A stretch of 64,000 bases of DNA, taken from positions 1 through 64,000 of the forward strand of contig NZ_JAPMOU010000010.1 of assembly GCF_028858535.1 (NCBI RefSeq), written 5' to 3'. The DNA is from Spartinivicinus poritis (lineage in GTDB: Bacteria > Pseudomonadota > Gammaproteobacteria > Pseudomonadales > Zooshikellaceae). The position numbers and the translations under genes are program-made. The first letter of the stretch is position 1, and every line of letters starts with the position of its first letter. Positions 1 to 64,000 of the stretch are shown here, piece after piece. Below the pieces are notes generated by a model. That model saw nothing but the letters and a program-made list of their open reading frames with translations, made no database searches and was not told the DNA's origin.

Positions 1-81
1 TTTATACCTTCTCAATCAAATTGCCATACTGTTCAAATATACAGCAGCTAATGGCTTAGGTATAGTGATAATTAGGTAAAA

Positions 82-960
82 TTATATGTAAGCTTGAATG
101 TTATTTAATGCTTGCTGCCAATTACTTGGTTTAATACCAAATTGTGTTTCTATTTTTTGGCAGTTTAGGCATGAGTTCGCGGGACGCTCAGCCGGAGTGA
201 GATAATCTGCGGTAGGTATTGAATTCAATATAGGTGCTCTGTCAAGAACTAGTCTTTCAGTAGCCGACTTAAAAATTTCAACTGAAAAGTCATACCAACT
301 TACATATGCCCCCCCAGAATAATGGTAAACACCATACTGAACGTCATTACTATTATTTATTTTTTCTGCAATGCTTATTAAAGTTGAAGCAATATCACCA
401 GCATATGTAGGACCTCCATACTGGTCACCAACAATAGAAAGCTCCTTTTTTTCCTGCCCCAGTTTAAGCATTGTTTTTACAAAGTTATTACCATATTCAC
501 CAAATACCCAAGCTGTACGGAGAATTATATACTTTGAGCAATATTTAATAACTGCTTTTTCACCAGCAAGTTTACTTGCTCCATAAACATTGTTTGGCGA
601 TGGCTCATCTGTTTCTATATAACTTCTATTGAGCGCACCATCAAATACATAATCTGTAGATATATGTAATACAACTGCATTGACTAACTCAGCTGCTTTG
701 GCCAAAAAGAGAGCTCCATCTCTATTAACTTTATATGCAAGTTCTCTATCAACCTCAGCTTTATCTACAGCAGTAAAAGCCGCCGCATTAATTATAAAAT
801 CTGGTTGAAAGTTTGTTACAAGGTTAATAACTGCTGATCCATTTGTGATGTCCAATTCTTCATGACCTACAGCTATAACCTCAACTTCATCCTTATATTT
901 TAGTTGCTTCTTAAGGTAAGTACCTACTTGACCTCTACAACCCGTAACTAATACTTTCAT
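82..960 (-). CDS. rmlD: dTDP-4-dehydrorhamnose reductase RmlD
   Basis: Reduces dTDP-4-keto-L-rhamnose to dTDP-L-rhamnose with NAD(P)H, the last step of rhamnose donor synthesis in the cytoplasm. The 292-residue protein is full length for the family. It starts with the Rossmann motif GCRGQVG (residues 7-13), carries a STDYVFDG segment and the catalytic YGASK motif near residue 128. It lies 22 bases after rmlA in a rmlB-rmlA-rmlD operon. No rmlC (3,5-epimerase) is visible in the window; it may lie beyond the left edge or elsewhere. Family assignment is confident. Confidence 0.95.
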   Translation of the reverse strand: MKVLVTGCRGQVGTYLKKQLKYKDEVEVIAVGHEELDITNGSAVINLVTNFQPDFIINAAAFTAVDKAEVDRELAYKVNRDGALFLAKAAELVNAVVLHISTDYVFDGALNRSYIETDEPSPNNVYGASKLAGEKAVIKYCSKYIILRTAWVFGEYGNNFVKTMLKLGQEKKELSIVGDQYGGPTYAGDIASTLISIAEKINNSNDVQYGVYHYSGGAYVSWYDFSVEIFKSATERLVLDRAPILNSIPTADYLTPAERPANSCLNCQKIETQFGIKPSNWQQALNNIQAYI

Positions 961-982
961 TACTTTACTTAAATAGCCTTGG

Positions 983-1846
983 TTAATAGAGTAAAGATTT
1001 TAAATAAACACCATATTCATTTTTCATCATAGAGCTGGCTATGTGTAGCAATTCTATATCTGTGAGCCAGCCATTACGCCACGCAATTTCTTCAAGACAA
1101 GCTATTTTTAAACCTTGTCGATGCTCTATGGTCTGAACAAATGACGATGCTTCGTGTAAGCTTTCATGAGTACCTGTATCTAACCAAGCAAATCCACGCC
1201 CCAATTGCTCTACATGCAAAGATCCATCTTCGAGATACATTTGGTTAATGCTGGTAATTTCCAATTCACCACGAGCAGAAGGTTTCACAGACCTTGCAAA
1301 TTCAACAACTCGATTATCGTAGAAGTATAAGCCCGTTACAGCATAGTTAGACTTTGGTGCTGTTGGCTTCTCTTCAATGGAAATAGCCTTCATGTCACTG
1401 TTAAATTCAACGACACCAAAACGCTCTGGATCTTTCACCTGATAACCAAACACAGTTGCACCGAACTCTCGGGTAGCTGCTTTTTTCAGCATACTACTAA
1501 AAGATTGACCGTAGAAGATATTATCACCTAATACAAGACAGCAGGTATTCTTTCCAATAAACTCTTCAGCAATAATAAATGCCTGTGCCAAACCATCAGG
1601 GCTTTCCTGAATAGCATATTCAAGGTTAATCCCAAAGTCAGAACCATCCCCAAGAAGACGTTTAAAACTTTCATTATCTTCAGGTGTTGTAATAATTAAG
1701 ATGTCCCGAATACCTGCTAACATGAGGGTTGAAAGGGGATAGTAAATCATTGGTTTATCATAAACAGGCAATAACTGCTTAGATACGCCTCGAGTAATTG
1801 GGTACAATCGTGTACCCGAGCCTCCTGCTAATATAATACCTTTCAT
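983..1846 (-). CDS. rmlA: Glucose-1-phosphate thymidylyltransferase RmlA
   Basis: Makes dTDP-glucose from dTTP and glucose 1-phosphate, the first step of the dTDP-rhamnose pathway, and is commonly feedback-inhibited by dTDP-rhamnose. The 287-residue length matches the family. The nucleotide-binding signature [13 protein letters not shown] is at residues 6-18, and EKP and GLYFYD segments follow as in RmlA proteins. The gene begins three bases after the rmlB stop codon, so the two are probably translationally coupled. Its gene order (B-A-D) differs from the common BDAC order. Confidence 0.96.
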
Positions 1847-1849
1847 ATT

Positions 1850-2917
1850 CTAATTTGCCTCCACTCCTAAACGCTCTCGACTATAAGATCCGTCGAGTAC
1901 TCGGCTCCACCACTCTTGATTATTTAAATACCATTGAACTGTTTTGCGAATCCCTGATTCAAATGTTTCTATTGGTTTCCAGCCTAATTCCAGTTCAATT
2001 TTCGTGGCATCAATTGCATACCGTAAATCATGACCTGGACGGTCTTGAACATAAGTAATTAAGTCTTGATATTGGCTAATATCGTTAGGTTTATTGGGGA
2101 CTAACTCTTCTAATAAAGCACAAATTGTTTTGACTACTTCTATATTTGTCTTTTCATTATGACCACCTATATTATAGGTTTCTCCCACTTTTCCAGCAGT
2201 GGCAACCTTATAAAGTGCAGCTGCATGATCTTCTACATACAGCCAATCACGTACTTGTTTACCATCACCATAAACAGGTAAAGCTTTACCTTCTAATGCA
2301 TTTAAAATTATTAATGGAATTAATTTCTCAGGGAAATGGTAAGGACCATAATTATTCGAGCAGTTGGTGATTAAAACTGGCATGTCATAAGTACGATGCC
2401 ATGCACGCACAAGATGGTCGCTTGAAGCTTTAGAAGCAGAGTATGGGCTGCTAGGCGAGTATGATGTCGTTTCTAAAAATAGCGCTTTGCTATCTCCCAG
2501 GTCGCCATATACTTCATCAGTAGAAATATGGTGAAAACGAAATATTGTTTTTTTCTCATCACTTAGATTATTCCAATATTCCCTAGCTACCTCAAGTAAT
2601 GTATAGGTACCTACAATATTGGTTTCAATAAACGCTGCTGGGCCATCAATGGAACGGTCTACATGACTCTCTGCTGCTAAATGCATTACTACATCAGGCT
2701 TGTGTGTAGTAAAAGCTTTCTTCAATAAGAAATGATCACAAATATCAATTTGTTCAAATACATATTTATCGTTATTAGTTACGCTTTTCAGCGACTCAAG
2801 ATTTCCTGCATAAGTCAGCTTATCTACATTAATAACTCTATCATTTGTTTTATTTATGATATGCCGAACAACAGCCGAGCCTATAAATCCAGCTCCTCCT
2901 GTTACTAAAATTTTCAT
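1850..2917 (-). CDS. rmlB: dTDP-glucose 4,6-dehydratase RmlB
   Basis: Converts dTDP-glucose to dTDP-4-keto-6-deoxyglucose using tightly bound NAD, a short-chain dehydrogenase-type enzyme of the dTDP-rhamnose pathway. The 355-residue protein has GGAGFIGS at residues 7-14, the STDEVYGDL segment and the [10 protein letters not shown] catalytic motif near residue 160. It is the first gene of the leftward rmlBAD operon, whose leader carries an ops element about 120 bases upstream. That leader suggests RfaH-dependent elongation control of the operon. Confidence 0.96.
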
Positions 2918-3033
2918 TATAAATTAACCACCTAGCATACAATTAGATTTAATATCAATATATAAAAACTTGTGCCTACGCTCTTTAATGTATGTAACCT
3001 AACCTAGCCATTTTAATAAACGATAATTTTTAA

Positions 3034-3046
3034 GCACGCTACCGCC
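3034..3046 (-). promoter_or_regulatory. ops element (RfaH recruitment site) upstream of rmlB
   Basis: On the minus strand the sequence reads GGCGGTAGCGTGC, which is identical to the classical ops core GGCGGTAGCGTG of JUMPStart regions. It is preceded by CTGG, so the context CTGGGGCGGTAG also resembles a JUMPStart sequence. It lies about 117 bases upstream of the rmlB start, in the leader of the leftward operon. In enterobacteria ops pauses RNA polymerase and loads RfaH, which suppresses early termination in long polysaccharide operons. Whether this organism has RfaH cannot be seen here. Confidence 0.85.
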
Positions 3047-3167
3047 CCAGGATTTACAGTTATTTTCCTGAGAACTTTATAAAAAGGCCCATTTGTTTTT
3101 TGTATGGCCTTGCGATATTCAGTTATTTCTTTCTCTTCATTACGGCGCTAGCCATAAACGTAATGAC

Positions 3168-3199
3168 AACCTCTAGAAACTTTGTTATAGAGGTTTTTT
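3168..3199 (+). terminator. Terminator-like hairpin, plus strand
   Basis: AACCTCTA (3168-3175) pairs perfectly with TAGAGGTT (3188-3195) across a 12-base loop, and the 3' arm runs into six T residues. The polarity is plus strand, but no plus-strand gene is visible upstream. It may end an unseen transcript or be folded RNA in the rml leader region. Confidence 0.45.
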
Positions 3200-3301
3200 G
3201 ATAAGCATTCTCATCTAAGTGCTTACACCAACATCTTGAAGGTCATTTTTTGAACAGATAAATTTAACTGAGCAGAAAAAGTATGTAGGGTAAGGGGATC
3301 G

Positions 3302-3338
3302 GAGCTATAGATAGCATCAATATATGAGCTATAGATAG
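3302..3338. repeat. Two direct repeats GAGCTATAGATAG
   Basis: The 13-base unit GAGCTATAGATAG occurs at 3302-3314 and again at 3326-3338, a period of 24 bases (a little over two helical turns). The placement in a long regulatory-type gap is compatible with a pair of protein-binding sites, but no regulator is identified. Confidence 0.7.
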
Positions 3339-3508
3339 AAAGCTGTGAATGGCATTGCATACTTCTACTCCAATTGCTTATCAGGCTACAACTCTGACCA
3401 AGAGTTACAAAAGCACAATTATATAATAAAAGTGCTTATTATTAATAGATTCTGCCAATTAAGAGCCGGTTGGTAATAGTCTAGAGAGTTCACTCTGATT
3501 AACACCAC

Positions 3509-3561
3509 CTTATTGTTTAACACTAACCCTTAACTTTCTTATTGTTTAACACTAACCCTTA
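3509..3561. repeat. Two 24-base direct repeats, period 29
   Basis: A 24-base unit whose core is TTGTTTAACACTAACCCT occurs exactly twice, at 3509-3532 and 3538-3561, separated by five bases. The pair is flanked by AGAGAG-rich segments (3484 and 3567). It lies about 260 bases upstream of the plus-strand sugar transferase gene. Function unknown; a duplicated operator or a small replication-slippage product are both possible. Confidence 0.75.
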
Positions 3562-3819
3562 CTTTTAGAGAGTGAGTGTTTTTTTGTACACCACAAGTTT
3601 TGATTTGTTTGATGAGTGAAAACAAAGAGAAGTAAGGGATGATTAAGGGGGGGACAAGATATTGAAGAGAGGTAGGATAGGATTAATTAAAGCTTAACAA
3701 GCTTACTGAAAAACACTTGTTTTTAGGGCTCGTTTTATCTCAGCCAATGAAGTATAATTGCAGCTTATTGACTCGCTCCATACGATTTTTGTTTGTGATT
3801 GGTAAGTAAGCTGGGCGGT

Positions 3820-4425
3820 ATGCTTAGAGTAATTGATTTTGTTGCAGCGTTAGTTGGTTTGTTAATATTTTGGCCGGTACTGCTTATTTTAACGCTGGTA
3901 GGTTATTTTGATACGGGTAAACCACTATTTATACAACAGCGTATAGGTAAAAATAACCAGCCGTTCAAACTAGTTAAATTTCGAACAATGCATCCTGAAA
4001 CCGCATCACTGGGAACACATCTAGTAGATGCAAAGGCTGTTACGCCTCTAGGTAATTTTTTACGAAAAACTAAACTGGATGAATTACCTCAACTCATCAA
4101 TGTCTTGCTTGGTCAAATGAGTCTTGTTGGACCAAGACCTTGTTTATTAAACCAAACTGAGCTTATTCAAGAGAGAACCAGAAGGGGAGTATACAATTGC
4201 AGACCTGGTATTACAGGCCTTGCACAAGTCAATAATATCGACATGTCAACCCCCAAGAAACTTGCCAAAGTTGATACATTAATGGTCAAACAGCTTAACC
4301 TCAGCTTATATTTTCACCTGATATTTAAGACCATTACAGGTAGTGGCCAAGGGGATAAGATACATAGCTCAACGGCATGTAGTCAACATGACTCAAACTC
4401 AGAGCAACTTGAAACTACAGTTTGA
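3820..4425 (+). CDS. Bacterial sugar transferase (undecaprenyl-phosphate phosphoglycosyltransferase)
   Basis: Probably transfers a sugar phosphate from a nucleotide sugar to undecaprenyl phosphate to start a lipid-linked glycan. It has one N-terminal membrane-associated segment (about residues 8-28), then the PF02397-type signatures FKLVKFRTM, KLDELPQLINVL with the Asp-Glu pair, SLVGPRP and RPGITGLAQVN. At about 201 residues it is the short, catalytic-domain-only form. I chose the ATG at 3820 because family members begin close to this hydrophobic segment; an upstream TTG at 3799 has no better ribosome site. The last 30 residues are polar and not family-like. It is the only plus-strand gene in the left 39 kb and runs convergently into the aminotransferase gene. 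Confidence 0.85.
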   Translation: MLRVIDFVAALVGLLIFWPVLLILTLVGYFDTGKPLFIQQRIGKNNQPFKLVKFRTMHPETASLGTHLVDAKAVTPLGNFLRKTKLDELPQLINVLLGQMSLVGPRPCLLNQTELIQERTRRGVYNCRPGITGLAQVNNIDMSTPKKLAKVDTLMVKQLNLSLYFHLIFKTITGSGQGDKIHSSTACSQHDSNSEQLETTV

Positions 4426-4427
4426 TC

Positions 4428-5603
4428 CTACGATTCTACAAGAGACAACACTTCATTAATTGTAAAGCACATTTTTTCTAGCTCCCCTTCTGTCAAGCTA
4501 GGGTGTACTAAAAACATTAAACTAGTTTCACCCAACTGCTTAGCAATAGGTAAGCGCTTGGTTGGGCGAAATTGAGTTTTATCAAATGCTTTTTCTAAAT
4601 AGACTTCAGAACATGTTCCCTGGTAACAAGGGACTCCCCTTTTTGTTATTTCTTCAATAATCCTGTTTCTTGACCAGTTGTTAGGCAGTTTTTCAGGTTT
4701 GACAAAAACATAACATTTATAATATACATGCTGGATACTGCTAGGGGGCCTGGTAACTCTTATACAGTCGTATTTTTCGCAGGCGTTATTAATTCTCTCA
4801 GCAAACAATTGACGCTTTTTCACCCACTCACTCATCTGTTTTAACTGGATTCGTCCAACTGCCGCTTGCATTTCTGTCATACGCCAGTTTGTGCCAAAAC
4901 CTTCGTGTAGCCATCTGAATCCGGGAGGATGTTGTTGTTCATAAACAGCTTTCCAGCTTTTACCATGATCCTTTAAACTCCACATTTTCAGCCACAGTGC
5001 TTGGTCGCTGGTGGTTACCATCCCTCCTTCTCCACCTGTCGTAATAATTTTATCTTGACAGAATGACCATGCTCCAATATGCCCAATACTCCCAACGGAC
5101 CTGCCTTTGTATTTTGCTCCATGGGCTTGAGCACAGTCTTCAATAACATATAAGTGGTGTTGCTCTGCTAACTCCATTATAGGGTCCATATCACAAGGCC
5201 AACCTGCCAGATGAACGCAAATTATGGCTTTTGTCTTAGATGAAAGTACTTGTTTAATTGAGTCAACGGTAATATTCTGCGAGTTTATATCTACATCAGC
5301 AAACACAGGCCTTGCACCAATATTAACAATACTACTTACAGTAGCAAAGAAAGTACGAGGAGTAACAATTACTTCATCACCTGGCACTATAGCTAAGGCA
5401 GCCAATGAGAGCTCTAATGCAACCGTACCATTACTCACGGCAATTGCATATTCACTGCCTACCCAAGCAGCAAACTCCTTTTCAAATGCTTTCCCTTCAT
5501 TGCCAGTCCAATAGTTCACTTTATTTGATAATAAAATATTCTTAACCGCTTCTGCCTCTTCCTGACTGTAGGCTGGCCACGGGGAAAACTGCGTATTCAA
5601 CAT
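4428..5603 (-). CDS. DegT/DnrJ/EryC1/StrS aminotransferase (PglE-like)
   Basis: PLP-dependent enzyme that aminates a nucleotide-linked 4-keto sugar, probably at C4. The 391-residue length is typical. Visible signatures are GNEGKAFEKEFAAWVG near the N-terminus, EDCAQAHGA around residue 155 and the PLP-lysine region SFCQDKIITTGGEGGM around residue 185. It lies 22 bases downstream of a PglD-like acetyltransferase and after a PglC-like transferase, so UDP-4-amino-bacillosamine-type synthesis is the best guess. The matching retaining 4,6-dehydratase (PglF/WbpM type) is not in the window. Perosamine- or viosamine-type aminotransferases are alternatives. Confidence 0.85.
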   Translation of the reverse strand: MLNTQFSPWPAYSQEEAEAVKNILLSNKVNYWTGNEGKAFEKEFAAWVGSEYAIAVSNGTVALELSLAALAIVPGDEVIVTPRTFFATVSSIVNIGARPVFADVDINSQNITVDSIKQVLSSKTKAIICVHLAGWPCDMDPIMELAEQHHLYVIEDCAQAHGAKYKGRSVGSIGHIGAWSFCQDKIITTGGEGGMVTTSDQALWLKMWSLKDHGKSWKAVYEQQHPPGFRWLHEGFGTNWRMTEMQAAVGRIQLKQMSEWVKKRQLFAERINNACEKYDCIRVTRPPSSIQHVYYKCYVFVKPEKLPNNWSRNRIIEEITKRGVPCYQGTCSEVYLEKAFDKTQFRPTKRLPIAKQLGETSLMFLVHPSLTEGELEKMCFTINEVLSLVES

Positions 5604-5625
5604 AAACTTTCTTCCATGAAAGATG

Positions 5626-6249
5626 CTAATTTAATCTATATGCAGGGTTACCTACGTATACTCCAGCTTTAACAATATTTTTAACTACAACTGTCCCAGC
5701 ACCAACTACCACATCATCCGTAATAGTAGTAAGTTGCCTAACTGAACAGCCAATACCTAACCAAGAACATCGTCCAATTTGGCAACCACCTGCCAAGCAG
5801 GCACCAGGACTTAAATGTACACCAACATCTAATATACAGTCATGTTCAACAACTGCATTTGAGTTAATAATACATGCATCCCCAGTTATTGCACCAGCAT
5901 TAACAACAGCCCCAGCCATGACCACGACTCCCTCCCCTAAAGTAGCTAAAGGACTTACTACTGCTTTAGGGTGTATTATTGTTGTTAAAATTACCCCAAC
6001 TTCTTTAAGGGAGTTTTGTTTATTTAAGCGACTATGGTTATCACCTATACCAACGATAACACCCTCATACAATTTACTTTTTTCAAGAAAATCAAATGTA
6101 CTCCCTACAACTCGCCAAGGTTCAATTGATTTAATCCCAGGAAAATTATCATCGAAAAAATCAATGTCTGACCATTGGCCTGATAATTGGGCAGCATCAG
6201 CAATTACTTTACCGTGGCCACTTGCTCCTATAATAGCAAGTTTCTTCAT
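5626..6249 (-). CDS. PglD/NeuD-family sugar O/N-acetyltransferase
   Basis: Acetyl-CoA dependent transferase of the left-handed beta-helix (hexapeptide) type, probably acetylating the C4 amino group of the neighbouring aminotransferase's product. The N-terminal segment IGASGHGKVIADA (residues 6-18) forms the family's Rossmann-like part; the C-terminal half shows hexapeptide repeats such as GEGVVV, GAITG and GCQIGRC, with HPKAVVSPLA before them. The 207-residue length fits PglD. Its ATG follows the stop codon of the PglC-like gene directly, showing tight operon organisation. Confidence 0.88.
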   Translation of the reverse strand: MKKLAIIGASGHGKVIADAAQLSGQWSDIDFFDDNFPGIKSIEPWRVVGSTFDFLEKSKLYEGVIVGIGDNHSRLNKQNSLKEVGVILTTIIHPKAVVSPLATLGEGVVVMAGAVVNAGAITGDACIINSNAVVEHDCILDVGVHLSPGACLAGGCQIGRCSWLGIGCSVRQLTTITDDVVVGAGTVVVKNIVKAGVYVGNPAYRLN

Positions 6250-6840
6250 TTAATTATTATTAGTAAATTTTGACATTGTAGCTTCTCCATCCTGATTGAT
6301 ATCTGCTCTACTAAAAACCTTTTTAATAGTTAAAAAAATAATTTTTATATCTAACCATAAGCTGTTATTATCAACATACCAAACATCTAATTTGAACTTA
6401 TCATCCCAGCTAATCGCATTCCTACCATTCACTTGAGCCCAACCAGTTATACCTGGCTTGACGGAGTGACGACGAGCTTGTTCTTTTGAATATAAAGGTA
6501 AATATTCCATCAAAAGAGGTCTCGGCCCCACTATACTCATATCTCCTTTTAGTACGTTCCACAATTCTGGTAATTCATCAAGGCTTGTAGCACGAAGCCA
6601 TTTACCAAAGTCGGTGAGTCGTTTTTCATCTGGTAAAAGATACCCTTCATCATCAACTTTATTTAACATTGATCGAAACTTAATTAATTTAAAAGAGGCT
6701 TTATTTAATCCAGGCCTAACTTGTTGAAAAAAAATAGGGGAACCTAATTTAATACGAACGACTAACATGATAAACAACAGAATAGGAAATAAAAAAATAA
6801 TAGCAATAAAAGCCATAACAACGTCAAATAGTCGCTTCAT
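6250..6840 (-). CDS. PglC-like phosphoglycosyltransferase
   Basis: Monotopic sugar-phosphate transferase that likely loads a diacetamido sugar phosphate onto undecaprenyl phosphate. It has a single N-terminal hydrophobic segment (about residues 5-27) followed by FKLIKFRSM, the SLDELPELWNVL motif with its Asp-Glu pair, SIVGPRPLL and KPGITGWAQVNGRN. At 196 residues it is close to PglC. Its start overlaps the 3' end of the upstream GT4 gene by 17 bases. This is the second initiating-type transferase of the window; which substrate each uses cannot be read from sequence. Confidence 0.9.
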   Translation of the reverse strand: MKRLFDVVMAFIAIIFLFPILLFIMLVVRIKLGSPIFFQQVRPGLNKASFKLIKFRSMLNKVDDEGYLLPDEKRLTDFGKWLRATSLDELPELWNVLKGDMSIVGPRPLLMEYLPLYSKEQARRHSVKPGITGWAQVNGRNAISWDDKFKLDVWYVDNNSLWLDIKIIFLTIKKVFSRADINQDGEATMSKFTNNN

Positions 6841-8056
6841 GGAATACCTCTTTAGTTACCCAATCTACCCATTGATCTGCAAGTTTTTGACGATTAAACG
6901 ATTTTTCCGCAAGGATTCTAGCATTATGCCCCATTGTCATTAGCTGATCTTTATTTGCTGAAGCTTTCTCTAACGCATCAGCAAAAGCTGATGGGTCATC
7001 AGGAGGAATAGCAAACCCACATTGTTGTTTTTTAATCATGCCTGCTAACCAACCAGGATAATTATTCAATACAGGTAATCCTGCTGATATATAATCAAAA
7101 AACTTATTTGGAGAAGTACCATAATAAAATGCAGGCACATTAGCTAACAATTGCATTCCTATATCAGCACTTGCCATTAATCCTGAAAGCGCTTCCTTAT
7201 CAACAGGAGGATGAAATATAACATTATCTAATTTTTCTTGATTAACAAACTGCTGTAACTGATGCTTTAGTTTACCCTGACCAACCAGAACTAATTTAAT
7301 ATCATCACGCCCCCGTTTCTTTAACTCTTTTGCTGCATGCAAAGCAGCATCAAGACCATTAGCAATACCATGTGTGCCAGTAAAGATAGCTATGAAGTCA
7401 TTTTCATTAACACCCTCAGGACGCCAACTTTCAACTACTTTACCAAATATTTCCAAATCGCAACCATTTGGAACAAGTGCAATTCTTGACTTAGCTACAC
7501 CACATTTCACAATCCCATCCATAATTCCAGGAGACAGTCCAATACATCGATGCGCCGATCGATATGAAATCCACTCTAATATAGACATTAACCCCAAGAC
7601 TAAAGGGTTTTTAATAACGCCCATTTCTTTTGGTAATTCTGGCCAAAGGTCACGTACTTCAAAAATAAACGTTTTGCCTCGTATCCAACGAGCGAATATT
7701 CCGGGTATCCCTGCAGTCAATGGAGTCGATGTAGCAAAAACCACATCATATTTTTCGCTAAATACAAGGCTAATACTTCGTAGAGCAAACTTAATAAAAG
7801 AAGCTGTTCGCTTTAAAAACCCATCACTATTGGAATAAGCAAGATCAAACTCAATTATATGAATATCATCCACTACTCCCTTTCGACAACCATTTTTAAA
7901 GGAAGCTTTTAGTCCTGTTTCTGCACCACCATAACTGCCACAGACCATAGTAACCTCATGACCGTGGTATATTAAACGACGTGCCATTTCATATGATCGA
8001 ATACCAGTTGATCCTTTGGGTGTTGAAAAGTGTTGATGAAAATATAAAATTCTCAT
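6824..8056 (-). CDS. GT4-family glycosyltransferase (WbuB-like)
   Basis: Cytoplasmic GT-B-fold transferase, 410 residues. The N-terminal domain begins HQHFSTPKGSTGIRSYEMA, like WbuB-type enzymes that act on amino-sugar donors. The C-terminal donor domain carries VFVGQGKLK-like (here LVLVGQGKL) and PNKFFDYISAGLPVL, the E/D-rich nucleotide-binding region of GT4. It overlaps the PglC-like gene and probably adds the second sugar to that lipid-linked precursor. The donor sugar is not predictable. Confidence 0.85.
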   Translation of the reverse strand: MRILYFHQHFSTPKGSTGIRSYEMARRLIYHGHEVTMVCGSYGGAETGLKASFKNGCRKGVVDDIHIIEFDLAYSNSDGFLKRTASFIKFALRSISLVFSEKYDVVFATSTPLTAGIPGIFARWIRGKTFIFEVRDLWPELPKEMGVIKNPLVLGLMSILEWISYRSAHRCIGLSPGIMDGIVKCGVAKSRIALVPNGCDLEIFGKVVESWRPEGVNENDFIAIFTGTHGIANGLDAALHAAKELKKRGRDDIKLVLVGQGKLKHQLQQFVNQEKLDNVIFHPPVDKEALSGLMASADIGMQLLANVPAFYYGTSPNKFFDYISAGLPVLNNYPGWLAGMIKKQQCGFAIPPDDPSAFADALEKASANKDQLMTMGHNARILAEKSFNRQKLADQWVDWVTKEVFHEATI

Positions 8057-8130
8057 AATACAGATATTATTGTATATTTTTATAAAGAAATAATATGGTT
8101 AAATAATTTTTTAGTTACATCAACCCTTGC

Positions 8131-10440
8131 TTACATAGAAGCAACCGTTGATATATAATTATCTGATTCTGCAACTAACAAATCAGGCTTAATTAAGCCC
8201 AATATACCATATAATAAGCTTTTGTTATTATAGGTTACACGTAGGCTTTTACATTTATTTGGAATTTTGATTGCCATCATTATACCATTAACTGGTACTA
8301 TCTCCGCCCTAACAACATCCTGTGCCTTACCAGTATCACAGTATGCTGTCCAATTTTGAGAATACTCCTGATTTAGAATGACCAACGACGAATCTAGAAT
8401 ATTTGACAGGATATAACCATTTGACGAAAAAGTAATATCGGGCTTTGAACTTCTTTTATTATGAACTTTCTTATTAATCCATTGAGAAAGTTCTGTAGGA
8501 AACAATACATTATGTTTTTCTAAGTGTTTAAGCTGATTAAAATATTCAGGTGTAGTATCTGAAAAGTCTGATATTATTATATTTGAAGGATAGAAAGCCA
8601 TTTCCCAAGGATGCTCTAATTCATACATGTAAACGTCCTTAACTGCAGAAATAGGTTTGAGTTTTGAATTAACATAATCGAATACTGAGCAAAGTACAGT
8701 ATACTCACAAACAGACTTACTCTTAATCAATTGTTTCTCATTGCTAAACTGGGGTAATTTTACAGAACTAATAACATATCGCACACTTCCCATTGACAAC
8801 GCTGGAAAATGGGTACCATTAAGAGAAAAATTTGTTTGCCTATGTGTATGCCAGTTTGATTTCTCCGTTTTACTTAATGTGTGAAACCAAAAAGCAGTCC
8901 TCCTCCAGCTAAATGACGGGCGTACACCATCTAGCATATTCAATCCCCAAAAAATACCAAATTCTGGTTTCGGGTTATAGGTTGAATAAGAGAAAGAGCG
9001 ATGATTTGTGTATTGCTCGGCAGATAGGGTAATTGCTTTTGATGTCGCCCAGGTATTCCCTGATTTTAACTCAGCATAGGTTCTAAACAGCATATTATAT
9101 GATGAAACATAAAGGTGATATGAAAATAGCATACAACATATCACAGGAATAATTTTACCAAAATAATTCAATAATATAATATTTTTTTCACCGCTGGCAG
9201 GCCATTGATAAATATTTACTAACAATGGAATGGCTAAAAGCACAAAAAACTGATGATTAAATATAGCTATCTGATCCCAGCGATAGGTAGAGAAGAAGGG
9301 AAAAACAGAGAGCAGTGAATGACCATAGCTAACTATAAAGAAGAGAACAAAAAGAAAAATAGCTGTTAATTTTTTAAAAATAGCTACGTGAATTACAATA
9401 ATACAACCTAAAATAAGTAGAAGCCCGGTAGGGTTGGGAAACAAACCTGGCTGTTCAATTTTCCCAAGGCTAAATAATCCAGAGTAATAGGCATTCGTGA
9501 AATTTTCTACACCTTTCATGAAAGCCTCTGAAATCGATAAACCATTTCGATTAAATAGTGCGTTAAAATTATCAAATCTGTTGAGACGAGCAGACTCATC
9601 AGCTATAGCGAGAATACTTGATACCTCTGAGATAGAAAATAACATGACAGCAGCTTCAGCAATAATGCAGAAGAAAATTATTTGGCGATAATTCAACTTC
9701 CTATTATCTTTCATTAATAATGCTGCCAATAATAAAAAAGATGGTAGTTGAAAGGCAAATACAACTACCATACTAAATAATGAAGATTGAAGCAGCGCCA
9801 AGAATAACAGTACGGTTAACTTTGAATAAAATGTTAGATTGCCTGACAATACAATCAATGCAAATAGCGACAGAGAAATAAAAGTGTAACCATATCCAGC
9901 TAAAGCCCATCCATAAACATAGGGTTGGCTGTACGCAGCTAGTAGACTACCAATACAACTCAGTGCAGGAATCAAAAATATTGTTGATGACTGCTGAAAC
10001 TTCAGTTGTTGAGTCTGACAAAGAGAGCGAATCCAAAAATATAAAGTAATAAAAAACAGCCACTGCCCAGCTAACCGAAACGTAATCGTTCCCCACTTCA
10101 AACCAATAGCCTGACATAGATAGTGATAAATATTGAGACCATTTGCATGGAAGTTAGAAGATGCTAAAGAAGCACCTCCTGCCATTTGATGATTAAAATC
10201 AAGTGCTCCAGATTTTAAATAGAGCATTTCATGAACAATACCTAGGTCAAACTCGTCGTACCACCCAATCACAGATGCATCAGCGAACAAATAAAATGGA
10301 TGATTTATATACAGAATATAGACTGAGCCAACAATTAAGGCCAATACATCTGCCAGAGTCAGTCGATTTTGGGTAATGCTTTGAAGTATAGATAAGTGAG
10401 TACAATTAGCAACTTTCGCTGTATTATAATTAAAAGCCAT
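8131..10440 (-). CDS. Large membrane protein, YfhO/GT-C-like
   Basis: A 769-residue protein with about ten or more hydrophobic segments in residues 28-480, then a soluble C-terminal part of roughly 280 residues. An acidic pair (D62, E63, with D65) sits in the first extracytoplasmic loop, as in GT-C glycosyltransferases. The C-terminal stretch around residues 690-750 (VILNQEYSQNWTAY, then VPVNGIMMAIKIP) resembles the closing beta-rich segment of YfhO-type proteins. I infer a polyprenyl-phosphate-sugar dependent glycosyltransferase acting outside the membrane. It is one of three large membrane proteins in a row downstream of gtrA- and gtrB-like genes. No acceptor can be named. Confidence 0.6.
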   Translation of the reverse strand: MAFNYNTAKVANCTHLSILQSITQNRLTLADVLALIVGSVYILYINHPFYLFADASVIGWYDEFDLGIVHEMLYLKSGALDFNHQMAGGASLASSNFHANGLNIYHYLCQAIGLKWGTITFRLAGQWLFFITLYFWIRSLCQTQQLKFQQSSTIFLIPALSCIGSLLAAYSQPYVYGWALAGYGYTFISLSLFALIVLSGNLTFYSKLTVLLFLALLQSSLFSMVVVFAFQLPSFLLLAALLMKDNRKLNYRQIIFFCIIAEAAVMLFSISEVSSILAIADESARLNRFDNFNALFNRNGLSISEAFMKGVENFTNAYYSGLFSLGKIEQPGLFPNPTGLLLILGCIIVIHVAIFKKLTAIFLFVLFFIVSYGHSLLSVFPFFSTYRWDQIAIFNHQFFVLLAIPLLVNIYQWPASGEKNIILLNYFGKIIPVICCMLFSYHLYVSSYNMLFRTYAELKSGNTWATSKAITLSAEQYTNHRSFSYSTYNPKPEFGIFWGLNMLDGVRPSFSWRRTAFWFHTLSKTEKSNWHTHRQTNFSLNGTHFPALSMGSVRYVISSVKLPQFSNEKQLIKSKSVCEYTVLCSVFDYVNSKLKPISAVKDVYMYELEHPWEMAFYPSNIIISDFSDTTPEYFNQLKHLEKHNVLFPTELSQWINKKVHNKRSSKPDITFSSNGYILSNILDSSLVILNQEYSQNWTAYCDTGKAQDVVRAEIVPVNGIMMAIKIPNKCKSLRVTYNNKSLLYGILGLIKPDLLVAESDNYISTVASM

Positions 10441-10489
10441 TTTTTAATTAGCCTTATTAATGAAAATATAAATATTAAAATTTAATTAA

Positions 10490-12559
10490 CTAATCGCTTT
10501 TCTTTGAATAAGTCATGTCAGTTTTAATTAGATTTCGGTCTACTTTCCACACAAAATGACTCAAACCATTTTTATTTGTGTTTACTAAATCATATTTTTC
10601 TTTAATGCGATCATAATCAATAGGAAGATACGTCAATTCTTGTTTGGCAATAAATAAATCACCAACATCCTTGTTATATATTTCTGACATTATTTTTTCA
10701 AAGTCAGCTAATAATATAGTTTCAGCTAAGCCTTGACCAGAAATACTAGATGATAAATTTGCCATCGCGTAATAGATTGATTGTCCTTTAGTGAGAATAA
10801 CCGCTGATGTTTTTTCACCAGTTGCTTTTTTAATAAAATCTATATTTTGCTGAATTCTTGAAGAAATAACTGGGCTTAAAGCACCTGCAATACGCTCCTG
10901 CGCTATTTTCCATGTTTGAGGAATAGAGGCAATTAGTGATATTGAAACTAATAAGGAAAATCCAATAGCAGAAACAGGTAACCACAAGTAAACTTTATTT
11001 ATTGTGTTTGATCTAACGGCCCTGAAAATTTTATCAGTTAATATAAAACCAGCAACAATCGCTGGCCAAATAACAAAAGAAAGCACCACATCATGTGAGC
11101 GACCCTGATAATAAGCAAAAAGACCAATTCCTAAAATTCCCAGAAATAACTGTAACTCTGTATAACGAGTTACTTTTCCAACTATATGTCCTCTCATTCC
11201 TACAATGATAGAAGTAAAGTAAATGCATATTACAACCATCCATAAATGGGGATAAGTTGGCATTTGCAACATACCAAACCCCATCATGTAAAAAATCTTG
11301 TGATACTTAATAAGATCTAAAAAGTTTACATTAACTATTGAATCTCTGTATATAATAAATACAATTAAAAGAACATATAAAATGATAGATAACAACGAGA
11401 TACAAATTTTATTAAGTTCTCGTTTGTTGAACGTTTTTAGTATTAGAAGTGGGAAAAAAAATCGCATTGAAATAGTGACCATATAAGCACCAAAAAGTGC
11501 AATACCAGATTCAAGATTCCAAATTAATCCTGTAGCGACTACTAACCCGATTACTATAGTTCTAAACAAGTCTTGCTCATACTTCCATAATGTATAAAAC
11601 AAAAACAGCCCTAATACAGGAAAGAAAAATCGAATTGGAAAAATTTGATAGTACTCCTCAAAGTAAAAATTAGAGCCCATAAACCAAGCTAACGCTATAA
11701 ATGCAAAACATTTTATGGAAGTAGACTTAAGTGATGAATTAACAATACTAAATAATAAAAATGAAGCAATCAACTGCATAATACACATTACAACACTAAA
11801 TGAGACTATCGGATTATTAAATATAGAAAAAAGGGGCTTTAATAGCTCAGCAAACAGTCCATATTGAGATGCAAAGTGGACTAATACGTTCTTACCGTTC
11901 ATCACTTGAGAAACTGAGTAAAAAATAGCTTCAAAGTGAATGTCAGCTTCAAGCATATATGCTTGTCTCACATTCAAAGCAATATTATTAATAATAATGA
12001 ATACAGACACTAGAGTAAATGCTACGATATTTATAATTTTTTTTGTTAAGCTATTTTTTATATCGCTATCAAAATACCTCATATTTAATTTTACTGCTAT
12101 CAGCAAAACAATAAAAACAGCAATTATCAAAGGAATCTGTTTAACATCATATAAACCAAAGTAGTGTTTTTCATCGAGTGGTATTTGAATAACATGATTA
12201 GATATAATAACAGTGAAAGTAAAAAGAGAAAAAACTCCAATTAACACAGAATATAAATTTTCTAGCCTTCTATTTAAAATTTGCTTTTTCGTATAAAAAA
12301 CAGCTGCAATTCCTAAGGGAATAGCTAAAAAAACACCTATTAAAAATGCTAATCGCTCTTGAGGCTCGGGTTTGAGGGGCATCCTATACATTGGTAGAAG
12401 GCTTTTTCTTAATTGACGTATTTCAATTTCATCAAAAATATGATTTTGAAATACATTCAAAAAAATAGCAATCATAAAGATTACTAACAAACATATAATC
12501 ATAGAAGTAGTAATTTGAAAGAATGAACCGGATACAACCATTTGATTGCGGTCAATCAT
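10490..12559 (-). CDS. Large polytopic membrane protein, possible GT-C glycosyltransferase
   Basis: A 689-residue protein with many hydrophobic segments through residue about 590 and a short soluble C-terminal tail. I recognise no named family. The loop around residues 195-235 contains ADIHFEAIFYSVSQVMNGKN and HFASQYGLFAELLKP, a pattern common in uncharacterised GT-C-like membrane proteins of polysaccharide loci. Context beside two similar-sized membrane proteins and a GtrA-like flippase supports a role in transferring lipid-linked sugars. AT-rich like its neighbours. Function is inference only. Confidence 0.45.
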   Translation of the reverse strand: MIDRNQMVVSGSFFQITTSMIICLLVIFMIAIFLNVFQNHIFDEIEIRQLRKSLLPMYRMPLKPEPQERLAFLIGVFLAIPLGIAAVFYTKKQILNRRLENLYSVLIGVFSLFTFTVIISNHVIQIPLDEKHYFGLYDVKQIPLIIAVFIVLLIAVKLNMRYFDSDIKNSLTKKIINIVAFTLVSVFIIINNIALNVRQAYMLEADIHFEAIFYSVSQVMNGKNVLVHFASQYGLFAELLKPLFSIFNNPIVSFSVVMCIMQLIASFLLFSIVNSSLKSTSIKCFAFIALAWFMGSNFYFEEYYQIFPIRFFFPVLGLFLFYTLWKYEQDLFRTIVIGLVVATGLIWNLESGIALFGAYMVTISMRFFFPLLILKTFNKRELNKICISLLSIILYVLLIVFIIYRDSIVNVNFLDLIKYHKIFYMMGFGMLQMPTYPHLWMVVICIYFTSIIVGMRGHIVGKVTRYTELQLFLGILGIGLFAYYQGRSHDVVLSFVIWPAIVAGFILTDKIFRAVRSNTINKVYLWLPVSAIGFSLLVSISLIASIPQTWKIAQERIAGALSPVISSRIQQNIDFIKKATGEKTSAVILTKGQSIYYAMANLSSSISGQGLAETILLADFEKIMSEIYNKDVGDLFIAKQELTYLPIDYDRIKEKYDLVNTNKNGLSHFVWKVDRNLIKTDMTYSKKSD

Positions 12560-12683
12560 TTTATTCTATTATTCCTGAACATAATTATAGTAACCCCCAA
12601 TGCAAAGGATATAAGCCAAGCAAGTTCCTTTTTAAATTATAAAAACAGTAGATATTACCACAGTAAACTTTACCACCTTTAAG

Positions 12684-14693
12684 TTAGGTACAATCCTTAA
12701 TTGAAAAAGAATTATCACTAACACTGATTATCTGCTTAAGGGGCCCTCCTTCTATTAATTGACACACATCATCCCCATCAAAGGACTTTGTATAATATTC
12801 TGGCCAATACCAACAACGATCAGCATCCTCTCTAGCACCAACTAATGGAAGCCCAACTAGCCCAGGTAAAAAAAGAGGTGCGAGCTTACAGCTGGGAGCG
12901 TACTTCCAAAAGATATTGGAATCTTTCTCGACAAAAACCCCTGTTATAGTGTTAGACAATCCAACATTATTATCCTGTAAAAATTCTCGGAGACTTTTTA
13001 TCCAACGTCCCTGGTTAGTACTTTCTACGTATACATTTATATTATTACCAGTGTAACCATCTGTTCCACTATTTCCAATGGAATTAATAAGCCCACTGGC
13101 ATAGCGATTTAATAAGTCATATTGATAGCCTACCTGATATGAAAATAGCCAAAATGTCATAAGAAGCATTACAGATGCTGTAGTATGCAAAACAAAGTTC
13201 AATTTAATTCCATTCAAAGAAGCTGAAAAATGTTTTAACATCAAAAAAGTCAACGAAGAAAGCATCACTAACGCGGAAGTCATCAATATAGGTTGAAAAA
13301 TATAATACCCACTACCACCAGCAACATCTACAACTAAAGGTATCGCAATGGATAAAATAGATAAAAGCATCAAACATTCACAAACGATAAACAACTTGCC
13401 AAGTCTATTACGATTTAGAAAAACAACCAAAAATATAAGTGATAGCCCAAGAAGCATTTTTAAAGCAAAGGCAACTGCAGGATATGTTGCTGTAGAATTA
13501 AACATCTTCAACAGACTCACTTGCAGTGACTGAAAAGGGTTATTTACTAAAGGATATGCAAGAATAATAGCAAGAAAACCAATTCCAAAAACCTTAACAT
13601 TAGCTACCAACCATCTTGCTTGCCCATAAGATAATCTTGCATACAGATAAGAAATAAAAAATAATAAAAAAACACCTACGGGTGGTTTAGTCAATACCAC
13701 CATAAAAACAGATATAAATAGAAATAATAGAATTATTTTATCTTCAGCAAGTTTCTTTATATTGTGAATCATTACAAATACAGAAAAAAAAGCAAGGCTA
13801 ATACCAACATATGCTGTTTCAGATGATATATAAGATTTCCATGGATCCATATAATCCACTAAAGATAAAATAATAAAAGCAACCGCAATCCATAGTAATG
13901 ATAATCCAGCTCCTCCTTTTTTCAACCAAAAAATATCCGCAGAAAGGTATTTACAAACGTATCTTGAAACAGCAACTAGTGCAAATAAGAAAACAGGGAA
14001 GAAAAAGACCTGTGTTGTGACAAAAAGACCATATATAGACCTAACTTCAGATAAATGTGAGATTTTTCCTATAAGTGCTAAAGCAAAAAAATGATAACTA
14101 ATTGGCGCAAAAGCATCAATTCCTAATGAAGATACATTGAACTTTGCTACCATCGTTGATAAAGCAGAAAACATTAAAGGATCATGCTGTAAATAGCCAA
14201 GATCAAGATACTCAGCCCCAAATAGATTAGCACTCATATACCTATTAAATAGAACAAAGAATACCATTGCTAATAAATAGGAAAATATACAGTGAAGAGG
14301 GGCAATAAAAATCAACTCTCTATTTTTTAATAAATTACTAATAAAAAAAGCAACGACCGTAATAAAATACCCTAAAAGCAATATATCATCAACCCATAAG
14401 AACCACCCTCCCAATATGTCAAATACTCTGGCAGGCAGTAATAGTAAAAATAGTAAAAGTAAAGGAAAAACTTTTTTTTCAATAAAAGATAAAACACTAT
14501 TTGAAAAGATATGTAACGAGAGCTGACCCAAAACAAATGACAGGTAAAGAAAATTAACAATGTAAAACCACTCCAGCTCCCGCATTTCATACGTATTTCT
14601 AACCTGAAGTGATAAATATATAATGCTGGAAGAAAAAGCCAAGAAGAAAACTAATACGCAAAAATCATTTTTATCTGCACTTCGAAAAAACAC
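12684..14693 (-). CDS. Large polytopic membrane protein, possible GT-C glycosyltransferase
   Basis: A 669-residue protein with about a dozen or more hydrophobic segments and a C-terminal soluble tail of roughly 110 residues holding several Cys residues. The extracytoplasmic loop near residues 155-200 (EYLDLGYLQHDPLMFSALS, then GIDAFAPISYHFFALAL) resembles those of uncharacterised GT-C-like proteins. Translation probably begins at the GTG at 14693, because AAAGGAG lies seven bases upstream. It follows the gtrA-like gene by about 70 bases. Function is inferred from context. Confidence 0.45.
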   Translation of the reverse strand: MFFRSADKNDFCVLVFFLAFSSSIIYLSLQVRNTYEMRELEWFYIVNFLYLSFVLGQLSLHIFSNSVLSFIEKKVFPLLLLFLLLLPARVFDILGGWFLWVDDILLLGYFITVVAFFISNLLKNRELIFIAPLHCIFSYLLAMVFFVLFNRYMSANLFGAEYLDLGYLQHDPLMFSALSTMVAKFNVSSLGIDAFAPISYHFFALALIGKISHLSEVRSIYGLFVTTQVFFFPVFLFALVAVSRYVCKYLSADIFWLKKGGAGLSLLWIAVAFIILSLVDYMDPWKSYISSETAYVGISLAFFSVFVMIHNIKKLAEDKIILLFLFISVFMVVLTKPPVGVFLLFFISYLYARLSYGQARWLVANVKVFGIGFLAIILAYPLVNNPFQSLQVSLLKMFNSTATYPAVAFALKMLLGLSLIFLVVFLNRNRLGKLFIVCECLMLLSILSIAIPLVVDVAGGSGYYIFQPILMTSALVMLSSLTFLMLKHFSASLNGIKLNFVLHTTASVMLLMTFWLFSYQVGYQYDLLNRYASGLINSIGNSGTDGYTGNNINVYVESTNQGRWIKSLREFLQDNNVGLSNTITGVFVEKDSNIFWKYAPSCKLAPLFLPGLVGLPLVGAREDADRCWYWPEYYTKSFDGDDVCQLIEGGPLKQIISVSDNSFSIKDCT

Positions 14694-14762
14694 CTTGCTA
14701 CTCCTTTAAATAATCAATTATCGAAATATACCTGTCACTTTTGGTAAAATACCCATTATATT

Positions 14763-15143
14763 TTAGGAAAAAGCCCAGAACTTTAACAAAATATAACTAA
14801 CCAATGGTATTAAAATACAAACAATCAAAGCTGCCATAACAGGATGTTCTTCAAGCCCTGCAGACTGATTAACCAGTGATATAAGAACTAACATAATGAT
14901 ATTGGTAACAACAAATCTAGCTGGTGTACGTTCACTTCTTTTCCCCTTAAAAGTCAAGCTTGCATGAAGTTTATAAGAGATAAGCACCGCAATTAAATAT
15001 GAAATCACACCACTATAAATTGGAGGAACTTCAATCAACAGAGTTAATATTATAAATAAAACAAAATAACCAAAGGTATTTAGCAAACCAACAAGACCAA
15101 ATACTATTAATTCTTTTGAATATTTGACTGAATCAAATAACAT
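14763..15143 (-). CDS. GtrA-like membrane protein (PF04138 type)
   Basis: Small protein of about 126 residues with four hydrophobic segments. The first one carries the family-like ELIVFGLVGLLNTFGYF and a later loop reads SYKLHASLTFKGKR, matching the GtrA family's conserved YxxxxxFTF-type loop. GtrA proteins are thought to flip bactoprenol-linked sugars. I chose the ATG at 15143, since a TTG-initiated form from 15176 would add a non-family N-terminus overlapping the upstream gene. A GtrB-type transferase lies further upstream in the same operon. Confidence 0.85.
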   Translation of the reverse strand: MLFDSVKYSKELIVFGLVGLLNTFGYFVLFIILTLLIEVPPIYSGVISYLIAVLISYKLHASLTFKGKRSERTPARFVVTNIIMLVLISLVNQSAGLEEHPVMAALIVCILIPLVSYILLKFWAFS

Positions 15144-15163
15144 AACCAATGTAAAGAAAAAAA

Positions 15164-16360
15164 TTAGTCTAAACAAAGCAGAGCATCGAATAATCCAAGT
15201 TTTTTTAAAGATACCTCAAGCCCATATTCAAGCACCATACTCTTCAATGCTAAAATCCTACTTTTAAGTTCCTGATTATATATAGGTTCCATCACAGAGA
15301 CTAGTTCAGTAAGCGAATAATCAACCTCATCATTTTCAGATTGATTACCAGTTATTTTTTTTTCAACCCATGGAAAAAGCTGGTGATAATACTTATCCCT
15401 AACAGAGTCTATTAACACATAACTTTGGAGAGCAGATTCTATATTTAATCGTTCATCAAAAATGCCTGTTGTAGATGCTTGAAGGAAAGCTGTCAGCATC
15501 GCGGATAATGGTTTCTTAGTAAAATTCCAAGTAGGATCTGCGGACACCTGCTCTCCCCTCCAGGTAACCGTGCCTGGCTCCTCGGAAAAATCAAGCTCAA
15601 CTTTTTCCTGACCTATATCTAGGCTCAAATAGCGCTTCCTTTTTTGTCCATTCCTTTCAAGCTTTACTAAGCAGCGCCTACCATCAGCCATCAAACCCAA
15701 CGTCAGTTTAGCACCTCCTTTACGTACCTTTAAATCGGTTAAATCAACTTTTCCTTTTGGAAAAAAAAGTTTTATAATTGGCAATATATGTGGAATCCAG
15801 TCAACAAAAACGGGAACTCCTCTATCATAATGCTTATTTTCACCAAATCGCTCTTCATTCTTTGGATCAACCCAATGAAATTCCAACCCCTCAGGTTTAC
15901 CCAAATGACTAACCCTATTACAAAATCTATGGATATAATTTGCAAATAAGAATACCTGTGCTGCAGCAAGTGTCCTTGTAGAATTTTGAGCAAGCTTTAT
16001 AAGGCTTTTCACTTTGTTAGCACTTTTTGACACAGGCTTTTCAACTAGCACAGGAACCCCTGATAAAAGTGCGTATTCCACCGAGCAATAATGATCACGA
16101 GCTGCATTCGCAACAATCATTACACTTGGAGAAGTATTAAAAGTTGGCCATTTTGAACATAGTTTTACTCGTTTTTCTAATTTTTTTTCTCTTAGCCACT
16201 TTTTTACATTGAGTGTATTATGTTGTGTATGAATAGATATATTGGTATCACTAGCAGTTAATTTACATAACTCACCTAAAATTACTCTAGCCCACCTCCC
16301 ACCTCCAATAACCGCAACACTTTCAGGAAACGAACTTGAGGAAAGAATAATATTTGACAT
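15164..16360 (-). CDS. Gfo/Idh/MocA-type oxidoreductase
   Basis: Probable NAD(P)-dependent sugar oxidoreductase of 398 residues. The N-terminal Rossmann motif VAVIGGGRWARV lies at residues 15-26, and PVLVEKPVSKS (the family's EKP motif) near residue 108. The middle part (WVDPKNEERFGENKHYDRG, then DWIPHILP) fits the C-terminal alpha/beta domain; the last 70 residues are less familiar. It sits between a C-methyltransferase and a GtrA-like gene, nine bases after the former. A role as keto-reductase of the CDP-linked C-methylated sugar is plausible but inferred. Confidence 0.7.
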   Translation of the reverse strand: MSNIILSSSSFPESVAVIGGGRWARVILGELCKLTASDTNISIHTQHNTLNVKKWLREKKLEKRVKLCSKWPTFNTSPSVMIVANAARDHYCSVEYALLSGVPVLVEKPVSKSANKVKSLIKLAQNSTRTLAAAQVFLFANYIHRFCNRVSHLGKPEGLEFHWVDPKNEERFGENKHYDRGVPVFVDWIPHILPIIKLFFPKGKVDLTDLKVRKGGAKLTLGLMADGRRCLVKLERNGQKRKRYLSLDIGQEKVELDFSEEPGTVTWRGEQVSADPTWNFTKKPLSAMLTAFLQASTTGIFDERLNIESALQSYVLIDSVRDKYYHQLFPWVEKKITGNQSENDEVDYSLTELVSVMEPIYNQELKSRILALKSMVLEYGLEVSLKKLGLFDALLCLD

Positions 16361-16369
16361 TAGCAGTTA

Positions 16370-17605
16370 TTAATCCAGTACTTGAAAATCCTCTTCACTT
16401 AAAATATCGATAACTTGACCCGAATAACCATGCTCCAGTAAATATTCACGTATTTCTGCAGAGATATGCCAGGCAAGGTTTAAAACTGGAGTGCTAGACT
16501 CTAACCTATCAAAAAGCTCATTATCTGACAGGATAGGTATACGGGTACCAGGCAAGTAAGTACCAATTTTCATTGAACCAGGCTTTTCATACACAGCGGA
16601 TATATGGTTATCATCTAGCTCTAATAATTTAACCAAAATTGCTGCACGTCCAGGGAAAGCCTTAGCTTTTAATTTCCCAAATTTTCCTACAAGATCTACT
16701 ATCTCATTTCTTTTTTTCTGACGCCAGTTTTCAATGTTACTGCTTAATAATGTAAAGCTACTAAAAAAATGTTTCTCTTGTTCTTTTACTTCGATGCAAG
16801 CAGGAGAAACAGCAGGTTTTTGTCCGCTTACTACACTAAAATATACTCTAATATTACCGCCATAACGAGCAGGAAAATCAACATCAACAAGCTCCATACC
16901 AAGTAACTTTGCTATGTAAACGAATGAACTATAACTATAAGTACGCGGATGCTCATGGTAGAAGGTATCAAATTGCTTTCCTTTCAAGACAGATCCTAAG
17001 TAATGGTTTTCAATCACTATTGTCGTCTCAGGCCCCACTAACTTCTTCAATGATGAAATGACCTCAGCCAAATTCTCTATATGTGCAAAAACATTAGTAA
17101 AAACAATAATACTCGGAAATCCGTGTTTTAACAAAATCTCCTCTGATAGTTTCTCAGAAAGATATTGATTATAGGCACAATGGCCTTGTTCTATAGCATC
17201 CAAACAGGCATCGGTTGGTTCAACCCCAACGGTGATTCCTCCCTTGTCTCTAAAAAAGTTCAGTAAGCTTCCATCATTACAACCAATATCTAAAACTACT
17301 TTTTTCTTCAATTCACCAAAGCGCTGTTCACACTCATCAACAAGATTGACCATTCCAGAAAGCACATCAGCGGTAAACCGAGAACGGTAATGATAATTAC
17401 TAGGAAAAAGTTTTGCCTTAGGTACCTGAAATCGCTGATGAGCCGTTTGACAAATATTACAAAACATTATTTCAATTGGATAATTCACACACTGACGATC
17501 TTCACCAACATTTACCAAATCATCACACATCGGGTGTTCACCCAAATCGAGTACAGATTCTAAATTTTTATTTCCACACACTTCGCACTTACTAATTTCT
17601 AACAT
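16370..17605 (-). CDS. SAM-dependent sugar C-methyltransferase (NovU/TylC3 type)
   Basis: Three-part protein of about 411 residues: an N-terminal zinc-binding domain with C7xxC10 and C49xxC52, a central SAM-binding domain with VVLDIGCNDGSLLNFF near residue 100, and a C-terminal domain typical of sugar C-methyltransferases. Members methylate a carbon next to a keto group of a nucleotide sugar. The gene follows rfbG directly; I chose the ATG at 17605, which has AGGTG a few bases upstream, over a GTG at 17614. The likely substrate is CDP-4-keto-6-deoxyglucose, giving a branched 6-deoxyhexose; the methylated carbon is unproven. Confidence 0.88.
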   Translation of the reverse strand: MLEISKCEVCGNKNLESVLDLGEHPMCDDLVNVGEDRQCVNYPIEIMFCNICQTAHQRFQVPKAKLFPSNYHYRSRFTADVLSGMVNLVDECEQRFGELKKKVVLDIGCNDGSLLNFFRDKGGITVGVEPTDACLDAIEQGHCAYNQYLSEKLSEEILLKHGFPSIIVFTNVFAHIENLAEVISSLKKLVGPETTIVIENHYLGSVLKGKQFDTFYHEHPRTYSYSSFVYIAKLLGMELVDVDFPARYGGNIRVYFSVVSGQKPAVSPACIEVKEQEKHFFSSFTLLSSNIENWRQKKRNEIVDLVGKFGKLKAKAFPGRAAILVKLLELDDNHISAVYEKPGSMKIGTYLPGTRIPILSDNELFDRLESSTPVLNLAWHISAEIREYLLEHGYSGQVIDILSEEDFQVLD

Positions 17606-17614
17606 TAGACACAC

Positions 17615-18685
17615 CTAAAGATTAATATAATCATTAATTTGTTGAAGTGTTATAGAATTTAAATCACCATCTTCAACTTCAACTTGATACCATTCAACTG
17701 TTTTTTTAATTGCATCAAATAACTTCCATTGTGGCTCCCATCCCAGCTTAGAGAAAGCCTTTGAACAATCTAATTTGAGATAAAATGCTTCATGAGGTTG
17801 ATTATCAGCATCTATTGACCAAGTAATTCGCTCATCCCAAATTTTTACCATTGCTTCTACAATCCATTGTACTTCTTTTGCTTCTTGATCTCTTGGGCCA
17901 AAATTCCATGCTTCTGAAAAATCATTTCCCTCAGTAAATAGTTTCTCTGCCAGTAGTAAATAACCTGAAAGAGGCTCCAAAACATGTTGCCAAGGACGAA
18001 TGGCATATGGATTACGCAAAATAATATCTCTATTTTTCCTCAAAGAACAAATGATATCAGGTATTAACCTATCTTCAGCCCAGTCTCCACCACCAATAAC
18101 ATTACCCGCCCGTACTGAAGCGATTCCTGTCTGATGAGAATCATACTGTGTTTTAGGAAAGAAACTATTTCTATAAGAGCTTATTAACAACTCGGCTGCA
18201 CCCTTACTACTACTATAGGGATCATACCCACCAAGCTGATCTATTTCCCGATAGCCCCAAGCCCATTCTTGATTCTCATAACATTTGTCTGTTGTCACCA
18301 TAATGGCAGAGCGAACAGTATTTATACAACGAATTCCTTCTAAAACACTTAAGGTTCCCATTACGTTAGTTCCATAAGTATCAACAGGATCTATGTATGA
18401 ACGTCTCACTATAGACTGAGCAGCTAGATGAAAAACAATTTCAGGTTTGAATTCACTAAATATATCTTTAATTTTTTGAGTATCTCTAATATCTGCAAAG
18501 ATATTTACTATTCCATCATCTAGTTTGGCTTTTTCATAAAAAGAAGGAGTTGTTGGAATACCTAGCGATACGCCAATTATTTCTGCACCATAGTGTTTAA
18601 GCCAAACTGTCAACCAACTGCCTTTGAAGCCCGTATGTCCTGTGATTAATACTTTCTTACCATTCCAAAACGCTTTATCTACCAT
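17615..18685 (-). CDS. rfbG: CDP-glucose 4,6-dehydratase RfbG
   Basis: Converts CDP-D-glucose to CDP-4-keto-6-deoxy-D-glucose with NAD. The N-terminus reads [20 protein letters not shown], diagnostic for this family, followed by [10 protein letters not shown], the VTTDKCYEN segment and the [10 protein letters not shown] motif near residue 160. About 356 residues, full length. I favour the ATG at 18685; another ATG lies at 18694. Either start overlaps the end of rfbF. No rfbH (3-dehydrase) accompanies it, so 3,6-dideoxyhexose synthesis is unlikely from this locus alone. Confidence 0.95.
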
Positions 18686-19449
18686 AATTTCCATGGCGCC
18701 TGGCCGCCATCCCAGAGATTTTCTAAGTATTTTTTATCTCTCAATGTGTCCATTGGCTGCCAGAAACCATGATGCTCATAGGCAGACATTTCTCCTTGTT
18801 GTGCTAAAATCTCCATTGGATATTCTTCCCATACAGTCTCATCCCCTTCAATCAGTCCTAAAACCTTTGGAGATAGAACAAAAAAGCCACCATTGATCAT
18901 ACTTCCATCACCTTTAGGCTTTTCTTTAAAACTTCTCACTTTACCACCGTACATATCAAGTGCTCCAAATCGCCCTGGAGGATAGACCGCTGTCAACGTT
19001 GCCATTGTCTGCTGTAATTTATGAAACTCTATTAGTTTTTTGATATTGACATCACTAAGACCATCACCATATGTAAAGCAAAATGCTTCATCATCCTCCA
19101 AATAGGATCTAACCCTTTTTAAACGTCCACCAGTCATTGTATTTTCACCAGTGTCAACTAATGTAACTGTCCATGGTTCAGCACGCTTGTAATGCACATC
19201 CATTTGATTGCCATCCATTCGGAATGTGACATCAGACATATGAAGAAAATAATTTGCAAAGTACTCCTTAACCACAAATCCCTTATAACCACAACAAACA
19301 ATAAAATCATTTATTTCATATGATGAATAAATTTTCATGATATGCCAAAGGATTGGTTTTCCACCGATCATAATCATCGGTTTTGGTCTAAACTCAGATT
19401 CTTCGCTAATTCTAGTACCATAACCACCAGCTAATATAACCGCCTTCAT
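18679..19449 (-). CDS. rfbF: Glucose-1-phosphate cytidylyltransferase RfbF
   Basis: Forms CDP-glucose from CTP and glucose 1-phosphate, the entry step for CDP-linked deoxysugars. The 256-residue protein starts [18 protein letters not shown] with the pyrophosphorylase signature, and has [26 protein letters not shown] and GGFFVLSP segments as in RfbF. A strong ribosome site (AGGAGG region) lies just upstream of the ATG. It overlaps rfbG, so both are coupled. The next upstream gene is a methyltransferase. Confidence 0.95.
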
Positions 19450-19483
19450 TCCCCCTCCTTTATTAGATTAACAACCTCAAAAA

Positions 19484-20203
19484 TCAGCTTTTTTTAGCTA
19501 CAACATAATACTGAGCACCGAATGGAATTCGGGCTAATAATTTATCCAACCAACGAAAGAAATAGGATGAAAATGGCGTAAACAATATGAACATTCCAAA
19601 TGATGACTTATAACCACATCGGAGTAATAGCTTTTTTAGACTACTCTGTCTTACCAAAACTGCATCGCGATCCATCTCACAACTATTTACGACTTTTAAT
19701 GTAATTGGATTAAGTGGGTTATGCTCAAATATAACAAGTACTCCTCCGGGCTTAAGCACCCTTTTCAGTTCACAAAAAAAAGTTTCTCTTTCAGAAGGAG
19801 GTACATGATGGACAACACAAATTGCAAAGACTAAATCAAAATCATTATCTTTATAAGGAAGTGTATTTCCGTCATAAGTTTTATACATCACATCATTGTT
19901 ATTAGTACGTGCAATATCAATAACTTCTCCAGCAATATCAACTCCATGAAGCTTAATCAGTGTATTACGGGATTTTAAATACGGATGAATCAGGCCATGT
20001 CCACATCCAACATCTAGTACCTTAAAAGGCGACTCTCTATTTTGTATATTATCAATAATGTCCAGTAAGTAATCCGCTTTTACTTTTGTAAAAAAATCCT
20101 GCCCCTGACCAATAAATGAAATTGCTTCATTTATATCCTTTGAGTAAGTGTCTTTATATGCATCAAATTCTGCTTTATCATTATAATTTTTTGTCCCACC
20201 CAT
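19484..20203 (-). CDS. Class I SAM-dependent methyltransferase
   Basis: A 239-residue protein with the SAM-binding motif VLDVGCGHGLIHPYL near residue 62, GVDIAGEVIDIA after it and a motif-IV region DFDLVFAICVVHHVPPSE near residue 122, all typical of Methyltransf_11-type enzymes. The C-terminal third is hydrophobic-rich (FILFTPFSSYFFRWLDK), which may bring it to a membrane or lipid-linked substrate. It lies between gtrB-like and rfbF genes. Substrate unknown; O-methylation of a sugar or the lipid-linked intermediate is possible. Confidence 0.8.
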   Translation of the reverse strand: MGGTKNYNDKAEFDAYKDTYSKDINEAISFIGQGQDFFTKVKADYLLDIIDNIQNRESPFKVLDVGCGHGLIHPYLKSRNTLIKLHGVDIAGEVIDIARTNNNDVMYKTYDGNTLPYKDNDFDLVFAICVVHHVPPSERETFFCELKRVLKPGGVLVIFEHNPLNPITLKVVNSCEMDRDAVLVRQSSLKKLLLRCGYKSSFGMFILFTPFSSYFFRWLDKLLARIPFGAQYYVVAKKS

Positions 20204-20215
20204 ACCTTTCTCCCA

Positions 20216-21217
20216 TTATTCCTCTAGGCTTCTAGCTGTTGGCAAGGCATTTAAATTTATAGCTGACTCAATAATCGTTATAGGCCTTTGTTTGAGCTGT
20301 TGGTATATACGACTAATATATTCACCAATAATCCCCAAAAAAATTGCATTTAATGAAATGCCAAAAAGGATTAATATCACTTCCGTGGCAAAACCAGAAG
20401 GCCAGTTGAAACCAAAAGCTATTCGTCCCAGCAAGTAGATTGATGCTAAACAAGCCGTTACAATAGCAACAAAGAAGCCCAAGTATGATGCTAGCCTCAA
20501 AGGAACGGTAGAGTGGTTGACAACACCATCAATAGCCAATGAAAATAATTTTACTAGAGGGAATTTACTTTTATCGTGCTCTCTTGATTTTCGAGTATAG
20601 GGAATACCAATTTGATTGGCAGCAATTGACGAAATTAACCCTCTCACATAAGGCGTAGCATCATGAATAGTGACTAGTTGATCGAGAATTTCTCGAGAAA
20701 TCAGACGAAAGTCACCACCATCTGCAATGAGGTTATCTTCAGAAATTTGCATAAGAAAACGGTAAAAAATTTTCCTTGCACCCTGTAATATACGTCCCTC
20801 AGGTCTCTTTGTTCTAATACCAACTACAACATCATGCCCCTTTTTCCAGTATTCTATTAATTGCACGAATAATGCTGGTGGATCTTGAAGATCACAGTCT
20901 AACTGTATTGCTGCATCTCCCTTTGCTAGTCTGTATCCCGTCAAAAGGGACTTATTAAAACCAAAGTTTTTTGTAAAACGAGCAACACGAACTCTTTTAT
21001 CTGTAGCGGTTATATTTTTTATTTTTTCATAGGTTGCATCAGTACTATGATTGTCAGTAAAAATAATCTCAAAATCATAATTATTATTAAGATCATCAGT
21101 AAAAACCTTACAAACTGCTAAGTAAGCTCTCTCAATATTATTCTCTTCGTTATAAACAGGTATGATAACTGATATCAGCTCTTTTCTTCTAAATCTATCA
21201 CTTCGGGTAAAATCCAT
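20216..21217 (-). CDS. GtrB-like polyprenyl-phosphate glycosyltransferase (GT2)
   Basis: Membrane enzyme of 333 residues that likely transfers a sugar from a nucleotide donor to undecaprenyl phosphate. The GT2 domain begins SVIIPVYNEENNIE (about residue 16), with the metal-binding segment QLDCDLQDPP near residue 100. Two C-terminal hydrophobic segments (about 240-268 and 278-300) match the GtrB/DPM-type architecture. A very strong ribosome site (AGGAGGGG) precedes the ATG at 21217. With the GtrA-like gene and large GT-C-like proteins nearby, it completes a possible three-part Gtr-type modification route. Confidence 0.9.
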   Translation of the reverse strand: MDFTRSDRFRRKELISVIIPVYNEENNIERAYLAVCKVFTDDLNNNYDFEIIFTDNHSTDATYEKIKNITATDKRVRVARFTKNFGFNKSLLTGYRLAKGDAAIQLDCDLQDPPALFVQLIEYWKKGHDVVVGIRTKRPEGRILQGARKIFYRFLMQISEDNLIADGGDFRLISREILDQLVTIHDATPYVRGLISSIAANQIGIPYTRKSREHDKSKFPLVKLFSLAIDGVVNHSTVPLRLASYLGFFVAIVTACLASIYLLGRIAFGFNWPSGFATEVILILFGISLNAIFLGIIGEYISRIYQQLKQRPITIIESAINLNALPTARSLEE

Positions 21218-21259
21218 TTCCCCTCCTTATTTCAAAATATGACAAAAAATTTAGATAAT

Positions 21260-22357
21260 TCAGTTAGGCAACTTATAAATTATAAGACTGTCATTGAAGT
21301 GCTTTACATTTCTTCCATATGCACACAAGAAATCAGCTTTACCAACTACATTTGGAAATTTAAATGTTGGGTATTCAAAAATACGTAGAGGTAATCCTCC
21401 ACACTCGGTTCTTAAAATTTCTACGACTGAGTCGTCTGAACAAAGCACATATATGCCAGCTCCATCTTTAGCTAAGACTGGTGCAGGTTTAGTATCAAAC
21501 CATGCTAATAGATTCTTTCTACTTGCTCTTTCCGGCTCAAGGGTGGTGGAAAAAAAATGATAACCATTTATTTTTGAAAAATATATACTACTGCCAGGAA
21601 TTTCTACAATTAATTCCTCGTCTTTACTACCCTGCAAGTCAACACAGCGATAAACCGCATTCTTTGATAATTGAGTGTCTGTTGCCCAAATTATTTTGTC
21701 GTAGGAATATTTTAACCAGCAAGCTCTATACTTCTGCTCAGGAGAAAAGAATTGAGTAACTTTGGAAAAATTTTCTTCAGCTTTCCAAATCGTCGGGCCA
21801 TTATCAAAGTCTCCTGTCAGAATCCATACACAATGGTTATAATTGTCTGGTACAATCGCGTGTATGTGATTCATGATTTTCTCGGGAAATGTATGAACAA
21901 TTTCCCAGTTTCCAGACATTCTTCGCCAAATTGAAACAGGTTTCATGTCCGGGTTTGAAAAATAATCACCTGCATATATAGCATTTTCAAAACCCTTTAC
22001 GTTTTTACATATAGTTGTATCCAAAAAATATTTTTTTGGTTCATAGTCAAGTTCACATATACAGTTGTTGTCATCATTCAGGCGAAATATCCCATCTCTA
22101 GTACTAAATATTGTTGCTCCATCATCAGTGATATTTCCCCATAAAACACTTCTTCTGAACATGGATCTTGTAAAGTAGTTGGTTCTAAATATTTTTGTTT
22201 TTAGGGAGCCTGGTATGGTTGTGACGGGTACAACATTGCCAGTTCTAAGATTGAGCTTGACGAGTTTGTTGGCTTTTTGTGCCAATAAAGTGATCTCCGT
22301 TTGAAGGATGGGGACCAAGCCTTTATAAGAGGCCTCAAGTTTCGGTTGTGTTGACAC
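21260..22357 (-). CDS. Unknown protein, probable beta-propeller
   Basis: A 365-residue protein without a signal peptide or membrane segment. Short repeating blades can be seen: phrases such as LWGNITDDGATIFSTRDGIF, IHAIVPDNYNHCVWILTGD and KIIWATDTQLSKNAVYRC each pair a variable loop with a W/hydrophobic strand, as in BNR or Kelch-like propellers. The phrase IHAIVPDNYNHCVWILTGD resembles hypothetical propeller proteins near glycosyltransferases. No catalytic residues could be assigned. It is transcribed just ahead of the gtrB-like gene (42-base gap). Sugar binding or hydrolysis is speculative. Confidence 0.5.
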   Translation of the reverse strand: MSTQPKLEASYKGLVPILQTEITLLAQKANKLVKLNLRTGNVVPVTTIPGSLKTKIFRTNYFTRSMFRRSVLWGNITDDGATIFSTRDGIFRLNDDNNCICELDYEPKKYFLDTTICKNVKGFENAIYAGDYFSNPDMKPVSIWRRMSGNWEIVHTFPEKIMNHIHAIVPDNYNHCVWILTGDFDNGPTIWKAEENFSKVTQFFSPEQKYRACWLKYSYDKIIWATDTQLSKNAVYRCVDLQGSKDEELIVEIPGSSIYFSKINGYHFFSTTLEPERASRKNLLAWFDTKPAPVLAKDGAGIYVLCSDDSVVEILRTECGGLPLRIFEYPTFKFPNVVGKADFLCAYGRNVKHFNDSLIIYKLPN

Positions 22358-22397
22358 AGTTAAAACTCAATCAAAGATTTAAATTTTAAAGGTAATG

Positions 22398-23009
22398 TTA
22401 GGTGCTTTTTTTTGACCAGATCAAGATGTAATACTTTTTCTTGCTCATGCCTTCAATTTTTTTGGCCAAAAACTCTGCCTTACCACCGATAAGGACTTTT
22501 AATGGATTTTTTAAGTAGTAGTGTGAAACAAGTTCGCAGGATTTATACACTCCATAGCCCGTTGTTTCGAGAAATTCATTGACGTCACGATCAGGTGAGT
22601 TTATGTTTGGGTGTCTGTTTTCAAACATATCCAGTGCCGGCTTGGTTGGGATTGCCATTATAAGATTCTCGGAATCACACGCGCCTAAATATTTCTGAAC
22701 CTCAGTTATATCTGACAGCAAGTGAAACATGTTCATAAAAAACACGACTTCACATACAGGGATTCCCTCAGAAAAACTTGGAGACGTTAGGTCTCTAGAA
22801 AAATATTTCAATGATTCGTATTGAGGCGTGACTGTTTTCATATCTACACCGTAGCCATGCTCGATTAGACCTTTTTGCACTAAGCCCGACAAAAAAGCCC
22901 CATTTCCAGACCCAATATCAAGGGCCTTATTAATCTGCTTGTTATCAGCACCAAACCAACTGCAAATTTGATCAAGCCAGATGTAGTAATTATATTGTGC
23001 AAAATTCAT
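22398..23009 (-). CDS. Class I SAM-dependent methyltransferase
   Basis: A 203-residue protein with ALDIGSGNGAFLSGL (SAM motif I) near residue 30, GYGVDMKTVTP (motif II) and CEVVFFMNMFHLLSD (motif IV) near residue 88. Its ATG overlaps the stop codon of the Wzx-like gene by four bases, so the two are translationally coupled. It is smaller than most sugar methyltransferases. Substrate unknown; a role in modifying the repeat unit is inferred from context. Confidence 0.75.
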   Translation of the reverse strand: MNFAQYNYYIWLDQICSWFGADNKQINKALDIGSGNGAFLSGLVQKGLIEHGYGVDMKTVTPQYESLKYFSRDLTSPSFSEGIPVCEVVFFMNMFHLLSDITEVQKYLGACDSENLIMAIPTKPALDMFENRHPNINSPDRDVNEFLETTGYGVYKSCELVSHYYLKNPLKVLIGGKAEFLAKKIEGMSKKKYYILIWSKKST

Positions 23010-24238
23010 CCTGAAGCCCCATATGGTTTTACCAATTGGTCGTTAACCTTTAAGTTAAAAATTGGAAAAAAACTAAACAAACATACTAATGATGACAAAA
23101 TAGAGACAAAAAATGGATAATAAAACTCTATTTCCAAAGCATAAAATGAAACATATCCACTAGCAACTATTATAATAAAATATAGAACTTGCTTAAAATA
23201 GAAGGCCTTAAATCGCCTGTATGATTCTTTCCAAAAAAAGGCATCTTGAAAAAGGCTTAAACAGGTTCCGGCAAGAACACTAAACGTCACTAAAAGCACA
23301 ACTCTGGCCCATACTCCAATTTCTGGGCTAAGGACGAATGTCATCATAAAGCACAACAAACTTACGCATAGTGCTAATAACATTTTAAATCTAAACTGCT
23401 TAAAAATAACTCTAACAAATATCACGGGCCGATTAGCTAGTAACTTTCGTCTAGGAGCGATAATCAATGCATCAAACAACAAATATCCGCCTCCAACAAT
23501 CATTGATGTGGAAACAAGATAGGGGGATACACTAGGGAGAAGTAGGCTGGCCAATAATTTGTCTGAATTCTTTACTGCCCCAGTAAAAAAACTAGCGACA
23601 TAATAGTCTTTTGATCTAGAAATCAAACTAATACCTTTAATCAGGTTGATACCTGCAACACTAAAGCCAAAGCATTGCCATACAGACAAGGTAAAAATCA
23701 TGAATCCAATAATAATTGAAACGACTAGCGCCTCTTCAGCTGAAAGGAGCAAGAGCGAAAAGACAAATAGTAAACACCAACAGTTCCTAATGATGCCCCA
23801 CAAAAACCAATTTTTGAATTGCTTGGTAAATTCACACCAGCGCATAATTTCATCGAGTATTTTATCCATCATGCAAAGAATAACCATCACCACTGAAAGG
23901 TTCATATTAATTCCCGATTGGTAGCAGTAGAGAACCGATATCGAACCCAACAAAATACAAAGCATGAGCAAAAGAACTAAAATTGCTGATAAATAGTTCA
24001 AAAAAACTTTCGAGGAACTGTCTTTCTGTCCATTTGGTGAGCTATAAAGATCCTTATGTACAGGAATTGATGCTAGTGCCGTAACCATTGGGAGAGAAGC
24101 AAGGATAAAAGTAAATAACACTATCTCTGTGGGTGACGCAATATGTACTGAGAGAATTAATGAAAGTGGTTTCAATCCAACAAAAGTTACGCGCCCAAAT
24201 AATAATATGATCGAGGGCGACAACCGGACTTTATTCAT
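23006..24238 (-). CDS. Polytopic membrane protein, probable Wzx-like flippase
   Basis: About 410 residues with roughly 11-12 evenly spaced hydrophobic segments and very short loops, the pattern of MATE/MOP-type polysaccharide flippases. I see no strongly conserved motif, so the assignment rests on topology and on the position in a locus that already has Wzz- and Wzy-like proteins and otherwise lacks a Wzx. The ATG at 24238 begins MNKVRLSPS; a TTG lies six bases upstream. The start lies only seven bases from the end of an IS481-like remnant, so its original leader may have been altered. Confidence 0.6.
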   Translation of the reverse strand: MNKVRLSPSIILLFGRVTFVGLKPLSLILSVHIASPTEIVLFTFILASLPMVTALASIPVHKDLYSSPNGQKDSSSKVFLNYLSAILVLLLMLCILLGSISVLYCYQSGINMNLSVVMVILCMMDKILDEIMRWCEFTKQFKNWFLWGIIRNCWCLLFVFSLLLLSAEEALVVSIIIGFMIFTLSVWQCFGFSVAGINLIKGISLISRSKDYYVASFFTGAVKNSDKLLASLLLPSVSPYLVSTSMIVGGGYLLFDALIIAPRRKLLANRPVIFVRVIFKQFRFKMLLALCVSLLCFMMTFVLSPEIGVWARVVLLVTFSVLAGTCLSLFQDAFFWKESYRRFKAFYFKQVLYFIIIVASGYVSFYALEIEFYYPFFVSILSSLVCLFSFFPIFNLKVNDQLVKPYGASG

Positions 24239-24244
24239 ATACAA

Positions 24245-24445
24245 CTAATCCAGTATGAGGTTTGGTGTTGTGTGTAGTTTGTCAAGAGTAGTGTAGATTT
24301 TTTTCTAAAAATAACTTGATAGAACTCCGTTAAGATCATTTTATGGAACCGCTCACAGATGCCGTTGCTTTGTGGTAATCTTGCTTTTATCTTGGTGTGA
24401 TCAATATCGTTTACTATCGTGGCCAAGTAAATTTTTACAACATCA
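24245..24445 (-). pseudogene. IS481-family transposase C-terminal remnant
   Basis: Reading leftward from about 24445, the translation HTKIKARLPQSNGICERFHK followed by EFYQVIFRKK matches the last part of the integrase core of IS481-type transposases, including the conserved NG-ICERFHK segment with its catalytic Glu. After a run of seven A residues (24298-24304 on the complement) the frame is broken; a one-base shift restores KKIYTTLDKLHTT and then a stop at 24245-24247. Only about 65 codons remain, with no terminal inverted repeats seen. It abuts the stop of the dioxygenase gene and the start of the Wzx-like gene. Confidence 0.8.
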
Positions 24446-24456
24446 TGTACTATTGT

Positions 24457-25227
24457 TTAGTGCAACAAGAGAGGCCCGCCATCACTGCAATAAAGAGTGA
24501 TTGCATATCGTTTGCCAGCTTCAATTGGGACCCCTCTATGAACACCTTTAGAATCAAATATAACCAATGTTCCAGCCTTACCAGTGAAGACTTTAGGTAG
24601 AGTGACAGTGTTTTTGATGCCACTAATTTCAGAGTTAGTAAATCTATATTGATTAGGGCGTGCATAGCCTTTAATTAGATCCATGATAGACTGAGAACTC
24701 TTCTGACTCCCTGTAATATATTCAAATGGGCCATTATCTTTGTTGACATCAGTAAGATACATCAATGCCTTGAATTGTGGAGTATGGGGTGAATCTCTGT
24801 GCCAGCCACCACCGGAACCGTGATTTCCTTCTCGATGAACTAGTTTCGCAGCCATTATCACTTTCTCACTATTTACTCTCCCAGAATGACAAAGTCGTAC
24901 CTCCTCAATTAACTCATCATTAAGAAAGTCTAAGAACACTCCACCCATTTGTTCCGCATAAAAAAAACGTGTGTCAGATTGGTGATCATCTGTCCATTTT
25001 TTTGTTGTCTTTGCATCAAGCAAAAGAGCATCTATCTCTGTTCTAGCTTCAGCGCATTTCTCTTGTGACCAATAATCATTAATGACATAGTAACCAGCAC
25101 ACCGCAAATGCTCTTGTATGGCAGCTGCCTTTGTTGATGGTTTGATTTTGGCGCGTAAAACAGAGCGTCTCACAGACTCTAGCATCTCCTTAATCAAATG
25201 AGATATTGTGCCAAACATAATTTCCAC
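24457..25227 (-). CDS. PhyH-family Fe(II)/2-oxoglutarate dioxygenase
   Basis: A 256-residue oxygenase of the phytanoyl-CoA dioxygenase type. The iron-binding triad is visible as H143-x-D145 (in GGWHRDSPH) and H230 (in DSKGVHRG), and R240 is placed to bind 2-oxoglutarate. These enzymes hydroxylate small molecules, lipids or peptides. The gene stands inside the polysaccharide locus between a possible glycosyltransferase and the IS481 remnant, with a 160-base gap upstream. Hydroxylation of a sugar, acyl group or lipid carrier is possible; no substrate is suggested by sequence. Confidence 0.85.
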   Translation of the reverse strand: MEIMFGTISHLIKEMLESVRRSVLRAKIKPSTKAAAIQEHLRCAGYYVINDYWSQEKCAEARTEIDALLLDAKTTKKWTDDHQSDTRFFYAEQMGGVFLDFLNDELIEEVRLCHSGRVNSEKVIMAAKLVHREGNHGSGGGWHRDSPHTPQFKALMYLTDVNKDNGPFEYITGSQKSSQSIMDLIKGYARPNQYRFTNSEISGIKNTVTLPKVFTGKAGTLVIFDSKGVHRGVPIEAGKRYAITLYCSDGGPLLLH

Positions 25228-25394
25228 TCCAACGGCCCTACACTAAATATGAAAAAATCTGTCATCGAATATTAAGTTATTCATTGATTAAACAGATAGC
25301 AATCACTTTCTTATCGCTCTTAAAAAAAATAGCCCTAAAAAACATTGGGTTGTAATTGTTATTAAAGGACCTAATTTACCTACTAGCTTAGAAA

Positions 25395-26573
25395 TTAGAT
25401 AATTGCTAAACTCTTGAGCTTTTTCTTAAGTCCTGAATTATCCACGAAAGGGTCTGTTAATAATATATTGTCCAGCTCTTCAAGATGATTAATACTTAAT
25501 GCTTCTAATGGTAAAACACTTTCCGGCTGTAATGAAAAATAACCACAAATTTCTTCAGTAGAAATCCAGCTGTACACCTTCAATCCTCGAGATAGTGCAT
25601 CAACCAACACACCACTCTTGCCAGCAATCACTAAAGTCCCTAACGATAAGCTTTCGGATAGAGTTGAAGTGTCAATACTAAATTTTTTCCGACTTATAAT
25701 TCGTAGCAAAAATCTCTTAAACGTACGAAATTTTTCAGAGGGATGAAACCTAACTGTTACTATCTTATTTGTAAAAATATTACTAACAAATCTGATTACT
25801 GAGGACGAAGTTTTTAATGAATCAAGAACATTCAAGCAGATCAATACTGATGGTGGACGCAATATACCACTAGTTTCACAGCCACATATTAAAATCTCAT
25901 TAAGTTTATCAATGAAATAGATATTACAACCATTGTAAATAGCATTACCTCTATCGGACGAATCTAAAAAAACAATATCCGAAAAAAATGGCCTATGTTG
26001 CTTAGGCATTCTAGAGTGTGGTAAATATACTATCGTAAAACCTTGTTTTTTCATAGCTTCAACTATTTTGTTTATATAAACTGAGTACTCACTAAAAATA
26101 AACAAATATTTTTTCTTTGGAATAGCAGTAACATCAATATCAAATCGCCCATTAGCAATAATAAAAAAATTTAGCGTTTTTGCTACCATTGCTCTATATT
26201 TCCCGCGTTTTACAAAGCAATAATAAAAAGCTGTACCCAATGATTTTAGCCCAGTTACATAACACTTGTAAAAACTAATTTGTTTATTGGCTTTGTAGTT
26301 ATGAAATCCGATAGGCTCGATACTAGTAATCGTTGACTTGAGTAGACTAAATGATCGCTGATTGTTTTTCGTTCCAACAAGTGCGGAATATTTGTTCATC
26401 TCCATTGGTGCTGAGTTTAAATAATGATAATATTCTTTTAACAAAAAATATGATAATTTAAATAATGACTTAATAAACAAATACACCGTCGATCCGGAGT
26501 TCCAATCAGATCGATAGGGAAAATATGCTGGTTCTGAAGCATATTTTTTATAGGCATAAAAATATTTATTCAT
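25395..26573 (-). CDS. Unknown protein, possible GT-B glycosyltransferase
   Basis: A 392-residue protein that I cannot place in a named family. The C-terminal half looks like a GT-B donor domain: KYLFIFSEYSVYINK (about residue 150), VTVRFHPSE with an HP pair at residues 277-278, then SLSLGTLVIAGKSGVLVDALSRGLKVYSW (read as two phrases, about 310-335). HP and small-residue-rich motifs of this kind occur in bacterial sialyltransferases and capsule-type transferases. The N-terminal third is basic and aromatic. It lies between the Wzy-like gene region and the dioxygenase, and is a candidate pseudaminic acid transferase. Confidence 0.5.
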   Translation of the reverse strand: MNKYFYAYKKYASEPAYFPYRSDWNSGSTVYLFIKSLFKLSYFLLKEYYHYLNSAPMEMNKYSALVGTKNNQRSFSLLKSTITSIEPIGFHNYKANKQISFYKCYVTGLKSLGTAFYYCFVKRGKYRAMVAKTLNFFIIANGRFDIDVTAIPKKKYLFIFSEYSVYINKIVEAMKKQGFTIVYLPHSRMPKQHRPFFSDIVFLDSSDRGNAIYNGCNIYFIDKLNEILICGCETSGILRPPSVLICLNVLDSLKTSSSVIRFVSNIFTNKIVTVRFHPSEKFRTFKRFLLRIISRKKFSIDTSTLSESLSLGTLVIAGKSGVLVDALSRGLKVYSWISTEEICGYFSLQPESVLPLEALSINHLEELDNILLTDPFVDNSGLKKKLKSLAII

Positions 26574-26799
26574 TTATAGTACTTACACAATAAATTTATT
26601 AACAGTTATTTTGAGAATCCTACTCATATATTTCACAATGCATCAACATAGATATTTTATTTAAATTTAAGAAAAATAACAATACAAAATAATTTAACTC
26701 GAAAATTTTAAAGTGGATACTCTTTAGAATTCTAGTAATTGATCATTATATATCTAGATTGACTGATATATAGGGAAAAAAGGTTATGATATTCACTGC

Positions 26800-27828
26800 T
26801 TATAATGCAGTTTCCCTGACCATTTTCCATTTAGGAATTAAGTATTTTTTTGGTATCACAACTGCACAGTTCGAACAAACTGAAATGTATTATCTTGTCA
26901 TTATTGAATGTTGTAAATTTTTATACTTTTGACTATTCCATATATTAGCCAGTGGTAGGTCCTTAATATTATCCATCACCTGGTTACTGCTAAGATCATA
27001 GTAACAAGGGACAACTGCACCATCTGCTAGAACTATAATGGTATTAATAATATGACCACATTCATCTAAATCAGGTCACTCGTTTTTAATATGTCATATT
27101 TAGTACTTTTTATATGAGGCCATTGAACAGCATACATTGGTTTAAAACCATCTAAACCGAGGCCATCAAATTCTTTTTTAATAGAGTCCGGTACGGGCCC
27201 AGCATCATTATTGGTAACTTGACCAAGCTCTCTTAAAATTTGATCGTAGCAATATATACTTCTAGTCTTGTTGTTAAGCAAATTGATTTTAATTCAAGTA
27301 AATATTGTTAATAACACAACGAGTATTACTTTTTTTCGAATAAGCTGAGTCTCTATAGTTGAAATTCCGCTTAACGAAAACTCAATAATATCAATCACTC
27401 TGCCAATCATTTCCTCGGAGTTTTTTTGTTAACACCATCCCATTAGAAACTGTCTTAATAAAAAAGAAATCATCACTAGCTCTTATTTCAGAAACCATTT
27501 TATGAAAATTTCGATTCAATAGTGGTTCGCCACCATGATATAAAACTATAACCTTAATTAAATTTTTATGCACTCGTAGTTCTTCTAATACCCTATCAAA
27601 TACCTTATCGCTCATTAATCCACGTTGAATGTCTACTGTTGTTGTGGGCAATGTATGCATGCCAAGTTACACTGACTTGCAGGCTCTACTCTCAATACAC
27701 GCGGAAAAGGAATATTCTCCTTATTGTCAACTATCATAACCCAATCCTTGATTACAAAATATTCATCCGATATCAATTTATAATATTCCTTCCAAACACT
27801 ATAAAATATAGAGTATTGAAAGAAGTAT
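26800..27828 (-). pseudogene. Degenerate radical SAM/SPASM protein
   Basis: Fragments in changing frames add up to one radical SAM protein with a SPASM domain. Near the start, RVEPASQCNLACMH retains two of the cluster-binding Cys residues, but the third (expected in CxxxCxxC) is replaced within MHTLP. Then follow VLYHGGEPLLNRNF, a frame change at a seven-T run (27421-27427), EFSLSGIS, further shifts near 27280-27340, a stop near 27066, the SPASM-type phrases LDECGHI and GAVVPCYYDLSS, another shift near 26895 and a closing VCSNCAVVIP. At least four inactivating changes make it a dead gene. The stretch to 28059 beyond it contains nothing recognisable. Confidence 0.85.
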
Positions 27829-28059
27829 TAATTGATAATTATCACTGGAATAATGATATCGAAGTGCTCGAAGCAAATATTCCAAGTAATTGACTATTTG
27901 TCCCATTTACCATAAATTTATAGTTGTTACATCAAGCTAACTCAATCGGACTCCAATAGCATATATTCTCCATTCAGCGACGTAGTTTTTCTTTTTCTAT
28001 CTTCTGAAGAGATGATTCATCTAACTATCTTTTGAGATCTTTTTTTTGGGTTACTAACT

Positions 28060-29241
28060 TTAACTAGGAGATACTAATTTTTTTGATAGAGTAGGAGTAA
28101 TAAACGAAGTGCGTGAGCGACTCACTTCATATTTAAAATCAATAATACCTACAATACATACTAATAAATAGTATAATAATGCTATTGATAAAATCGATAG
28201 TACTCCTGGTAAATCACTTATTGCTGGTTTCATAATAAAAACCAAAACCAAACATTTTATATATCCAACTTTTTTTTCTAACGACTGAATATACAAATAT
28301 GCTGGTAAAAATGATAGAAAAACAATGATAGGACCAAAGATTATCCCACCTAACAAATATCCAGATAAAATCACCCCGGGGCTTGCTCCTCCACCTTTTT
28401 CTCCGTACAGCTTATAATACAAATACTCAGAGTAGGACTTGTATTCCCAATTACTATCTATATTTAATAGTTTATTTAATACATAATTTGCTTGATCATA
28501 AATAATATTCCAATTTTCAACTATTCCTCCAAGTTTATTGGGTTCCATTATTGCAGTAAATAGTTGCTCTGTACTAATTAAAAATCTACCTATCACCCAT
28601 AAAGCAAATGTATATAAATTAATATTTTTTATATTTCCAAATTTAACTGCCAATGCATAAACAAGCAGTATTAAAGAGATCATAGCTGTAAAGAACAATG
28701 CTTTCTTACCTTTAATTACTACTATAAAGCAAAATATTGTCAGTGCTGATGCTAGTCCATCTATAGTTAAAACCCAAGAGGCAATCCATACATAAAATAT
28801 AAATTTATTATGATAGCAATCATTGCTCTCTATTTTATACTTTTCTTTAATTGCTATTAAGCCATATAAATAATTCACTATATTATATAGAATGAATAAC
28901 AATATATTATTATGAACACCTCCTTCTAAATATCTAATATTTTTACTTATAGTCAGAATATATATTATGTTAATCACTATTGCTGATAGCAATATATATC
29001 TAATATGATTTCTTTTTACGATTTTTATTCTATAAAAATTAGGAATAATTTTAAAAAAAAACCAGCTTAATGTTACATATAGAAGGATTATGATGATGAT
29101 TTCGATTACTGACCATACTTCCTTTTCTGATGTATAATAGGGATGGCCTGTTTCTATATCAAGATAACTAGAAAATATATACAGTATATTTATAAACAAT
29201 ATTACTATAAAAAATCTAGAATAATTATTTAAATAAACCAT
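28060..29241 (-). CDS. Wzy-like O-antigen polymerase (putative)
   Basis: A 393-residue polytopic membrane protein with about ten hydrophobic segments and one larger periplasmic loop (around residues 225-305, containing WNIIYDQANYVLNKLL and YKLYGEKGGGASPGV). This size and single large loop near the C-terminal end are typical of Wzy polymerases, which vary too much for motif recognition. The loop's GGGASPG segment resembles the PG-containing loops of O-antigen polymerases. It is transcribed five bases after pseI, the last gene of the pse block. Extremely AT-rich. Function is inferred. Confidence 0.6.
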   Translation of the reverse strand: MVYLNNYSRFFIVILFINILYIFSSYLDIETGHPYYTSEKEVWSVIEIIIIILLYVTLSWFFFKIIPNFYRIKIVKRNHIRYILLSAIVINIIYILTISKNIRYLEGGVHNNILLFILYNIVNYLYGLIAIKEKYKIESNDCYHNKFIFYVWIASWVLTIDGLASALTIFCFIVVIKGKKALFFTAMISLILLVYALAVKFGNIKNINLYTFALWVIGRFLISTEQLFTAIMEPNKLGGIVENWNIIYDQANYVLNKLLNIDSNWEYKSYSEYLYYKLYGEKGGGASPGVILSGYLLGGIIFGPIIVFLSFLPAYLYIQSLEKKVGYIKCLVLVFIMKPAISDLPGVLSILSIALLYYLLVCIVGIIDFKYEVSRSRTSFITPTLSKKLVSPS

Positions 29242-29246
29242 TAAAA

Positions 29247-30311
29247 TTATTCAAATATAACTCTATTTTTAGTTGCTGGTGTATTTTTTTCTATATCACA
29301 AGCAACTTTTTTGCCAATAATCTTACTGAAAAACTTAGGGGCTAATCCATAACCTGGTCGTACACAACGAATACTGTCAGGTGTTATTTTATCTCCTTTT
29401 CTCATTTCCTTTACAAAATAAATAGATCGCCTAAATTTGATATTATCTTGCTCACTATGTTTTATACTGTAGTCAACACAACCTATAGAATTCCAAGCCT
29501 TTTTAGTGTTCATACAGAGTTCTGCTAACTCTTCAGGTTCAATTGAAAAACTATCATCAGGCCCACCTCCATTACGATCAAGCGTAACATGCTTTTCTAC
29601 TATTGATGCTCCCATTGCAATACTAGCAATTGCAGTAATACTATCAGAAGTATGATCTGATAAGCCCGTCACCAATCCAAATTTATTAATCATATCCGGA
29701 ACAACCGATAAATTATAATCTTCTGCTGGTGCAGGATATCCACTTACACAATGTAAAATAGCAAGTTCTTTACAACCACCTTCGTAAGCGGTAGTAATAG
29801 CTTCTTGTATTTCATTTATATTTGCCATACCAGTTGAAATTATCATTGGTTTTCCAGTACCAGCAATATACTTTACTAATGCTAAATCAATGACTTCAAA
29901 AGAAGCTATTTTATATGCGGGTGTATTCAAGTCCTCTAATAAGTCAACAGCACTCTGATCAAATGGAGAGCTGAATATCGTTATTCCTAAATCACTGGCA
30001 TGTTCAAACAGCGGCTTATGCCAATCCCATGGCATATGAGCTGATTTATATAATTCATACAAAGTCTGGCCTGCCCATAGCCCATCTTTAATAATAAAAT
30101 CTTCTGAATCACAATTCAAAGTAATGGTATCGGCTGTATAGCTTTGTAGTTTTACTGCGTCAGCGCCAGAATATTTTGCTGCTTCAATTATTTTAAATGC
30201 ATTTTCAATTTTACCATTGTGATTTGCAGACAACTCTGCAATTATATAGGGTAAATAGTCTCTTCCTATTTTTCTATTATTAATACAAATATATGGATTT
30301 TTATTTTTCAT
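29247..30311 (-). CDS. pseI: Pseudaminic acid synthase PseI
   Basis: Condenses 6-deoxy-AltdiNAc with phosphoenolpyruvate to form pseudaminic acid. The 354-residue protein has the NeuB-type TIM barrel (IIAELSANHNGKIE at about 19-32, SSPFDQSAVDLLE near 108, STGMANINEI near 153, SDHTSD near 212, EKHVTLDRNGGGPDDSFS near 236) and a C-terminal SAF antifreeze-like domain (about 285-354). The residues GGGPDD and the PseB/C/G/F neighbours favour PseI over NeuB or LegI. It lies ten bases after the pseG-pseH fusion. Confidence 0.92.
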   Translation of the reverse strand: MKNKNPYICINNRKIGRDYLPYIIAELSANHNGKIENAFKIIEAAKYSGADAVKLQSYTADTITLNCDSEDFIIKDGLWAGQTLYELYKSAHMPWDWHKPLFEHASDLGITIFSSPFDQSAVDLLEDLNTPAYKIASFEVIDLALVKYIAGTGKPMIISTGMANINEIQEAITTAYEGGCKELAILHCVSGYPAPAEDYNLSVVPDMINKFGLVTGLSDHTSDSITAIASIAMGASIVEKHVTLDRNGGGPDDSFSIEPEELAELCMNTKKAWNSIGCVDYSIKHSEQDNIKFRRSIYFVKEMRKGDKITPDSIRCVRPGYGLAPKFFSKIIGKKVACDIEKNTPATKNRVIFE

Positions 30312-30321
30312 AATATATTTA

Positions 30322-31926
30322 TTATATTGTGTATTTTATATACATTGATTCTCGAATCTTTTTATACCCTGATTTTTCAAATAATTTTTGAGAAGCTATA
30401 TTTTTTTTTGATACATATGCCATGATTGTTGATTTTGGAATTAAGCTTTCAATCTTAGAAATTGCGATACTAGCTAATCCTTTACCATATTGATCATCAC
30501 TAACATAAACAGATATCTCATATAATTGATTTTTTATATCAATATTTAAATATTCAGTTTTTTCAATGGAATCTAATCTGACTACACCTGATGGCGTTTC
30601 TTTATGTAGAATAATGTAAAAATAATTATTTGTTTCTTTTATCTTATTTTCAAACCAAATAGAATGCTCTTCATAGTCTGGTATATCTGGATTACGAGAA
30701 TATTTTCTTGTACTCGGTAATGTTTGCCAGCTATAGATTAGTTCTTTATCCTTTATTGTGACTGGTCGTATCTTAATATATTTATTATCTTTCGATTTTC
30801 TAGGTAGCAAAAAATTTATTATTCTACTTACCCCAATTCCATCACATAGTTTTGATGCAATTAACCCATTTTCCTTCAACTTTGATACGTCGCTTATAAG
30901 TTTATATAATTCATCTTTATGAAAATCAGATATTTCTGTAGAATATGATAAAATATCAGCGGCATCTATAGAAACCAATTTTTTAGCATTATTCAATTGA
31001 TTTTCAGCACAAACTACTAGTATTGATGGTATACCTAAACAACAGCGCTCCCATGCAGAACTACCAACTCCTCCTATTGCTAAGTCAGCATTTGACATAA
31101 TTTCAGCCATATTACCTATATCAGAATATATATTTATATTATAAGGAAGCGATTGACTTAGTTGTTTAATTTTTTTATAAGATTTTGAATCCCGACCTAT
31201 AACTATATCTATACTCTTTATCGTTGTATCTTCAATTTTACCCAGGAGTTCTAGTATTTTTCTCGTAATAAAGTCAGGATCAACTCCTCCAAAATTAATT
31301 AGAATATTGTTAATACTATCTTTAGATCTACGTCTTTTTATTGACTTTTCTCTATAATCTATAAATTCGGAACGTAAAATCACATAGTCACTTCCTAAAA
31401 GGAAGGAACAAGTTTTAGGAACCAAATTTAAATATTTTTTTTCTGTACAACCTAATGTTTGATCTATAAGTAAATTACAATAGTGAGTTCTATTAGCAAG
31501 ATCATCAATTACTACCAAATAATTAACATGCTGAGATATCATTTTCTCCCAACGAAAGTCAATACTATATGAGTCAACAACAACAATTTCAACGTCACCA
31601 ATATCTTTTAAATATAGAATACTACTATTAAAATCTTGCTTCCAAGATATATCTAACCATTCGTTATACGGAAACGATACCATCTTAGCATTTTTTATTT
31701 TTCTTTTTGAAAAGCTCTCAATGTAGCTAATACTTAATTTTGTTGTAATTAACTTTAAGTGATAGCCTTTTTGTATAATTTTTTTTGTTAGGTTATCGGG
31801 AATAACTCGACAAAAAAAATATATACTAGCCCCTAGTTCTTCGAAATGTCTAGCCAATGTCAAACATCTCATAATATGTCCAAATCCAATTTTGTTGGAT
31901 GCATCAGCACGAAATACTACGTTCAC
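30322..31926 (-). CDS. pseG: PseG-PseH fusion: UDP-sugar hydrolase and N-acetyltransferase
   Basis: The 534-residue protein joins two pathway enzymes. The N-terminal part (about 1-345) is a PseG hydrolase that releases 6-deoxy-AltdiNAc from UDP; it has RADASNKIGFGH with the catalytic H17 and DFGGVDP- and GGVGSSAWERCCLG-like donor-site segments. The C-terminal part (about 370-534) is a GNAT acetyltransferase (IRPVTIKDKELIYSWQ, then YEISVYVSDDQYGKGLAS), matching PseH, which N-acetylates C4. GTG start at 31926 overlaps the hisF-like stop as GTGA. The fusion replaces the separate pseG and pseH genes of Campylobacter and Helicobacter. Confidence 0.88.
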   Translation of the reverse strand: MNVVFRADASNKIGFGHIMRCLTLARHFEELGASIYFFCRVIPDNLTKKIIQKGYHLKLITTKLSISYIESFSKRKIKNAKMVSFPYNEWLDISWKQDFNSSILYLKDIGDVEIVVVDSYSIDFRWEKMISQHVNYLVVIDDLANRTHYCNLLIDQTLGCTEKKYLNLVPKTCSFLLGSDYVILRSEFIDYREKSIKRRRSKDSINNILINFGGVDPDFITRKILELLGKIEDTTIKSIDIVIGRDSKSYKKIKQLSQSLPYNINIYSDIGNMAEIMSNADLAIGGVGSSAWERCCLGIPSILVVCAENQLNNAKKLVSIDAADILSYSTEISDFHKDELYKLISDVSKLKENGLIASKLCDGIGVSRIINFLLPRKSKDNKYIKIRPVTIKDKELIYSWQTLPSTRKYSRNPDIPDYEEHSIWFENKIKETNNYFYIILHKETPSGVVRLDSIEKTEYLNIDIKNQLYEISVYVSDDQYGKGLASIAISKIESLIPKSTIMAYVSKKNIASQKLFEKSGYKKIRESMYIKYTI

Positions 31927-32678
31927 CTTCTTACATTTATTCCTTTAGTATATAAATACTCTTTTATTTCTTGAGGTGTTTGTTCTGTAAAATGAAAAAT
32001 ACTCGCAGCAGCAATAGCTGAAGCCTCTCCTTTTTTTATTACCTCATATATATCTTGAGCACAACCCGCGCCACCAGAAGCAATGACTGGTATATTTACT
32101 AAACTAGTTACTTCACTAACAATCTCATAATCAAAACCATCCATCCTTCCATCTTTATCAACAGAGGTTAATAGTATTTCTCCAGCACCCATATTTTCAA
32201 CAGTTTTTGCCCATTGTGTAACCTCAATAGGCTCAATTTTAGTACCAGCATGACTGACACAAAGGGGTTTGCCATTTACTCGTTTAAAATCAATGCTTGC
32301 TACAATACACTGAGAGCCAAATATTTTAGCTCCTTCTTCTATTATATTATTATTTTTATAATTTTCTGTATTAATAGTAACTTTATCTGCACCAGCTAAC
32401 AGAATATTTTTTATATCTACTGCTTTTTTTATTCCTCCCCCAACTGTAAAAGGAACAAATACTTCCTTTGAAATATCTTTAATAGTTTCTACATCAGCTA
32501 ATCGATTCTGTTCTGTTGCAGTAATATCTAAAAAAATTAATTCATCTACATCTCTTACTGAATACACTTTTATTGAAGGAAGTAATGCCCCAACTCTTCT
32601 GTTTGAGTTAAAAGAAATTCCTTTAACTAAACTAAAGTCTTTCCATAACAAAGTTGGCATAATACGAACTTTTAGCAC
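31923..32678 (-). CDS. HisF-like ammonia-using subunit paired with sugar amidotransferase
   Basis: A TIM-barrel protein of 251 residues related to the cyclase subunit of imidazole glycerol phosphate synthase. The HisF catalytic Asp11 is replaced by Leu (RIMPTLLWKDF) while Asp130 is kept (ASIDFKRVNG); phosphate-site segments VGGGIKK and ASGGAG are present. Loss of Asp11 and the neighbours argue against histidine synthesis. In WbpG/HisH2/HisF2-type systems this protein delivers ammonia to form an acetamidino group. A GTG start at 32678 gives the family N-terminus; it lies three bases after the hisH-like stop. Confidence 0.85.
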   Translation of the reverse strand: MLKVRIMPTLLWKDFSLVKGISFNSNRRVGALLPSIKVYSVRDVDELIFLDITATEQNRLADVETIKDISKEVFVPFTVGGGIKKAVDIKNILLAGADKVTINTENYKNNNIIEEGAKIFGSQCIVASIDFKRVNGKPLCVSHAGTKIEPIEVTQWAKTVENMGAGEILLTSVDKDGRMDGFDYEIVSEVTSLVNIPVIASGGAGCAQDIYEVIKKGEASAIAAASIFHFTEQTPQEIKEYLYTKGINVRR

Positions 32679-32681
32679 AAC

Positions 32682-33308
32682 TTATTTTATCTCCAAAAAA
32701 TTAGTTAATATATTAATTCCATTTTTTGAGCTCTTTTCTGGATGAAATTGAACTCCGTAAACATTATCTTTACTGACTGCTGAACAAAAGCCCCCACAAT
32801 ACTCTGTAGTGGACACTATATGCTTTTCTGACTCAGGTTCAAAATGATAGCTATGAACAAAATAGAAGTCTGTATTATTTTTAATATTTGAAAAAATATC
32901 TGATTTACTAGCAAACTGGACTTCACTCCAACCTACATGGGGAACTCTTTCTTTATTACACTTCGGCTTTAATTTTTTTACTTCTCCAGGTATATAATCC
33001 AAACCTTTTATTTTATCTTCAAGCACTCCTTCTTCACTTGTTGAAGCAAGTAGTTGCATGCCTAAACAAATTCCTAGCAAAGGAACTTGATATTTAATGA
33101 CTTCATCTTCTAAAGCTTCAACCCAACCATTTTCTTTTAAACTGATCATTGCTACAGAAAATGCCCCAACGCCAGGTAATATTACATGGGATGCTTTTAA
33201 AAGATCAGATACGTCATTAGAAATAAAAATTTCATAACCACATCTTTCTATAGCAGACTTGACTGAGGTCAGATTTCCAACCCCATAGTCTATGATCATA
33301 GGTTTCAT
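32682..33308 (-). CDS. HisH-like glutamine amidotransferase
   Basis: Class I glutaminase of 208 residues that would supply ammonia to its HisF-like partner. The nucleophile C81 lies in LLGICLGMQLL, with H189 and E191 in GVQFHPEKS completing the triad; MIIDYGVGNLTSV at the N-terminus is family-typical. Its ATG overlaps the end of the pseA-like gene by four bases (ATGA). Together with the amidotransferase and HisF-like genes it forms a three-gene acetamidino-synthesis set inside the pse operon, not a histidine operon. Confidence 0.88.
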   Translation of the reverse strand: MKPMIIDYGVGNLTSVKSAIERCGYEIFISNDVSDLLKASHVILPGVGAFSVAMISLKENGWVEALEDEVIKYQVPLLGICLGMQLLASTSEEGVLEDKIKGLDYIPGEVKKLKPKCNKERVPHVGWSEVQFASKSDIFSNIKNNTDFYFVHSYHFEPESEKHIVSTTEYCGGFCSAVSKDNVYGVQFHPEKSSKNGINILTNFLEIK

Positions 33309-34453
33309 ATATTATCATAATTCATTTTTATTAAATTGCCCTCATTATCTTTTACTAAGATACCTCTTCTATCTATTTTAAATATTTTTTTATTTGTAAA
33401 CTGATCACAAATTTCAATAAATTGATCAAGCGATATATTTAATGGTTTTAGTATATCTTCAAGTGACTTACCTAGATAAGTCCAAGGAAATTTACCATCA
33501 TTTTTTTGGACAATCTGAAGTCCATCTTCTCTACTAACTCTTCCTCGTCTTATATGTAAACATATTATATCTGTTGCTCGTCCAAAACCAAATTTCAAAT
33601 ATTTAAAATAATCATGAATACCTGTTTGATAATTATCAAGATTTTCATAGTTCACAACGGAACCTTCAACAACCTGGTGAAGTGTTTCAAAACCATATGC
33701 TTGAGCCAATAAAGCATTACTATATCCATCCCATGGGATGTAATATCCGAGAAATAGTCCTGTCACACCTACTGCTGTTAGCTCTTCGTTACTTGGATAG
33801 GTATAAGCAACCAAGTGTTTTTGTTCTATTCCATCTATACCTACAACATCACTAACCCTTAATCCTAGAAGTCCACCAAACTCTTCCAACCAGCTTCTAT
33901 CCAGTGTATTATTCTCAACAGCAGAAGCGGGTCCACCGTATTCATTTTGTGAATTCTCGCCCCAAATTATCAGAGGGACATTATATTGTACAGCTGCTCT
34001 TACAGGTATTGTAAAAATACCTACATGTTCTGGCCATGAAATATCACCTACTTGAGTTAAACCTATATGATTTAATTTTCTTCTAATAATAGGATTAGGT
34101 GAAAACTCAACATAATCAACACCAAGATTTTTGATATTTTCAATATTACGTCTACCAATGTCTGATAAATCACAGGTAGTCGATGTTACACAAAGAGGAT
34201 TAACTCCTAGTTTAAGTAACTGAATTACCTGATAAGTACTATCTTTTCCACCACTTACAGGTATAATACAATCCCATTTGTTATTATTTTTGTATTTATC
34301 AATAATTTGTATTAACTCTTTCTTTCTTTGATCCCAATCTATTCTTTCACGGGTATCATAGTTAATGCACGCATTGCATATTCCTTCATTGAATAACAAA
34401 TCAGGTTTTGTATCTGGCATTAAGCACTTTGTACAATATTTTATCACTTTCAA
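33305..34453 (-). CDS. N-acetyl sugar amidotransferase (PseA/WbpG family)
   Basis: A 382-residue ATP-dependent amidotransferase. C7xxC10 and C26xxC29 form an N-terminal zinc-type site, and the PP-loop SGGKDS lies at residues 67-72. Homologues convert an N-acetyl group to an acetamidino group, as PseA does on pseudaminic acid in Campylobacter and WbpG on Pseudomonas O-antigen sugars. The TTG at 34453 overlaps the methylase stop; a GTG two codons on is an alternative. With HisH- and HisF-like genes next to it, an amidinated pseudaminic acid is the simplest product, but WbpG-like action on another sugar is possible. Confidence 0.85.
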   Translation of the reverse strand: MKVIKYCTKCLMPDTKPDLLFNEGICNACINYDTRERIDWDQRKKELIQIIDKYKNNNKWDCIIPVSGGKDSTYQVIQLLKLGVNPLCVTSTTCDLSDIGRRNIENIKNLGVDYVEFSPNPIIRRKLNHIGLTQVGDISWPEHVGIFTIPVRAAVQYNVPLIIWGENSQNEYGGPASAVENNTLDRSWLEEFGGLLGLRVSDVVGIDGIEQKHLVAYTYPSNEELTAVGVTGLFLGYYIPWDGYSNALLAQAYGFETLHQVVEGSVVNYENLDNYQTGIHDYFKYLKFGFGRATDIICLHIRRGRVSREDGLQIVQKNDGKFPWTYLGKSLEDILKPLNISLDQFIEICDQFTNKKIFKIDRRGILVKDNEGNLIKMNYDNI

Positions 34454-35076
34454 ATCTCATGTTTTTTTAGCAAAAACCAAGTTATATCGTCCTGAGGATA
34501 ATTACTATCTCTATGGTAGCAAAAACCATAATCCACTAACTCTAGATCTGAAAAACGATCCAACATTTCACTAGCAAAATCTCTTTTAAAAAGTCTTTCA
34601 TTATGACCTCTATAAGATAATGAGACTGGAGTAGGATTATAGTATTCACAAATGCATATATATTTTTTACTAAAATAGTATAACTTATCGTACACTTTAC
34701 TTAAATATTCTGGGTTCATATGTATCAGAACACCTTTTGTAAGGCAAAAATCAAACTTTTCCTTACTTTCATAGTCTAAAATTGACCCTTCTAAAACTTC
34801 AGCTTTCTTCCAAGATTTTAATTTTTCAACTGCCGAGTGATTTATTTCTATTCCTATTAATCTAATATTATTGGTTAGTTGATCTATAGCTTTTAAATTC
34901 AAACCTATATTACAGCCGAACTCAACTACAGATGTAACTTGCTTAGTTTTACTTAAAATTTTTGAAAACAATGAAATATTACTTGATAAATATTTATTTT
35001 CATCATTTCTAGTAATATATTTATCACCAAACTCACCAAACCAAAAATCTTCTTGTTCTGTCTTAAATGCTGTCAT
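34450..35076 (-). CDS. Pseudaminic acid biosynthesis-associated methylase
   Basis: A 208-residue class I SAM-dependent methyltransferase whose N-terminus (FKTEQEDFWFGEFGDKYITRN) matches the small group of methylases found only with pse genes. The SAM motif VVEFGCNIGLNLKAI is near residue 48 and LTKGVLIHMNPEYL near residue 112. It sits between pseF and the amidotransferase. The reaction has not been settled for this group; methylation of pseudaminic acid or a derivative is the usual suggestion. Confidence 0.82.
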   Translation of the reverse strand: MTAFKTEQEDFWFGEFGDKYITRNDENKYLSSNISLFSKILSKTKQVTSVVEFGCNIGLNLKAIDQLTNNIRLIGIEINHSAVEKLKSWKKAEVLEGSILDYESKEKFDFCLTKGVLIHMNPEYLSKVYDKLYYFSKKYICICEYYNPTPVSLSYRGHNERLFKRDFASEMLDRFSDLELVDYGFCYHRDSNYPQDDITWFLLKKHEI

Positions 35077-35098
35077 GGCTACCTACATAAACTATAAA

Positions 35099-35788
35099 TT
35101 ATACATTATTTATCAATTTATATTTAAATTCAGCTTCAACCCAGTCATCTTCTGTATCAATGTCTTGAACCTGATTTCTTGGTAATATTATAGGGACTGT
35201 AGATTCAGAAAAAATTGGTTTTTTTTCTAAAAAAGCATCACTTTTCCCCCAATAGAGTTGCCCAGCATCATGATATGTCTTTATCAGATCCTGTGAACGC
35301 GTTTGGTAATGATCTGGTTGAATCATTTTAATTCGACCTTGTTCAGTAATTTTTATTGCCCGTTGAATAGGAAACGAAAAATCTGTAACTGTTATTGCAT
35401 AATCACTGTTACTATTTTTTAAATTTATTAAACCTTTATATATTATTTCACCAGTAACAAAAGGAGCTGTTGCATATATACAGCACACATTATCAAAAAA
35501 CTGATTTTTTTCTTTATAAAATTCTACTGCATGCTTAATCACTGAAATTGTGTCTGCATAATCATCTGAAATATATTCCGGCCTTGCAAATGGTATTTCA
35601 GCTCCTGCAGCTCGCGCCACATTTGCTATTTCTTCACTGTCAGTTGAAACAATCACTTTTTCAAAACAGTTACTTACTTGTGCTGCTTCAATTGAATAGG
35701 CAATTATTGGCTTCCCACAAAATATTTTTATATTTTTATTTTTTATACGTTTACTACCACCTCTGGCTGGAATGATTGCAATATTCAA
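35099..35788 (-). CDS. pseF: CMP-pseudaminic acid cytidylyltransferase PseF
   Basis: Activates pseudaminic acid with CTP to CMP-pseudaminic acid, the donor for transfer. The 229-residue protein begins MNIAIIPARGGSKRIKNKNI, the CMP-nonulosonate synthetase signature, with FEKVIVSTDSEEIA and CIYATAPFVT following and the closing QDIDTEDDW. Its ATG overlaps the pseC stop by four bases. Lying in a complete pse set makes PseF more likely than a sialate or legionaminate synthetase. Confidence 0.9.
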   Translation of the reverse strand: MNIAIIPARGGSKRIKNKNIKIFCGKPIIAYSIEAAQVSNCFEKVIVSTDSEEIANVARAAGAEIPFARPEYISDDYADTISVIKHAVEFYKEKNQFFDNVCCIYATAPFVTGEIIYKGLINLKNSNSDYAITVTDFSFPIQRAIKITEQGRIKMIQPDHYQTRSQDLIKTYHDAGQLYWGKSDAFLEKKPIFSESTVPIILPRNQVQDIDTEDDWVEAEFKYKLINNV

Positions 35789-36942
35789 TCTAAAATGTCC
35801 TGTAATGTTTTTACAACCTTATTTTGCTGTTCTTGACTCATATAGTGAAAAATAGGTAAACTAATTGCGTTTTCGTAATATGCTTCAGCAGAGGGAAAGT
35901 CACCTTTCTTAAACCCCTTCATTTTATAAAAAGGCTGTGTGTGAATCGGTATATAGTGAACATTAACTCCAATACCTTTCACTCGAAGCCTTTCAAATAT
36001 TTCTCGATAGGTTAGATCCGTTTTATTTAGCTCTATACGAATAACGTATAAATGAAAACTAGAGTAATTATTTTTTAGTATATATTGTGGTGAAACTGGC
36101 AACGAATCTAACATAACTTTATATCTTGTTGCTAGCTTATTCCTATCTTCCACAAATTCATCTAGTCGACCTAACTGACTTAAACCAAGTGCAGCTTGTA
36201 TATCTGTCATCCTATAGTTAAAACCAAGTGATATTTGTTGGTAATACCATGGCCCATCAGACTCGTGTGTCATCTGTTCTGTATCACGAGTAATTCCATG
36301 ATTTCGTAGTAAAATCATTTTCTCGGCTAGATCTGAGCAAGCTGTTACTGCCATGCCACCTTCAGCCGTAGTAATAATTTTAACTGGATGAAAGCTAAAT
36401 ATTGTAATATCACTGTATTTACAACTTCCTATAGGGTTTCCTTGATAATACCCCCCAATGGCATGTGAAGCATCCTCAACAATATGAAAACCAAACCGTT
36501 TACTTAATTGGTAAATTACCTCCATATCACAAGATGTACCGCACATATGAACAGGAATTATAACCTTTGGAATTTTCCCCTCTAACTCAGCCTCTTGTAG
36601 TTTTTTTTCTAATTTTATATGACATATATTAAATGTTTTTGGATCAATATCAATGAAGTCAACTGATGCACCACAATACAAAGCACAGTTTGCTGATGCT
36701 ACAAAAGTAATGGGTGATGTCCAGACAACATCTCCTTTTCCAACATTTAAAGCTAAACATGCTAAATGTAATGCAGAAGTAGCGCTATTTACAGCAACAG
36801 CGTGATTTACATCTACTTTCTCTGCAATAGCACATTCAAATAAAGGAACCATTGGCCCCTGCGTAAGAAAATCAGATTTTAGTACTTTAACTACAGAGTC
36901 AATATCACTTTGATTAATAGTCTGTTTACCATAAGGTATCAT
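35785..36942 (-). CDS. pseC: UDP-4-keto-6-deoxy-AltNAc C4-aminotransferase PseC
   Basis: PLP enzyme of 385 residues that aminates C4 of the PseB product. It starts MIPYGKQTINQSDIDSVV and has TSPITFVASANCALYCG near residue 75, EDASHAIGG around 158 and the PLP-lysine segment FSFHPVKIITTAEGGM near 185. A second aminotransferase (4428-5603) in the window belongs to a different branch, judged by its context. PseC and PseF overlap by four bases; PseB lies 27 bases upstream. Confidence 0.92.
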   Translation of the reverse strand: MIPYGKQTINQSDIDSVVKVLKSDFLTQGPMVPLFECAIAEKVDVNHAVAVNSATSALHLACLALNVGKGDVVWTSPITFVASANCALYCGASVDFIDIDPKTFNICHIKLEKKLQEAELEGKIPKVIIPVHMCGTSCDMEVIYQLSKRFGFHIVEDASHAIGGYYQGNPIGSCKYSDITIFSFHPVKIITTAEGGMAVTACSDLAEKMILLRNHGITRDTEQMTHESDGPWYYQQISLGFNYRMTDIQAALGLSQLGRLDEFVEDRNKLATRYKVMLDSLPVSPQYILKNNYSSFHLYVIRIELNKTDLTYREIFERLRVKGIGVNVHYIPIHTQPFYKMKGFKKGDFPSAEAYYENAISLPIFHYMSQEQQNKVVKTLQDILD

Positions 36943-36969
36943 ATTAGCCCTTTTATCGTGATTATACCC

Positions 36970-37992
<1,023 letters not shown>

Positions 37993-38024
37993 CTAACATT
38001 ACTTATAGCAAAGTATATTTATTA

Positions 38025-39086
38025 TTATCTATTTTTTGTTTTTTCTATTACAATCATGAATTTAACTAAAACAATAAATAAACCAATTATTACTCCAACC
38101 CCAACAAACAATAGAATCAATGTTATTTTATTTGGCTGTAGCTCTTCATTTGATCTATATGCTTTCTGTATCCAATTAACTACTTGAATCTTGTCAGTAT
38201 TGATTTTTTTATTTTTTAATAATGACAACTTGCTCTCTAATTCAATGATTTTTGGAAAAAATTTCTTTTCATTCTTTCTTTCCATCAATACTTTTTTTTC
38301 TGCTTCTAATGCATCATACCCTCTATAATATAATGGGTTGTTATTATTTATTTCAGCTTTTAGAATATTGCCAGTTCCTACTTCAGATTTATTATTTAGA
38401 AAATAAGGCTTATCTATTCCAATTTTCTTCGCTATTATAATTGCTTCGCTTAAATGCCCCATATTTAATTGTTTTTTTATATCATATGCAATTTTGTTTG
38501 ATTTTATTTTTCCAGAAATTTTATCTATCTCGACTTCTAGCATTTTATCAAACTCATCAATAACTATTTCTCTTTCTTTATTCGCAACAAAGTTAATATA
38601 ATTATTTAACAATATATGTCCTTCTACCCCTTTAGGATATTTAATGATATAATTAACTATTCGATTTGGCTCATTATTATTGTCAACTTCATTAATCAAT
38701 TTCCATTTTCTTGCTATTTTTATCAACTCAAACTCAATATTATTTTCTGAATCTATTTTATACCCATTAAATACACTCTCATTTATTGTATAAAATTCCA
38801 ATAAATATTTATTATTTTTTAATGCATTTTTTAGTGACAAGAATACATCTTCTGCTGTTACTTTATATATATTTTCTATTTCTAACTCTATTATTTGTGA
38901 TTTTAGTGGCTCACTAATAATTACTTCTGCTTTATATATAGGAGTTCTAAATGATATATACACTAAACCAAATAATAAAGAAACTGCTATTGATATAAAT
39001 ACTGTATATTTATACTTATAAAATACTCCGATCAATTCTATAAGATCAACTTCTTTCTTTTGATGCAAATAACTTGGTACACTCAT
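38025..39086 (-). CDS. Wzz-like chain-length determinant
   Basis: A 353-residue inner-membrane protein that would set glycan chain length with a Wzy polymerase. It shows the Wzz layout: an N-terminal membrane segment (about residues 28-48, preceded by DLIELIGVFYKYKYTV), a long helical periplasmic part and a C-terminal membrane segment (about 323-345, LLFVGVGVIIGLFIVLV). The usual proline-rich motif before the second segment is weak (RSNEELQPNKI). It is the first gene after the ops-bearing leader, as wzz is in the Pseudomonas O-antigen locus. Confidence 0.82.
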   Translation of the reverse strand: MSVPSYLHQKKEVDLIELIGVFYKYKYTVFISIAVSLLFGLVYISFRTPIYKAEVIISEPLKSQIIELEIENIYKVTAEDVFLSLKNALKNNKYLLEFYTINESVFNGYKIDSENNIEFELIKIARKWKLINEVDNNNEPNRIVNYIIKYPKGVEGHILLNNYINFVANKEREIVIDEFDKMLEVEIDKISGKIKSNKIAYDIKKQLNMGHLSEAIIIAKKIGIDKPYFLNNKSEVGTGNILKAEINNNNPLYYRGYDALEAEKKVLMERKNEKKFFPKIIELESKLSLLKNKKINTDKIQVVNWIQKAYRSNEELQPNKITLILLFVGVGVIIGLFIVLVKFMIVIEKTKNR

Positions 39087-39108
39087 CTTTCACCTTTAAC
39101 CAATTTTC

Positions 39109-39120
39109 CACGCTACCGCC
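39109..39120 (-). promoter_or_regulatory. ops element upstream of wzz
   Basis: The minus strand reads GGCGGTAGCGTGG, which contains the full ops core GGCGGTAGCGTG. It lies 23 bases upstream of the wzz ATG and ahead of at least ten genes on one strand. The second copy upstream of rmlB (3034-3046) supports a real, shared control by an RfaH-type factor over both operons. Confidence 0.85.
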
Positions 39121-39122
39121 AC

Positions 39123-39146
39123 AATAACTTTCCTCCCGAAGTTATT
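39123..39146 (-). promoter_or_regulatory. Hairpin immediately before the ops site
   Basis: AATAACTT (39123-39130) pairs perfectly with AAGTTATT (39139-39146) over an eight-base loop. In the minus-strand transcript it would form just before the ops sequence. The upstream rml ops site also has a short potential hairpin (CAGGA...TCCTG) at the same relative place. A role in pausing is inference. Confidence 0.45.
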
Positions 39147-39459
39147 TTTGGTTTTAACAACATTAAAAACAGGCAATTAGAATGAAAAATTAATGAAACT
39201 TCTCTATTAAAAGTAACTTGTGATGTGAATATAGCTTTGATCTTTTATTTAATCTTCAACTATCTCTACATCAGCTACTATTTATTTTCACTAAAATATA
39301 AGTCTATGTTTCTTGTTGTAGTTAATACATACTTCAAATGATCAACTATGAATCAAAATATAGTCTTATATTTATTACTCTAAATTTTTTTACTCATTGC
39401 GAGTACAGCGATATCATAATTTACAAGATATCTCTGTATTACTTTAGAAGACTGTAAAT

Positions 39460-40647
39460 TCACTGCCCCTCAACACCATGAATGGGTTTAACTTCACCCC
39501 AGTGTTGACAGCTCGGACATTGCCAATGTAGTTCTTGACCTGAGAAGCCGCAGTTAATGCAGCGGTAGAGTGGCTTTCCATCGGAGAGTTTCCTTGTTAG
39601 TTCCCTTAACAATCCTAGATTCTTTTTTGACTTTCCCTCAGCGATACCAATATGGATATCAATTAGCTGATTTAAGCCTCTTAATGAAGGGCGTCTTGCA
39701 AGTTGTTCTGCTATAAACTTGCCAGCATCTTTAGCACCCTGTTTCATTTCTATTTCTTTTGCTAGTGATAAAACTATAGCTACTGACGGGTAATCCTTTA
39801 AACACTTCTGCAAGTAACTATTTACAGACTTTTGTACAGAGCCTGACTGTTCTAAGCGTAACTCTTCTAAAAGTGGAACAGACTCTGATATATAATTTGG
39901 GTCCTGATTATATATTTTTTGTAATGCCTTTAATGATTCTTTTAAATTCCCTTGACTGTATTCAAGCTTTCCTAAAACTAAGCTTGCTCGTACACACTGT
40001 TTGTTATACTTCAACGCTTGTTTTAAGTATTCCCTACCTTCAGTTGTATTAGACTTAGCTACTTGCTCTTCAGCTAACTCACAATAAAAGTGAGCGACCA
40101 AATTTGAGTAGCTGACCACATTATTCTTTAATAATTTCTTCCCAATTTCAATAGCTAAAAGCCATTCTTTTTCTTGCTGATAAATTGCAAGTAATAACTC
40201 TAGCGCTTCGACTTGAAAACCGGCATTGACTTCAACCAGTTGTGTCAGCAAACCCTCAGATCTGTCCAACAATCCAGCCGAGTAATAGTCTCGTGATAGC
40301 TCCAACTGAACCATTAAGGACTGCTTTTTAGTGAGGCTTGGCCGTGCTAATAGACTTTGATGAACCCTAATTGCTCGATCAACTTCACCTCGCTTACAAA
40401 ACAACCTCCCTAATGCAATGCAAGTGTCGAATGTTTCTTGGCTATCTGGATTGGTTTCTAGTGCTTTAATAAAAGTATCAATTGCTTCATTAGTTTGCTC
40501 ATTCAACAAGTAATTTAAGCCAATAAAATACTCTTTAGACAGCCGCTCCTTTGACTTTCTAACTTTTTTGCGCTTATCTCGACGCCCTAACCAAAACCCA
40601 ATGGCAATTGCGCAAAAAAAACCAACCAAATAAACCGTATCGTTCAA
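39460..40647 (-). CDS. lapB: LPS assembly protein LapB (YciM)
   Basis: Inner-membrane-anchored tetratricopeptide protein that controls LpxC turnover through FtsH and so balances LPS synthesis. The 395-residue sequence has an N-terminal membrane anchor (VYLVGFFCAIAIGFWLG), TPR-like repeats from about residue 35 to 340, and a C-terminal rubredoxin-type metal site CINCG...CPSCQHWGE (about residues 357-383). All these are LapB hallmarks. It is ten bases after lapA and directly precedes the polysaccharide locus. Confidence 0.95.
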   Translation of the reverse strand: MNDTVYLVGFFCAIAIGFWLGRRDKRKKVRKSKERLSKEYFIGLNYLLNEQTNEAIDTFIKALETNPDSQETFDTCIALGRLFCKRGEVDRAIRVHQSLLARPSLTKKQSLMVQLELSRDYYSAGLLDRSEGLLTQLVEVNAGFQVEALELLLAIYQQEKEWLLAIEIGKKLLKNNVVSYSNLVAHFYCELAEEQVAKSNTTEGREYLKQALKYNKQCVRASLVLGKLEYSQGNLKESLKALQKIYNQDPNYISESVPLLEELRLEQSGSVQKSVNSYLQKCLKDYPSVAIVLSLAKEIEMKQGAKDAGKFIAEQLARRPSLRGLNQLIDIHIGIAEGKSKKNLGLLRELTRKLSDGKPLYRCINCGFSGQELHWQCPSCQHWGEVKPIHGVEGQ

Positions 40648-40657
40648 AGATTAACCT

Positions 40658-40966
40658 TTATAGCGAGCTGGTGCGAAGCTTTTGAATTTCATCATCTCTA
40701 CGCTTCAACTTTGACTTTAACTGCTTGTTTTTCAGTTGTAGTACAATAAGCAATACAGCCGCTGAGATTAGTCCCATCACCGCACCAACAATAAATACGA
40801 CTATCAGTATTACTGACAGCTTGATCTGCTCTAACGAATAACCCAAAAAGCTGATGCTGATTTCTTGTTGGTTAGCGCCAATAAACTCGACCCCCGCTAG
40901 CAATAAAATAACAAATAACACTAGCCAGCCAGCCCACTTCAAGTAATTTAGTAATTTAACCAACAT
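40658..40966 (-). CDS. lapA: LPS assembly protein LapA domain protein
   Basis: A 102-residue inner-membrane protein (DUF1049 type) with two membrane segments (about residues 11-30 and 47-76) separated by the family's NQQEISISFLGYS loop, then a basic coiled tail. LapA partners LapB in controlling LPS synthesis. Located directly upstream of lapB in the same direction. In many relatives ihfB stands between rpsA and lapA; here it does not. Confidence 0.9.
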   Translation of the reverse strand: MLVKLLNYLKWAGWLVLFVILLLAGVEFIGANQQEISISFLGYSLEQIKLSVILIVVFIVGAVMGLISAAVLLIVLQLKNKQLKSKLKRRDDEIQKLRTSSL

Positions 40967-41218
40967 TTAGCTCTTGACCCACATAAGACCACATTATTAG
41001 TCAGAATTATAATGGCAAATAGGTAGCAGTAAAATGACAAATGCCGTATTTATCATAGCCTGTGTTTACTAATATGCCACTTGTCTTTATAGATTACATA
41101 AAAATGAGTTTGCTCAATTTTTTTAGCCATTTACTGCCATCGGACTAAAAATAGCTAACCAGTTCTTGATTAGCAAGTAAGCTCCTGATTATTAAGAAGA
41201 TATAATAGTGTCACAAAC
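40967..41218. other. Gap between rpsA and lapA without ihfB
   Basis: This gap, bordered by the rpsA terminator, is too short for ihfB (about 95 codons plus signals) and no frame encodes an IHF/HU-like protein. The lapA promoter must lie here. ihfB is commonly the gene immediately after rpsA in gammaproteobacteria, so its absence is a local rearrangement or relocation. Confidence 0.7.
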
Positions 41219-41249
41219 AAAAAAGGCGACCTATTGGTCGCCTTTTTTA
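41219..41249 (-). terminator. Intrinsic terminator after rpsA
   Basis: GGCGACC (41225-41231) and GGTCGCC (41236-41242) pair perfectly around a TATT loop, flanked by A-runs on one side and T-runs on the other, so it can work on both strands. It lies 17 bases past the rpsA stop codon. Confidence 0.92.
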
Positions 41250-41265
41250 TCGTAGCAAGGAGTTA

Positions 41266-42948
41266 TTATTCTTTGCCACCATCCATTTGAGCTTTAATCA
41301 AGTCACCAATTGTAGTTGGACCTGAAGCTTCCAACTCTTGTTTACGCAACTCTTTTAATGCCGCTTTTTCATCCGCTTCATCTTTTGCCTTAATTGACAG
41401 ACTGATTACACGGTTTTTACGGTCAATGCTAATGATTTTAGCATCAAGCTCTTCACCTTCTTTTAAGACATTAGTCGCATCTTCAATTCGATCACGGCTA
41501 ATTTCAGAAGCTTTCAGAGTACCTTCTACTTCATTAGCTAAAGTGATAACCGCTGCTTTAGCAGTCACTTCTTTAATCACACCTTTTACGATAGAGCCTT
41601 TTTCATGCAGGCTTGCATAAGAAGCAAATGGATCTTCTTCAAGTTGCTTGACACCTAAGGAAATACGCTCACGCTCTGGATCGATAGACAGGATAACAGT
41701 CTCAATTTCTTCACCTTTCTTGTACTTACGAACGGCTTCTTCACCTGGCTCGCTCCAAGAAATATCAGACAAGTGCACCAAACCATCAATTGCACCTTCA
41801 AGACCAATAAAGATACCAAAGTCAGTGATTGACTTAATGTTACCTTTAACTTTGTCACCTTTGTTGTTCTTGGTAGAAAACTCTTCCCATGGGTTAACTT
41901 TACACTGCTTGATACCCAAGGAAATACGACGACGCTCTTCGTCGATATCTAGTACTTGAACTTCAACTTCATCACCCAATTGAACTACTTTTGATGGGTG
42001 GATGTTTTTGTTAGTCCAGTCCATTTCTGATACGTGAACTAAACCTTCAACACCTTCTTCAAGTTCAACGAAACAACCGTAGTCTGTTAAGTTAGTTACG
42101 CGGCCAGAGGTACGAGCACCTTCTGGGAAACGATTCTTAACAGCAACCCATGGATCTTCACCCAGCTGCTTAAGACCTAGTGAAACACGGTTGCGATCAC
42201 GGTCGAATTTCAATACTTTAACCAGGATTTCGTCACCCACGTTGACGATTTCGCTAGGATGCTTAATGCGCTTCCAAGCCATATCAGTGATATGTAATAA
42301 GCCATCAACACCACCTAGGTCAACGAAAGCACCGTAGTCAGTCAGGTTCTTAACAATACCTTTAACTTCTTGGCCTTCTTGTAAAGACTCAAGTAATGCT
42401 TCACGCTCAGCACTGTTTTCTGCTTCCAGAACACTACGGCGAGAAACAACAACATTGTTGCGCTTCTGGTCCAGCTTGATCACCTTGAAATCAAGCTCTT
42501 TGCCTTCAAGGTGAGCTGTATCACGGACAGGTCTAACATCAACTAATGAGCCAGGTAGGAAGGCGCGAATGGTATTAATGTCAACCGTAAAGCCGCCTTT
42601 AACTTTGCCGTTAATAATACCTTTAACAATATTTTCTGCTTCGTAAGCTGCTTCCAGCTCAGTCCAGGCTTCTGCTCGCTTGGCTTTTTCACGGGATAAT
42701 CGAGTCTCACCAAATCCATCTTCTACAGTGTCTAAAGCCACTTGGACTTCATCACCTACCTGAATGGCTAACTCACCGCTTTCATTAAGAAACTGCTCTT
42801 TAGGAATAACACCTTCAGACTTCAAGCCAGCATGGACTGTTACCCAGTCGCTATCAATATCAACCACGATTCCACTGATAATGGAACCTGGTTTCATGTC
42901 TAATTCTTTTAAACTTTCTTCAAATAGTTCGGCAAAGCTTTCGCTCAT
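41266..42948 (-). CDS. rpsA: 30S ribosomal protein S1
   Basis: RNA-binding ribosomal protein needed for initiation on most mRNAs. About 560 residues with six S1 (OB-fold) repeats, seen as repeated [14 protein letters not shown]-like segments. I chose the ATG at 42948, since TAGGA lies six bases upstream and the protein then begins [17 protein letters not shown], like other S1 proteins; longer starts at 42954 and 42969 fit less well. Ends before a strong terminator. Confidence 0.97.
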
Positions 42949-43067
42949 ACTCATTCCTACATAGATCAATTGATAATGTCATCTGTATCTCCCAGCACAA
43001 AAAAATGGTTAGATAAACTGGATGACAAACCGCATTTCCAGCTAATACGGGGTAATTAAAAATATAA

Positions 43068-43104
43068 GGCGGTAGTAAGTATTGCTGGAATCCTTACTAC
43101 CGCC
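43068..43104 (-). terminator. Intrinsic terminator after cmk
   Basis: GGCGGTAGTAAG (43068-43079) and CTTACTACCGCC (43093-43104) form a perfect 12-base stem with a 13-base loop. On the minus strand the hairpin is followed by TTATATTTTT, so it should end transcripts from cmk before rpsA. Confidence 0.85.
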
Positions 43105-43129
43105 CCCGGTAAAGCTATTGTATAAACCT

Positions 43130-43825
43130 TTACAAGCCCCTCGCTTCCACTTCAGCCATCACTTTTGTTACAACTTCAGTAACAGTCAGCCGCGACGTAT
43201 CAATTATAATAGCGTCTTCTGCAGGCTTTAATGGAGCAGATACTCGCTTCATATCGCGCTCATCTCGAGCACAAATATCTTCTAAAATCTGATCAATGTT
43301 AGCACTAAAACCAGACTCTTTCAATTGCTTAAAGCGCCTTTCAGCACGAACCTCGGCTGATGCGGTGAGATAAATTTTTAACGGCGCCTTGGGAAATACA
43401 ACTGTACCCATATCGCGCCCATCAGAGACCAAGCCTGGTGCTTCAGCAAAAGCCCGTTGACGCTCCAATAGTGCTTGTCTAACTTGCGTAATTGCCGCAA
43501 CTTGTGATGCCAACAGGCTAATATCTTCAGCGCGTATTGCCCGCTCAACCCGCTCACCTTCTAAGATAATTTTTGCAGGCTCACTTTCTGTAGCAGCAAC
43601 AAATTGCACATCCAAATGTGCAGCCAACACCTTTAAGTTATCCTCGTCTGCAAGGTCTACTCCATGAATTTGAGCAGCCAATGCAGTTAAACGGTATAAA
43701 GAACCACTATCTAATAAGTGCCAACCAAGTTGATTAGCTAACAGTGAAGCTATTGTGCCTTTTCCTGAGCCACTGGGCCCATCTATCGTTATGACAGGCA
43801 CTTTGGTAAAAAACATATCTGTCAT
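43130..43825 (-). CDS. cmk: Cytidylate kinase
   Basis: Phosphorylates CMP and dCMP with ATP in pyrimidine nucleotide supply. The 231-residue protein has the Walker A motif GPSGSGKGT near residue 16, the [13 protein letters not shown] segment and ARDERD near the end, all typical of Cmk. It begins three bases after the tyrA-aroA stop codon and precedes rpsA, the standard arrangement. CMP recycling is relevant here because CMP-pseudaminic acid use releases CMP. Confidence 0.96.
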
Positions 43826-43828
43826 TAG

Positions 43829-46051
43829 TTAGCCTTCAACAGTCAGGTTAAAACCAGATGTTTGGGCCAACTCAATAAAGTTTGGAAAAGAGGTAGCCAC
43901 ATTTGCACAATCTTTTATCATGATTGCATCTTGTGCAACCAGTCCAGCCACAGCAAATGCCATTGCAATCCGATGATCACCCAAGCTATTCACCTCACCA
44001 CCACTAATTGTTCCTCCAACAATTTCAATACCATCAGGCAGTGTTGTGGCGTTTACCCCTAAGGCTTGCAAACCATCAGCCATTGCTTGAATTCGATCAC
44101 TTTCTTTGACTCTTAGCTCTTCAGCGCCACGCAGTATGGTTGTTCCATCTGCACAAGCAGCAGCAACAAACAATACTGGGAACTCATCAATTGCGAGTGG
44201 TACCTGATCTTGGGGTATTTCAATTCCCTTAAGTTTTGCATATTTCACTTGAATATCTGCAACAGGCTCACCACCCACCATCCGTTCATTTTTCAGGGTT
44301 AAATCAGCCCCCATAGCTTTTAAAATATTAATTACACCAATTCGAGTTGGGTTGATTCCAACATGTTCAAGCAGTAAGTCTGAATCCGGTGTTATGGAAG
44401 CAGCTACCATAAAAAACGCAGCTGAAGAAATATCAGAAGGCACTTCAATATCTGCCGCACACAGCTTGCCTCCACCTGATATACGAATGCTGTCGCCCGC
44501 CACTTCCACTGGGTAGCCAAAACCTTGCAGCATACGCTCAGTATGGTCTCGAGTCGGTGCAGGCTCAGTCACTTCTGTCACACCGTCAGCATACATACCA
44601 GCCAATAGCAAACAGGACTTAACCTGGGCACTGGCCATTGGCATATCATACTTAATACCTTTTAGCTGCTGGCCACCACTGATTTTTAACGGTGGGGTGC
44701 CACCCGCCTCTGTATTAATCACTGCCCCCATTGATCTGAGTGGCTTACCCACTCGCTCCATTGGCCGTTTTGATAAAGACTCATCCCCTGTCAAGGTGAC
44801 ATTAAAAGGCTGCGCTGCCATTAAACCAGCAAACAGTCGCATGGCCGTTCCAGAATTCCCTAAATACAGAGGGCCTGGCGCAGGCTTCAAGCCATGAAGC
44901 CCCACCCCATTAATCGTCACCTTACCTTGATGCGGACCTTCTATCACTACTCCCATATCACGAAATGCTTGCAAAGTAGCAAGGCTATCTTCGCCTTCTA
45001 AAAAACCACTGACTTGAGTTGTTCCCTCTGCAAGTGAGCCCAAAATAATCGAGCGGTGGGAAATGGACTTGTCTCCAGGTACACGGATAGTGCCAGTTAC
45101 ACAATTAGCTGGCTTTGAACAATAAACGAGACTTTGTTGCTTCATAGGTTCTAGATATGCTTTTCGTGCCAACACTTTAGAAAAATGCTCTCGGGCCACT
45201 TTAGCTCGAGTAAAAACACCTTTCATATATTGGCTGTTTCCTGTTTGAACGGCCACTTTCAGTTTTTCAAGGCCGTCAGTGAAATCATTGAGTGCTTGGA
45301 GAACGGCTGTTTTATTGGCTACAAAAATATCATGCCACATAGTGGGATCACTGGCAGCAATGCGAGTAAAATCTCTGAAGCCACCTGCCGCATAACGAAA
45401 AATTTCCTGATTATCTCGCTCAGTAGCCAAGGTATCAACCAGGGAAAATGCCAACAAATGAGGAAGATGACTAGTCACTGCTAGCACTTCATCATGTCGC
45501 TGAACATCCATCAATAAAACTTCTGCCCCCATCCTTTCCCACAGTGAAGAAACAACTGCCATTGCTTGCTTATTTGAAAAAGCATGGGGCGTTAAAATGA
45601 CTTTATGATCTGCAAATAAATCTGCTTTAGCCGCCATCACCCCACTTTGCTCCGACCCCGCAATGGGATGCCCAGGAATATATTGAGGAAGCAGCTCACC
45701 AAAAACCTGCATCATCGCAGTCAACACATTATTTTTAACACTACCGACATCGGTGATTATTTTATCAGCAAGATCACAGTCTTTAATGGCTACAAAAATA
45801 CTTTCCATACTCAAAATAGGCACAGCCAACACAATCAAGTCAGCTTGTGCAACTGCCACTGACAAATCAAGACAGTAGTCGTCAATAATATCTTTTGCTT
45901 TGGCTAATTTCAGTGCTTGATCATCACAGTCATAAGCAATCACCTGGCGGCATATTTGATTAGCTTTAGCGGCTTTGGCAACCGAGCCACCAATCAGGCC
46001 CAAACCAACAATGAGTACAACTGACTCTGATAGAGTTACGGATTTATTCAT
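43829..46051 (-). CDS. tyrA-aroA: Fused prephenate dehydrogenase / EPSP synthase
   Basis: A 740-residue bifunctional protein of aromatic amino acid synthesis. Residues about 1-295 are a cyclohexadienyl/prephenate dehydrogenase (IVGLGLIGGSVAKAA, GHPIAGSEQSG). Residues about 310-740 are 5-enolpyruvylshikimate-3-phosphate synthase (GDKSISHRSIILGS, LGNSGTAMRLFAG, VKESDRIQAMADGL). This fusion is known in Pseudomonas and related gammaproteobacteria. It follows hisC after 84 bases and precedes cmk. Confidence 0.96.
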   Translation of the reverse strand: MNKSVTLSESVVLIVGLGLIGGSVAKAAKANQICRQVIAYDCDDQALKLAKAKDIIDDYCLDLSVAVAQADLIVLAVPILSMESIFVAIKDCDLADKIITDVGSVKNNVLTAMMQVFGELLPQYIPGHPIAGSEQSGVMAAKADLFADHKVILTPHAFSNKQAMAVVSSLWERMGAEVLLMDVQRHDEVLAVTSHLPHLLAFSLVDTLATERDNQEIFRYAAGGFRDFTRIAASDPTMWHDIFVANKTAVLQALNDFTDGLEKLKVAVQTGNSQYMKGVFTRAKVAREHFSKVLARKAYLEPMKQQSLVYCSKPANCVTGTIRVPGDKSISHRSIILGSLAEGTTQVSGFLEGEDSLATLQAFRDMGVVIEGPHQGKVTINGVGLHGLKPAPGPLYLGNSGTAMRLFAGLMAAQPFNVTLTGDESLSKRPMERVGKPLRSMGAVINTEAGGTPPLKISGGQQLKGIKYDMPMASAQVKSCLLLAGMYADGVTEVTEPAPTRDHTERMLQGFGYPVEVAGDSIRISGGGKLCAADIEVPSDISSAAFFMVAASITPDSDLLLEHVGINPTRIGVINILKAMGADLTLKNERMVGGEPVADIQVKYAKLKGIEIPQDQVPLAIDEFPVLFVAAACADGTTILRGAEELRVKESDRIQAMADGLQALGVNATTLPDGIEIVGGTISGGEVNSLGDHRIAMAFAVAGLVAQDAIMIKDCANVATSFPNFIELAQTSGFNLTVEG

Positions 46052-46135
46052 AAAATAAAGGGATAAAGCCAGCGCTTTGGCTGATAACTAAAGTTAAACT
46101 TACTAAATCAGTAAAAGAACCAACAAAAACAGATG

Positions 46136-47245
46136 TCAAGCAGCAACCAGCTGCTTAAGCACCGTTAACAGCCGCTGGTTTTCCTCAGGCAAGCCAATAC
46201 TCACTCTTAAATGGTTGGGCATCTGATAATTTGCTACTGGGCGAACGATAACTCCCGCAGCCAACAACTGCTGATAAATAGTCTGGCTTTGTGTTCCCAC
46301 TTCCACCGCAATAAAATTGCCTTTTGACGGGATATAGTTTAACCCCAGTTCAGAAAAACCAGACTCTAGTTGCGCCATACCTTGCTGGTTAATAGCAATT
46401 GAGTCAACCAAGTACTGATGGTCAGATAGCGCAGCCACGGCTGCGACAAGTGCCAGGCTATTTACATTAAATGCTTGACGAAGACGGTTCAAAATATCAG
46501 CAATAGCTGGTGATGAAAGGCTGTAACCCACCCTTAATCCTGCTAAACCATAGGCTTTTGAGAAAGTACGGGTAACCACCAAATTAGGATACTGGCTCAA
46601 GTAATCCAATCCATTTGGAAAATTAGGATCCTCAACATACTCTATGTAGGCTTCATCCAGTACTACAATCACCTGGTTTGGAATCATACCTAAAAAAGCC
46701 TCAAGCGCTTCTTTACTAAACCAAGTGCCCGTTGGATTATTAGGGTTAGCAACAAAAACTAGTTTGGTTTTATCCGTCACTGCATTGGCCATGGCTGTTA
46801 AGTCGTGCCCCCAGTTAACAGCAGGAACAACTACAGGTGTAGCCTCTACTGCTTTGGTTGCATGAGGGTAAACCACAAAGGCATACTCAGAAAAAATTAC
46901 TTCATCGCCCGGCCCTGCAAATGCCCGAGCAATCAGCTCCAACACATCATTAGAACCATTACCCAGTGTAACTTGCTCTTGTTGAATACCATATTTTTCA
47001 GCGAGAGCATGCTTTAAAACAAAGCCATTACCATCAGGGTAACGGCTCAGTTCTGTAGCTGCAGATTCAATTGCCACCAATACTTTTGGCGATGGACCTA
47101 ATGGGTTTTCATTACTGGCCAGTTTAATAATATTGGCAGACTCTAAGCCAAGCTCACGAGCTAACTCATCAATGGGCTTGCCTGGCTGGTAGGGTTGAAT
47201 CGCACGCACCCCCAATCTGGTTAACACTTCCACATCACATACCAT
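46136..47245 (-). CDS. hisC: Histidinol-phosphate / aromatic aminotransferase HisC
   Basis: PLP enzyme of 369 residues that in this operon likely acts on phenylpyruvate/hydroxyphenylpyruvate as well as imidazole acetol phosphate. It shows KLASNENPLGPSP (about residue 38), FVANPNNPTGTW and the PLP-lysine motif TRTFSKAYGLAGLRVGY. The N-terminus GKPIDELARELGLE is like the HisC of Pseudomonas located between pheA and tyrA-aroA. Start at 47245 gives the family N-terminus. Confidence 0.95.
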   Translation of the reverse strand: MVCDVEVLTRLGVRAIQPYQPGKPIDELARELGLESANIIKLASNENPLGPSPKVLVAIESAATELSRYPDGNGFVLKHALAEKYGIQQEQVTLGNGSNDVLELIARAFAGPGDEVIFSEYAFVVYPHATKAVEATPVVVPAVNWGHDLTAMANAVTDKTKLVFVANPNNPTGTWFSKEALEAFLGMIPNQVIVVLDEAYIEYVEDPNFPNGLDYLSQYPNLVVTRTFSKAYGLAGLRVGYSLSSPAIADILNRLRQAFNVNSLALVAAVAALSDHQYLVDSIAINQQGMAQLESGFSELGLNYIPSKGNFIAVEVGTQSQTIYQQLLAAGVIVRPVANYQMPNHLRVSIGLPEENQRLLTVLKQLVAA

Positions 47246-47296
47246 GAGTTCACTTCCTTAATTATGTTTATACGCTAGGTGAAGGGTATATCTGTT

Positions 47297-48391
47297 TTAT
47301 AAAACTCCTTTTGGATAAGCCCCTAACACCTTCAGCTCAGATGCTCGGCTACCTACCTCAGTCAATACTTTACTTACATCATCATTATCAACATGCCCAA
47401 TAAAGTCGATAAAAAAGACGTAATTCCAAGTGCCACTGGTTGAAGGACGAGTTTCCACTCGAGTTAAATCCACATTATGGGTATGGAATGGCTCAAGCAA
47501 GGCATGAAGTGCTCCTGGCTGATTACGCATAGCGACTACAATAGAGGTTTTATCATCACCGCTGGCAGGTACTGCTTGGTTACCAATAATTAAAAACCGA
47601 GTTGAGTTATCTGGGCGATCTTCTATTTTTTCTGAAATTTTTTCCAAACCATATAATTCTGCCGCCATATCTCCAGCAATTGCAGCAGAGTGCCACTCCG
47701 ACTTAATTCGCTTAGCTGCTTCTGCATTACTGTTAACCGCTATTCGCTCTGCATGAGGATAATGAGAATCCAACCACTTACGACACTGGGCAAATGACTG
47801 AGCATGAGAATAAATACGAGAGATCTTGTCTTTTTTCGTCGTATCAGAAATAAGTAAATGATGATGAATTCTTAATTCAACTTCACCACATATTTGCAAA
47901 GGTGAGTCAATAAAGCTGTCTAGTGTGTGATTTATCACCCCTTCAGTGGAGTTTTCAACCGGCACTACACCATAATTAACGGCACCCGCTTCTACTTCTC
48001 GAAATACTTCATCAATAGCAGACATTGGAATACTAATAGCCGAGTGACCAAAATGCTTTAGGGCAGCGGCTTGAGTAAAGGTGCCTTCAGGACCTAAATA
48101 AGCCACTTTAACTGGTTGCTCCAAAGCCAAACAGGCAGACATAATTTCACGAAATAACCGAGCCATTTCTTCATCATTTAATGGCCCCTGGTTACTATCC
48201 ATTACACTGCGTAATACTTGAGCCTCCCGTTCTGGTCGGTAAAAAAAAGCATCCGCATCAAATGTCTTCTTAACCTCAGCCACTTGCTGAGCACAATTAG
48301 CACGCTCACTAATCAAAGTTAAGATTTTATGATCAATATCATCTATTTTTTCACGCAATGCTTTTAAATTTTTTGCTGATTCTTCAGACAT
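47297..48391 (-). CDS. pheA: Chorismate mutase / prephenate dehydratase
   Basis: Bifunctional P-protein for phenylalanine synthesis. The chorismate mutase domain (about 1-90, LKALREKIDDIDHKIL) is followed by the prephenate dehydratase domain (VAYLGPEGTFTQAAA, then VPVENSTEGVINHTLD) and an ACT regulatory domain near the end (NQPGALHALLEPF, then ESRP-like ETRPS). I chose the ATG at 48391, six bases after the serC stop, because the protein then begins MSEESAKNLKALR; a TTG at 48406 is less likely. Confidence 0.95.
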   Translation of the reverse strand: MSEESAKNLKALREKIDDIDHKILTLISERANCAQQVAEVKKTFDADAFFYRPEREAQVLRSVMDSNQGPLNDEEMARLFREIMSACLALEQPVKVAYLGPEGTFTQAAALKHFGHSAISIPMSAIDEVFREVEAGAVNYGVVPVENSTEGVINHTLDSFIDSPLQICGEVELRIHHHLLISDTTKKDKISRIYSHAQSFAQCRKWLDSHYPHAERIAVNSNAEAAKRIKSEWHSAAIAGDMAAELYGLEKISEKIEDRPDNSTRFLIIGNQAVPASGDDKTSIVVAMRNQPGALHALLEPFHTHNVDLTRVETRPSTSGTWNYVFFIDFIGHVDNDDVSKVLTEVGSRASELKVLGAYPKGVL

Positions 48392-48396
48392 AATGG

Positions 48397-49479
48397 TTAA
48401 CCACAACGTTGCTCAAAGTCTTTCATAAACTCAATGAGGGCATCAACAGCCTGCTCAGGGATTGCATTATAAAGGCTAGCGCGCATTCCGCCTACCAGTC
48501 GGTGGCCTTTTAAATTTAATAACTGGTTTGCTTCTGCTTCGACTAAAAACTGTTTATCCAGCTTATCATCAGCCAGGGTAAATGGAATATTCATCCAAGA
48601 GCGGCAGCTGACGTCTACGGGGTTCTGATAAAAACTGCTTTGATCAATAAATTGATAAAGCTTTTCTGCTTTACGCTGATTAAGTGCTTCCATTGCAGCT
48701 ACCCCCCCTTGCTGTTTCAGCCATTTAAATACTAATCCTGCCAAATAAATTGCAAAGCTCGGCGGCGTATTTAACATAGACTGTTGCTTGGCAACTTGCT
48801 CATAATTCATTATCGAAGGTGTAATAGGCAATGCATTACCAAGCAGGGATTTTTTGACAATAACAACCACTAAACCCGCAGGCCCAATATTTTTCTGTGC
48901 TCCGGCATAAATTAAGCCAAATCGATTAACATCAATGGGCCTAGAAAGGATAGAGGATGACATATCCGCTACTAAGGGTACTTCACCTGTTTCTGGTACC
49001 CAGGCAAATTCAACACCATTAATAGTCTCGTTAGGGGTATAGTGGAGGTAAGCTGCTTGCGGGTGAAGTTGCCACTCAGCCATTTCAGGGATTTTGCTGT
49101 AGTTATTTTCTTTAGCAGAAGCAACAATATTTACCTTTCCATAACGAGCAGCTTCTTTACTCGCTTTTTGCGACCACACGCCAGTGTCCACATAATCCAT
49201 TTGCTGCTTGCTACCCAGTAAATTCATTGGAATCGTTGCAAACTGAGCTGTTGCTCCACCTTGCATGAATAAAACCGCATAGTCATCAGGTATTGCCATT
49301 AACTCACGCAAGTCTTGCTCTGCTTCTTCGACCACAGTAACAAACTCAGGGCTGCGATGGCTCACCTCCATCACTGAAACCCCTCTTCCCTGCCAATCCA
49401 ACAGTTCCTGTTGTGCCTGCGCCAAAACTGCCTCAGGCATCGTGGCTGGACCTGAGCAAAAATTAAAAGCACGGCTCAT
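48397..49479 (-). CDS. serC: Phosphoserine aminotransferase
   Basis: Converts 3-phosphohydroxypyruvate to phosphoserine, and serves pyridoxal phosphate synthesis in many bacteria. With the ATG at 49479 the protein has 360 residues and begins MSRAFNFCSGPATMP, the usual N-terminus; GAGGAG lies about ten bases upstream. The PLP-lysine segment AGAQKNIGPAG is present near residue 195. It begins the serC-pheA-hisC-tyrA/aroA-cmk series downstream of gyrA. Confidence 0.96.
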   Translation of the reverse strand: MSRAFNFCSGPATMPEAVLAQAQQELLDWQGRGVSVMEVSHRSPEFVTVVEEAEQDLRELMAIPDDYAVLFMQGGATAQFATIPMNLLGSKQQMDYVDTGVWSQKASKEAARYGKVNIVASAKENNYSKIPEMAEWQLHPQAAYLHYTPNETINGVEFAWVPETGEVPLVADMSSSILSRPIDVNRFGLIYAGAQKNIGPAGLVVVIVKKSLLGNALPITPSIMNYEQVAKQQSMLNTPPSFAIYLAGLVFKWLKQQGGVAAMEALNQRKAEKLYQFIDQSSFYQNPVDVSCRSWMNIPFTLADDKLDKQFLVEAEANQLLNLKGHRLVGGMRASLYNAIPEQAVDALIEFMKDFEQRCG

Positions 49480-49558
49480 AAACGTATTACTCCTCAGCAG
49501 GTAAACACCCAAGCACTTTTTTGTTATTACCCAATTAACTTATGGTCAACTCAAATAT

Positions 49559-49583
49559 AAAGGGCCAGAATGCCTGGCCCTTT
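49559..49583 (-). terminator. Intrinsic terminator after gyrA
   Basis: AAAGGGCCAG (49559-49568) pairs with CTGGCCCTTT (49574-49583) over a five-base loop, with flanking AT-rich runs on both sides. It lies 20 bases past the gyrA stop codon and separates gyrA from serC. Confidence 0.9.
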
Positions 49584-49602
49584 ATTTAATCGTAGTTAGC
49601 AG

Positions 49603-52233
49603 TTATTCATCGACTGCTGGCAAGTCATCTTCAGGGCTTGCCGCTTCATCAGTCGTATCAGCATCAATCACATCATCAGCGGCTTCATCATCCTCAATCA
49701 CTTCTCCAGGCTCAGCGACTCGCTCAATACCCACCAAGTGCTCATCACCCGCTAGTTTAATTAAGCGAACACCCTGAGTATTTCGACTTAAAATCGAAAT
49801 TTCATCTACTCGGGTTCTCACTAAAGTGCCTTGATCAGAGATCAGCATCATTTCATCACCGTCATCGACCAACGTGGCACCCACTAGCAAGCCATTCCGC
49901 TCATTGCTTTGCATGGCAATAACGCCCTGACCACCTCTACCATAAACAGGGAAGTCTTCCAGGCGGGTACGTTTACCATAACCATTTTCACTGGCCGTTA
50001 GTACTTGGCCAGTCTCGCCAGGAATAATCAATGAAATAACTTGCTGGCCTTCTTGCAGTTTAATTCCACGCACACCACGGGCAGTTCTGCCCATTGCTCG
50101 CACATCAGCTTCTTTAAAGCGAATGGCTTTACCCGCACTACTGAATAACATGGCATCTCTTTCACCATCAGTAATAGCAGCTGCCACTAGATGGTCATCA
50201 TCATCTAGGTCTACTGCAATTAACCCTGAAGAGCGAGGGCGACTGAACTGCTCCAATGGCGTTTTCTTCACTGTACCTTTAGAGGTTGCCATAAAGACAA
50301 AGTGGCCATCGTTATACTCTTCAACTGGCAAAATAGTAGAAATCCGTTCACCTTCTTCTAGCGGCAAAATATTATTAACTGGACGACCACGGGAAGTACG
50401 GGTTGCTTGAGGAATTTCATACACTTTCAGCCAGTAGACTTTTCCTCTGGTTGAGAAGCACAGAATTTGGGTATGGGTGTTAGCCACTAACAAGTGCTCA
50501 ATAAAGTCTTCATCTTTAACCCCACTGGCAGATTTACCTCGACCACCCCGTCGCTGTGCTTGATAAGTGTCTAGTGGTGTGGTTTTAGCGTAACCACCAT
50601 GAGAAATTGTCACCACCATGTCTTCTTCGGTGATTAAATCCTCAACGGTTAAATCCTGGCGAGAGCTAGTGATCACCGTCCGGCGCTCATCACCATAATT
50701 TTCCTTGATCACTTCCAACTCTTCACGAATGACTTCCAACAAGCGCTCAGGACTGGCCAGAATCAAACCAAGTTCAGCAATCTTATCCAGCAACTGCTTG
50801 TACTCTTCCAGCAGCTTATCATGCTCAAGACCCGTCAACTTGTGCAAACGAAGGTCTAAAATAGCTTGGGCTTGAACAGGTGATAAGTAATAATGTCCAT
50901 CACGCAAGCCGTATTGAGCTGGTAGTTCATCCGGACGACAGGAGTCAGCTCCAGCCTTATCCAACATGGACAATACCAATCCTGCCTGCCAAGGCGTATT
51001 AATTAATTTCTCTTTGGCCTCTGCTGGTGTAGGGGACTCTTTTATAAGTTGAATAACCGGATCAATATTGGATAGCGCAACCGCTTGTCCTTCTAAGATG
51101 TGGCCGCGCTCTCTGGCTTTACGCAGCTCATAGACTGTACGACGAGTAACAACTTCTCGACGATGACGAACAAAGGCTTCTAGAATTTCTTTCAGGTTTA
51201 ACAGCTTCGGCTGGCCATCAACCAGCGCTACCATATTTATCCCAAATACCGACTCAAGCTGGGTTTGGGCATATAGATTATTTAAGATTACCTCACCTAC
51301 TTCACCACGACGCAGCTCAATAACTACTCGCATACCATCTTTATCCGACTCATCACGGATTTCGGTGATACCTTCAATTTTTTTCTCTTTAACTAACTCT
51401 GCTATGCGCTCAATCAGTCGGGCTTTATTTAATTGGTAAGGAATTTCAGTGATGATAATGGTTTGTTTATTTTTCTTTTCATCAACTTCAATATCAGCTT
51501 TAGCCCGTACATAAATACGCCCCCGCCCCGTACGGTAAGCCTGTAAAATGCCCGCACGGCCATTAATGGTGGCTCCCGTAGGAAAGTCTGGGCCAGGGAC
51601 ATACTCCATTAAGCCATCAATATCTAGCTCTGGGTTTTCTATTAGCGCTAGGCAGGCATTAACCACTTCATTGAGGTTATGAGGTGGAATATTGGTCGCC
51701 ATACCTACAGCAATACCTGACGAACCATTAACCAACAGGTTAGGAATCCGAGTAGGCATTACAACTGGAATCTGCTCAGAACCGTCATAGTTAGGTACAA
51801 AATCAACGGTTTCTTTTTCAAGATCCGCCATGATGTCATGGGAGATTTTTTCCATGCGAATTTCGGTATAACGCATGGCTGCTGCCGAGTCACCATCAAC
51901 AGAACCAAAGTTCCCTTGCCCATCCACCAGGGTGTAGCGCATTGAAAAAGGCTGCGCTAATCGGACAATCGTGTCGTATACAGCAGAGTCACCATGAGGG
52001 TGGTATTTACCAATGACATCACCCACCACCCGAGCAGATTTTTTATACGGTTTGTTCCAGTCATTGCTTAGCTCGCCCATGGCAAATAACACACGGCGAT
52101 GAACCGGCTTCAAGCCATCCCGAACATCTGGTAAGGCACGCCCCACAATTACACTCATCGCATAATCCAAATAGGACTGCTTCAGTTCATCTTCGATATT
52201 GACTGGAAGGACTTCTTTGGCAATTTCACCCAT
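49603..52233 (-). CDS. gyrA: DNA gyrase subunit A
   Basis: Catalytic subunit of the type II topoisomerase that introduces negative supercoils. The 876-residue protein is full length, with the active-site Tyr122 in [10 protein letters not shown] and the quinolone-region residues Ser83 and Asp87 ([10 protein letters not shown]) in the susceptible form. The C-terminal beta-propeller repeats follow from about residue 530. The tail ends in a markedly acidic segment rich in Asp and Glu (about the last 35 residues). Confidence 0.98.
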
Positions 52234-52494
52234 TATGGAATACGTTCCTTAATTTTGAATACAAGCTAAAAGCCAACTGCGCCTGTAACGACATAAGGAT
52301 CAGGCATCGGCACTGTTTAGAAATAAGTATAAAAAGTCTTGGCTTGATAAATGACAAAACGGTTTTTCAACAATAAGAAATGGACGCCAAGTATACCTCA
52401 AATCGTAGCCGCTGTATATTCAATAGCAGCGGGCTAACTCTATGATTTGCAGACTTTTTATCGTTTCTTCAGAAGTGACTGGCCAGTAATAATT

Positions 52495-53520
52495 TTAAAC
52501 AGCACGAGCCTCAAACAACTTTTTCAATTTTTCTACTGTTGGATTAGCCACAACACCTTGTTCAGTCACAATAAAGTCCACCAGTTCAGCCGGGGTAATA
52601 TCAAAAACGGGGTTATTGACAGCCACGCTATCTGGCGCCAACTGCCGTTCAGCTAAATAACATAACTCAGTTGCTTCTCGATATTCTAATGGGATATCAC
52701 TACCACTCGCCATGGATAAGTCACAGGTTGACAATGGGGCAACCACCATCAACTTAGCCTGATGATAACGTGCCAGCACAGCCAAACTATAAGTACCAAT
52801 TTTATTAGCTACATCGCCATTGGCTGTTATACGATCGGCTCCAACTATTACCCAGCTTACCTTTTCTGTTTTGATTAAATGTGCAGCAGCACCATCAACA
52901 TTAAGCTGAAAAGGAATATCTGCTTGCTGTAACTCCCAACAAGTAAGTCGAGAGCCTTGCAGCCAAGGACGGGTTTCATCAACAAACAATTGATTAATCA
53001 ATCCTTGCTGATAAGCACGACAAATCACCCCTAATGCGGTACCACTTCCTCCTGTGGCCAGGCGGCCAGTATTACAATGGGTCAGAATATTACAAGGTGC
53101 ATTAGACTGGGCTATCAATTCAGCACCATAAGCAGCCATTTGCTCGTTAGCAGTGATTTCTTGCTGAAAAATTTCGTTTGCCTCTGCAAGCAAACATTCA
53201 TCTAATTGACTTCCCTGGTGATCAATAACCCGCTTTTTTATTCGCTCAACGGCCCAATGCAAATTAATAGCGGTTGGTCTGGCTTGCGCGAGTAAATCTA
53301 GAGAGCTTAACAATTCAGCTGCATTATATTGCCTTGCAGCCAGCACAGCGCCATAGGCTGCAGTAATGCCAATAGCAGGAGCCCCTCTGACGACCATTAA
53401 TTTGATAGCCTCAATGACATCAGTCACTCGATAGCATAAATAATATTCTTGTTGGACAGGTAGCTTCCGCTGATCCAATAACTGTAAGTGGTCTCCACAC
53501 CACTTAATCACATCGTACAC
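52495..53520 (-). CDS. mtnA: Methylthioribose-1-phosphate isomerase
   Basis: Isomerises 5-methylthioribose 1-phosphate in methionine salvage. The 341-residue protein has RGAPAIGITAAYG near residue 44, the catalytic Cys region THCNTGRLATGGSGTALG near 150 and VGADRITANGDVANKIGTY near 230, all diagnostic. It lies upstream of gyrA on the same strand and is divergent to mtaD, another methylthioadenosine pathway gene; the shared 145-base gap probably holds both promoters. Confidence 0.95.
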   Translation of the reverse strand: MYDVIKWCGDHLQLLDQRKLPVQQEYYLCYRVTDVIEAIKLMVVRGAPAIGITAAYGAVLAARQYNAAELLSSLDLLAQARPTAINLHWAVERIKKRVIDHQGSQLDECLLAEANEIFQQEITANEQMAAYGAELIAQSNAPCNILTHCNTGRLATGGSGTALGVICRAYQQGLINQLFVDETRPWLQGSRLTCWELQQADIPFQLNVDGAAAHLIKTEKVSWVIVGADRITANGDVANKIGTYSLAVLARYHQAKLMVVAPLSTCDLSMASGSDIPLEYREATELCYLAERQLAPDSVAVNNPVFDITPAELVDFIVTEQGVVANPTVEKLKKLFEARAV

Positions 53521-53665
53521 AAATGCTCCTTTCTTTACTGGTTGTTATGGGGATTAACAGTACAGAACCCGCCGGTTTTTATTAATTATCTACCTAACCT
53601 CGAAAAGCATTTATCATTCGTTATATACTCGCCAAATAACTTTAAGGAAAGGTAATAAGTGATTT

Positions 53666-55000
53666 ATGTCTGAGTCAACTCAACAGGTCGACACCCTCAT
53701 TCATGCTGGCTGGGTTATTCCCGTCAATGCTAGCCAAGATATTCTGGAAGATCACTCAGTGGCCATTACCAATGGTAAAATCACCGCCATTATGCCAACC
53801 ACTGAAGCCAAACAACAGCTACAGGCCAAGCATAATCATGACTTAACGGCTCACGCAGTCATTCCAGGACTGATCAATGCCCATGGTCATGCTGCCATGA
53901 CCTTATTCAGGGGAAAAGCTGATGACCTGGCATTAATGACCTGGCTCAACGATCACATTTGGCCTGCTGAAGCAGCCTGTGTGTGTGATGATTTTGTTCG
54001 TGATGGCACTAAACTGGCTATTGCTGAAATGCTACGCTGCGGCACCACTACTTACAGTGACATGTATTTCTTTCCTGATACCGCAGCACAAGTAGCTATT
54101 GATGCTAATATCCGCGCACAAATTACCTTCCCTATCATGGACTTTCCCACCAGCTGGGCACAAAACCATGATGAGTACTTTAGTAAGGGACTGGCTGTAT
54201 ACGAGCAGTTTAAACAAGCCGAACTGGTAGATATTGCTTTTGGCCCCCATGCGCCCTATACCGTATCTGATGCACCCATTGAAAAAATTGCTCAGCTCTC
54301 TGCCGACATGAACGCAATGGTACAAATGCATATTCATGAAACGGCTCATGAGGTTGAAGAAGGCATCAAGCTTCATGGTAAGCGACCTATGCAGCGCCTT
54401 GCTGACTTAGGATTGCTCAGTTCAAGACTGCAGTGTGTGCATATGACCCAGATTGATGACAGTGACATTGAGCTGCTGCAGCAATATGGCAGTCATATTG
54501 TTCACTGTCCTGAGTCCAACTTAAAGTTAGCCAGTGGCTTTAGCCCGATTGATAAATTACGAAAAGCAGGGGTTAATGTCGCCTTAGGTACTGATGGTGC
54601 TGCCAGTAATAACGACTTAGATATGATTGGTGAAATGCGTACTGCCGCAATTTTAGCCAAAGCTGTACACCAGGATGCAGAAGCAGTCTCAGCTTACGAA
54701 GCACTTAAAATGGCTACTATCAATGGCGCCAAAGCATTAGGTATTGATGATACTACTGGTAGTTTGGAGCCAGGTAAGGCAGCAGATATTGCAGCCGTTC
54801 GCTTAGATGACTTAGAAAATCTACCTTTATATAACCCAGTTTCACAACTTGTTTATACTGCTAGTAGTCGCCAAGTCTCTCATGTATGGGTCAATGGTAA
54901 ACTGGTACTGGATAACAGAGAACTGACCACCTTAGATATTGATGAAATCAAGCAGCTGGTTGTTGACTGGAAGTCCCGTATTCTCTCTGCTCAAGCCTAA
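53666..55000 (+). CDS. mtaD: 5'-Methylthioadenosine / S-adenosylhomocysteine deaminase
   Basis: Amidohydrolase of 444 residues that deaminates methylthioadenosine to methylthioinosine, as shown for the Pseudomonas enzyme in the same gene neighbourhood. Metal-binding motifs visible: NAHGHAAMTLFRGKADD near residue 70, MHIHETAHE around 220 and LGTDGAASNNDLDM around 313. An AAGGAAAGG ribosome site precedes the ATG. It is divergent from mtnA and is followed by ubiG. Confidence 0.93.
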   Translation: MSESTQQVDTLIHAGWVIPVNASQDILEDHSVAITNGKITAIMPTTEAKQQLQAKHNHDLTAHAVIPGLINAHGHAAMTLFRGKADDLALMTWLNDHIWPAEAACVCDDFVRDGTKLAIAEMLRCGTTTYSDMYFFPDTAAQVAIDANIRAQITFPIMDFPTSWAQNHDEYFSKGLAVYEQFKQAELVDIAFGPHAPYTVSDAPIEKIAQLSADMNAMVQMHIHETAHEVEEGIKLHGKRPMQRLADLGLLSSRLQCVHMTQIDDSDIELLQQYGSHIVHCPESNLKLASGFSPIDKLRKAGVNVALGTDGAASNNDLDMIGEMRTAAILAKAVHQDAEAVSAYEALKMATINGAKALGIDDTTGSLEPGKAADIAAVRLDDLENLPLYNPVSQLVYTASSRQVSHVWVNGKLVLDNRELTTLDIDEIKQLVVDWKSRILSAQA

Positions 55001-55024
55001 TTTAACCAAACTAAGATTGTATCT

Positions 55025-55738
55025 ATGGCCACCGAACACACTAATGTCGACCCTCAAGAAATTGCCAAATTCAAGGCACTGGCTCACCGCTGGTGGGATA
55101 AGTCTAGCGAGTTTAAACCATTACATGACATAAACCCGCTACGCCTTAGCTTCATCGAGCAGTTTATTAACTTGGCAGAACAAAAAGTGGTCGATATTGG
55201 TTGTGGTGGTGGCATTTTGTCCGAGGCAATGGCCCTTCGTGGTGCACAAGTAACAGGCATTGATATGGGGGAAGAGCCCTTGACTGTTGCCAAGCTCCAC
55301 GGGCTAGAGTCTGGGGTAAAAGTTGATTACCAGCAGATAACCGCTGAAGGCTTGGCTGCTCAACAACCTGGCACTTTTGATGTGGTGACCTGTATGGAAA
55401 TGCTTGAGCATGTCCCCCACCCCATCTCAGTGATAGAAGCTTGCAGTCAACTCGTTAAACCTGGTGGCCATCTGTTTTTCTCAACAATTAATCGCAACCC
55501 CAAAGCCTATGCTTTAGCGGTAATTGGTGCCGAGTACATCCTCAAGATGCTACCAAAAGGAACTCATGACTATGATAAATTTATCAAGCCATCGGAGCTG
55601 GCTGGCTGGGCCAGAAAGTGTGGATTAACAGTCAATCACATTAAAGGAATGGTCTACAACCCTATTACTAAAATTTTTAAATTAAGTGATGATGTGGATG
55701 TCAACTATTTAGTCCATGTCACCAAAGACCAACATTAA
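55025..55738 (+). CDS. ubiG: Ubiquinone biosynthesis O-methyltransferase UbiG
   Basis: Performs both O-methylations of ubiquinone synthesis. The 237-residue protein begins with the family's [21 protein letters not shown], has SAM motif [16 protein letters not shown] near residue 57, GIDMGEEPL and [11 protein letters not shown] near 120. It lies 24 bases after mtaD and before mupP, the same order as in Pseudomonas. Confidence 0.96.
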
Positions 55739-55786
55739 GTCTTTTCATTATATAAGTTCTGGGTGTTACTTAGGGGAGAGTTGTCT

Positions 55787-56476
55787 ATGCCATACCCACT
55801 TGCTGCAATACTTTTTGATCTTGATGGCACCCTGGTAGATACTGCCCCTGATTTTGTGCAGCCCATTAACCAGTTGAGAGCACAAGGTGGCTTACCAGCA
55901 CTTACTGAACTAGCTATCCGTAACCAAGTGTCTAATGGAGCAAAAGCACTGGTTCAGCTAGCTCTTTCGCTAAGTGAAGACCACCCTGAATTCACTCAAG
56001 CAAGAAGTGAGTTACTTGAGCTGTACTACCAAACAATCGGGAAAAAAGCTCAACTATTTCCTGGTATTTCCAAGTTGCTTGATACCCTTGAACAAAAATC
56101 CATCCCCTGGGGCGTGGTGACAAATAAGCCTTGGTACCTCACTGAGCGACTACTGGAAAATATGGCGCTGTCATCTCGAACCAGTGTGACTATTTGCCCC
56201 GAGCACGTAAAAAATACCAAACCAGACCCAGAGCCATTATTATTAGCCTGCCATAAGCTAAAGGTTGACCCATATCACGTAGTGTATGTCGGAGACCATC
56301 AAAGAGACATTTCTGCTGGCAACTCCGCAGGTATGCTGACAGTGGCCGCCAGCTATGGCTATGTAACAGCAGACCATGACATTGCCCAATGGCAAGCGGA
56401 TCACGCCATTAGCAGTGCCGATTTACTGCTAGCCTGGCTGGAAGAACTTAACTGGCAACGAACCCAAGAGCCTTAA
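55787..56476 (+). CDS. mupP: HAD phosphatase MupP / phosphoglycolate phosphatase
   Basis: Haloacid dehalogenase-type phosphatase of 229 residues. The nucleophile motif LFDLDGTLVDTAPDF is at the N-terminus, VVTNKP marks motif II and VGDHQRDISAGNSAGM marks the acidic motif. The ATG at 55787 is preceded by GGGGAGAG; a GTG at 55763 is less likely. In Pseudomonas the gene in this place is MupP, an N-acetylmuramic acid 6-phosphate phosphatase of peptidoglycan recycling; Gph activity cannot be excluded. Confidence 0.88.
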   Translation: MPYPLAAILFDLDGTLVDTAPDFVQPINQLRAQGGLPALTELAIRNQVSNGAKALVQLALSLSEDHPEFTQARSELLELYYQTIGKKAQLFPGISKLLDTLEQKSIPWGVVTNKPWYLTERLLENMALSSRTSVTICPEHVKNTKPDPEPLLLACHKLKVDPYHVVYVGDHQRDISAGNSAGMLTVAASYGYVTADHDIAQWQADHAISSADLLLAWLEELNWQRTQEP

Positions 56477-56484
56477 CAAAATAT

Positions 56485-57225
56485 ATGTTTGACTATCAAG
56501 CACCTGACAACCTGTTAAAAGACCGCATTATTTTAGTCACTGGCGCCGGCGATGGCATTGGTAAGGCGGCTGCCATTAGCTTTGCTAAACACGGTGCAAC
56601 CGTTATTTTACTAGGCCGTACAACCAAGAAGTTAGAAGATGTTTATGACCAGATTGAAGCCGCAGGTGGCCCTCAGCCTGCGATTTACCCTATGAATCTA
56701 GAAGGTGCCAGCCCTAAAGACTACGATGACTTGGCCAGCACCATCGAAAAAGAGTTTGGTCGCTTAGATGGCCTGCTGCACAATGCCAGCTTACTGGGTA
56801 ACCTGAGCCCCCTTAGCCAGTATGATGTTGAAATTTGGTATAAAGTGATGCAGGTCAACCTAAATGCACCTTTTTTAATGACTCAGGCGTTACTGCCTTT
56901 ACTGCATCATTCTTCAGATGCTTCTATTGTTTTCACCTCCTCATCAGTAGGTCGAAAAGGCAGAGCCCATTGGGGAGCTTATGCCGTATCAAAATTTGCT
57001 ACCGAAGGCATGATGCAAACACTAGCCGATGAAGAGGAAGGGATTGGCCCTGTACGGGTTAACACTATCAACCCAGGAGCTACTCGAACTCATATGCGAG
57101 CCCAGGCTTACCCAGCCGAAAACCCCGAGCAATTGCCAGCCCCTGAAGACATTATGAATGTCTATTTGTATCTACTTGGACCAGATAGTCAAAAAGTGAC
57201 TGGTCAGGCGTTTGACGCTCAATAA
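56485..57225 (+). CDS. yciK: Short-chain dehydrogenase YciK
   Basis: NAD(P)-dependent oxidoreductase of 246 residues. It has TGAGDGIGKAAAI near residue 20, HNASLLG near 98 and the catalytic Ser and YAVSKFA segment (Tyr-x-x-x-Lys) near 165. The opening YQAPDNLLKDRIILVTG is characteristic of YciK. The natural substrate is unknown. It follows mupP by eight bases and ends the ubiG-mupP-yciK run. Confidence 0.92.
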   Translation: MFDYQAPDNLLKDRIILVTGAGDGIGKAAAISFAKHGATVILLGRTTKKLEDVYDQIEAAGGPQPAIYPMNLEGASPKDYDDLASTIEKEFGRLDGLLHNASLLGNLSPLSQYDVEIWYKVMQVNLNAPFLMTQALLPLLHHSSDASIVFTSSSVGRKGRAHWGAYAVSKFATEGMMQTLADEEEGIGPVRVNTINPGATRTHMRAQAYPAENPEQLPAPEDIMNVYLYLLGPDSQKVTGQAFDAQ

Positions 57226-57635
57226 TTTTCTGCATTAACTACTTAGCTTAACCCCCTGATATGACTTTCTCTTGATCTTCAGCGGGGTTAATACATCATT
57301 ACTTTCTTTATTAGATTGATTAATATTGGACTATTGCTCTACAAAATAGTAGAAAGCTCTCCTAACAAGGTACTGCAATAGATAGAGGGAGGGGCAACTA
57401 TTTGCCTCAGTTATGCCAAAAGATTGGCAAGATCGATAATTTCAATATTTTTCTCAGCCACAGAATTGACACCAGTCAAAATATCTCCCTTCTCAATCTA
57501 ACAGTTGTTTTAGGTACTTAGTACAAGTTCTTGTTTTTACATTATTTATCAAAACTATAGAGCGCTTGGCACAGTTATCGCAGAGACTTCAACATAACAT
57601 CAAAAGGAAACAAGCTTTACACAAAGGGTTCGCGA
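57226..57635. other. Intergenic gap before the diguanylate cyclase
   Basis: About 410 bases without a recognisable gene. A hairpin lies at 57248-57301. The promoter of the GGDEF gene should lie in the right half, but none stands out. Confidence 0.5.
57248..57301 (+). terminator. Possible terminator hairpin after yciK
   Basis: TTAACCCC (57248-57255) pairs with GGGGTTAA (57294-57301), with an additional CTGA/TCAG pairing inside and a long loop. It lies 22 bases beyond yciK. There is no clear T-run after it, so its role as a terminator is uncertain. Confidence 0.4.
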
Positions 57636-58559
57636 ATGCAGTCAATGTCAGCAGCAGATAAGTCAAATAGCAGCAACATTAAATTAATCACTCCCCTGCC
57701 AACCAAAGGGAAACACCCAAACTCCACCGAAAGCCAGCTTCTACTCAAAATCAGGCTGATGAATCGACTGCAAAACAGCCTTGAGATTGAGCGGGTGCTC
57801 ACTGTTTTTTTCCATGAAGTTCAAACCCATGTCACTATTCATGGGCTTAACTACATTCACAGTGAGCTGAATATCAATGTATCAGTAGGTGAGCAAAGCC
57901 ATCACAGCTGTAACTATCGACTGATTACCGATAATGAAGCTGTTGGTGAAATTACATTTCGTCGCCAACAACGATTTCAAGAAGAAGAACTCGCTCATAT
58001 TGAGTCATTATTAGGCTGCTTGGTTTACCCTTTACGTAACGCCCTTCAGTATCAACTGGCGGTTGCCACTGCATTAAAAGATGCATTAACTGGGGCAGGT
58101 AATCGAGTTGCCTTTGATAATGCTATTAAGCGGGAACTGAACATCTGCCGTCGAGAAAAACAGCCGTTATCATTACTCATGATCGATATTGACCACTTTA
58201 AAAATATCAACGATAGCTATGGCCACCCAGCTGGCGATTATATTTTGAAAAAAACCGTTGATTGCCTCCAATACTCACTAAGAAATATTGATATGACATT
58301 TCGGTTTGGCGGAGAAGAGTTTGTCGTTTTGCTTTCCAAAACAGACCTTATCAGAGCAGAACTCGTCGCTGAACGGCTACGACAAAATATTGCAGCGATG
58401 CAGTGCCATTACAATGGCCAGTCTATTCCAGTCACGATTAGTATTGGCACGGCGATGTTTGGAAAGGGGGACAGTGTTTTCTGCTTGCTAGAACGCGCTG
58501 ATAAAGCACTCTATCAAGCAAAAAACCAAGGCAGAAATAAAGTTTGCGCCATTGCCTAA
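57636..58559 (+). CDS. GGDEF-domain diguanylate cyclase
   Basis: Probable synthase of cyclic di-GMP, 307 residues, with no membrane segment. The N-terminal half (about 30-145) looks GAF-like but is not confidently assigned. The C-terminal GGDEF domain has DALTGAGNRVAFDNAI, LMIDIDHFKNINDSYGH, the active-site GGEEF (near residue 229) and an intact inhibitory site: RNID five residues before GGEEF. Pseudomonas has a GGDEF protein near the same genes. Cyclic di-GMP often controls surface polysaccharides, but no direct link to the locus is seen. Confidence 0.92.
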   Translation: MQSMSAADKSNSSNIKLITPLPTKGKHPNSTESQLLLKIRLMNRLQNSLEIERVLTVFFHEVQTHVTIHGLNYIHSELNINVSVGEQSHHSCNYRLITDNEAVGEITFRRQQRFQEEELAHIESLLGCLVYPLRNALQYQLAVATALKDALTGAGNRVAFDNAIKRELNICRREKQPLSLLMIDIDHFKNINDSYGHPAGDYILKKTVDCLQYSLRNIDMTFRFGGEEFVVLLSKTDLIRAELVAERLRQNIAAMQCHYNGQSIPVTISIGTAMFGKGDSVFCLLERADKALYQAKNQGRNKVCAIA

Positions 58560-58617
58560 GAAAATAGCCTAAGAAAACAAGGCCCAGTCTATTCTCTGCT
58601 AATTAGCTAAAAGGTGC

Positions 58618-59520
58618 TTAGCGCTTATGAGCAGTTTTATGCTTAGCTTTAGGCTTTGTATCTTTTTTATTAGTATTAGGTCGACCCTCTGGCTTTAGAC
58701 GTTTCCGCTGTAGTCGTTTGCCTTGCTCTTGCTGTTTTGGGTTGAGTGGTGCCACCGGTTTCGGTGATAACCCAACTGCATCAGCTAGTTTATCTACTGC
58801 CTGTTGGTCTAAAGACTCCCAGCGCCCCAGCCGCAAATTACTTGGCATAATGACAGAGCCATAGCGTACTCGCTTTAATCGACTCACTTGCAGCCCTTGG
58901 GATTCCCACAAACGGCGAACTTCGCGGTTTCTACCTTCCATAATGACAACATGGAACCAGTGGTTAATGCCTTCACCCCCAGAGTCAACAATATCTGTAA
59001 ACCGAGCAAACCCATCTTCCAGCTCAACCCCATTAAATAGTTGCGTAGTTGTCTCTTGAGTGACTTCTCCCATGACGCGTACTGCATATTCACGCTCCAC
59101 TTGATGAGAGGGGTGCATCAATCGATTCGCTAGCTCACCATCTGTAGCAAACAACAGCAAACCAGAGGTATTAATATCCAGTCGGCCAATCGCAATCCAG
59201 CGCTCCCCTTTTAGTGGAGGTAGGCGATCAAACACCGTAGGGCGACCTTCAGGATCATGCCGGGAACAAACCACACCTTCAGGCTTGTTATACATCAATA
59301 CTCGGCGCAAACCCGCTTGTTCAGGTAGTACTTTCACCTGCCGGCCATCCAGCTTCACATCATCCTTGGGTGATATCCGTTGGCCCAGCTCAGCCAGCAC
59401 ACCATTTACCGTTATACGTTGCTCGGCTATCCATTTTTCAATTTGGCGGCGTGAGCCAACCCCTGCTCGGGATAAAGCTTTTTGGATACGCTCAGATTGG
59501 GTTGTATCAGTGGTCATCAA
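58618..59520 (-). CDS. rluB: 23S rRNA pseudouridine synthase RluB
   Basis: Makes pseudouridine 2605 in 23S rRNA. The 300-residue protein has an N-terminal S4 RNA-binding domain ([20 protein letters not shown]), then the catalytic segment [17 protein letters not shown] with its Asp, and a lysine/arginine-rich C-terminal tail (about 250-300) typical of RluB. It is downstream of scpB in the usual order and convergent to the GGDEF gene. Confidence 0.95.
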
Positions 59521-59538
59521 GGTAATTCTTAAGTTAAC

Positions 59539-61101
59539 TTAGGAGTCTTGGGAATCAGAAGAGCGAGCAACTGGCGACTCATCTGACGGAGTATGGTCAG
59601 TTTCAGTCTCATCCTGAAATATAGAGGGAATAACCGTGTCTGCCGAACGTGTCAGTAGTTCAGTTGCCAACACATCTGCCGCCATATGATCAGCAGGTTC
59701 TGAATCTGTACTAGTGATAGTTGTAACAACTTCAGCTGTACCACTATCTTCCTCTTCATCAGCCATGAAAATTGCTTGCTCTACTAGATCAGTATCTTGC
59801 GATAACTGGGTTGCACTACCATTATCAGTGCCATTACTTACATTAGTCGTGTTGTTACTCGTTTGAATATCATTGAATTCATCAGCATCAGGCTCAACAA
59901 CCAGCCCTCCCTCCTGCTCATCCATTGCTTCTAGCTCACGGACAATTGGTTCTAGCTCACTGACAACTGGTTCTGGGGAGTCAGTAGACACATCATCAAA
60001 CAGTGATGTTAGCTCATCCATTTCAACATCTTCGACTGCATCGGCTTCAATAGTGTCCACAGTTACATCATCACCAGCTTGCACATCACTATTGATAGCA
60101 AGCTCTTCTTTATTTGTGGCTGACTCATCATTGTTGGAATCGGTAACAACAATGCCTGCAACCTCTGCTTCTTCATACGCTTCTTGTTGTATGCCTGCCT
60201 GGATCAGTGATGTATCATCCGTTTCAGTGTCTTCAGCAGTTTCAATCTGTTCAGCATCGACAGGAGAAAGAGCCACTTCTTCTGCTTCTTTTGAGACCTC
60301 TTCAGAGTCTGATTGCTGCTTTTCTTCTAGAGCAGCCAGTTCTTCTGGCTCGAGCTTGGCTGGATCAATAAAGTCTTCTGGTAGATCTTTTTGCATTTCC
60401 TCAATTTCTTGGAAAAGCGCTTCTTCATCTACCTCTTCAGCCTCTGCTTCTACCGATTCAGCCCCAGCTTCGACTGGCGAATCCGTTGAGCTTGAAGTGT
60501 CGGGGATCACACTGGCCACAGCCTCTTCACCTTCTTCAAGTGCCAATTCTTGGTTGGCTTTTTCAATATCCTGTAACTCAGAAAGTGGAGGCAGTTCATC
60601 TAAATTGGTTAAACTAAAATAGTCTAAAAACTGTCGTGTAGTCGCATACATAGCAGGTCTGCCGGGTACATCACGATACCCCACAATACGCACCCACTCC
60701 CGCTCCAACAGCGTTTTCACAATAGAAGAACTAACACTGACACCACGAATTTCTTCGATTTCTGCACGGGTCACAGGCTGTCGATAAGCAACCAGGGCTA
60801 GTGTTTCTAATAAAGCGCGGGTATATCGCTGTGGTTTTTCCTCCCACAGTTTGCCTACCCAGGGCGCCATTTCCTGACGTATCTGAAAACGATAACCACT
60901 AGCCACTTCTTTTAATTCAAAGCCCCGCCCTTCACAGGCAGTAGTTATATCTGCCAGTGCCTGCTGAATTTCTTCTTTGCTTGGCCCGGCGTCTTCGGGA
61001 AACAACTGTCGCATTTGGTCAAGGTTTAATGGCTTATTAGAAGCCAGCAATGCCGCTTCAATAATATTGGCTAATTTAATCGCTGGTTGTTCCGTCATCA
61101 T
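59539..61101 (-). CDS. scpB: Chromosome segregation protein ScpB with long acidic tail
   Basis: Winged-helix partner of ScpA in the SMC-ScpAB complex. The conserved core covers about residues 1-185 (IIEAALLASNKPLNLDQM, ALLETLALVAYRQPVTRAEI, VKTLLEREWVRIVGYRDVPGRPAMY). After that comes a tail of about 320 residues rich in Glu, Asp, Ser and Thr, including a duplicated ELEPIVREL-like phrase, far beyond the usual 190-300 residue ScpB. I chose the ATG at 61101, as GAAGG precedes it; the 61152 start overlaps scpA further and lacks family similarity. Confidence 0.9.
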   Translation of the reverse strand: MMTEQPAIKLANIIEAALLASNKPLNLDQMRQLFPEDAGPSKEEIQQALADITTACEGRGFELKEVASGYRFQIRQEMAPWVGKLWEEKPQRYTRALLETLALVAYRQPVTRAEIEEIRGVSVSSSIVKTLLEREWVRIVGYRDVPGRPAMYATTRQFLDYFSLTNLDELPPLSELQDIEKANQELALEEGEEAVASVIPDTSSSTDSPVEAGAESVEAEAEEVDEEALFQEIEEMQKDLPEDFIDPAKLEPEELAALEEKQQSDSEEVSKEAEEVALSPVDAEQIETAEDTETDDTSLIQAGIQQEAYEEAEVAGIVVTDSNNDESATNKEELAINSDVQAGDDVTVDTIEADAVEDVEMDELTSLFDDVSTDSPEPVVSELEPIVRELEAMDEQEGGLVVEPDADEFNDIQTSNNTTNVSNGTDNGSATQLSQDTDLVEQAIFMADEEEDSGTAEVVTTITSTDSEPADHMAADVLATELLTRSADTVIPSIFQDETETDHTPSDESPVARSSDSQDS

Positions 61102-62050
61102 GGACTGCCTTCGCTTTAACATGAATGGGAGCAAATGGCTCGGTTTGAACAATCTCTACAAGAGACTCTTTGATTAGCTCCATTACCGCTAAAAATGTCA
61201 CTACTACCCCTAGCTTGCCTTCTTCAACTTTGAACAAGGAAACAAAAGGCGTAAATGAATCTGCTGACAACATACTCAGTACTTGGGTCATTCGCTCACG
61301 GGTTGAGAGGGCTTCCTGCTCTATTTGGTGATTTTCAGATAGCTCTGCCCGCTTTAGCACACCAGACAGTGCAAGCAATATTTCTTTAAGGTCAACATCA
61401 GGGTGTTGTTTTTCAGCCACAATGGTTGGCGGGGCAGCAGACACTGAATAATAATCTCGCCCTTCTCTTGGCAAGTTATCTAAATCTTCTGCTGCTTTTT
61501 TAAACCGTTCGTACTCTAATAAACGACGAATTAATTCTGCGCGAGGATCTGCTTCCTCTTCTTCCTCTGCTGTTTCAGTGCGTGGCAATAGCATTCTGGA
61601 CTTAATTTCAGCCAGCATTGCTGCCATCACAAGATATTCTGCTGCTAACTCAAACTGGACTGCTTTCATTAACTCCACATAATCCATGTACTGCCGGGTA
61701 ATATCCGCCACACAGATTTCCAACACATCCATGTTCTGCCGTTTTATCAGGTACAACAATAAATCCAGCGGCCCCTCAAATGCTTCCAAAAAAACTTCCA
61801 AAGCATCAGGTGGAATATACAAGTCCTGTGGTATTTCAGTAACAGGTTTACCTTGTATAACAGCAAAAGGTAGCTCTTGTTGTTGGCTGTGCTGACGAAA
61901 CCGACGCTTAATGCCTTCCTCGTCTGTTGCGTCAGTATCAACAACCGCTTCGGCTTGCTCTGCTGCAACCACTGTTTCATCTGCATCAACAACAGTAACC
62001 GACTCGTCTACTGTTCCATCAGCTGTAGAAAGATCAACCTGTTTATTCAT
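61076..62050 (-). CDS. scpA: Segregation and condensation protein ScpA
   Basis: Kleisin subunit linking SMC heads. Residues about 90-324 match ScpA (FEGPLDLLLYLIKRQNMDVLEI, LVMAAMLAEIKSRMLLP, LFKVEEGKLGVVVTFLAVMELI). The first about 75 residues form an unusual acidic extension rich in Asp, Val and Glu, absent from most ScpA proteins. It overlaps scpB by about 25 bases, so the pair is coupled. Confidence 0.93.
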   Translation of the reverse strand: MNKQVDLSTADGTVDESVTVVDADETVVAAEQAEAVVDTDATDEEGIKRRFRQHSQQQELPFAVIQGKPVTEIPQDLYIPPDALEVFLEAFEGPLDLLLYLIKRQNMDVLEICVADITRQYMDYVELMKAVQFELAAEYLVMAAMLAEIKSRMLLPRTETAEEEEEADPRAELIRRLLEYERFKKAAEDLDNLPREGRDYYSVSAAPPTIVAEKQHPDVDLKEILLALSGVLKRAELSENHQIEQEALSTRERMTQVLSMLSADSFTPFVSLFKVEEGKLGVVVTFLAVMELIKESLVEIVQTEPFAPIHVKAKAVHDDGTTSD

Positions 62051-62187
62051 CAGACGGTTCTACTATCAAACAACCAAACCCAAACGACCAAACCATTAAA
62101 ATATTGTAGGAGCAAAAAATTGAACATTTTATTAGCTAGGCTACCCAATCTCTTCATATACAGTGCAGCTGAGGGCTTTCAAACAAA

Positions 62188-62823
62188 CTAAGCAGCTGAG
62201 GGCTCCTTAAAAGGCGATGGATCACCCTTGCCTTCACGCAATATCTCTGGCACATCATCCAGCATTGAGATAACGGTTGTTGCTTCCATACCACAGTAGC
62301 CGCCATCAATAATCAAATCGACCTGCTGCTCCAGCATTTGCCGCATTTCATAGGGATCAATCATTGGTTCTTTATCACCCGGTAAAATCATGGTGACGCT
62401 CATCATTGGCGAACCTAATGTTTCCAATAATGCTTGCGTCACCCGGCAGTCTGGTACGCGTAAACCAATTGTACGACGCTTAGGGTGTAAGAAGCGCCTG
62501 GGTACTTCTCTAGTCGCTTGCAAAATAAACGTGTATGCATCTGGCGTATAAGTTTTAAGCAGTCGATAAGCTGAGTTGTCAACTTTAGCGTACGTAGATA
62601 TCTCAGCTAAATCACGACACATTAAGGTAAAATTATGCCGAGAATCGATTTGCCGTATACGACGGATGCGGTCAATGGCTTTTTTTTCACCAATATGACA
62701 GCCAATTGCATAGGCGGAATCTGTAGGGAAAATAACAACCCCACCATCACTAATAATATCGGCTGCTTGATTGATAAGGCGCTGTTGTGGATTTTCTGGA
62801 TGAATTTGAAAAAATTGACTCAC
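62188..62823 (-). CDS. yciO: YciO-type Sua5/YrdC family protein
   Basis: A 211-residue protein of the TsaC/Sua5/YciO family, which binds tRNA or acts in threonylcarbamoyl-AMP synthesis. It shows SDGGVVIFPTDSAYAIGCHIG near residue 25, KRTIGLRVPDC near 112 and GSPMMSVTMILPG near 135. The arrangement next to yciV and scpA matches yciO rather than tsaC, and YciO proteins may not be the main tRNA-modifying enzyme. Confidence 0.88.
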   Translation of the reverse strand: MSQFFQIHPENPQQRLINQAADIISDGGVVIFPTDSAYAIGCHIGEKKAIDRIRRIRQIDSRHNFTLMCRDLAEISTYAKVDNSAYRLLKTYTPDAYTFILQATREVPRRFLHPKRRTIGLRVPDCRVTQALLETLGSPMMSVTMILPGDKEPMIDPYEMRQMLEQQVDLIIDGGYCGMEATTVISMLDDVPEILREGKGDPSPFKEPSAA

Positions 62824-62928
62824 AAAACACCTGCTCTGGGTTAGTTGTCATCTCGACAAGGAATGTGCGAATAATCTAAATATATCATTAATCTAGCAGT
62901 AAACCTATTTTTTATCCTTCAGGAAGTG

Positions 62929-63801
62929 TCAACAGAACCGCATCTTTTCCAGCATCCAATTTTCCCACAGTGGTTTACATTGCTTAGGTAATGGGGGCGC
63001 ACCACCGAGTTCAATCCAACGATTAAATGGGCCATGAAAGTCACTGGCAACTGAAGCCAGCAATTCAAACTGACAGGATAGTTCTGCTAAAAAGTGGGTT
63101 GCATCTTGAGGCTGCCCAGCTAGGGCCACTTCAATTCCTTCTCCACCCGCCGCTTTGAATGCCTTAATCAAGGCCCTCAGTTTGGTATTGGTCATTTTAT
63201 ACTTGAGAGGATGAGCCAGTATTGCCACTCCTTTCATAGAGGTAATCCAATCAACCACTTGAGCCAATGAAGGCCACTGGCTTTTGACATCCCCTACTTT
63301 TCCTGCCCCTAAATAACGATTAAATGCTGTCGCCATATCAGGCACATAGCCTTCACTCACCAAGTACTTAGCAAAATGAGGTCGGCCAATTTGGACATCA
63401 GCTGCCGGCAAGTCAGATTGACCTTGAGCAACAGCAAGCGCACCTTCCAGTGTATTTGCAAAGCCTCGTTTAGCCAGCTTAGCCGCGATTTTCTCTGCAC
63501 GCTGTTGTCTGGCCTGCTGCTGCTGGTCCAAATAGCCAGCCAATAATGGATCATCCAGCGAAAAGCCCAACCCAACCACATGAATGGTCACCCCCGACCA
63601 AACGGCCGATAGCTCAATGCCTGGTATTAAATAAAGCTGTGAGAGCGCTGCCTGCCCTTGCAAGTGCTGATAACCTGCCACAGTATCGTGATCAGTTAAT
63701 GACAGCACCTCTACTTTTTGTTCAATTGCTCTTTGCACTAGCGCTAAAGGGGATAGAACGCCATCTGATGCGGTAGAGTGACAATGTAAATCTATTTTCA
63801 A
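62929..63801 (-). CDS. rnm: PHP-domain nuclease / nucleoside bisphosphate phosphatase YciV
   Basis: A 290-residue PHP-domain enzyme of the YciV/TrpH family, which includes RNase AM and 3',5'-nucleotide bisphosphate phosphatases. Metal ligands are visible in DLHCHSTASDGVLSP (residues 4-18), SLTDHDTVAGY near 35, the GIELSA segment near 60, ILAHPLKY near 190 and SDFHGPFN near 250. It is upstream of yciO on the same strand. Confidence 0.9.
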   Translation of the reverse strand: MKIDLHCHSTASDGVLSPLALVQRAIEQKVEVLSLTDHDTVAGYQHLQGQAALSQLYLIPGIELSAVWSGVTIHVVGLGFSLDDPLLAGYLDQQQQARQQRAEKIAAKLAKRGFANTLEGALAVAQGQSDLPAADVQIGRPHFAKYLVSEGYVPDMATAFNRYLGAGKVGDVKSQWPSLAQVVDWITSMKGVAILAHPLKYKMTNTKLRALIKAFKAAGGEGIEVALAGQPQDATHFLAELSCQFELLASVASDFHGPFNRWIELGGAPPLPKQCKPLWENWMLEKMRFC

Positions 63802-63822
63802 CCAACTTTCCTTACTACTATT

Positions 63823-63962
63823 GAGGCTGTCACAAAACTACTGCGCTTGGAAATACTGCGTTAAAAATCGACTCAAAATACTCATTTATTCTGTATAAAC
63901 TCCGCTTTTTCGCCGATTTTTGCCTTGTCTTTGCTTCGCTCATAACCTTTTGCGACACCCTC
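63823..63962. mobile_element. MITE-like 140-base element with imperfect inverted ends
   Basis: GAGGCTGTCACAAAA (63823-63837) and TTTTGCGACACCCTC (63948-63962) are inverted copies with two mismatches, enclosing about 110 bases that do not encode a protein. The interior has GC-rich blocks such as CGCCGATTTTTGCC and TTGCTTCGCTCATAA. The size and ends fit a miniature inverted-repeat element or a dispersed non-coding repeat. No second copy is seen in the window. Confidence 0.55.
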
Positions 63963-64000
63963 TTTTTGAGTTTGTTTGCAAACAAACCTGCTTATCTATT

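Follow-up and report, generated by a model that had tools for sequence, protein, structure and literature searches.

A probable Gtr-type route for a CDP-derived methyl-branched 6-deoxyhexose in Spartinivicinus poritis

The 3-C-methyltransferases TylC3, TcaB9 and MtmC act on dTDP-sugars for antibiotics, and the CDP-vinelose of Azotobacter vinelandii is a CDP-linked 6-deoxy-3-C-methyl-2-O-methyl-L-talose. For Coxiella burnetii lipopolysaccharide, a virenose pathway via GDP- or dTDP-sugars has been proposed in the part of the source consulted, which mentions neither a Gtr nor a CDP route for this sugar (PMC3539893). Gtr systems modify the O-antigen of Shigella and Salmonella and, in the excerpts available, combine a conserved GtrB with a variable transferase (PMC3688519, PMC7198725). 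Excerpts on the Synechocystis GtrB report that it uses UDP-glucose to form undecaprenyl-phosphate glucose (PMC4728340) and that its Asp43 hydrogen-bonds uracil N3 (PMC5526996), a base atom that the equivalent position also contacts in SpsA.

We analysed a window of 64,000 nucleotides, which is the whole stretch presented above. It contains a large glycan cluster, in which lie a group 1 glycosyltransferase at 6824-8056 and an operon at 8131-21217 that encodes both GtrA and GtrB alongside a candidate variable polytopic transferase, as the excerpts describe for Shigella and Salmonella. Unlike those systems, the operon has its own CDP-sugar pathway with a C-methyltransferase, an extra methyltransferase and, judged by position, three large membrane proteins. 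Compared with Gtr systems that use UDP-glucose, its GtrB has Asn56 in place of the Asp at the uracil N3 contact, a difference read from sequence only. As in the virenose route proposed for Coxiella, a TylCIII-type C-methyltransferase would lead to a 3-C-methyl-6-deoxyhexose for a surface glycan. The operon probably encodes a Gtr-type system for glycosylation outside the cytoplasm that is devoted to one CDP-derived sugar, a methyl-branched 6-deoxyhexose, and that has a GtrB of a CDP-sugar clade.

Gene content and the proposed route

The operon genes are as follows, in order from gtrB.

20216-21217, minus strand: GtrB-type polyprenyl-phosphate GT2, assigned to the Asn (putative CDP) clade (PF00535; DxD motif; tree)
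21050-21052, minus strand: Asn56 codon AAT in gtrB, aligned to Asp43 of Synechocystis GtrB (chain offset 23)
19484-20203, minus strand: class I SAM methyltransferase, GtrB partner, putative O-methyltransferase of the transferred sugar (PF08241)
18679-19449, minus strand: RfbF, glucose-1-phosphate cytidylyltransferase (TIGR02623, 460 bits, cut-off 300)
17615-18694, minus strand: RfbG, CDP-glucose 4,6-dehydratase (TIGR02622, 506 bits, cut-off 278)
16370-17614, minus strand: sugar-nucleotide 3-C-methyltransferase of TylC3/TcaB9 type (PF08421, PF13489 and PF08484, all over gathering)
15164-16360, minus strand: Gfo/Idh/MocA enzyme that may serve as ketoreductase for the C-methyl sugar (PF01408, 28.1 bits, gathering 24)
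14763-15176, minus strand: GtrA-like flippase with about four TM segments (PF04138, 61.8 bits, gathering 26.1)
12684-14693, minus strand: large membrane protein with about 13 TM segments, possible second transferase or polymerase (hydropathy)
10490-12559, minus strand: candidate large membrane glycosyltransferase with a GT-C-like fold, the putative GtrC of the system (AlphaFold2 and Foldseek)
8131-10440, minus strand: large membrane protein with about ten TM segments, earlier labelled YfhO-like, linked to the system by position only

Profile scores bear out the families that the initial annotation named for GtrB, GtrA, RfbF, RfbG, the C-methyltransferase and the Gfo/Idh/MocA enzyme, and the coordinates were confirmed. 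That list was incomplete in omitting the class I methyltransferase that separates gtrB from rfbF. The three large membrane proteins that it counted within 10490-21217 all exist, but two lie inside that interval and the third is 8131-10440. The genes share one strand and either overlap slightly or are no more than 124 bp apart, and five genes lie between gtrA and gtrB. Co-transcription, as proposed earlier, can be inferred from this spacing; promoter-like sites (77 versus 75 in shuffles) and terminator-like sites (12 versus 9) show no clear excess. The earlier statement that rfbH is missing also holds for the genes tested: the two DegT-family genes tested in the window, at 4428-5603 and 35785-36942, score 189 and 125 bits against an RfbH profile with a cut-off of 423 bits, and a 3,6-dideoxyhexose branch was rejected on these genes. 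A phmmer screen of the 18 kb to the right of the window gave no match to 15 window proteins.

The C-methyltransferase matches D-mycarose 3-C-methyltransferase (E 7e-38) and TcaB9 (E 1.3e-27) in the PDB. Like TylC3, TcaB9 and MtmC, it has the full set of zinc-binding cysteines and the catalytic Tyr, His, Tyr, Glu and His; the residues C10, C13, C52, C55, Y74, H178, Y219, E221 and H222, assigned by correspondence with TcaB9, occur in the window protein and in 80/80 relatives. Unlike those antibiotic enzymes, it adjoins CDP-glucose enzymes and a Gtr route. Family scores of the Gfo/Idh/MocA enzyme are weak throughout, and its EKP motif (E107-K108-P109) is found in 32/32 sequences, the window protein included.

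From family membership, which is established for both proteins, RfbF would make CDP-glucose and RfbG would convert it to CDP-4-keto-6-deoxyglucose. The C-methyltransferase would then methylate the sugar, most likely at C3, beside the 4-keto group, by analogy with the TylC3/TcaB9 family, and reduction of the keto group probably falls to the Gfo/Idh/MocA enzyme. The presence of the class I methyltransferase means that the sugar may also be O-methylated, probably by this enzyme, either before or after lipid loading. Genome association and residue logic suggest that GtrB, with Asn56, moves the sugar from a CDP donor to undecaprenyl phosphate; GtrA would flip the lipid-linked sugar, and the GT-C-like protein at 10490-12559 would pass it on, outside the membrane, to an acceptor that may be a glycan or a protein. 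The best reading of the product is an undecaprenyl-phosphate-linked 3-C-methyl-6-deoxyhexose, perhaps O-methylated. Such a gene set would suit a sugar like that of CDP-vinelose, a 6-deoxyhexose that is methylated once on carbon and once on oxygen; for this comparison, Pfam searches of the operon proteins gave no match to the 3,5-epimerase family.

The GtrB base-contact residue and rfbF

GtrB carries a DxD motif at D107/D109 and about two TM segments by alignment and hydropathy. Its best NCBIfam match is PgfS (209 bits, under the cut-off of 500), and its nearest PDB relative is Synechocystis GtrB (sll0501, 5EKP; E 3.7e-56), with which it shares the DxD motif and homology over nearly the whole length. 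Unlike the Synechocystis enzyme, which has Asp43 and belongs to the other clade, the window protein has Asn56 in place of the uracil-contacting Asp of UDP-type GtrBs. Asn- and Asp-type GtrBs fall on two sides of one branch of the tree, and among the columns compared, that of Asn56 is the only one that separates the clades completely (63/63 Asn versus 69/69 Asp); at least 17 further columns also separate them strongly. The Asn clade occurs in Proteobacteria, in cyanobacterial and myxobacterial phylum samples, and in others.

The residue is associated with local rfbF when loci are collected by GtrB alone. From searches of 397 and 369 genomes, 98 of 163 matches were read; within the retrieved stretches, 26 Asn-type neighbourhoods have rfbF and 3 do not, versus 1 and 68, respectively, for the Asp type. 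Elsewhere in the genome, rfbF scores over its cut-off in 5/6 Asn-type genomes that have no local copy, versus 2/22 Asp-type controls. A blind test covered two other phyla, and the GtrB residue was read and the prediction fixed before rfbF was located. All 14 Asn genomes have rfbF (13 over the cut-off and one 0.75 bits under), and it lies within 10 kb of GtrB in 10/14 Asn genomes versus 0/9 Asp genomes. In the exceptions, three of the 14 Asn-type GtrBs are on a different contig from rfbF and one is about 11 kb away; 4/9 Asp genomes have rfbF somewhere in the genome. In eight genomes for which both GtrB types were read, the Asn copy is near rfbF and the Asp copy is not.

Exceptions occur in both directions. 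L207 is the sole Asn genome with no rfbF at E 1e-60; on re-examination, it has two overlapping frames that remain nearest to the CDP-glucose pair families, but they are only distantly rfbF-like and rfbG-like and score 177 and 209 bits, each under its cut-off. L242 has an Asp-type GtrB beside rfbF and rfbG, and in L066, a C-methyltransferase locus, an Asp-type GtrB occurs where rfbF is absent. The tree yields one Asp/Asn change, and thus one independent pair, so the locus counts are not independent events, and treating them as such was rejected. Extension of the Asn as a general CDP mark across GT2 enzymes was also rejected as weak and confounded: among non-GtrB GT2s Asn is only weakly linked to rfbF (44 N of 67 versus 9 N of 25), and Asn is common at the base-contact position in other GT2 enzymes. 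Some GT2 enzymes for dTDP-rhamnose also carry Asn there.

Recurrence of the gene set and the membrane proteins

Eighty loci were collected by the C-methyltransferase alone. They include rfbF (≥150 bits) in 65 and rfbG (≥180 bits) in 55, and the GtrB-partner methyltransferase scores above 255 bits in 13. GtrB is present at ≥524 bits in 12 of these 13; in the thirteenth (L054), GtrB (526 bits) lies beyond the locus edge, in L130. In twelve of these 13 loci, rfbF, rfbG and gfo are present as well, their order being shuffled. The core set recurs with scrambled order in 12/80 C-methyltransferase loci, all from Proteobacteria and including three near-copies (L019, L057 and L069, with GtrBs 95-98% identical). 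Its reappearance in other genomes with its order shuffled shows that it reflects more than chance. All 13 partner-methyltransferase loci encode a polytopic protein with a length of about 590-750 codons, and GtrA was detected in only 5/13.

The class I methyltransferase is 39-51% identical to its 13 partners in these loci. Of 397 genomes searched, 16 other than that of the query have a member of its family, and among these new neighbourhoods (L114-L129) rfbF and rfbG occur together only in L114, so that use of this enzyme as a marker of a C-methyl sugar was rejected. GtrB or GtrA is nearby in ten of the other 15, and neither was seen in five (L117, L123 and L125-L127). Since the family also adjoins Asp-type GtrBs without rfbF, it does not define the sugar; its gene neighbourhoods suggest that it partners Gtr systems in general.

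None of the three large membrane proteins matches a Pfam family above cut-off. The AlphaFold2 model of 10490-12559 has moderate confidence (pLDDT 62.5, pTM 0.66), and its top 16 Foldseek rows are all GT-C entries or complexes that contain one, with a probability of 1.00 yet TM scores of 0.36-0.43, all under 0.5. Its family has members in five other loci (L052, L054/L130, L061, L072 and L212), all of which carry rfbF, rfbG and an Asn-type GtrB, and a 147-residue edge fragment occurs in L235. Among 369 same-class genomes, no convincing relative was found outside its own genome; one short match contains five stops. Relatives of 12684-14693 were not detected among the loci searched, and a single-sequence model (pLDDT 42) was useless for fold assignment. 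The profile of the 10490-12559 family matches neither 12684-14693 nor 8131-10440, and kinship of the three proteins was rejected. The initial annotation had envisaged several large transferases and proposed structure prediction for all three: the one usable model, that of 10490-12559, is GT-C-like, which supports the idea of several transferases only in part.

Alternative readings and significance

The operon could instead be two modules side by side: a Gtr system for UDP-glucose or a different UDP-sugar, and a CDP-C-methyl sugar pathway that serves a cytoplasmic glycosyltransferase of the glycan cluster, such as that at 6824-8056. The glycan cluster is large and has this further transferase nearby, and in at least ten C-methyltransferase loci without GtrB a GT2 lies directly upstream of the C-methyltransferase gene, which makes a cytoplasmic route possible for the sugar elsewhere. 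We consider this arrangement quite improbable here because gtrB, rfbF, rfbG, gfo and the genes for the C-methyltransferase and for the methyltransferase that partners GtrB keep company while their order is shuffled, and Asn-clade GtrBs, in which the base-reading residue has changed, are tied to rfbF even in a search by GtrB only. A dedicated Gtr-type route for the CDP-derived sugar is also compatible with either kind of acceptor. Glycosylation of secreted proteins, through O- or C-linkage by GT-C proteins like OST or DPY19, would agree with the nearest folds of 10490-12559 (OST, PglB and DPY19), with the PgfS match of GtrB, a family that NCBIfam describes just as a glycosyltransferase, and with relatives whose partner membrane protein is PMT_2 or DUF6044 (three of the loci tested). 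A protein acceptor is nevertheless rather unlikely, as the glycan-acting arabinosyltransferases AftA and Emb were matched too (Emb at weaker E-values) and the operon sits within a large surface-glycan cluster.

A further reading accepts that the Asn clade uses CDP-sugars and makes Asn56 a clade marker, with the donor set by other residues. The single change on the tree, the many other columns that differ between clades and the frequency of Asn in other GT2s agree with it. Complete separation of the clades sets this column apart from the others compared, the position is a uracil N3 contact in the excerpts cited above, and on chemical grounds Asn could serve as donor to cytosine N3 and as acceptor for N4 in a way that Asp could not; we therefore regard the marker reading as doubtful, though it deserves some weight. 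We somewhat favour an ancient split of GtrB into UDP (Asp) and CDP (Asn) clades, in which the CDP clade loads an unrecognised class of CDP-derived 6-deoxyhexoses, some of them methyl-branched, onto undecaprenyl phosphate, to be transferred on the far side of the membrane, and the residue predicts the donor nucleotide. On sequence evidence, this clade appears to be spread over several phyla and dedicated to CDP-6-deoxyhexoses.

The model of the initial annotation, from CDP-glucose through a C-methyl sugar to a Gtr route, is retained in tying the pathway to the lipid route, through the recurring unit and the GtrB Asn; it had missed the second methyltransferase, and its assignment of all three membrane proteins as transferases of the sugar finds support for 10490-12559 only. 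Literature searches found no paper on GtrB with CDP-glucose and undecaprenyl phosphate or on vinelose; subscription literature was mostly outside their scope, so this is no proof that such work is unpublished. A looser search found no 'CDP' in the checked passages of papers among the matches listed. Use of CDP-linked C-methyl sugars by a separate GtrB clade looks new; the molecules themselves are not.

Annotation of polyprenyl-phosphate glycosyltransferases goes by fold, and sequence does not usually reveal which donor sugar they use. A residue split with both a genome association and a structural reason provides a directly testable enzyme. If the residue does divide UDP from CDP use, the donor class of GtrB would become predictable in many genomes, and CDP-derived as well as methyl-branched 6-deoxyhexoses would join the sugars that are attached after membrane flipping.

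The putative CDP-sugar operon and its setting

The Spartinivicinus poritis genome (G000; 6.83 Mb, 160 contigs) contains a gene run from gtrB to the gene at 8131–10440 in which intergenic gaps are ≤124 bp. In transcription order, the genes are:

20216–21217, minus strand, gtrB
19484–20203, minus strand, class I methyltransferase (here, the partner methyltransferase)
18679–19449, minus strand, rfbF
17615–18694, minus strand, rfbG
16370–17614, minus strand, C-methyltransferase
15164–16360, minus strand, Gfo/Idh/MocA enzyme (gfo)
14763–15176, minus strand, gtrA
12684–14693, minus strand, large membrane protein
10490–12559, minus strand, large membrane protein
8131–10440, minus strand, large membrane protein

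RfbF and RfbG exceed curated cut-offs. The C-methyltransferase is similar to D-mycarose 3-C-methyltransferase (E 7e-38) and TcaB9; the Zn cysteines and the five catalytic residues of TcaB9 are present in it and in 80/80 relatives. The EKP motif is kept in the Gfo enzyme (32/32). Two DegT-family genes of the window were compared with RfbH and neither qualifies, in line with the initial annotation, which reported no rfbH.

GC content is ~31–37% over the operon stretch compared to ~42–47% right of 42 kb in the window. It is part of a glycan cluster that also includes Rml-like genes, genes for a DegT aminotransferase and an initiating sugar-phosphate transferase, and a pseudaminic acid set. This set (29247–37974, same strand) encodes PseB, PseC and PseI over cut-offs, a cytidylyltransferase and a GNAT-fused protein, and its HisF-like, GATase and WbuX genes point to an acetamidino group. 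Three genes directly upstream of gtrB (21260–24244) encode products of 365, 203 and 412 aa. None of the three has a Pfam family or a convincing relative in the loci searched; the 412-aa product has ~11 TM segments.

Recurrence of the gene set and the putative transfer step

A single scan with the C-methyltransferase pair confirmed 132 loci, of which 80 from many phyla were kept (L numbers denote loci, and G numbers genomes). These loci contain rfbF (≥150 bits) in 65 cases and rfbG (≥180 bits) in 55, and a close relative of the partner methyltransferase in 13. Going by record titles, all 13 are from Proteobacteria, including Bradyrhizobium, Mesorhizobium, Nitrobacter, Microvirga, Afipia, Rhodocyclaceae and Legionellales. 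GtrB (≥524 bits with the A2 GtrB profile) occurs in 12 of them and, for the thirteenth (L054), in its extension L130. The combination of rfbF, rfbG and gfo is also found in 12/13, with differing orders and strands; three of these loci (L019, L057 and L069) are near-copies. L092 has no rfbF nearby and carries one elsewhere in its genome. GtrA was detected in 5/13, and a polytopic protein of ~590–750 codons, as a raw count, in 13/13. The set also turned up by GtrB alone in L198, where rfbF, rfbG, gfo and the partner methyltransferase are joined by a C-methyltransferase that is more distant (190 bits) and a GtrA match that is weak.

Other C-methyltransferase loci are arranged differently. In Mycobacterium kyorinense and M. 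elephantis (L035, L053), the C-methyltransferase shares its locus with rfbF and rfbG, and no GtrB match lies in it. A contig labelled Altiarchaeales archaeon (L032) has a C-methyltransferase relative (61% in the best segment), with no rfbF and no good rfbG match on the contig; this could be transfer or contamination. Ten loci without GtrB at ≥200 bits (L015, L017, L020, L023, L024, L027, L038, L041, L051, L067) have, immediately upstream of the C-methyltransferase gene, a GT2 of ~330–360 residues that is not of the GtrB family; its base contact likewise reads S-D-N, and a cytoplasmic route for the same CDP-sugar is possible.

Searching the partner methyltransferase alone in 397 genomes of one order gave 16 new neighbourhoods, with rfbF and rfbG in L114 only and GtrB or GtrA nearby in 10 of the other 15. 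In L115, L116, L118–L122, L124, L128 and L129, its family lies near Asp-type or divergent GtrB (see below) and/or GtrA without rfbF, and the GtrB–methyltransferase pairing therefore exists outside the CDP route. The enzyme is probably a general Gtr partner and may O-methylate the transferred sugar.

The proposal that all three large membrane proteins are GT-C transferases gained support for 10490–12559 only. Its model, built on six sequences (pLDDT 62.5, pTM 0.66), matched OST, PglB, DPY19 and AftA in Foldseek; the best 16 rows consist of entries of this kind and of translocon complexes containing OST (E 1.6e-6 to 2e-3, TM by query 0.36–0.43, rmsd 7–15 Å), a modest match that is consistent with a fold of this type. 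Members of this family occur in L052, L054/L130, L061, L072 and L212, with an edge fragment in L235, and all loci with the family have rfbF, rfbG and an Asn-type GtrB. Elsewhere the neighbour protein is PMT_2 (L019) or DUF6044 (L021, L068), and those of L036 and L092 have no Pfam family. In L200, Asn-type GtrB, rfbF and rfbG adjoin four consecutive large membrane proteins of ~630 codons each.

The GtrB base contact and its association with rfbF

The closest solved relative of the window GtrB is Synechocystis GtrB, whose Asp43 bonds N3 of UDP (PMC5526996). The aligned window residue is Asn56 (codon 21050–21052). Asp would take a hydrogen bond from uracil N3-H, and Asn could give one to cytosine N3. 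GtrB (≥200 bits) lies inside 35/80 C-methyltransferase loci, 34 with Asn and one with Asp (L066); 31 of the 34 Asn loci have rfbF, and the exceptions (L074, L077, L092) have it over the cut-off elsewhere in the genome. These loci are no independent test because the selecting gene is itself linked to rfbF.

GtrB was also searched with A2 in 397 + 369 genomes, giving 163 matches, of which 98 neighbourhoods (L114, L193–L289) were taken from the top scores down with some omitted, many of these at contig ends. With rfbF at ≥150 bits, Asn occurred with rfbF in 26 and without in three, and Asp with rfbF in one and without in 68 (Fisher p 2.5e-19, shared descent ignored). Four rows, three Asp and one Asn, are on stretches <10.5 kb, and L211 shares a contig with the C-methyltransferase-selected locus L079. 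Among the Asn misses, L206 has rfbF on the same contig just beyond the stretch, L250 is a 9.2 kb contig with rfbF elsewhere in the genome, and L207 has rfbF-like (177 bits) and rfbG-like (209 bits) frames below cut-offs, with no rfbF in its genome at E 1e-60. The Asp miss (L242) has both rfbF and rfbG. Genome-wide, rfbF exceeded the cut-off in 5/6 Asn genomes without it in the stretch versus 2/22 Asp controls, which exclude the L242 genome.

A second, blind test drew on two further phyla (175 and 168 genomes); the residue was read and the prediction written before rfbF was located. Residues read in 58 located matches (30 out of a longer list for the first phylum, 28/28 in the second) were 15 Asn and 43 Asp, with one Asn from a C-methyltransferase-selected genome set aside. 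The rfbF step covered all 14 remaining Asn genomes and nine Asp genomes. Every one of these 14 Asn genomes carries rfbF, which exceeds the cut-off in 13 and scores 299.5 against 300.25 in G1014; it lies within 10 kb of GtrB in 10, at ~11 kb in one and on other contigs in three. Among Asp genomes, rfbF is over the cut-off in 4/9 and within 10 kb of the Asp GtrB in 0/9 (Fisher p 0.0016). In G875, the Asp GtrB is 21 kb away from rfbF, whereas a second GtrB, only 5 kb from rfbF, is Asn. In eight genomes both types were read (G686, G732, G785, G235, G288, G228, G875, G1014), and in each it is the Asn copy, not the Asp one, that sits near rfbF; G423 (L036, L132) has the same pattern but was picked via the C-methyltransferase.

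L206 also encodes, at 2736–10436, a NeuB-like enzyme, an acetolactate-synthase-like thiamine enzyme and an SDR, then Asn-type GtrB and GtrA. By analogy with yersiniose, which has a two-carbon branch, the thiamine enzyme might make such a branch on a CDP-sugar.

A probable Gtr variant with a different donor feature

In a tree of 132 GtrBs, made by a quick method with motif columns left out, Asn (63) and Asp (69) fall on opposite sides of one branch (SH-aLRT 97). The switch therefore occurred once in this sample, and the link to CDP genes belongs to the entire clade, with the base-contact residue only a candidate cause of the donor switch. At least 17 other alignment columns differ strongly between the clades, and other GT2s have a weak trend between base-contact residue and rfbF.

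Gene content and the GtrB clade give good support to the core proposal of the initial annotation, in which the operon puts a putative branched sugar derived from CDP-glucose on a Gtr route. The system appears to work like Gtr and is set apart from the classical UDP-glucose type by its donor feature, Asn56.
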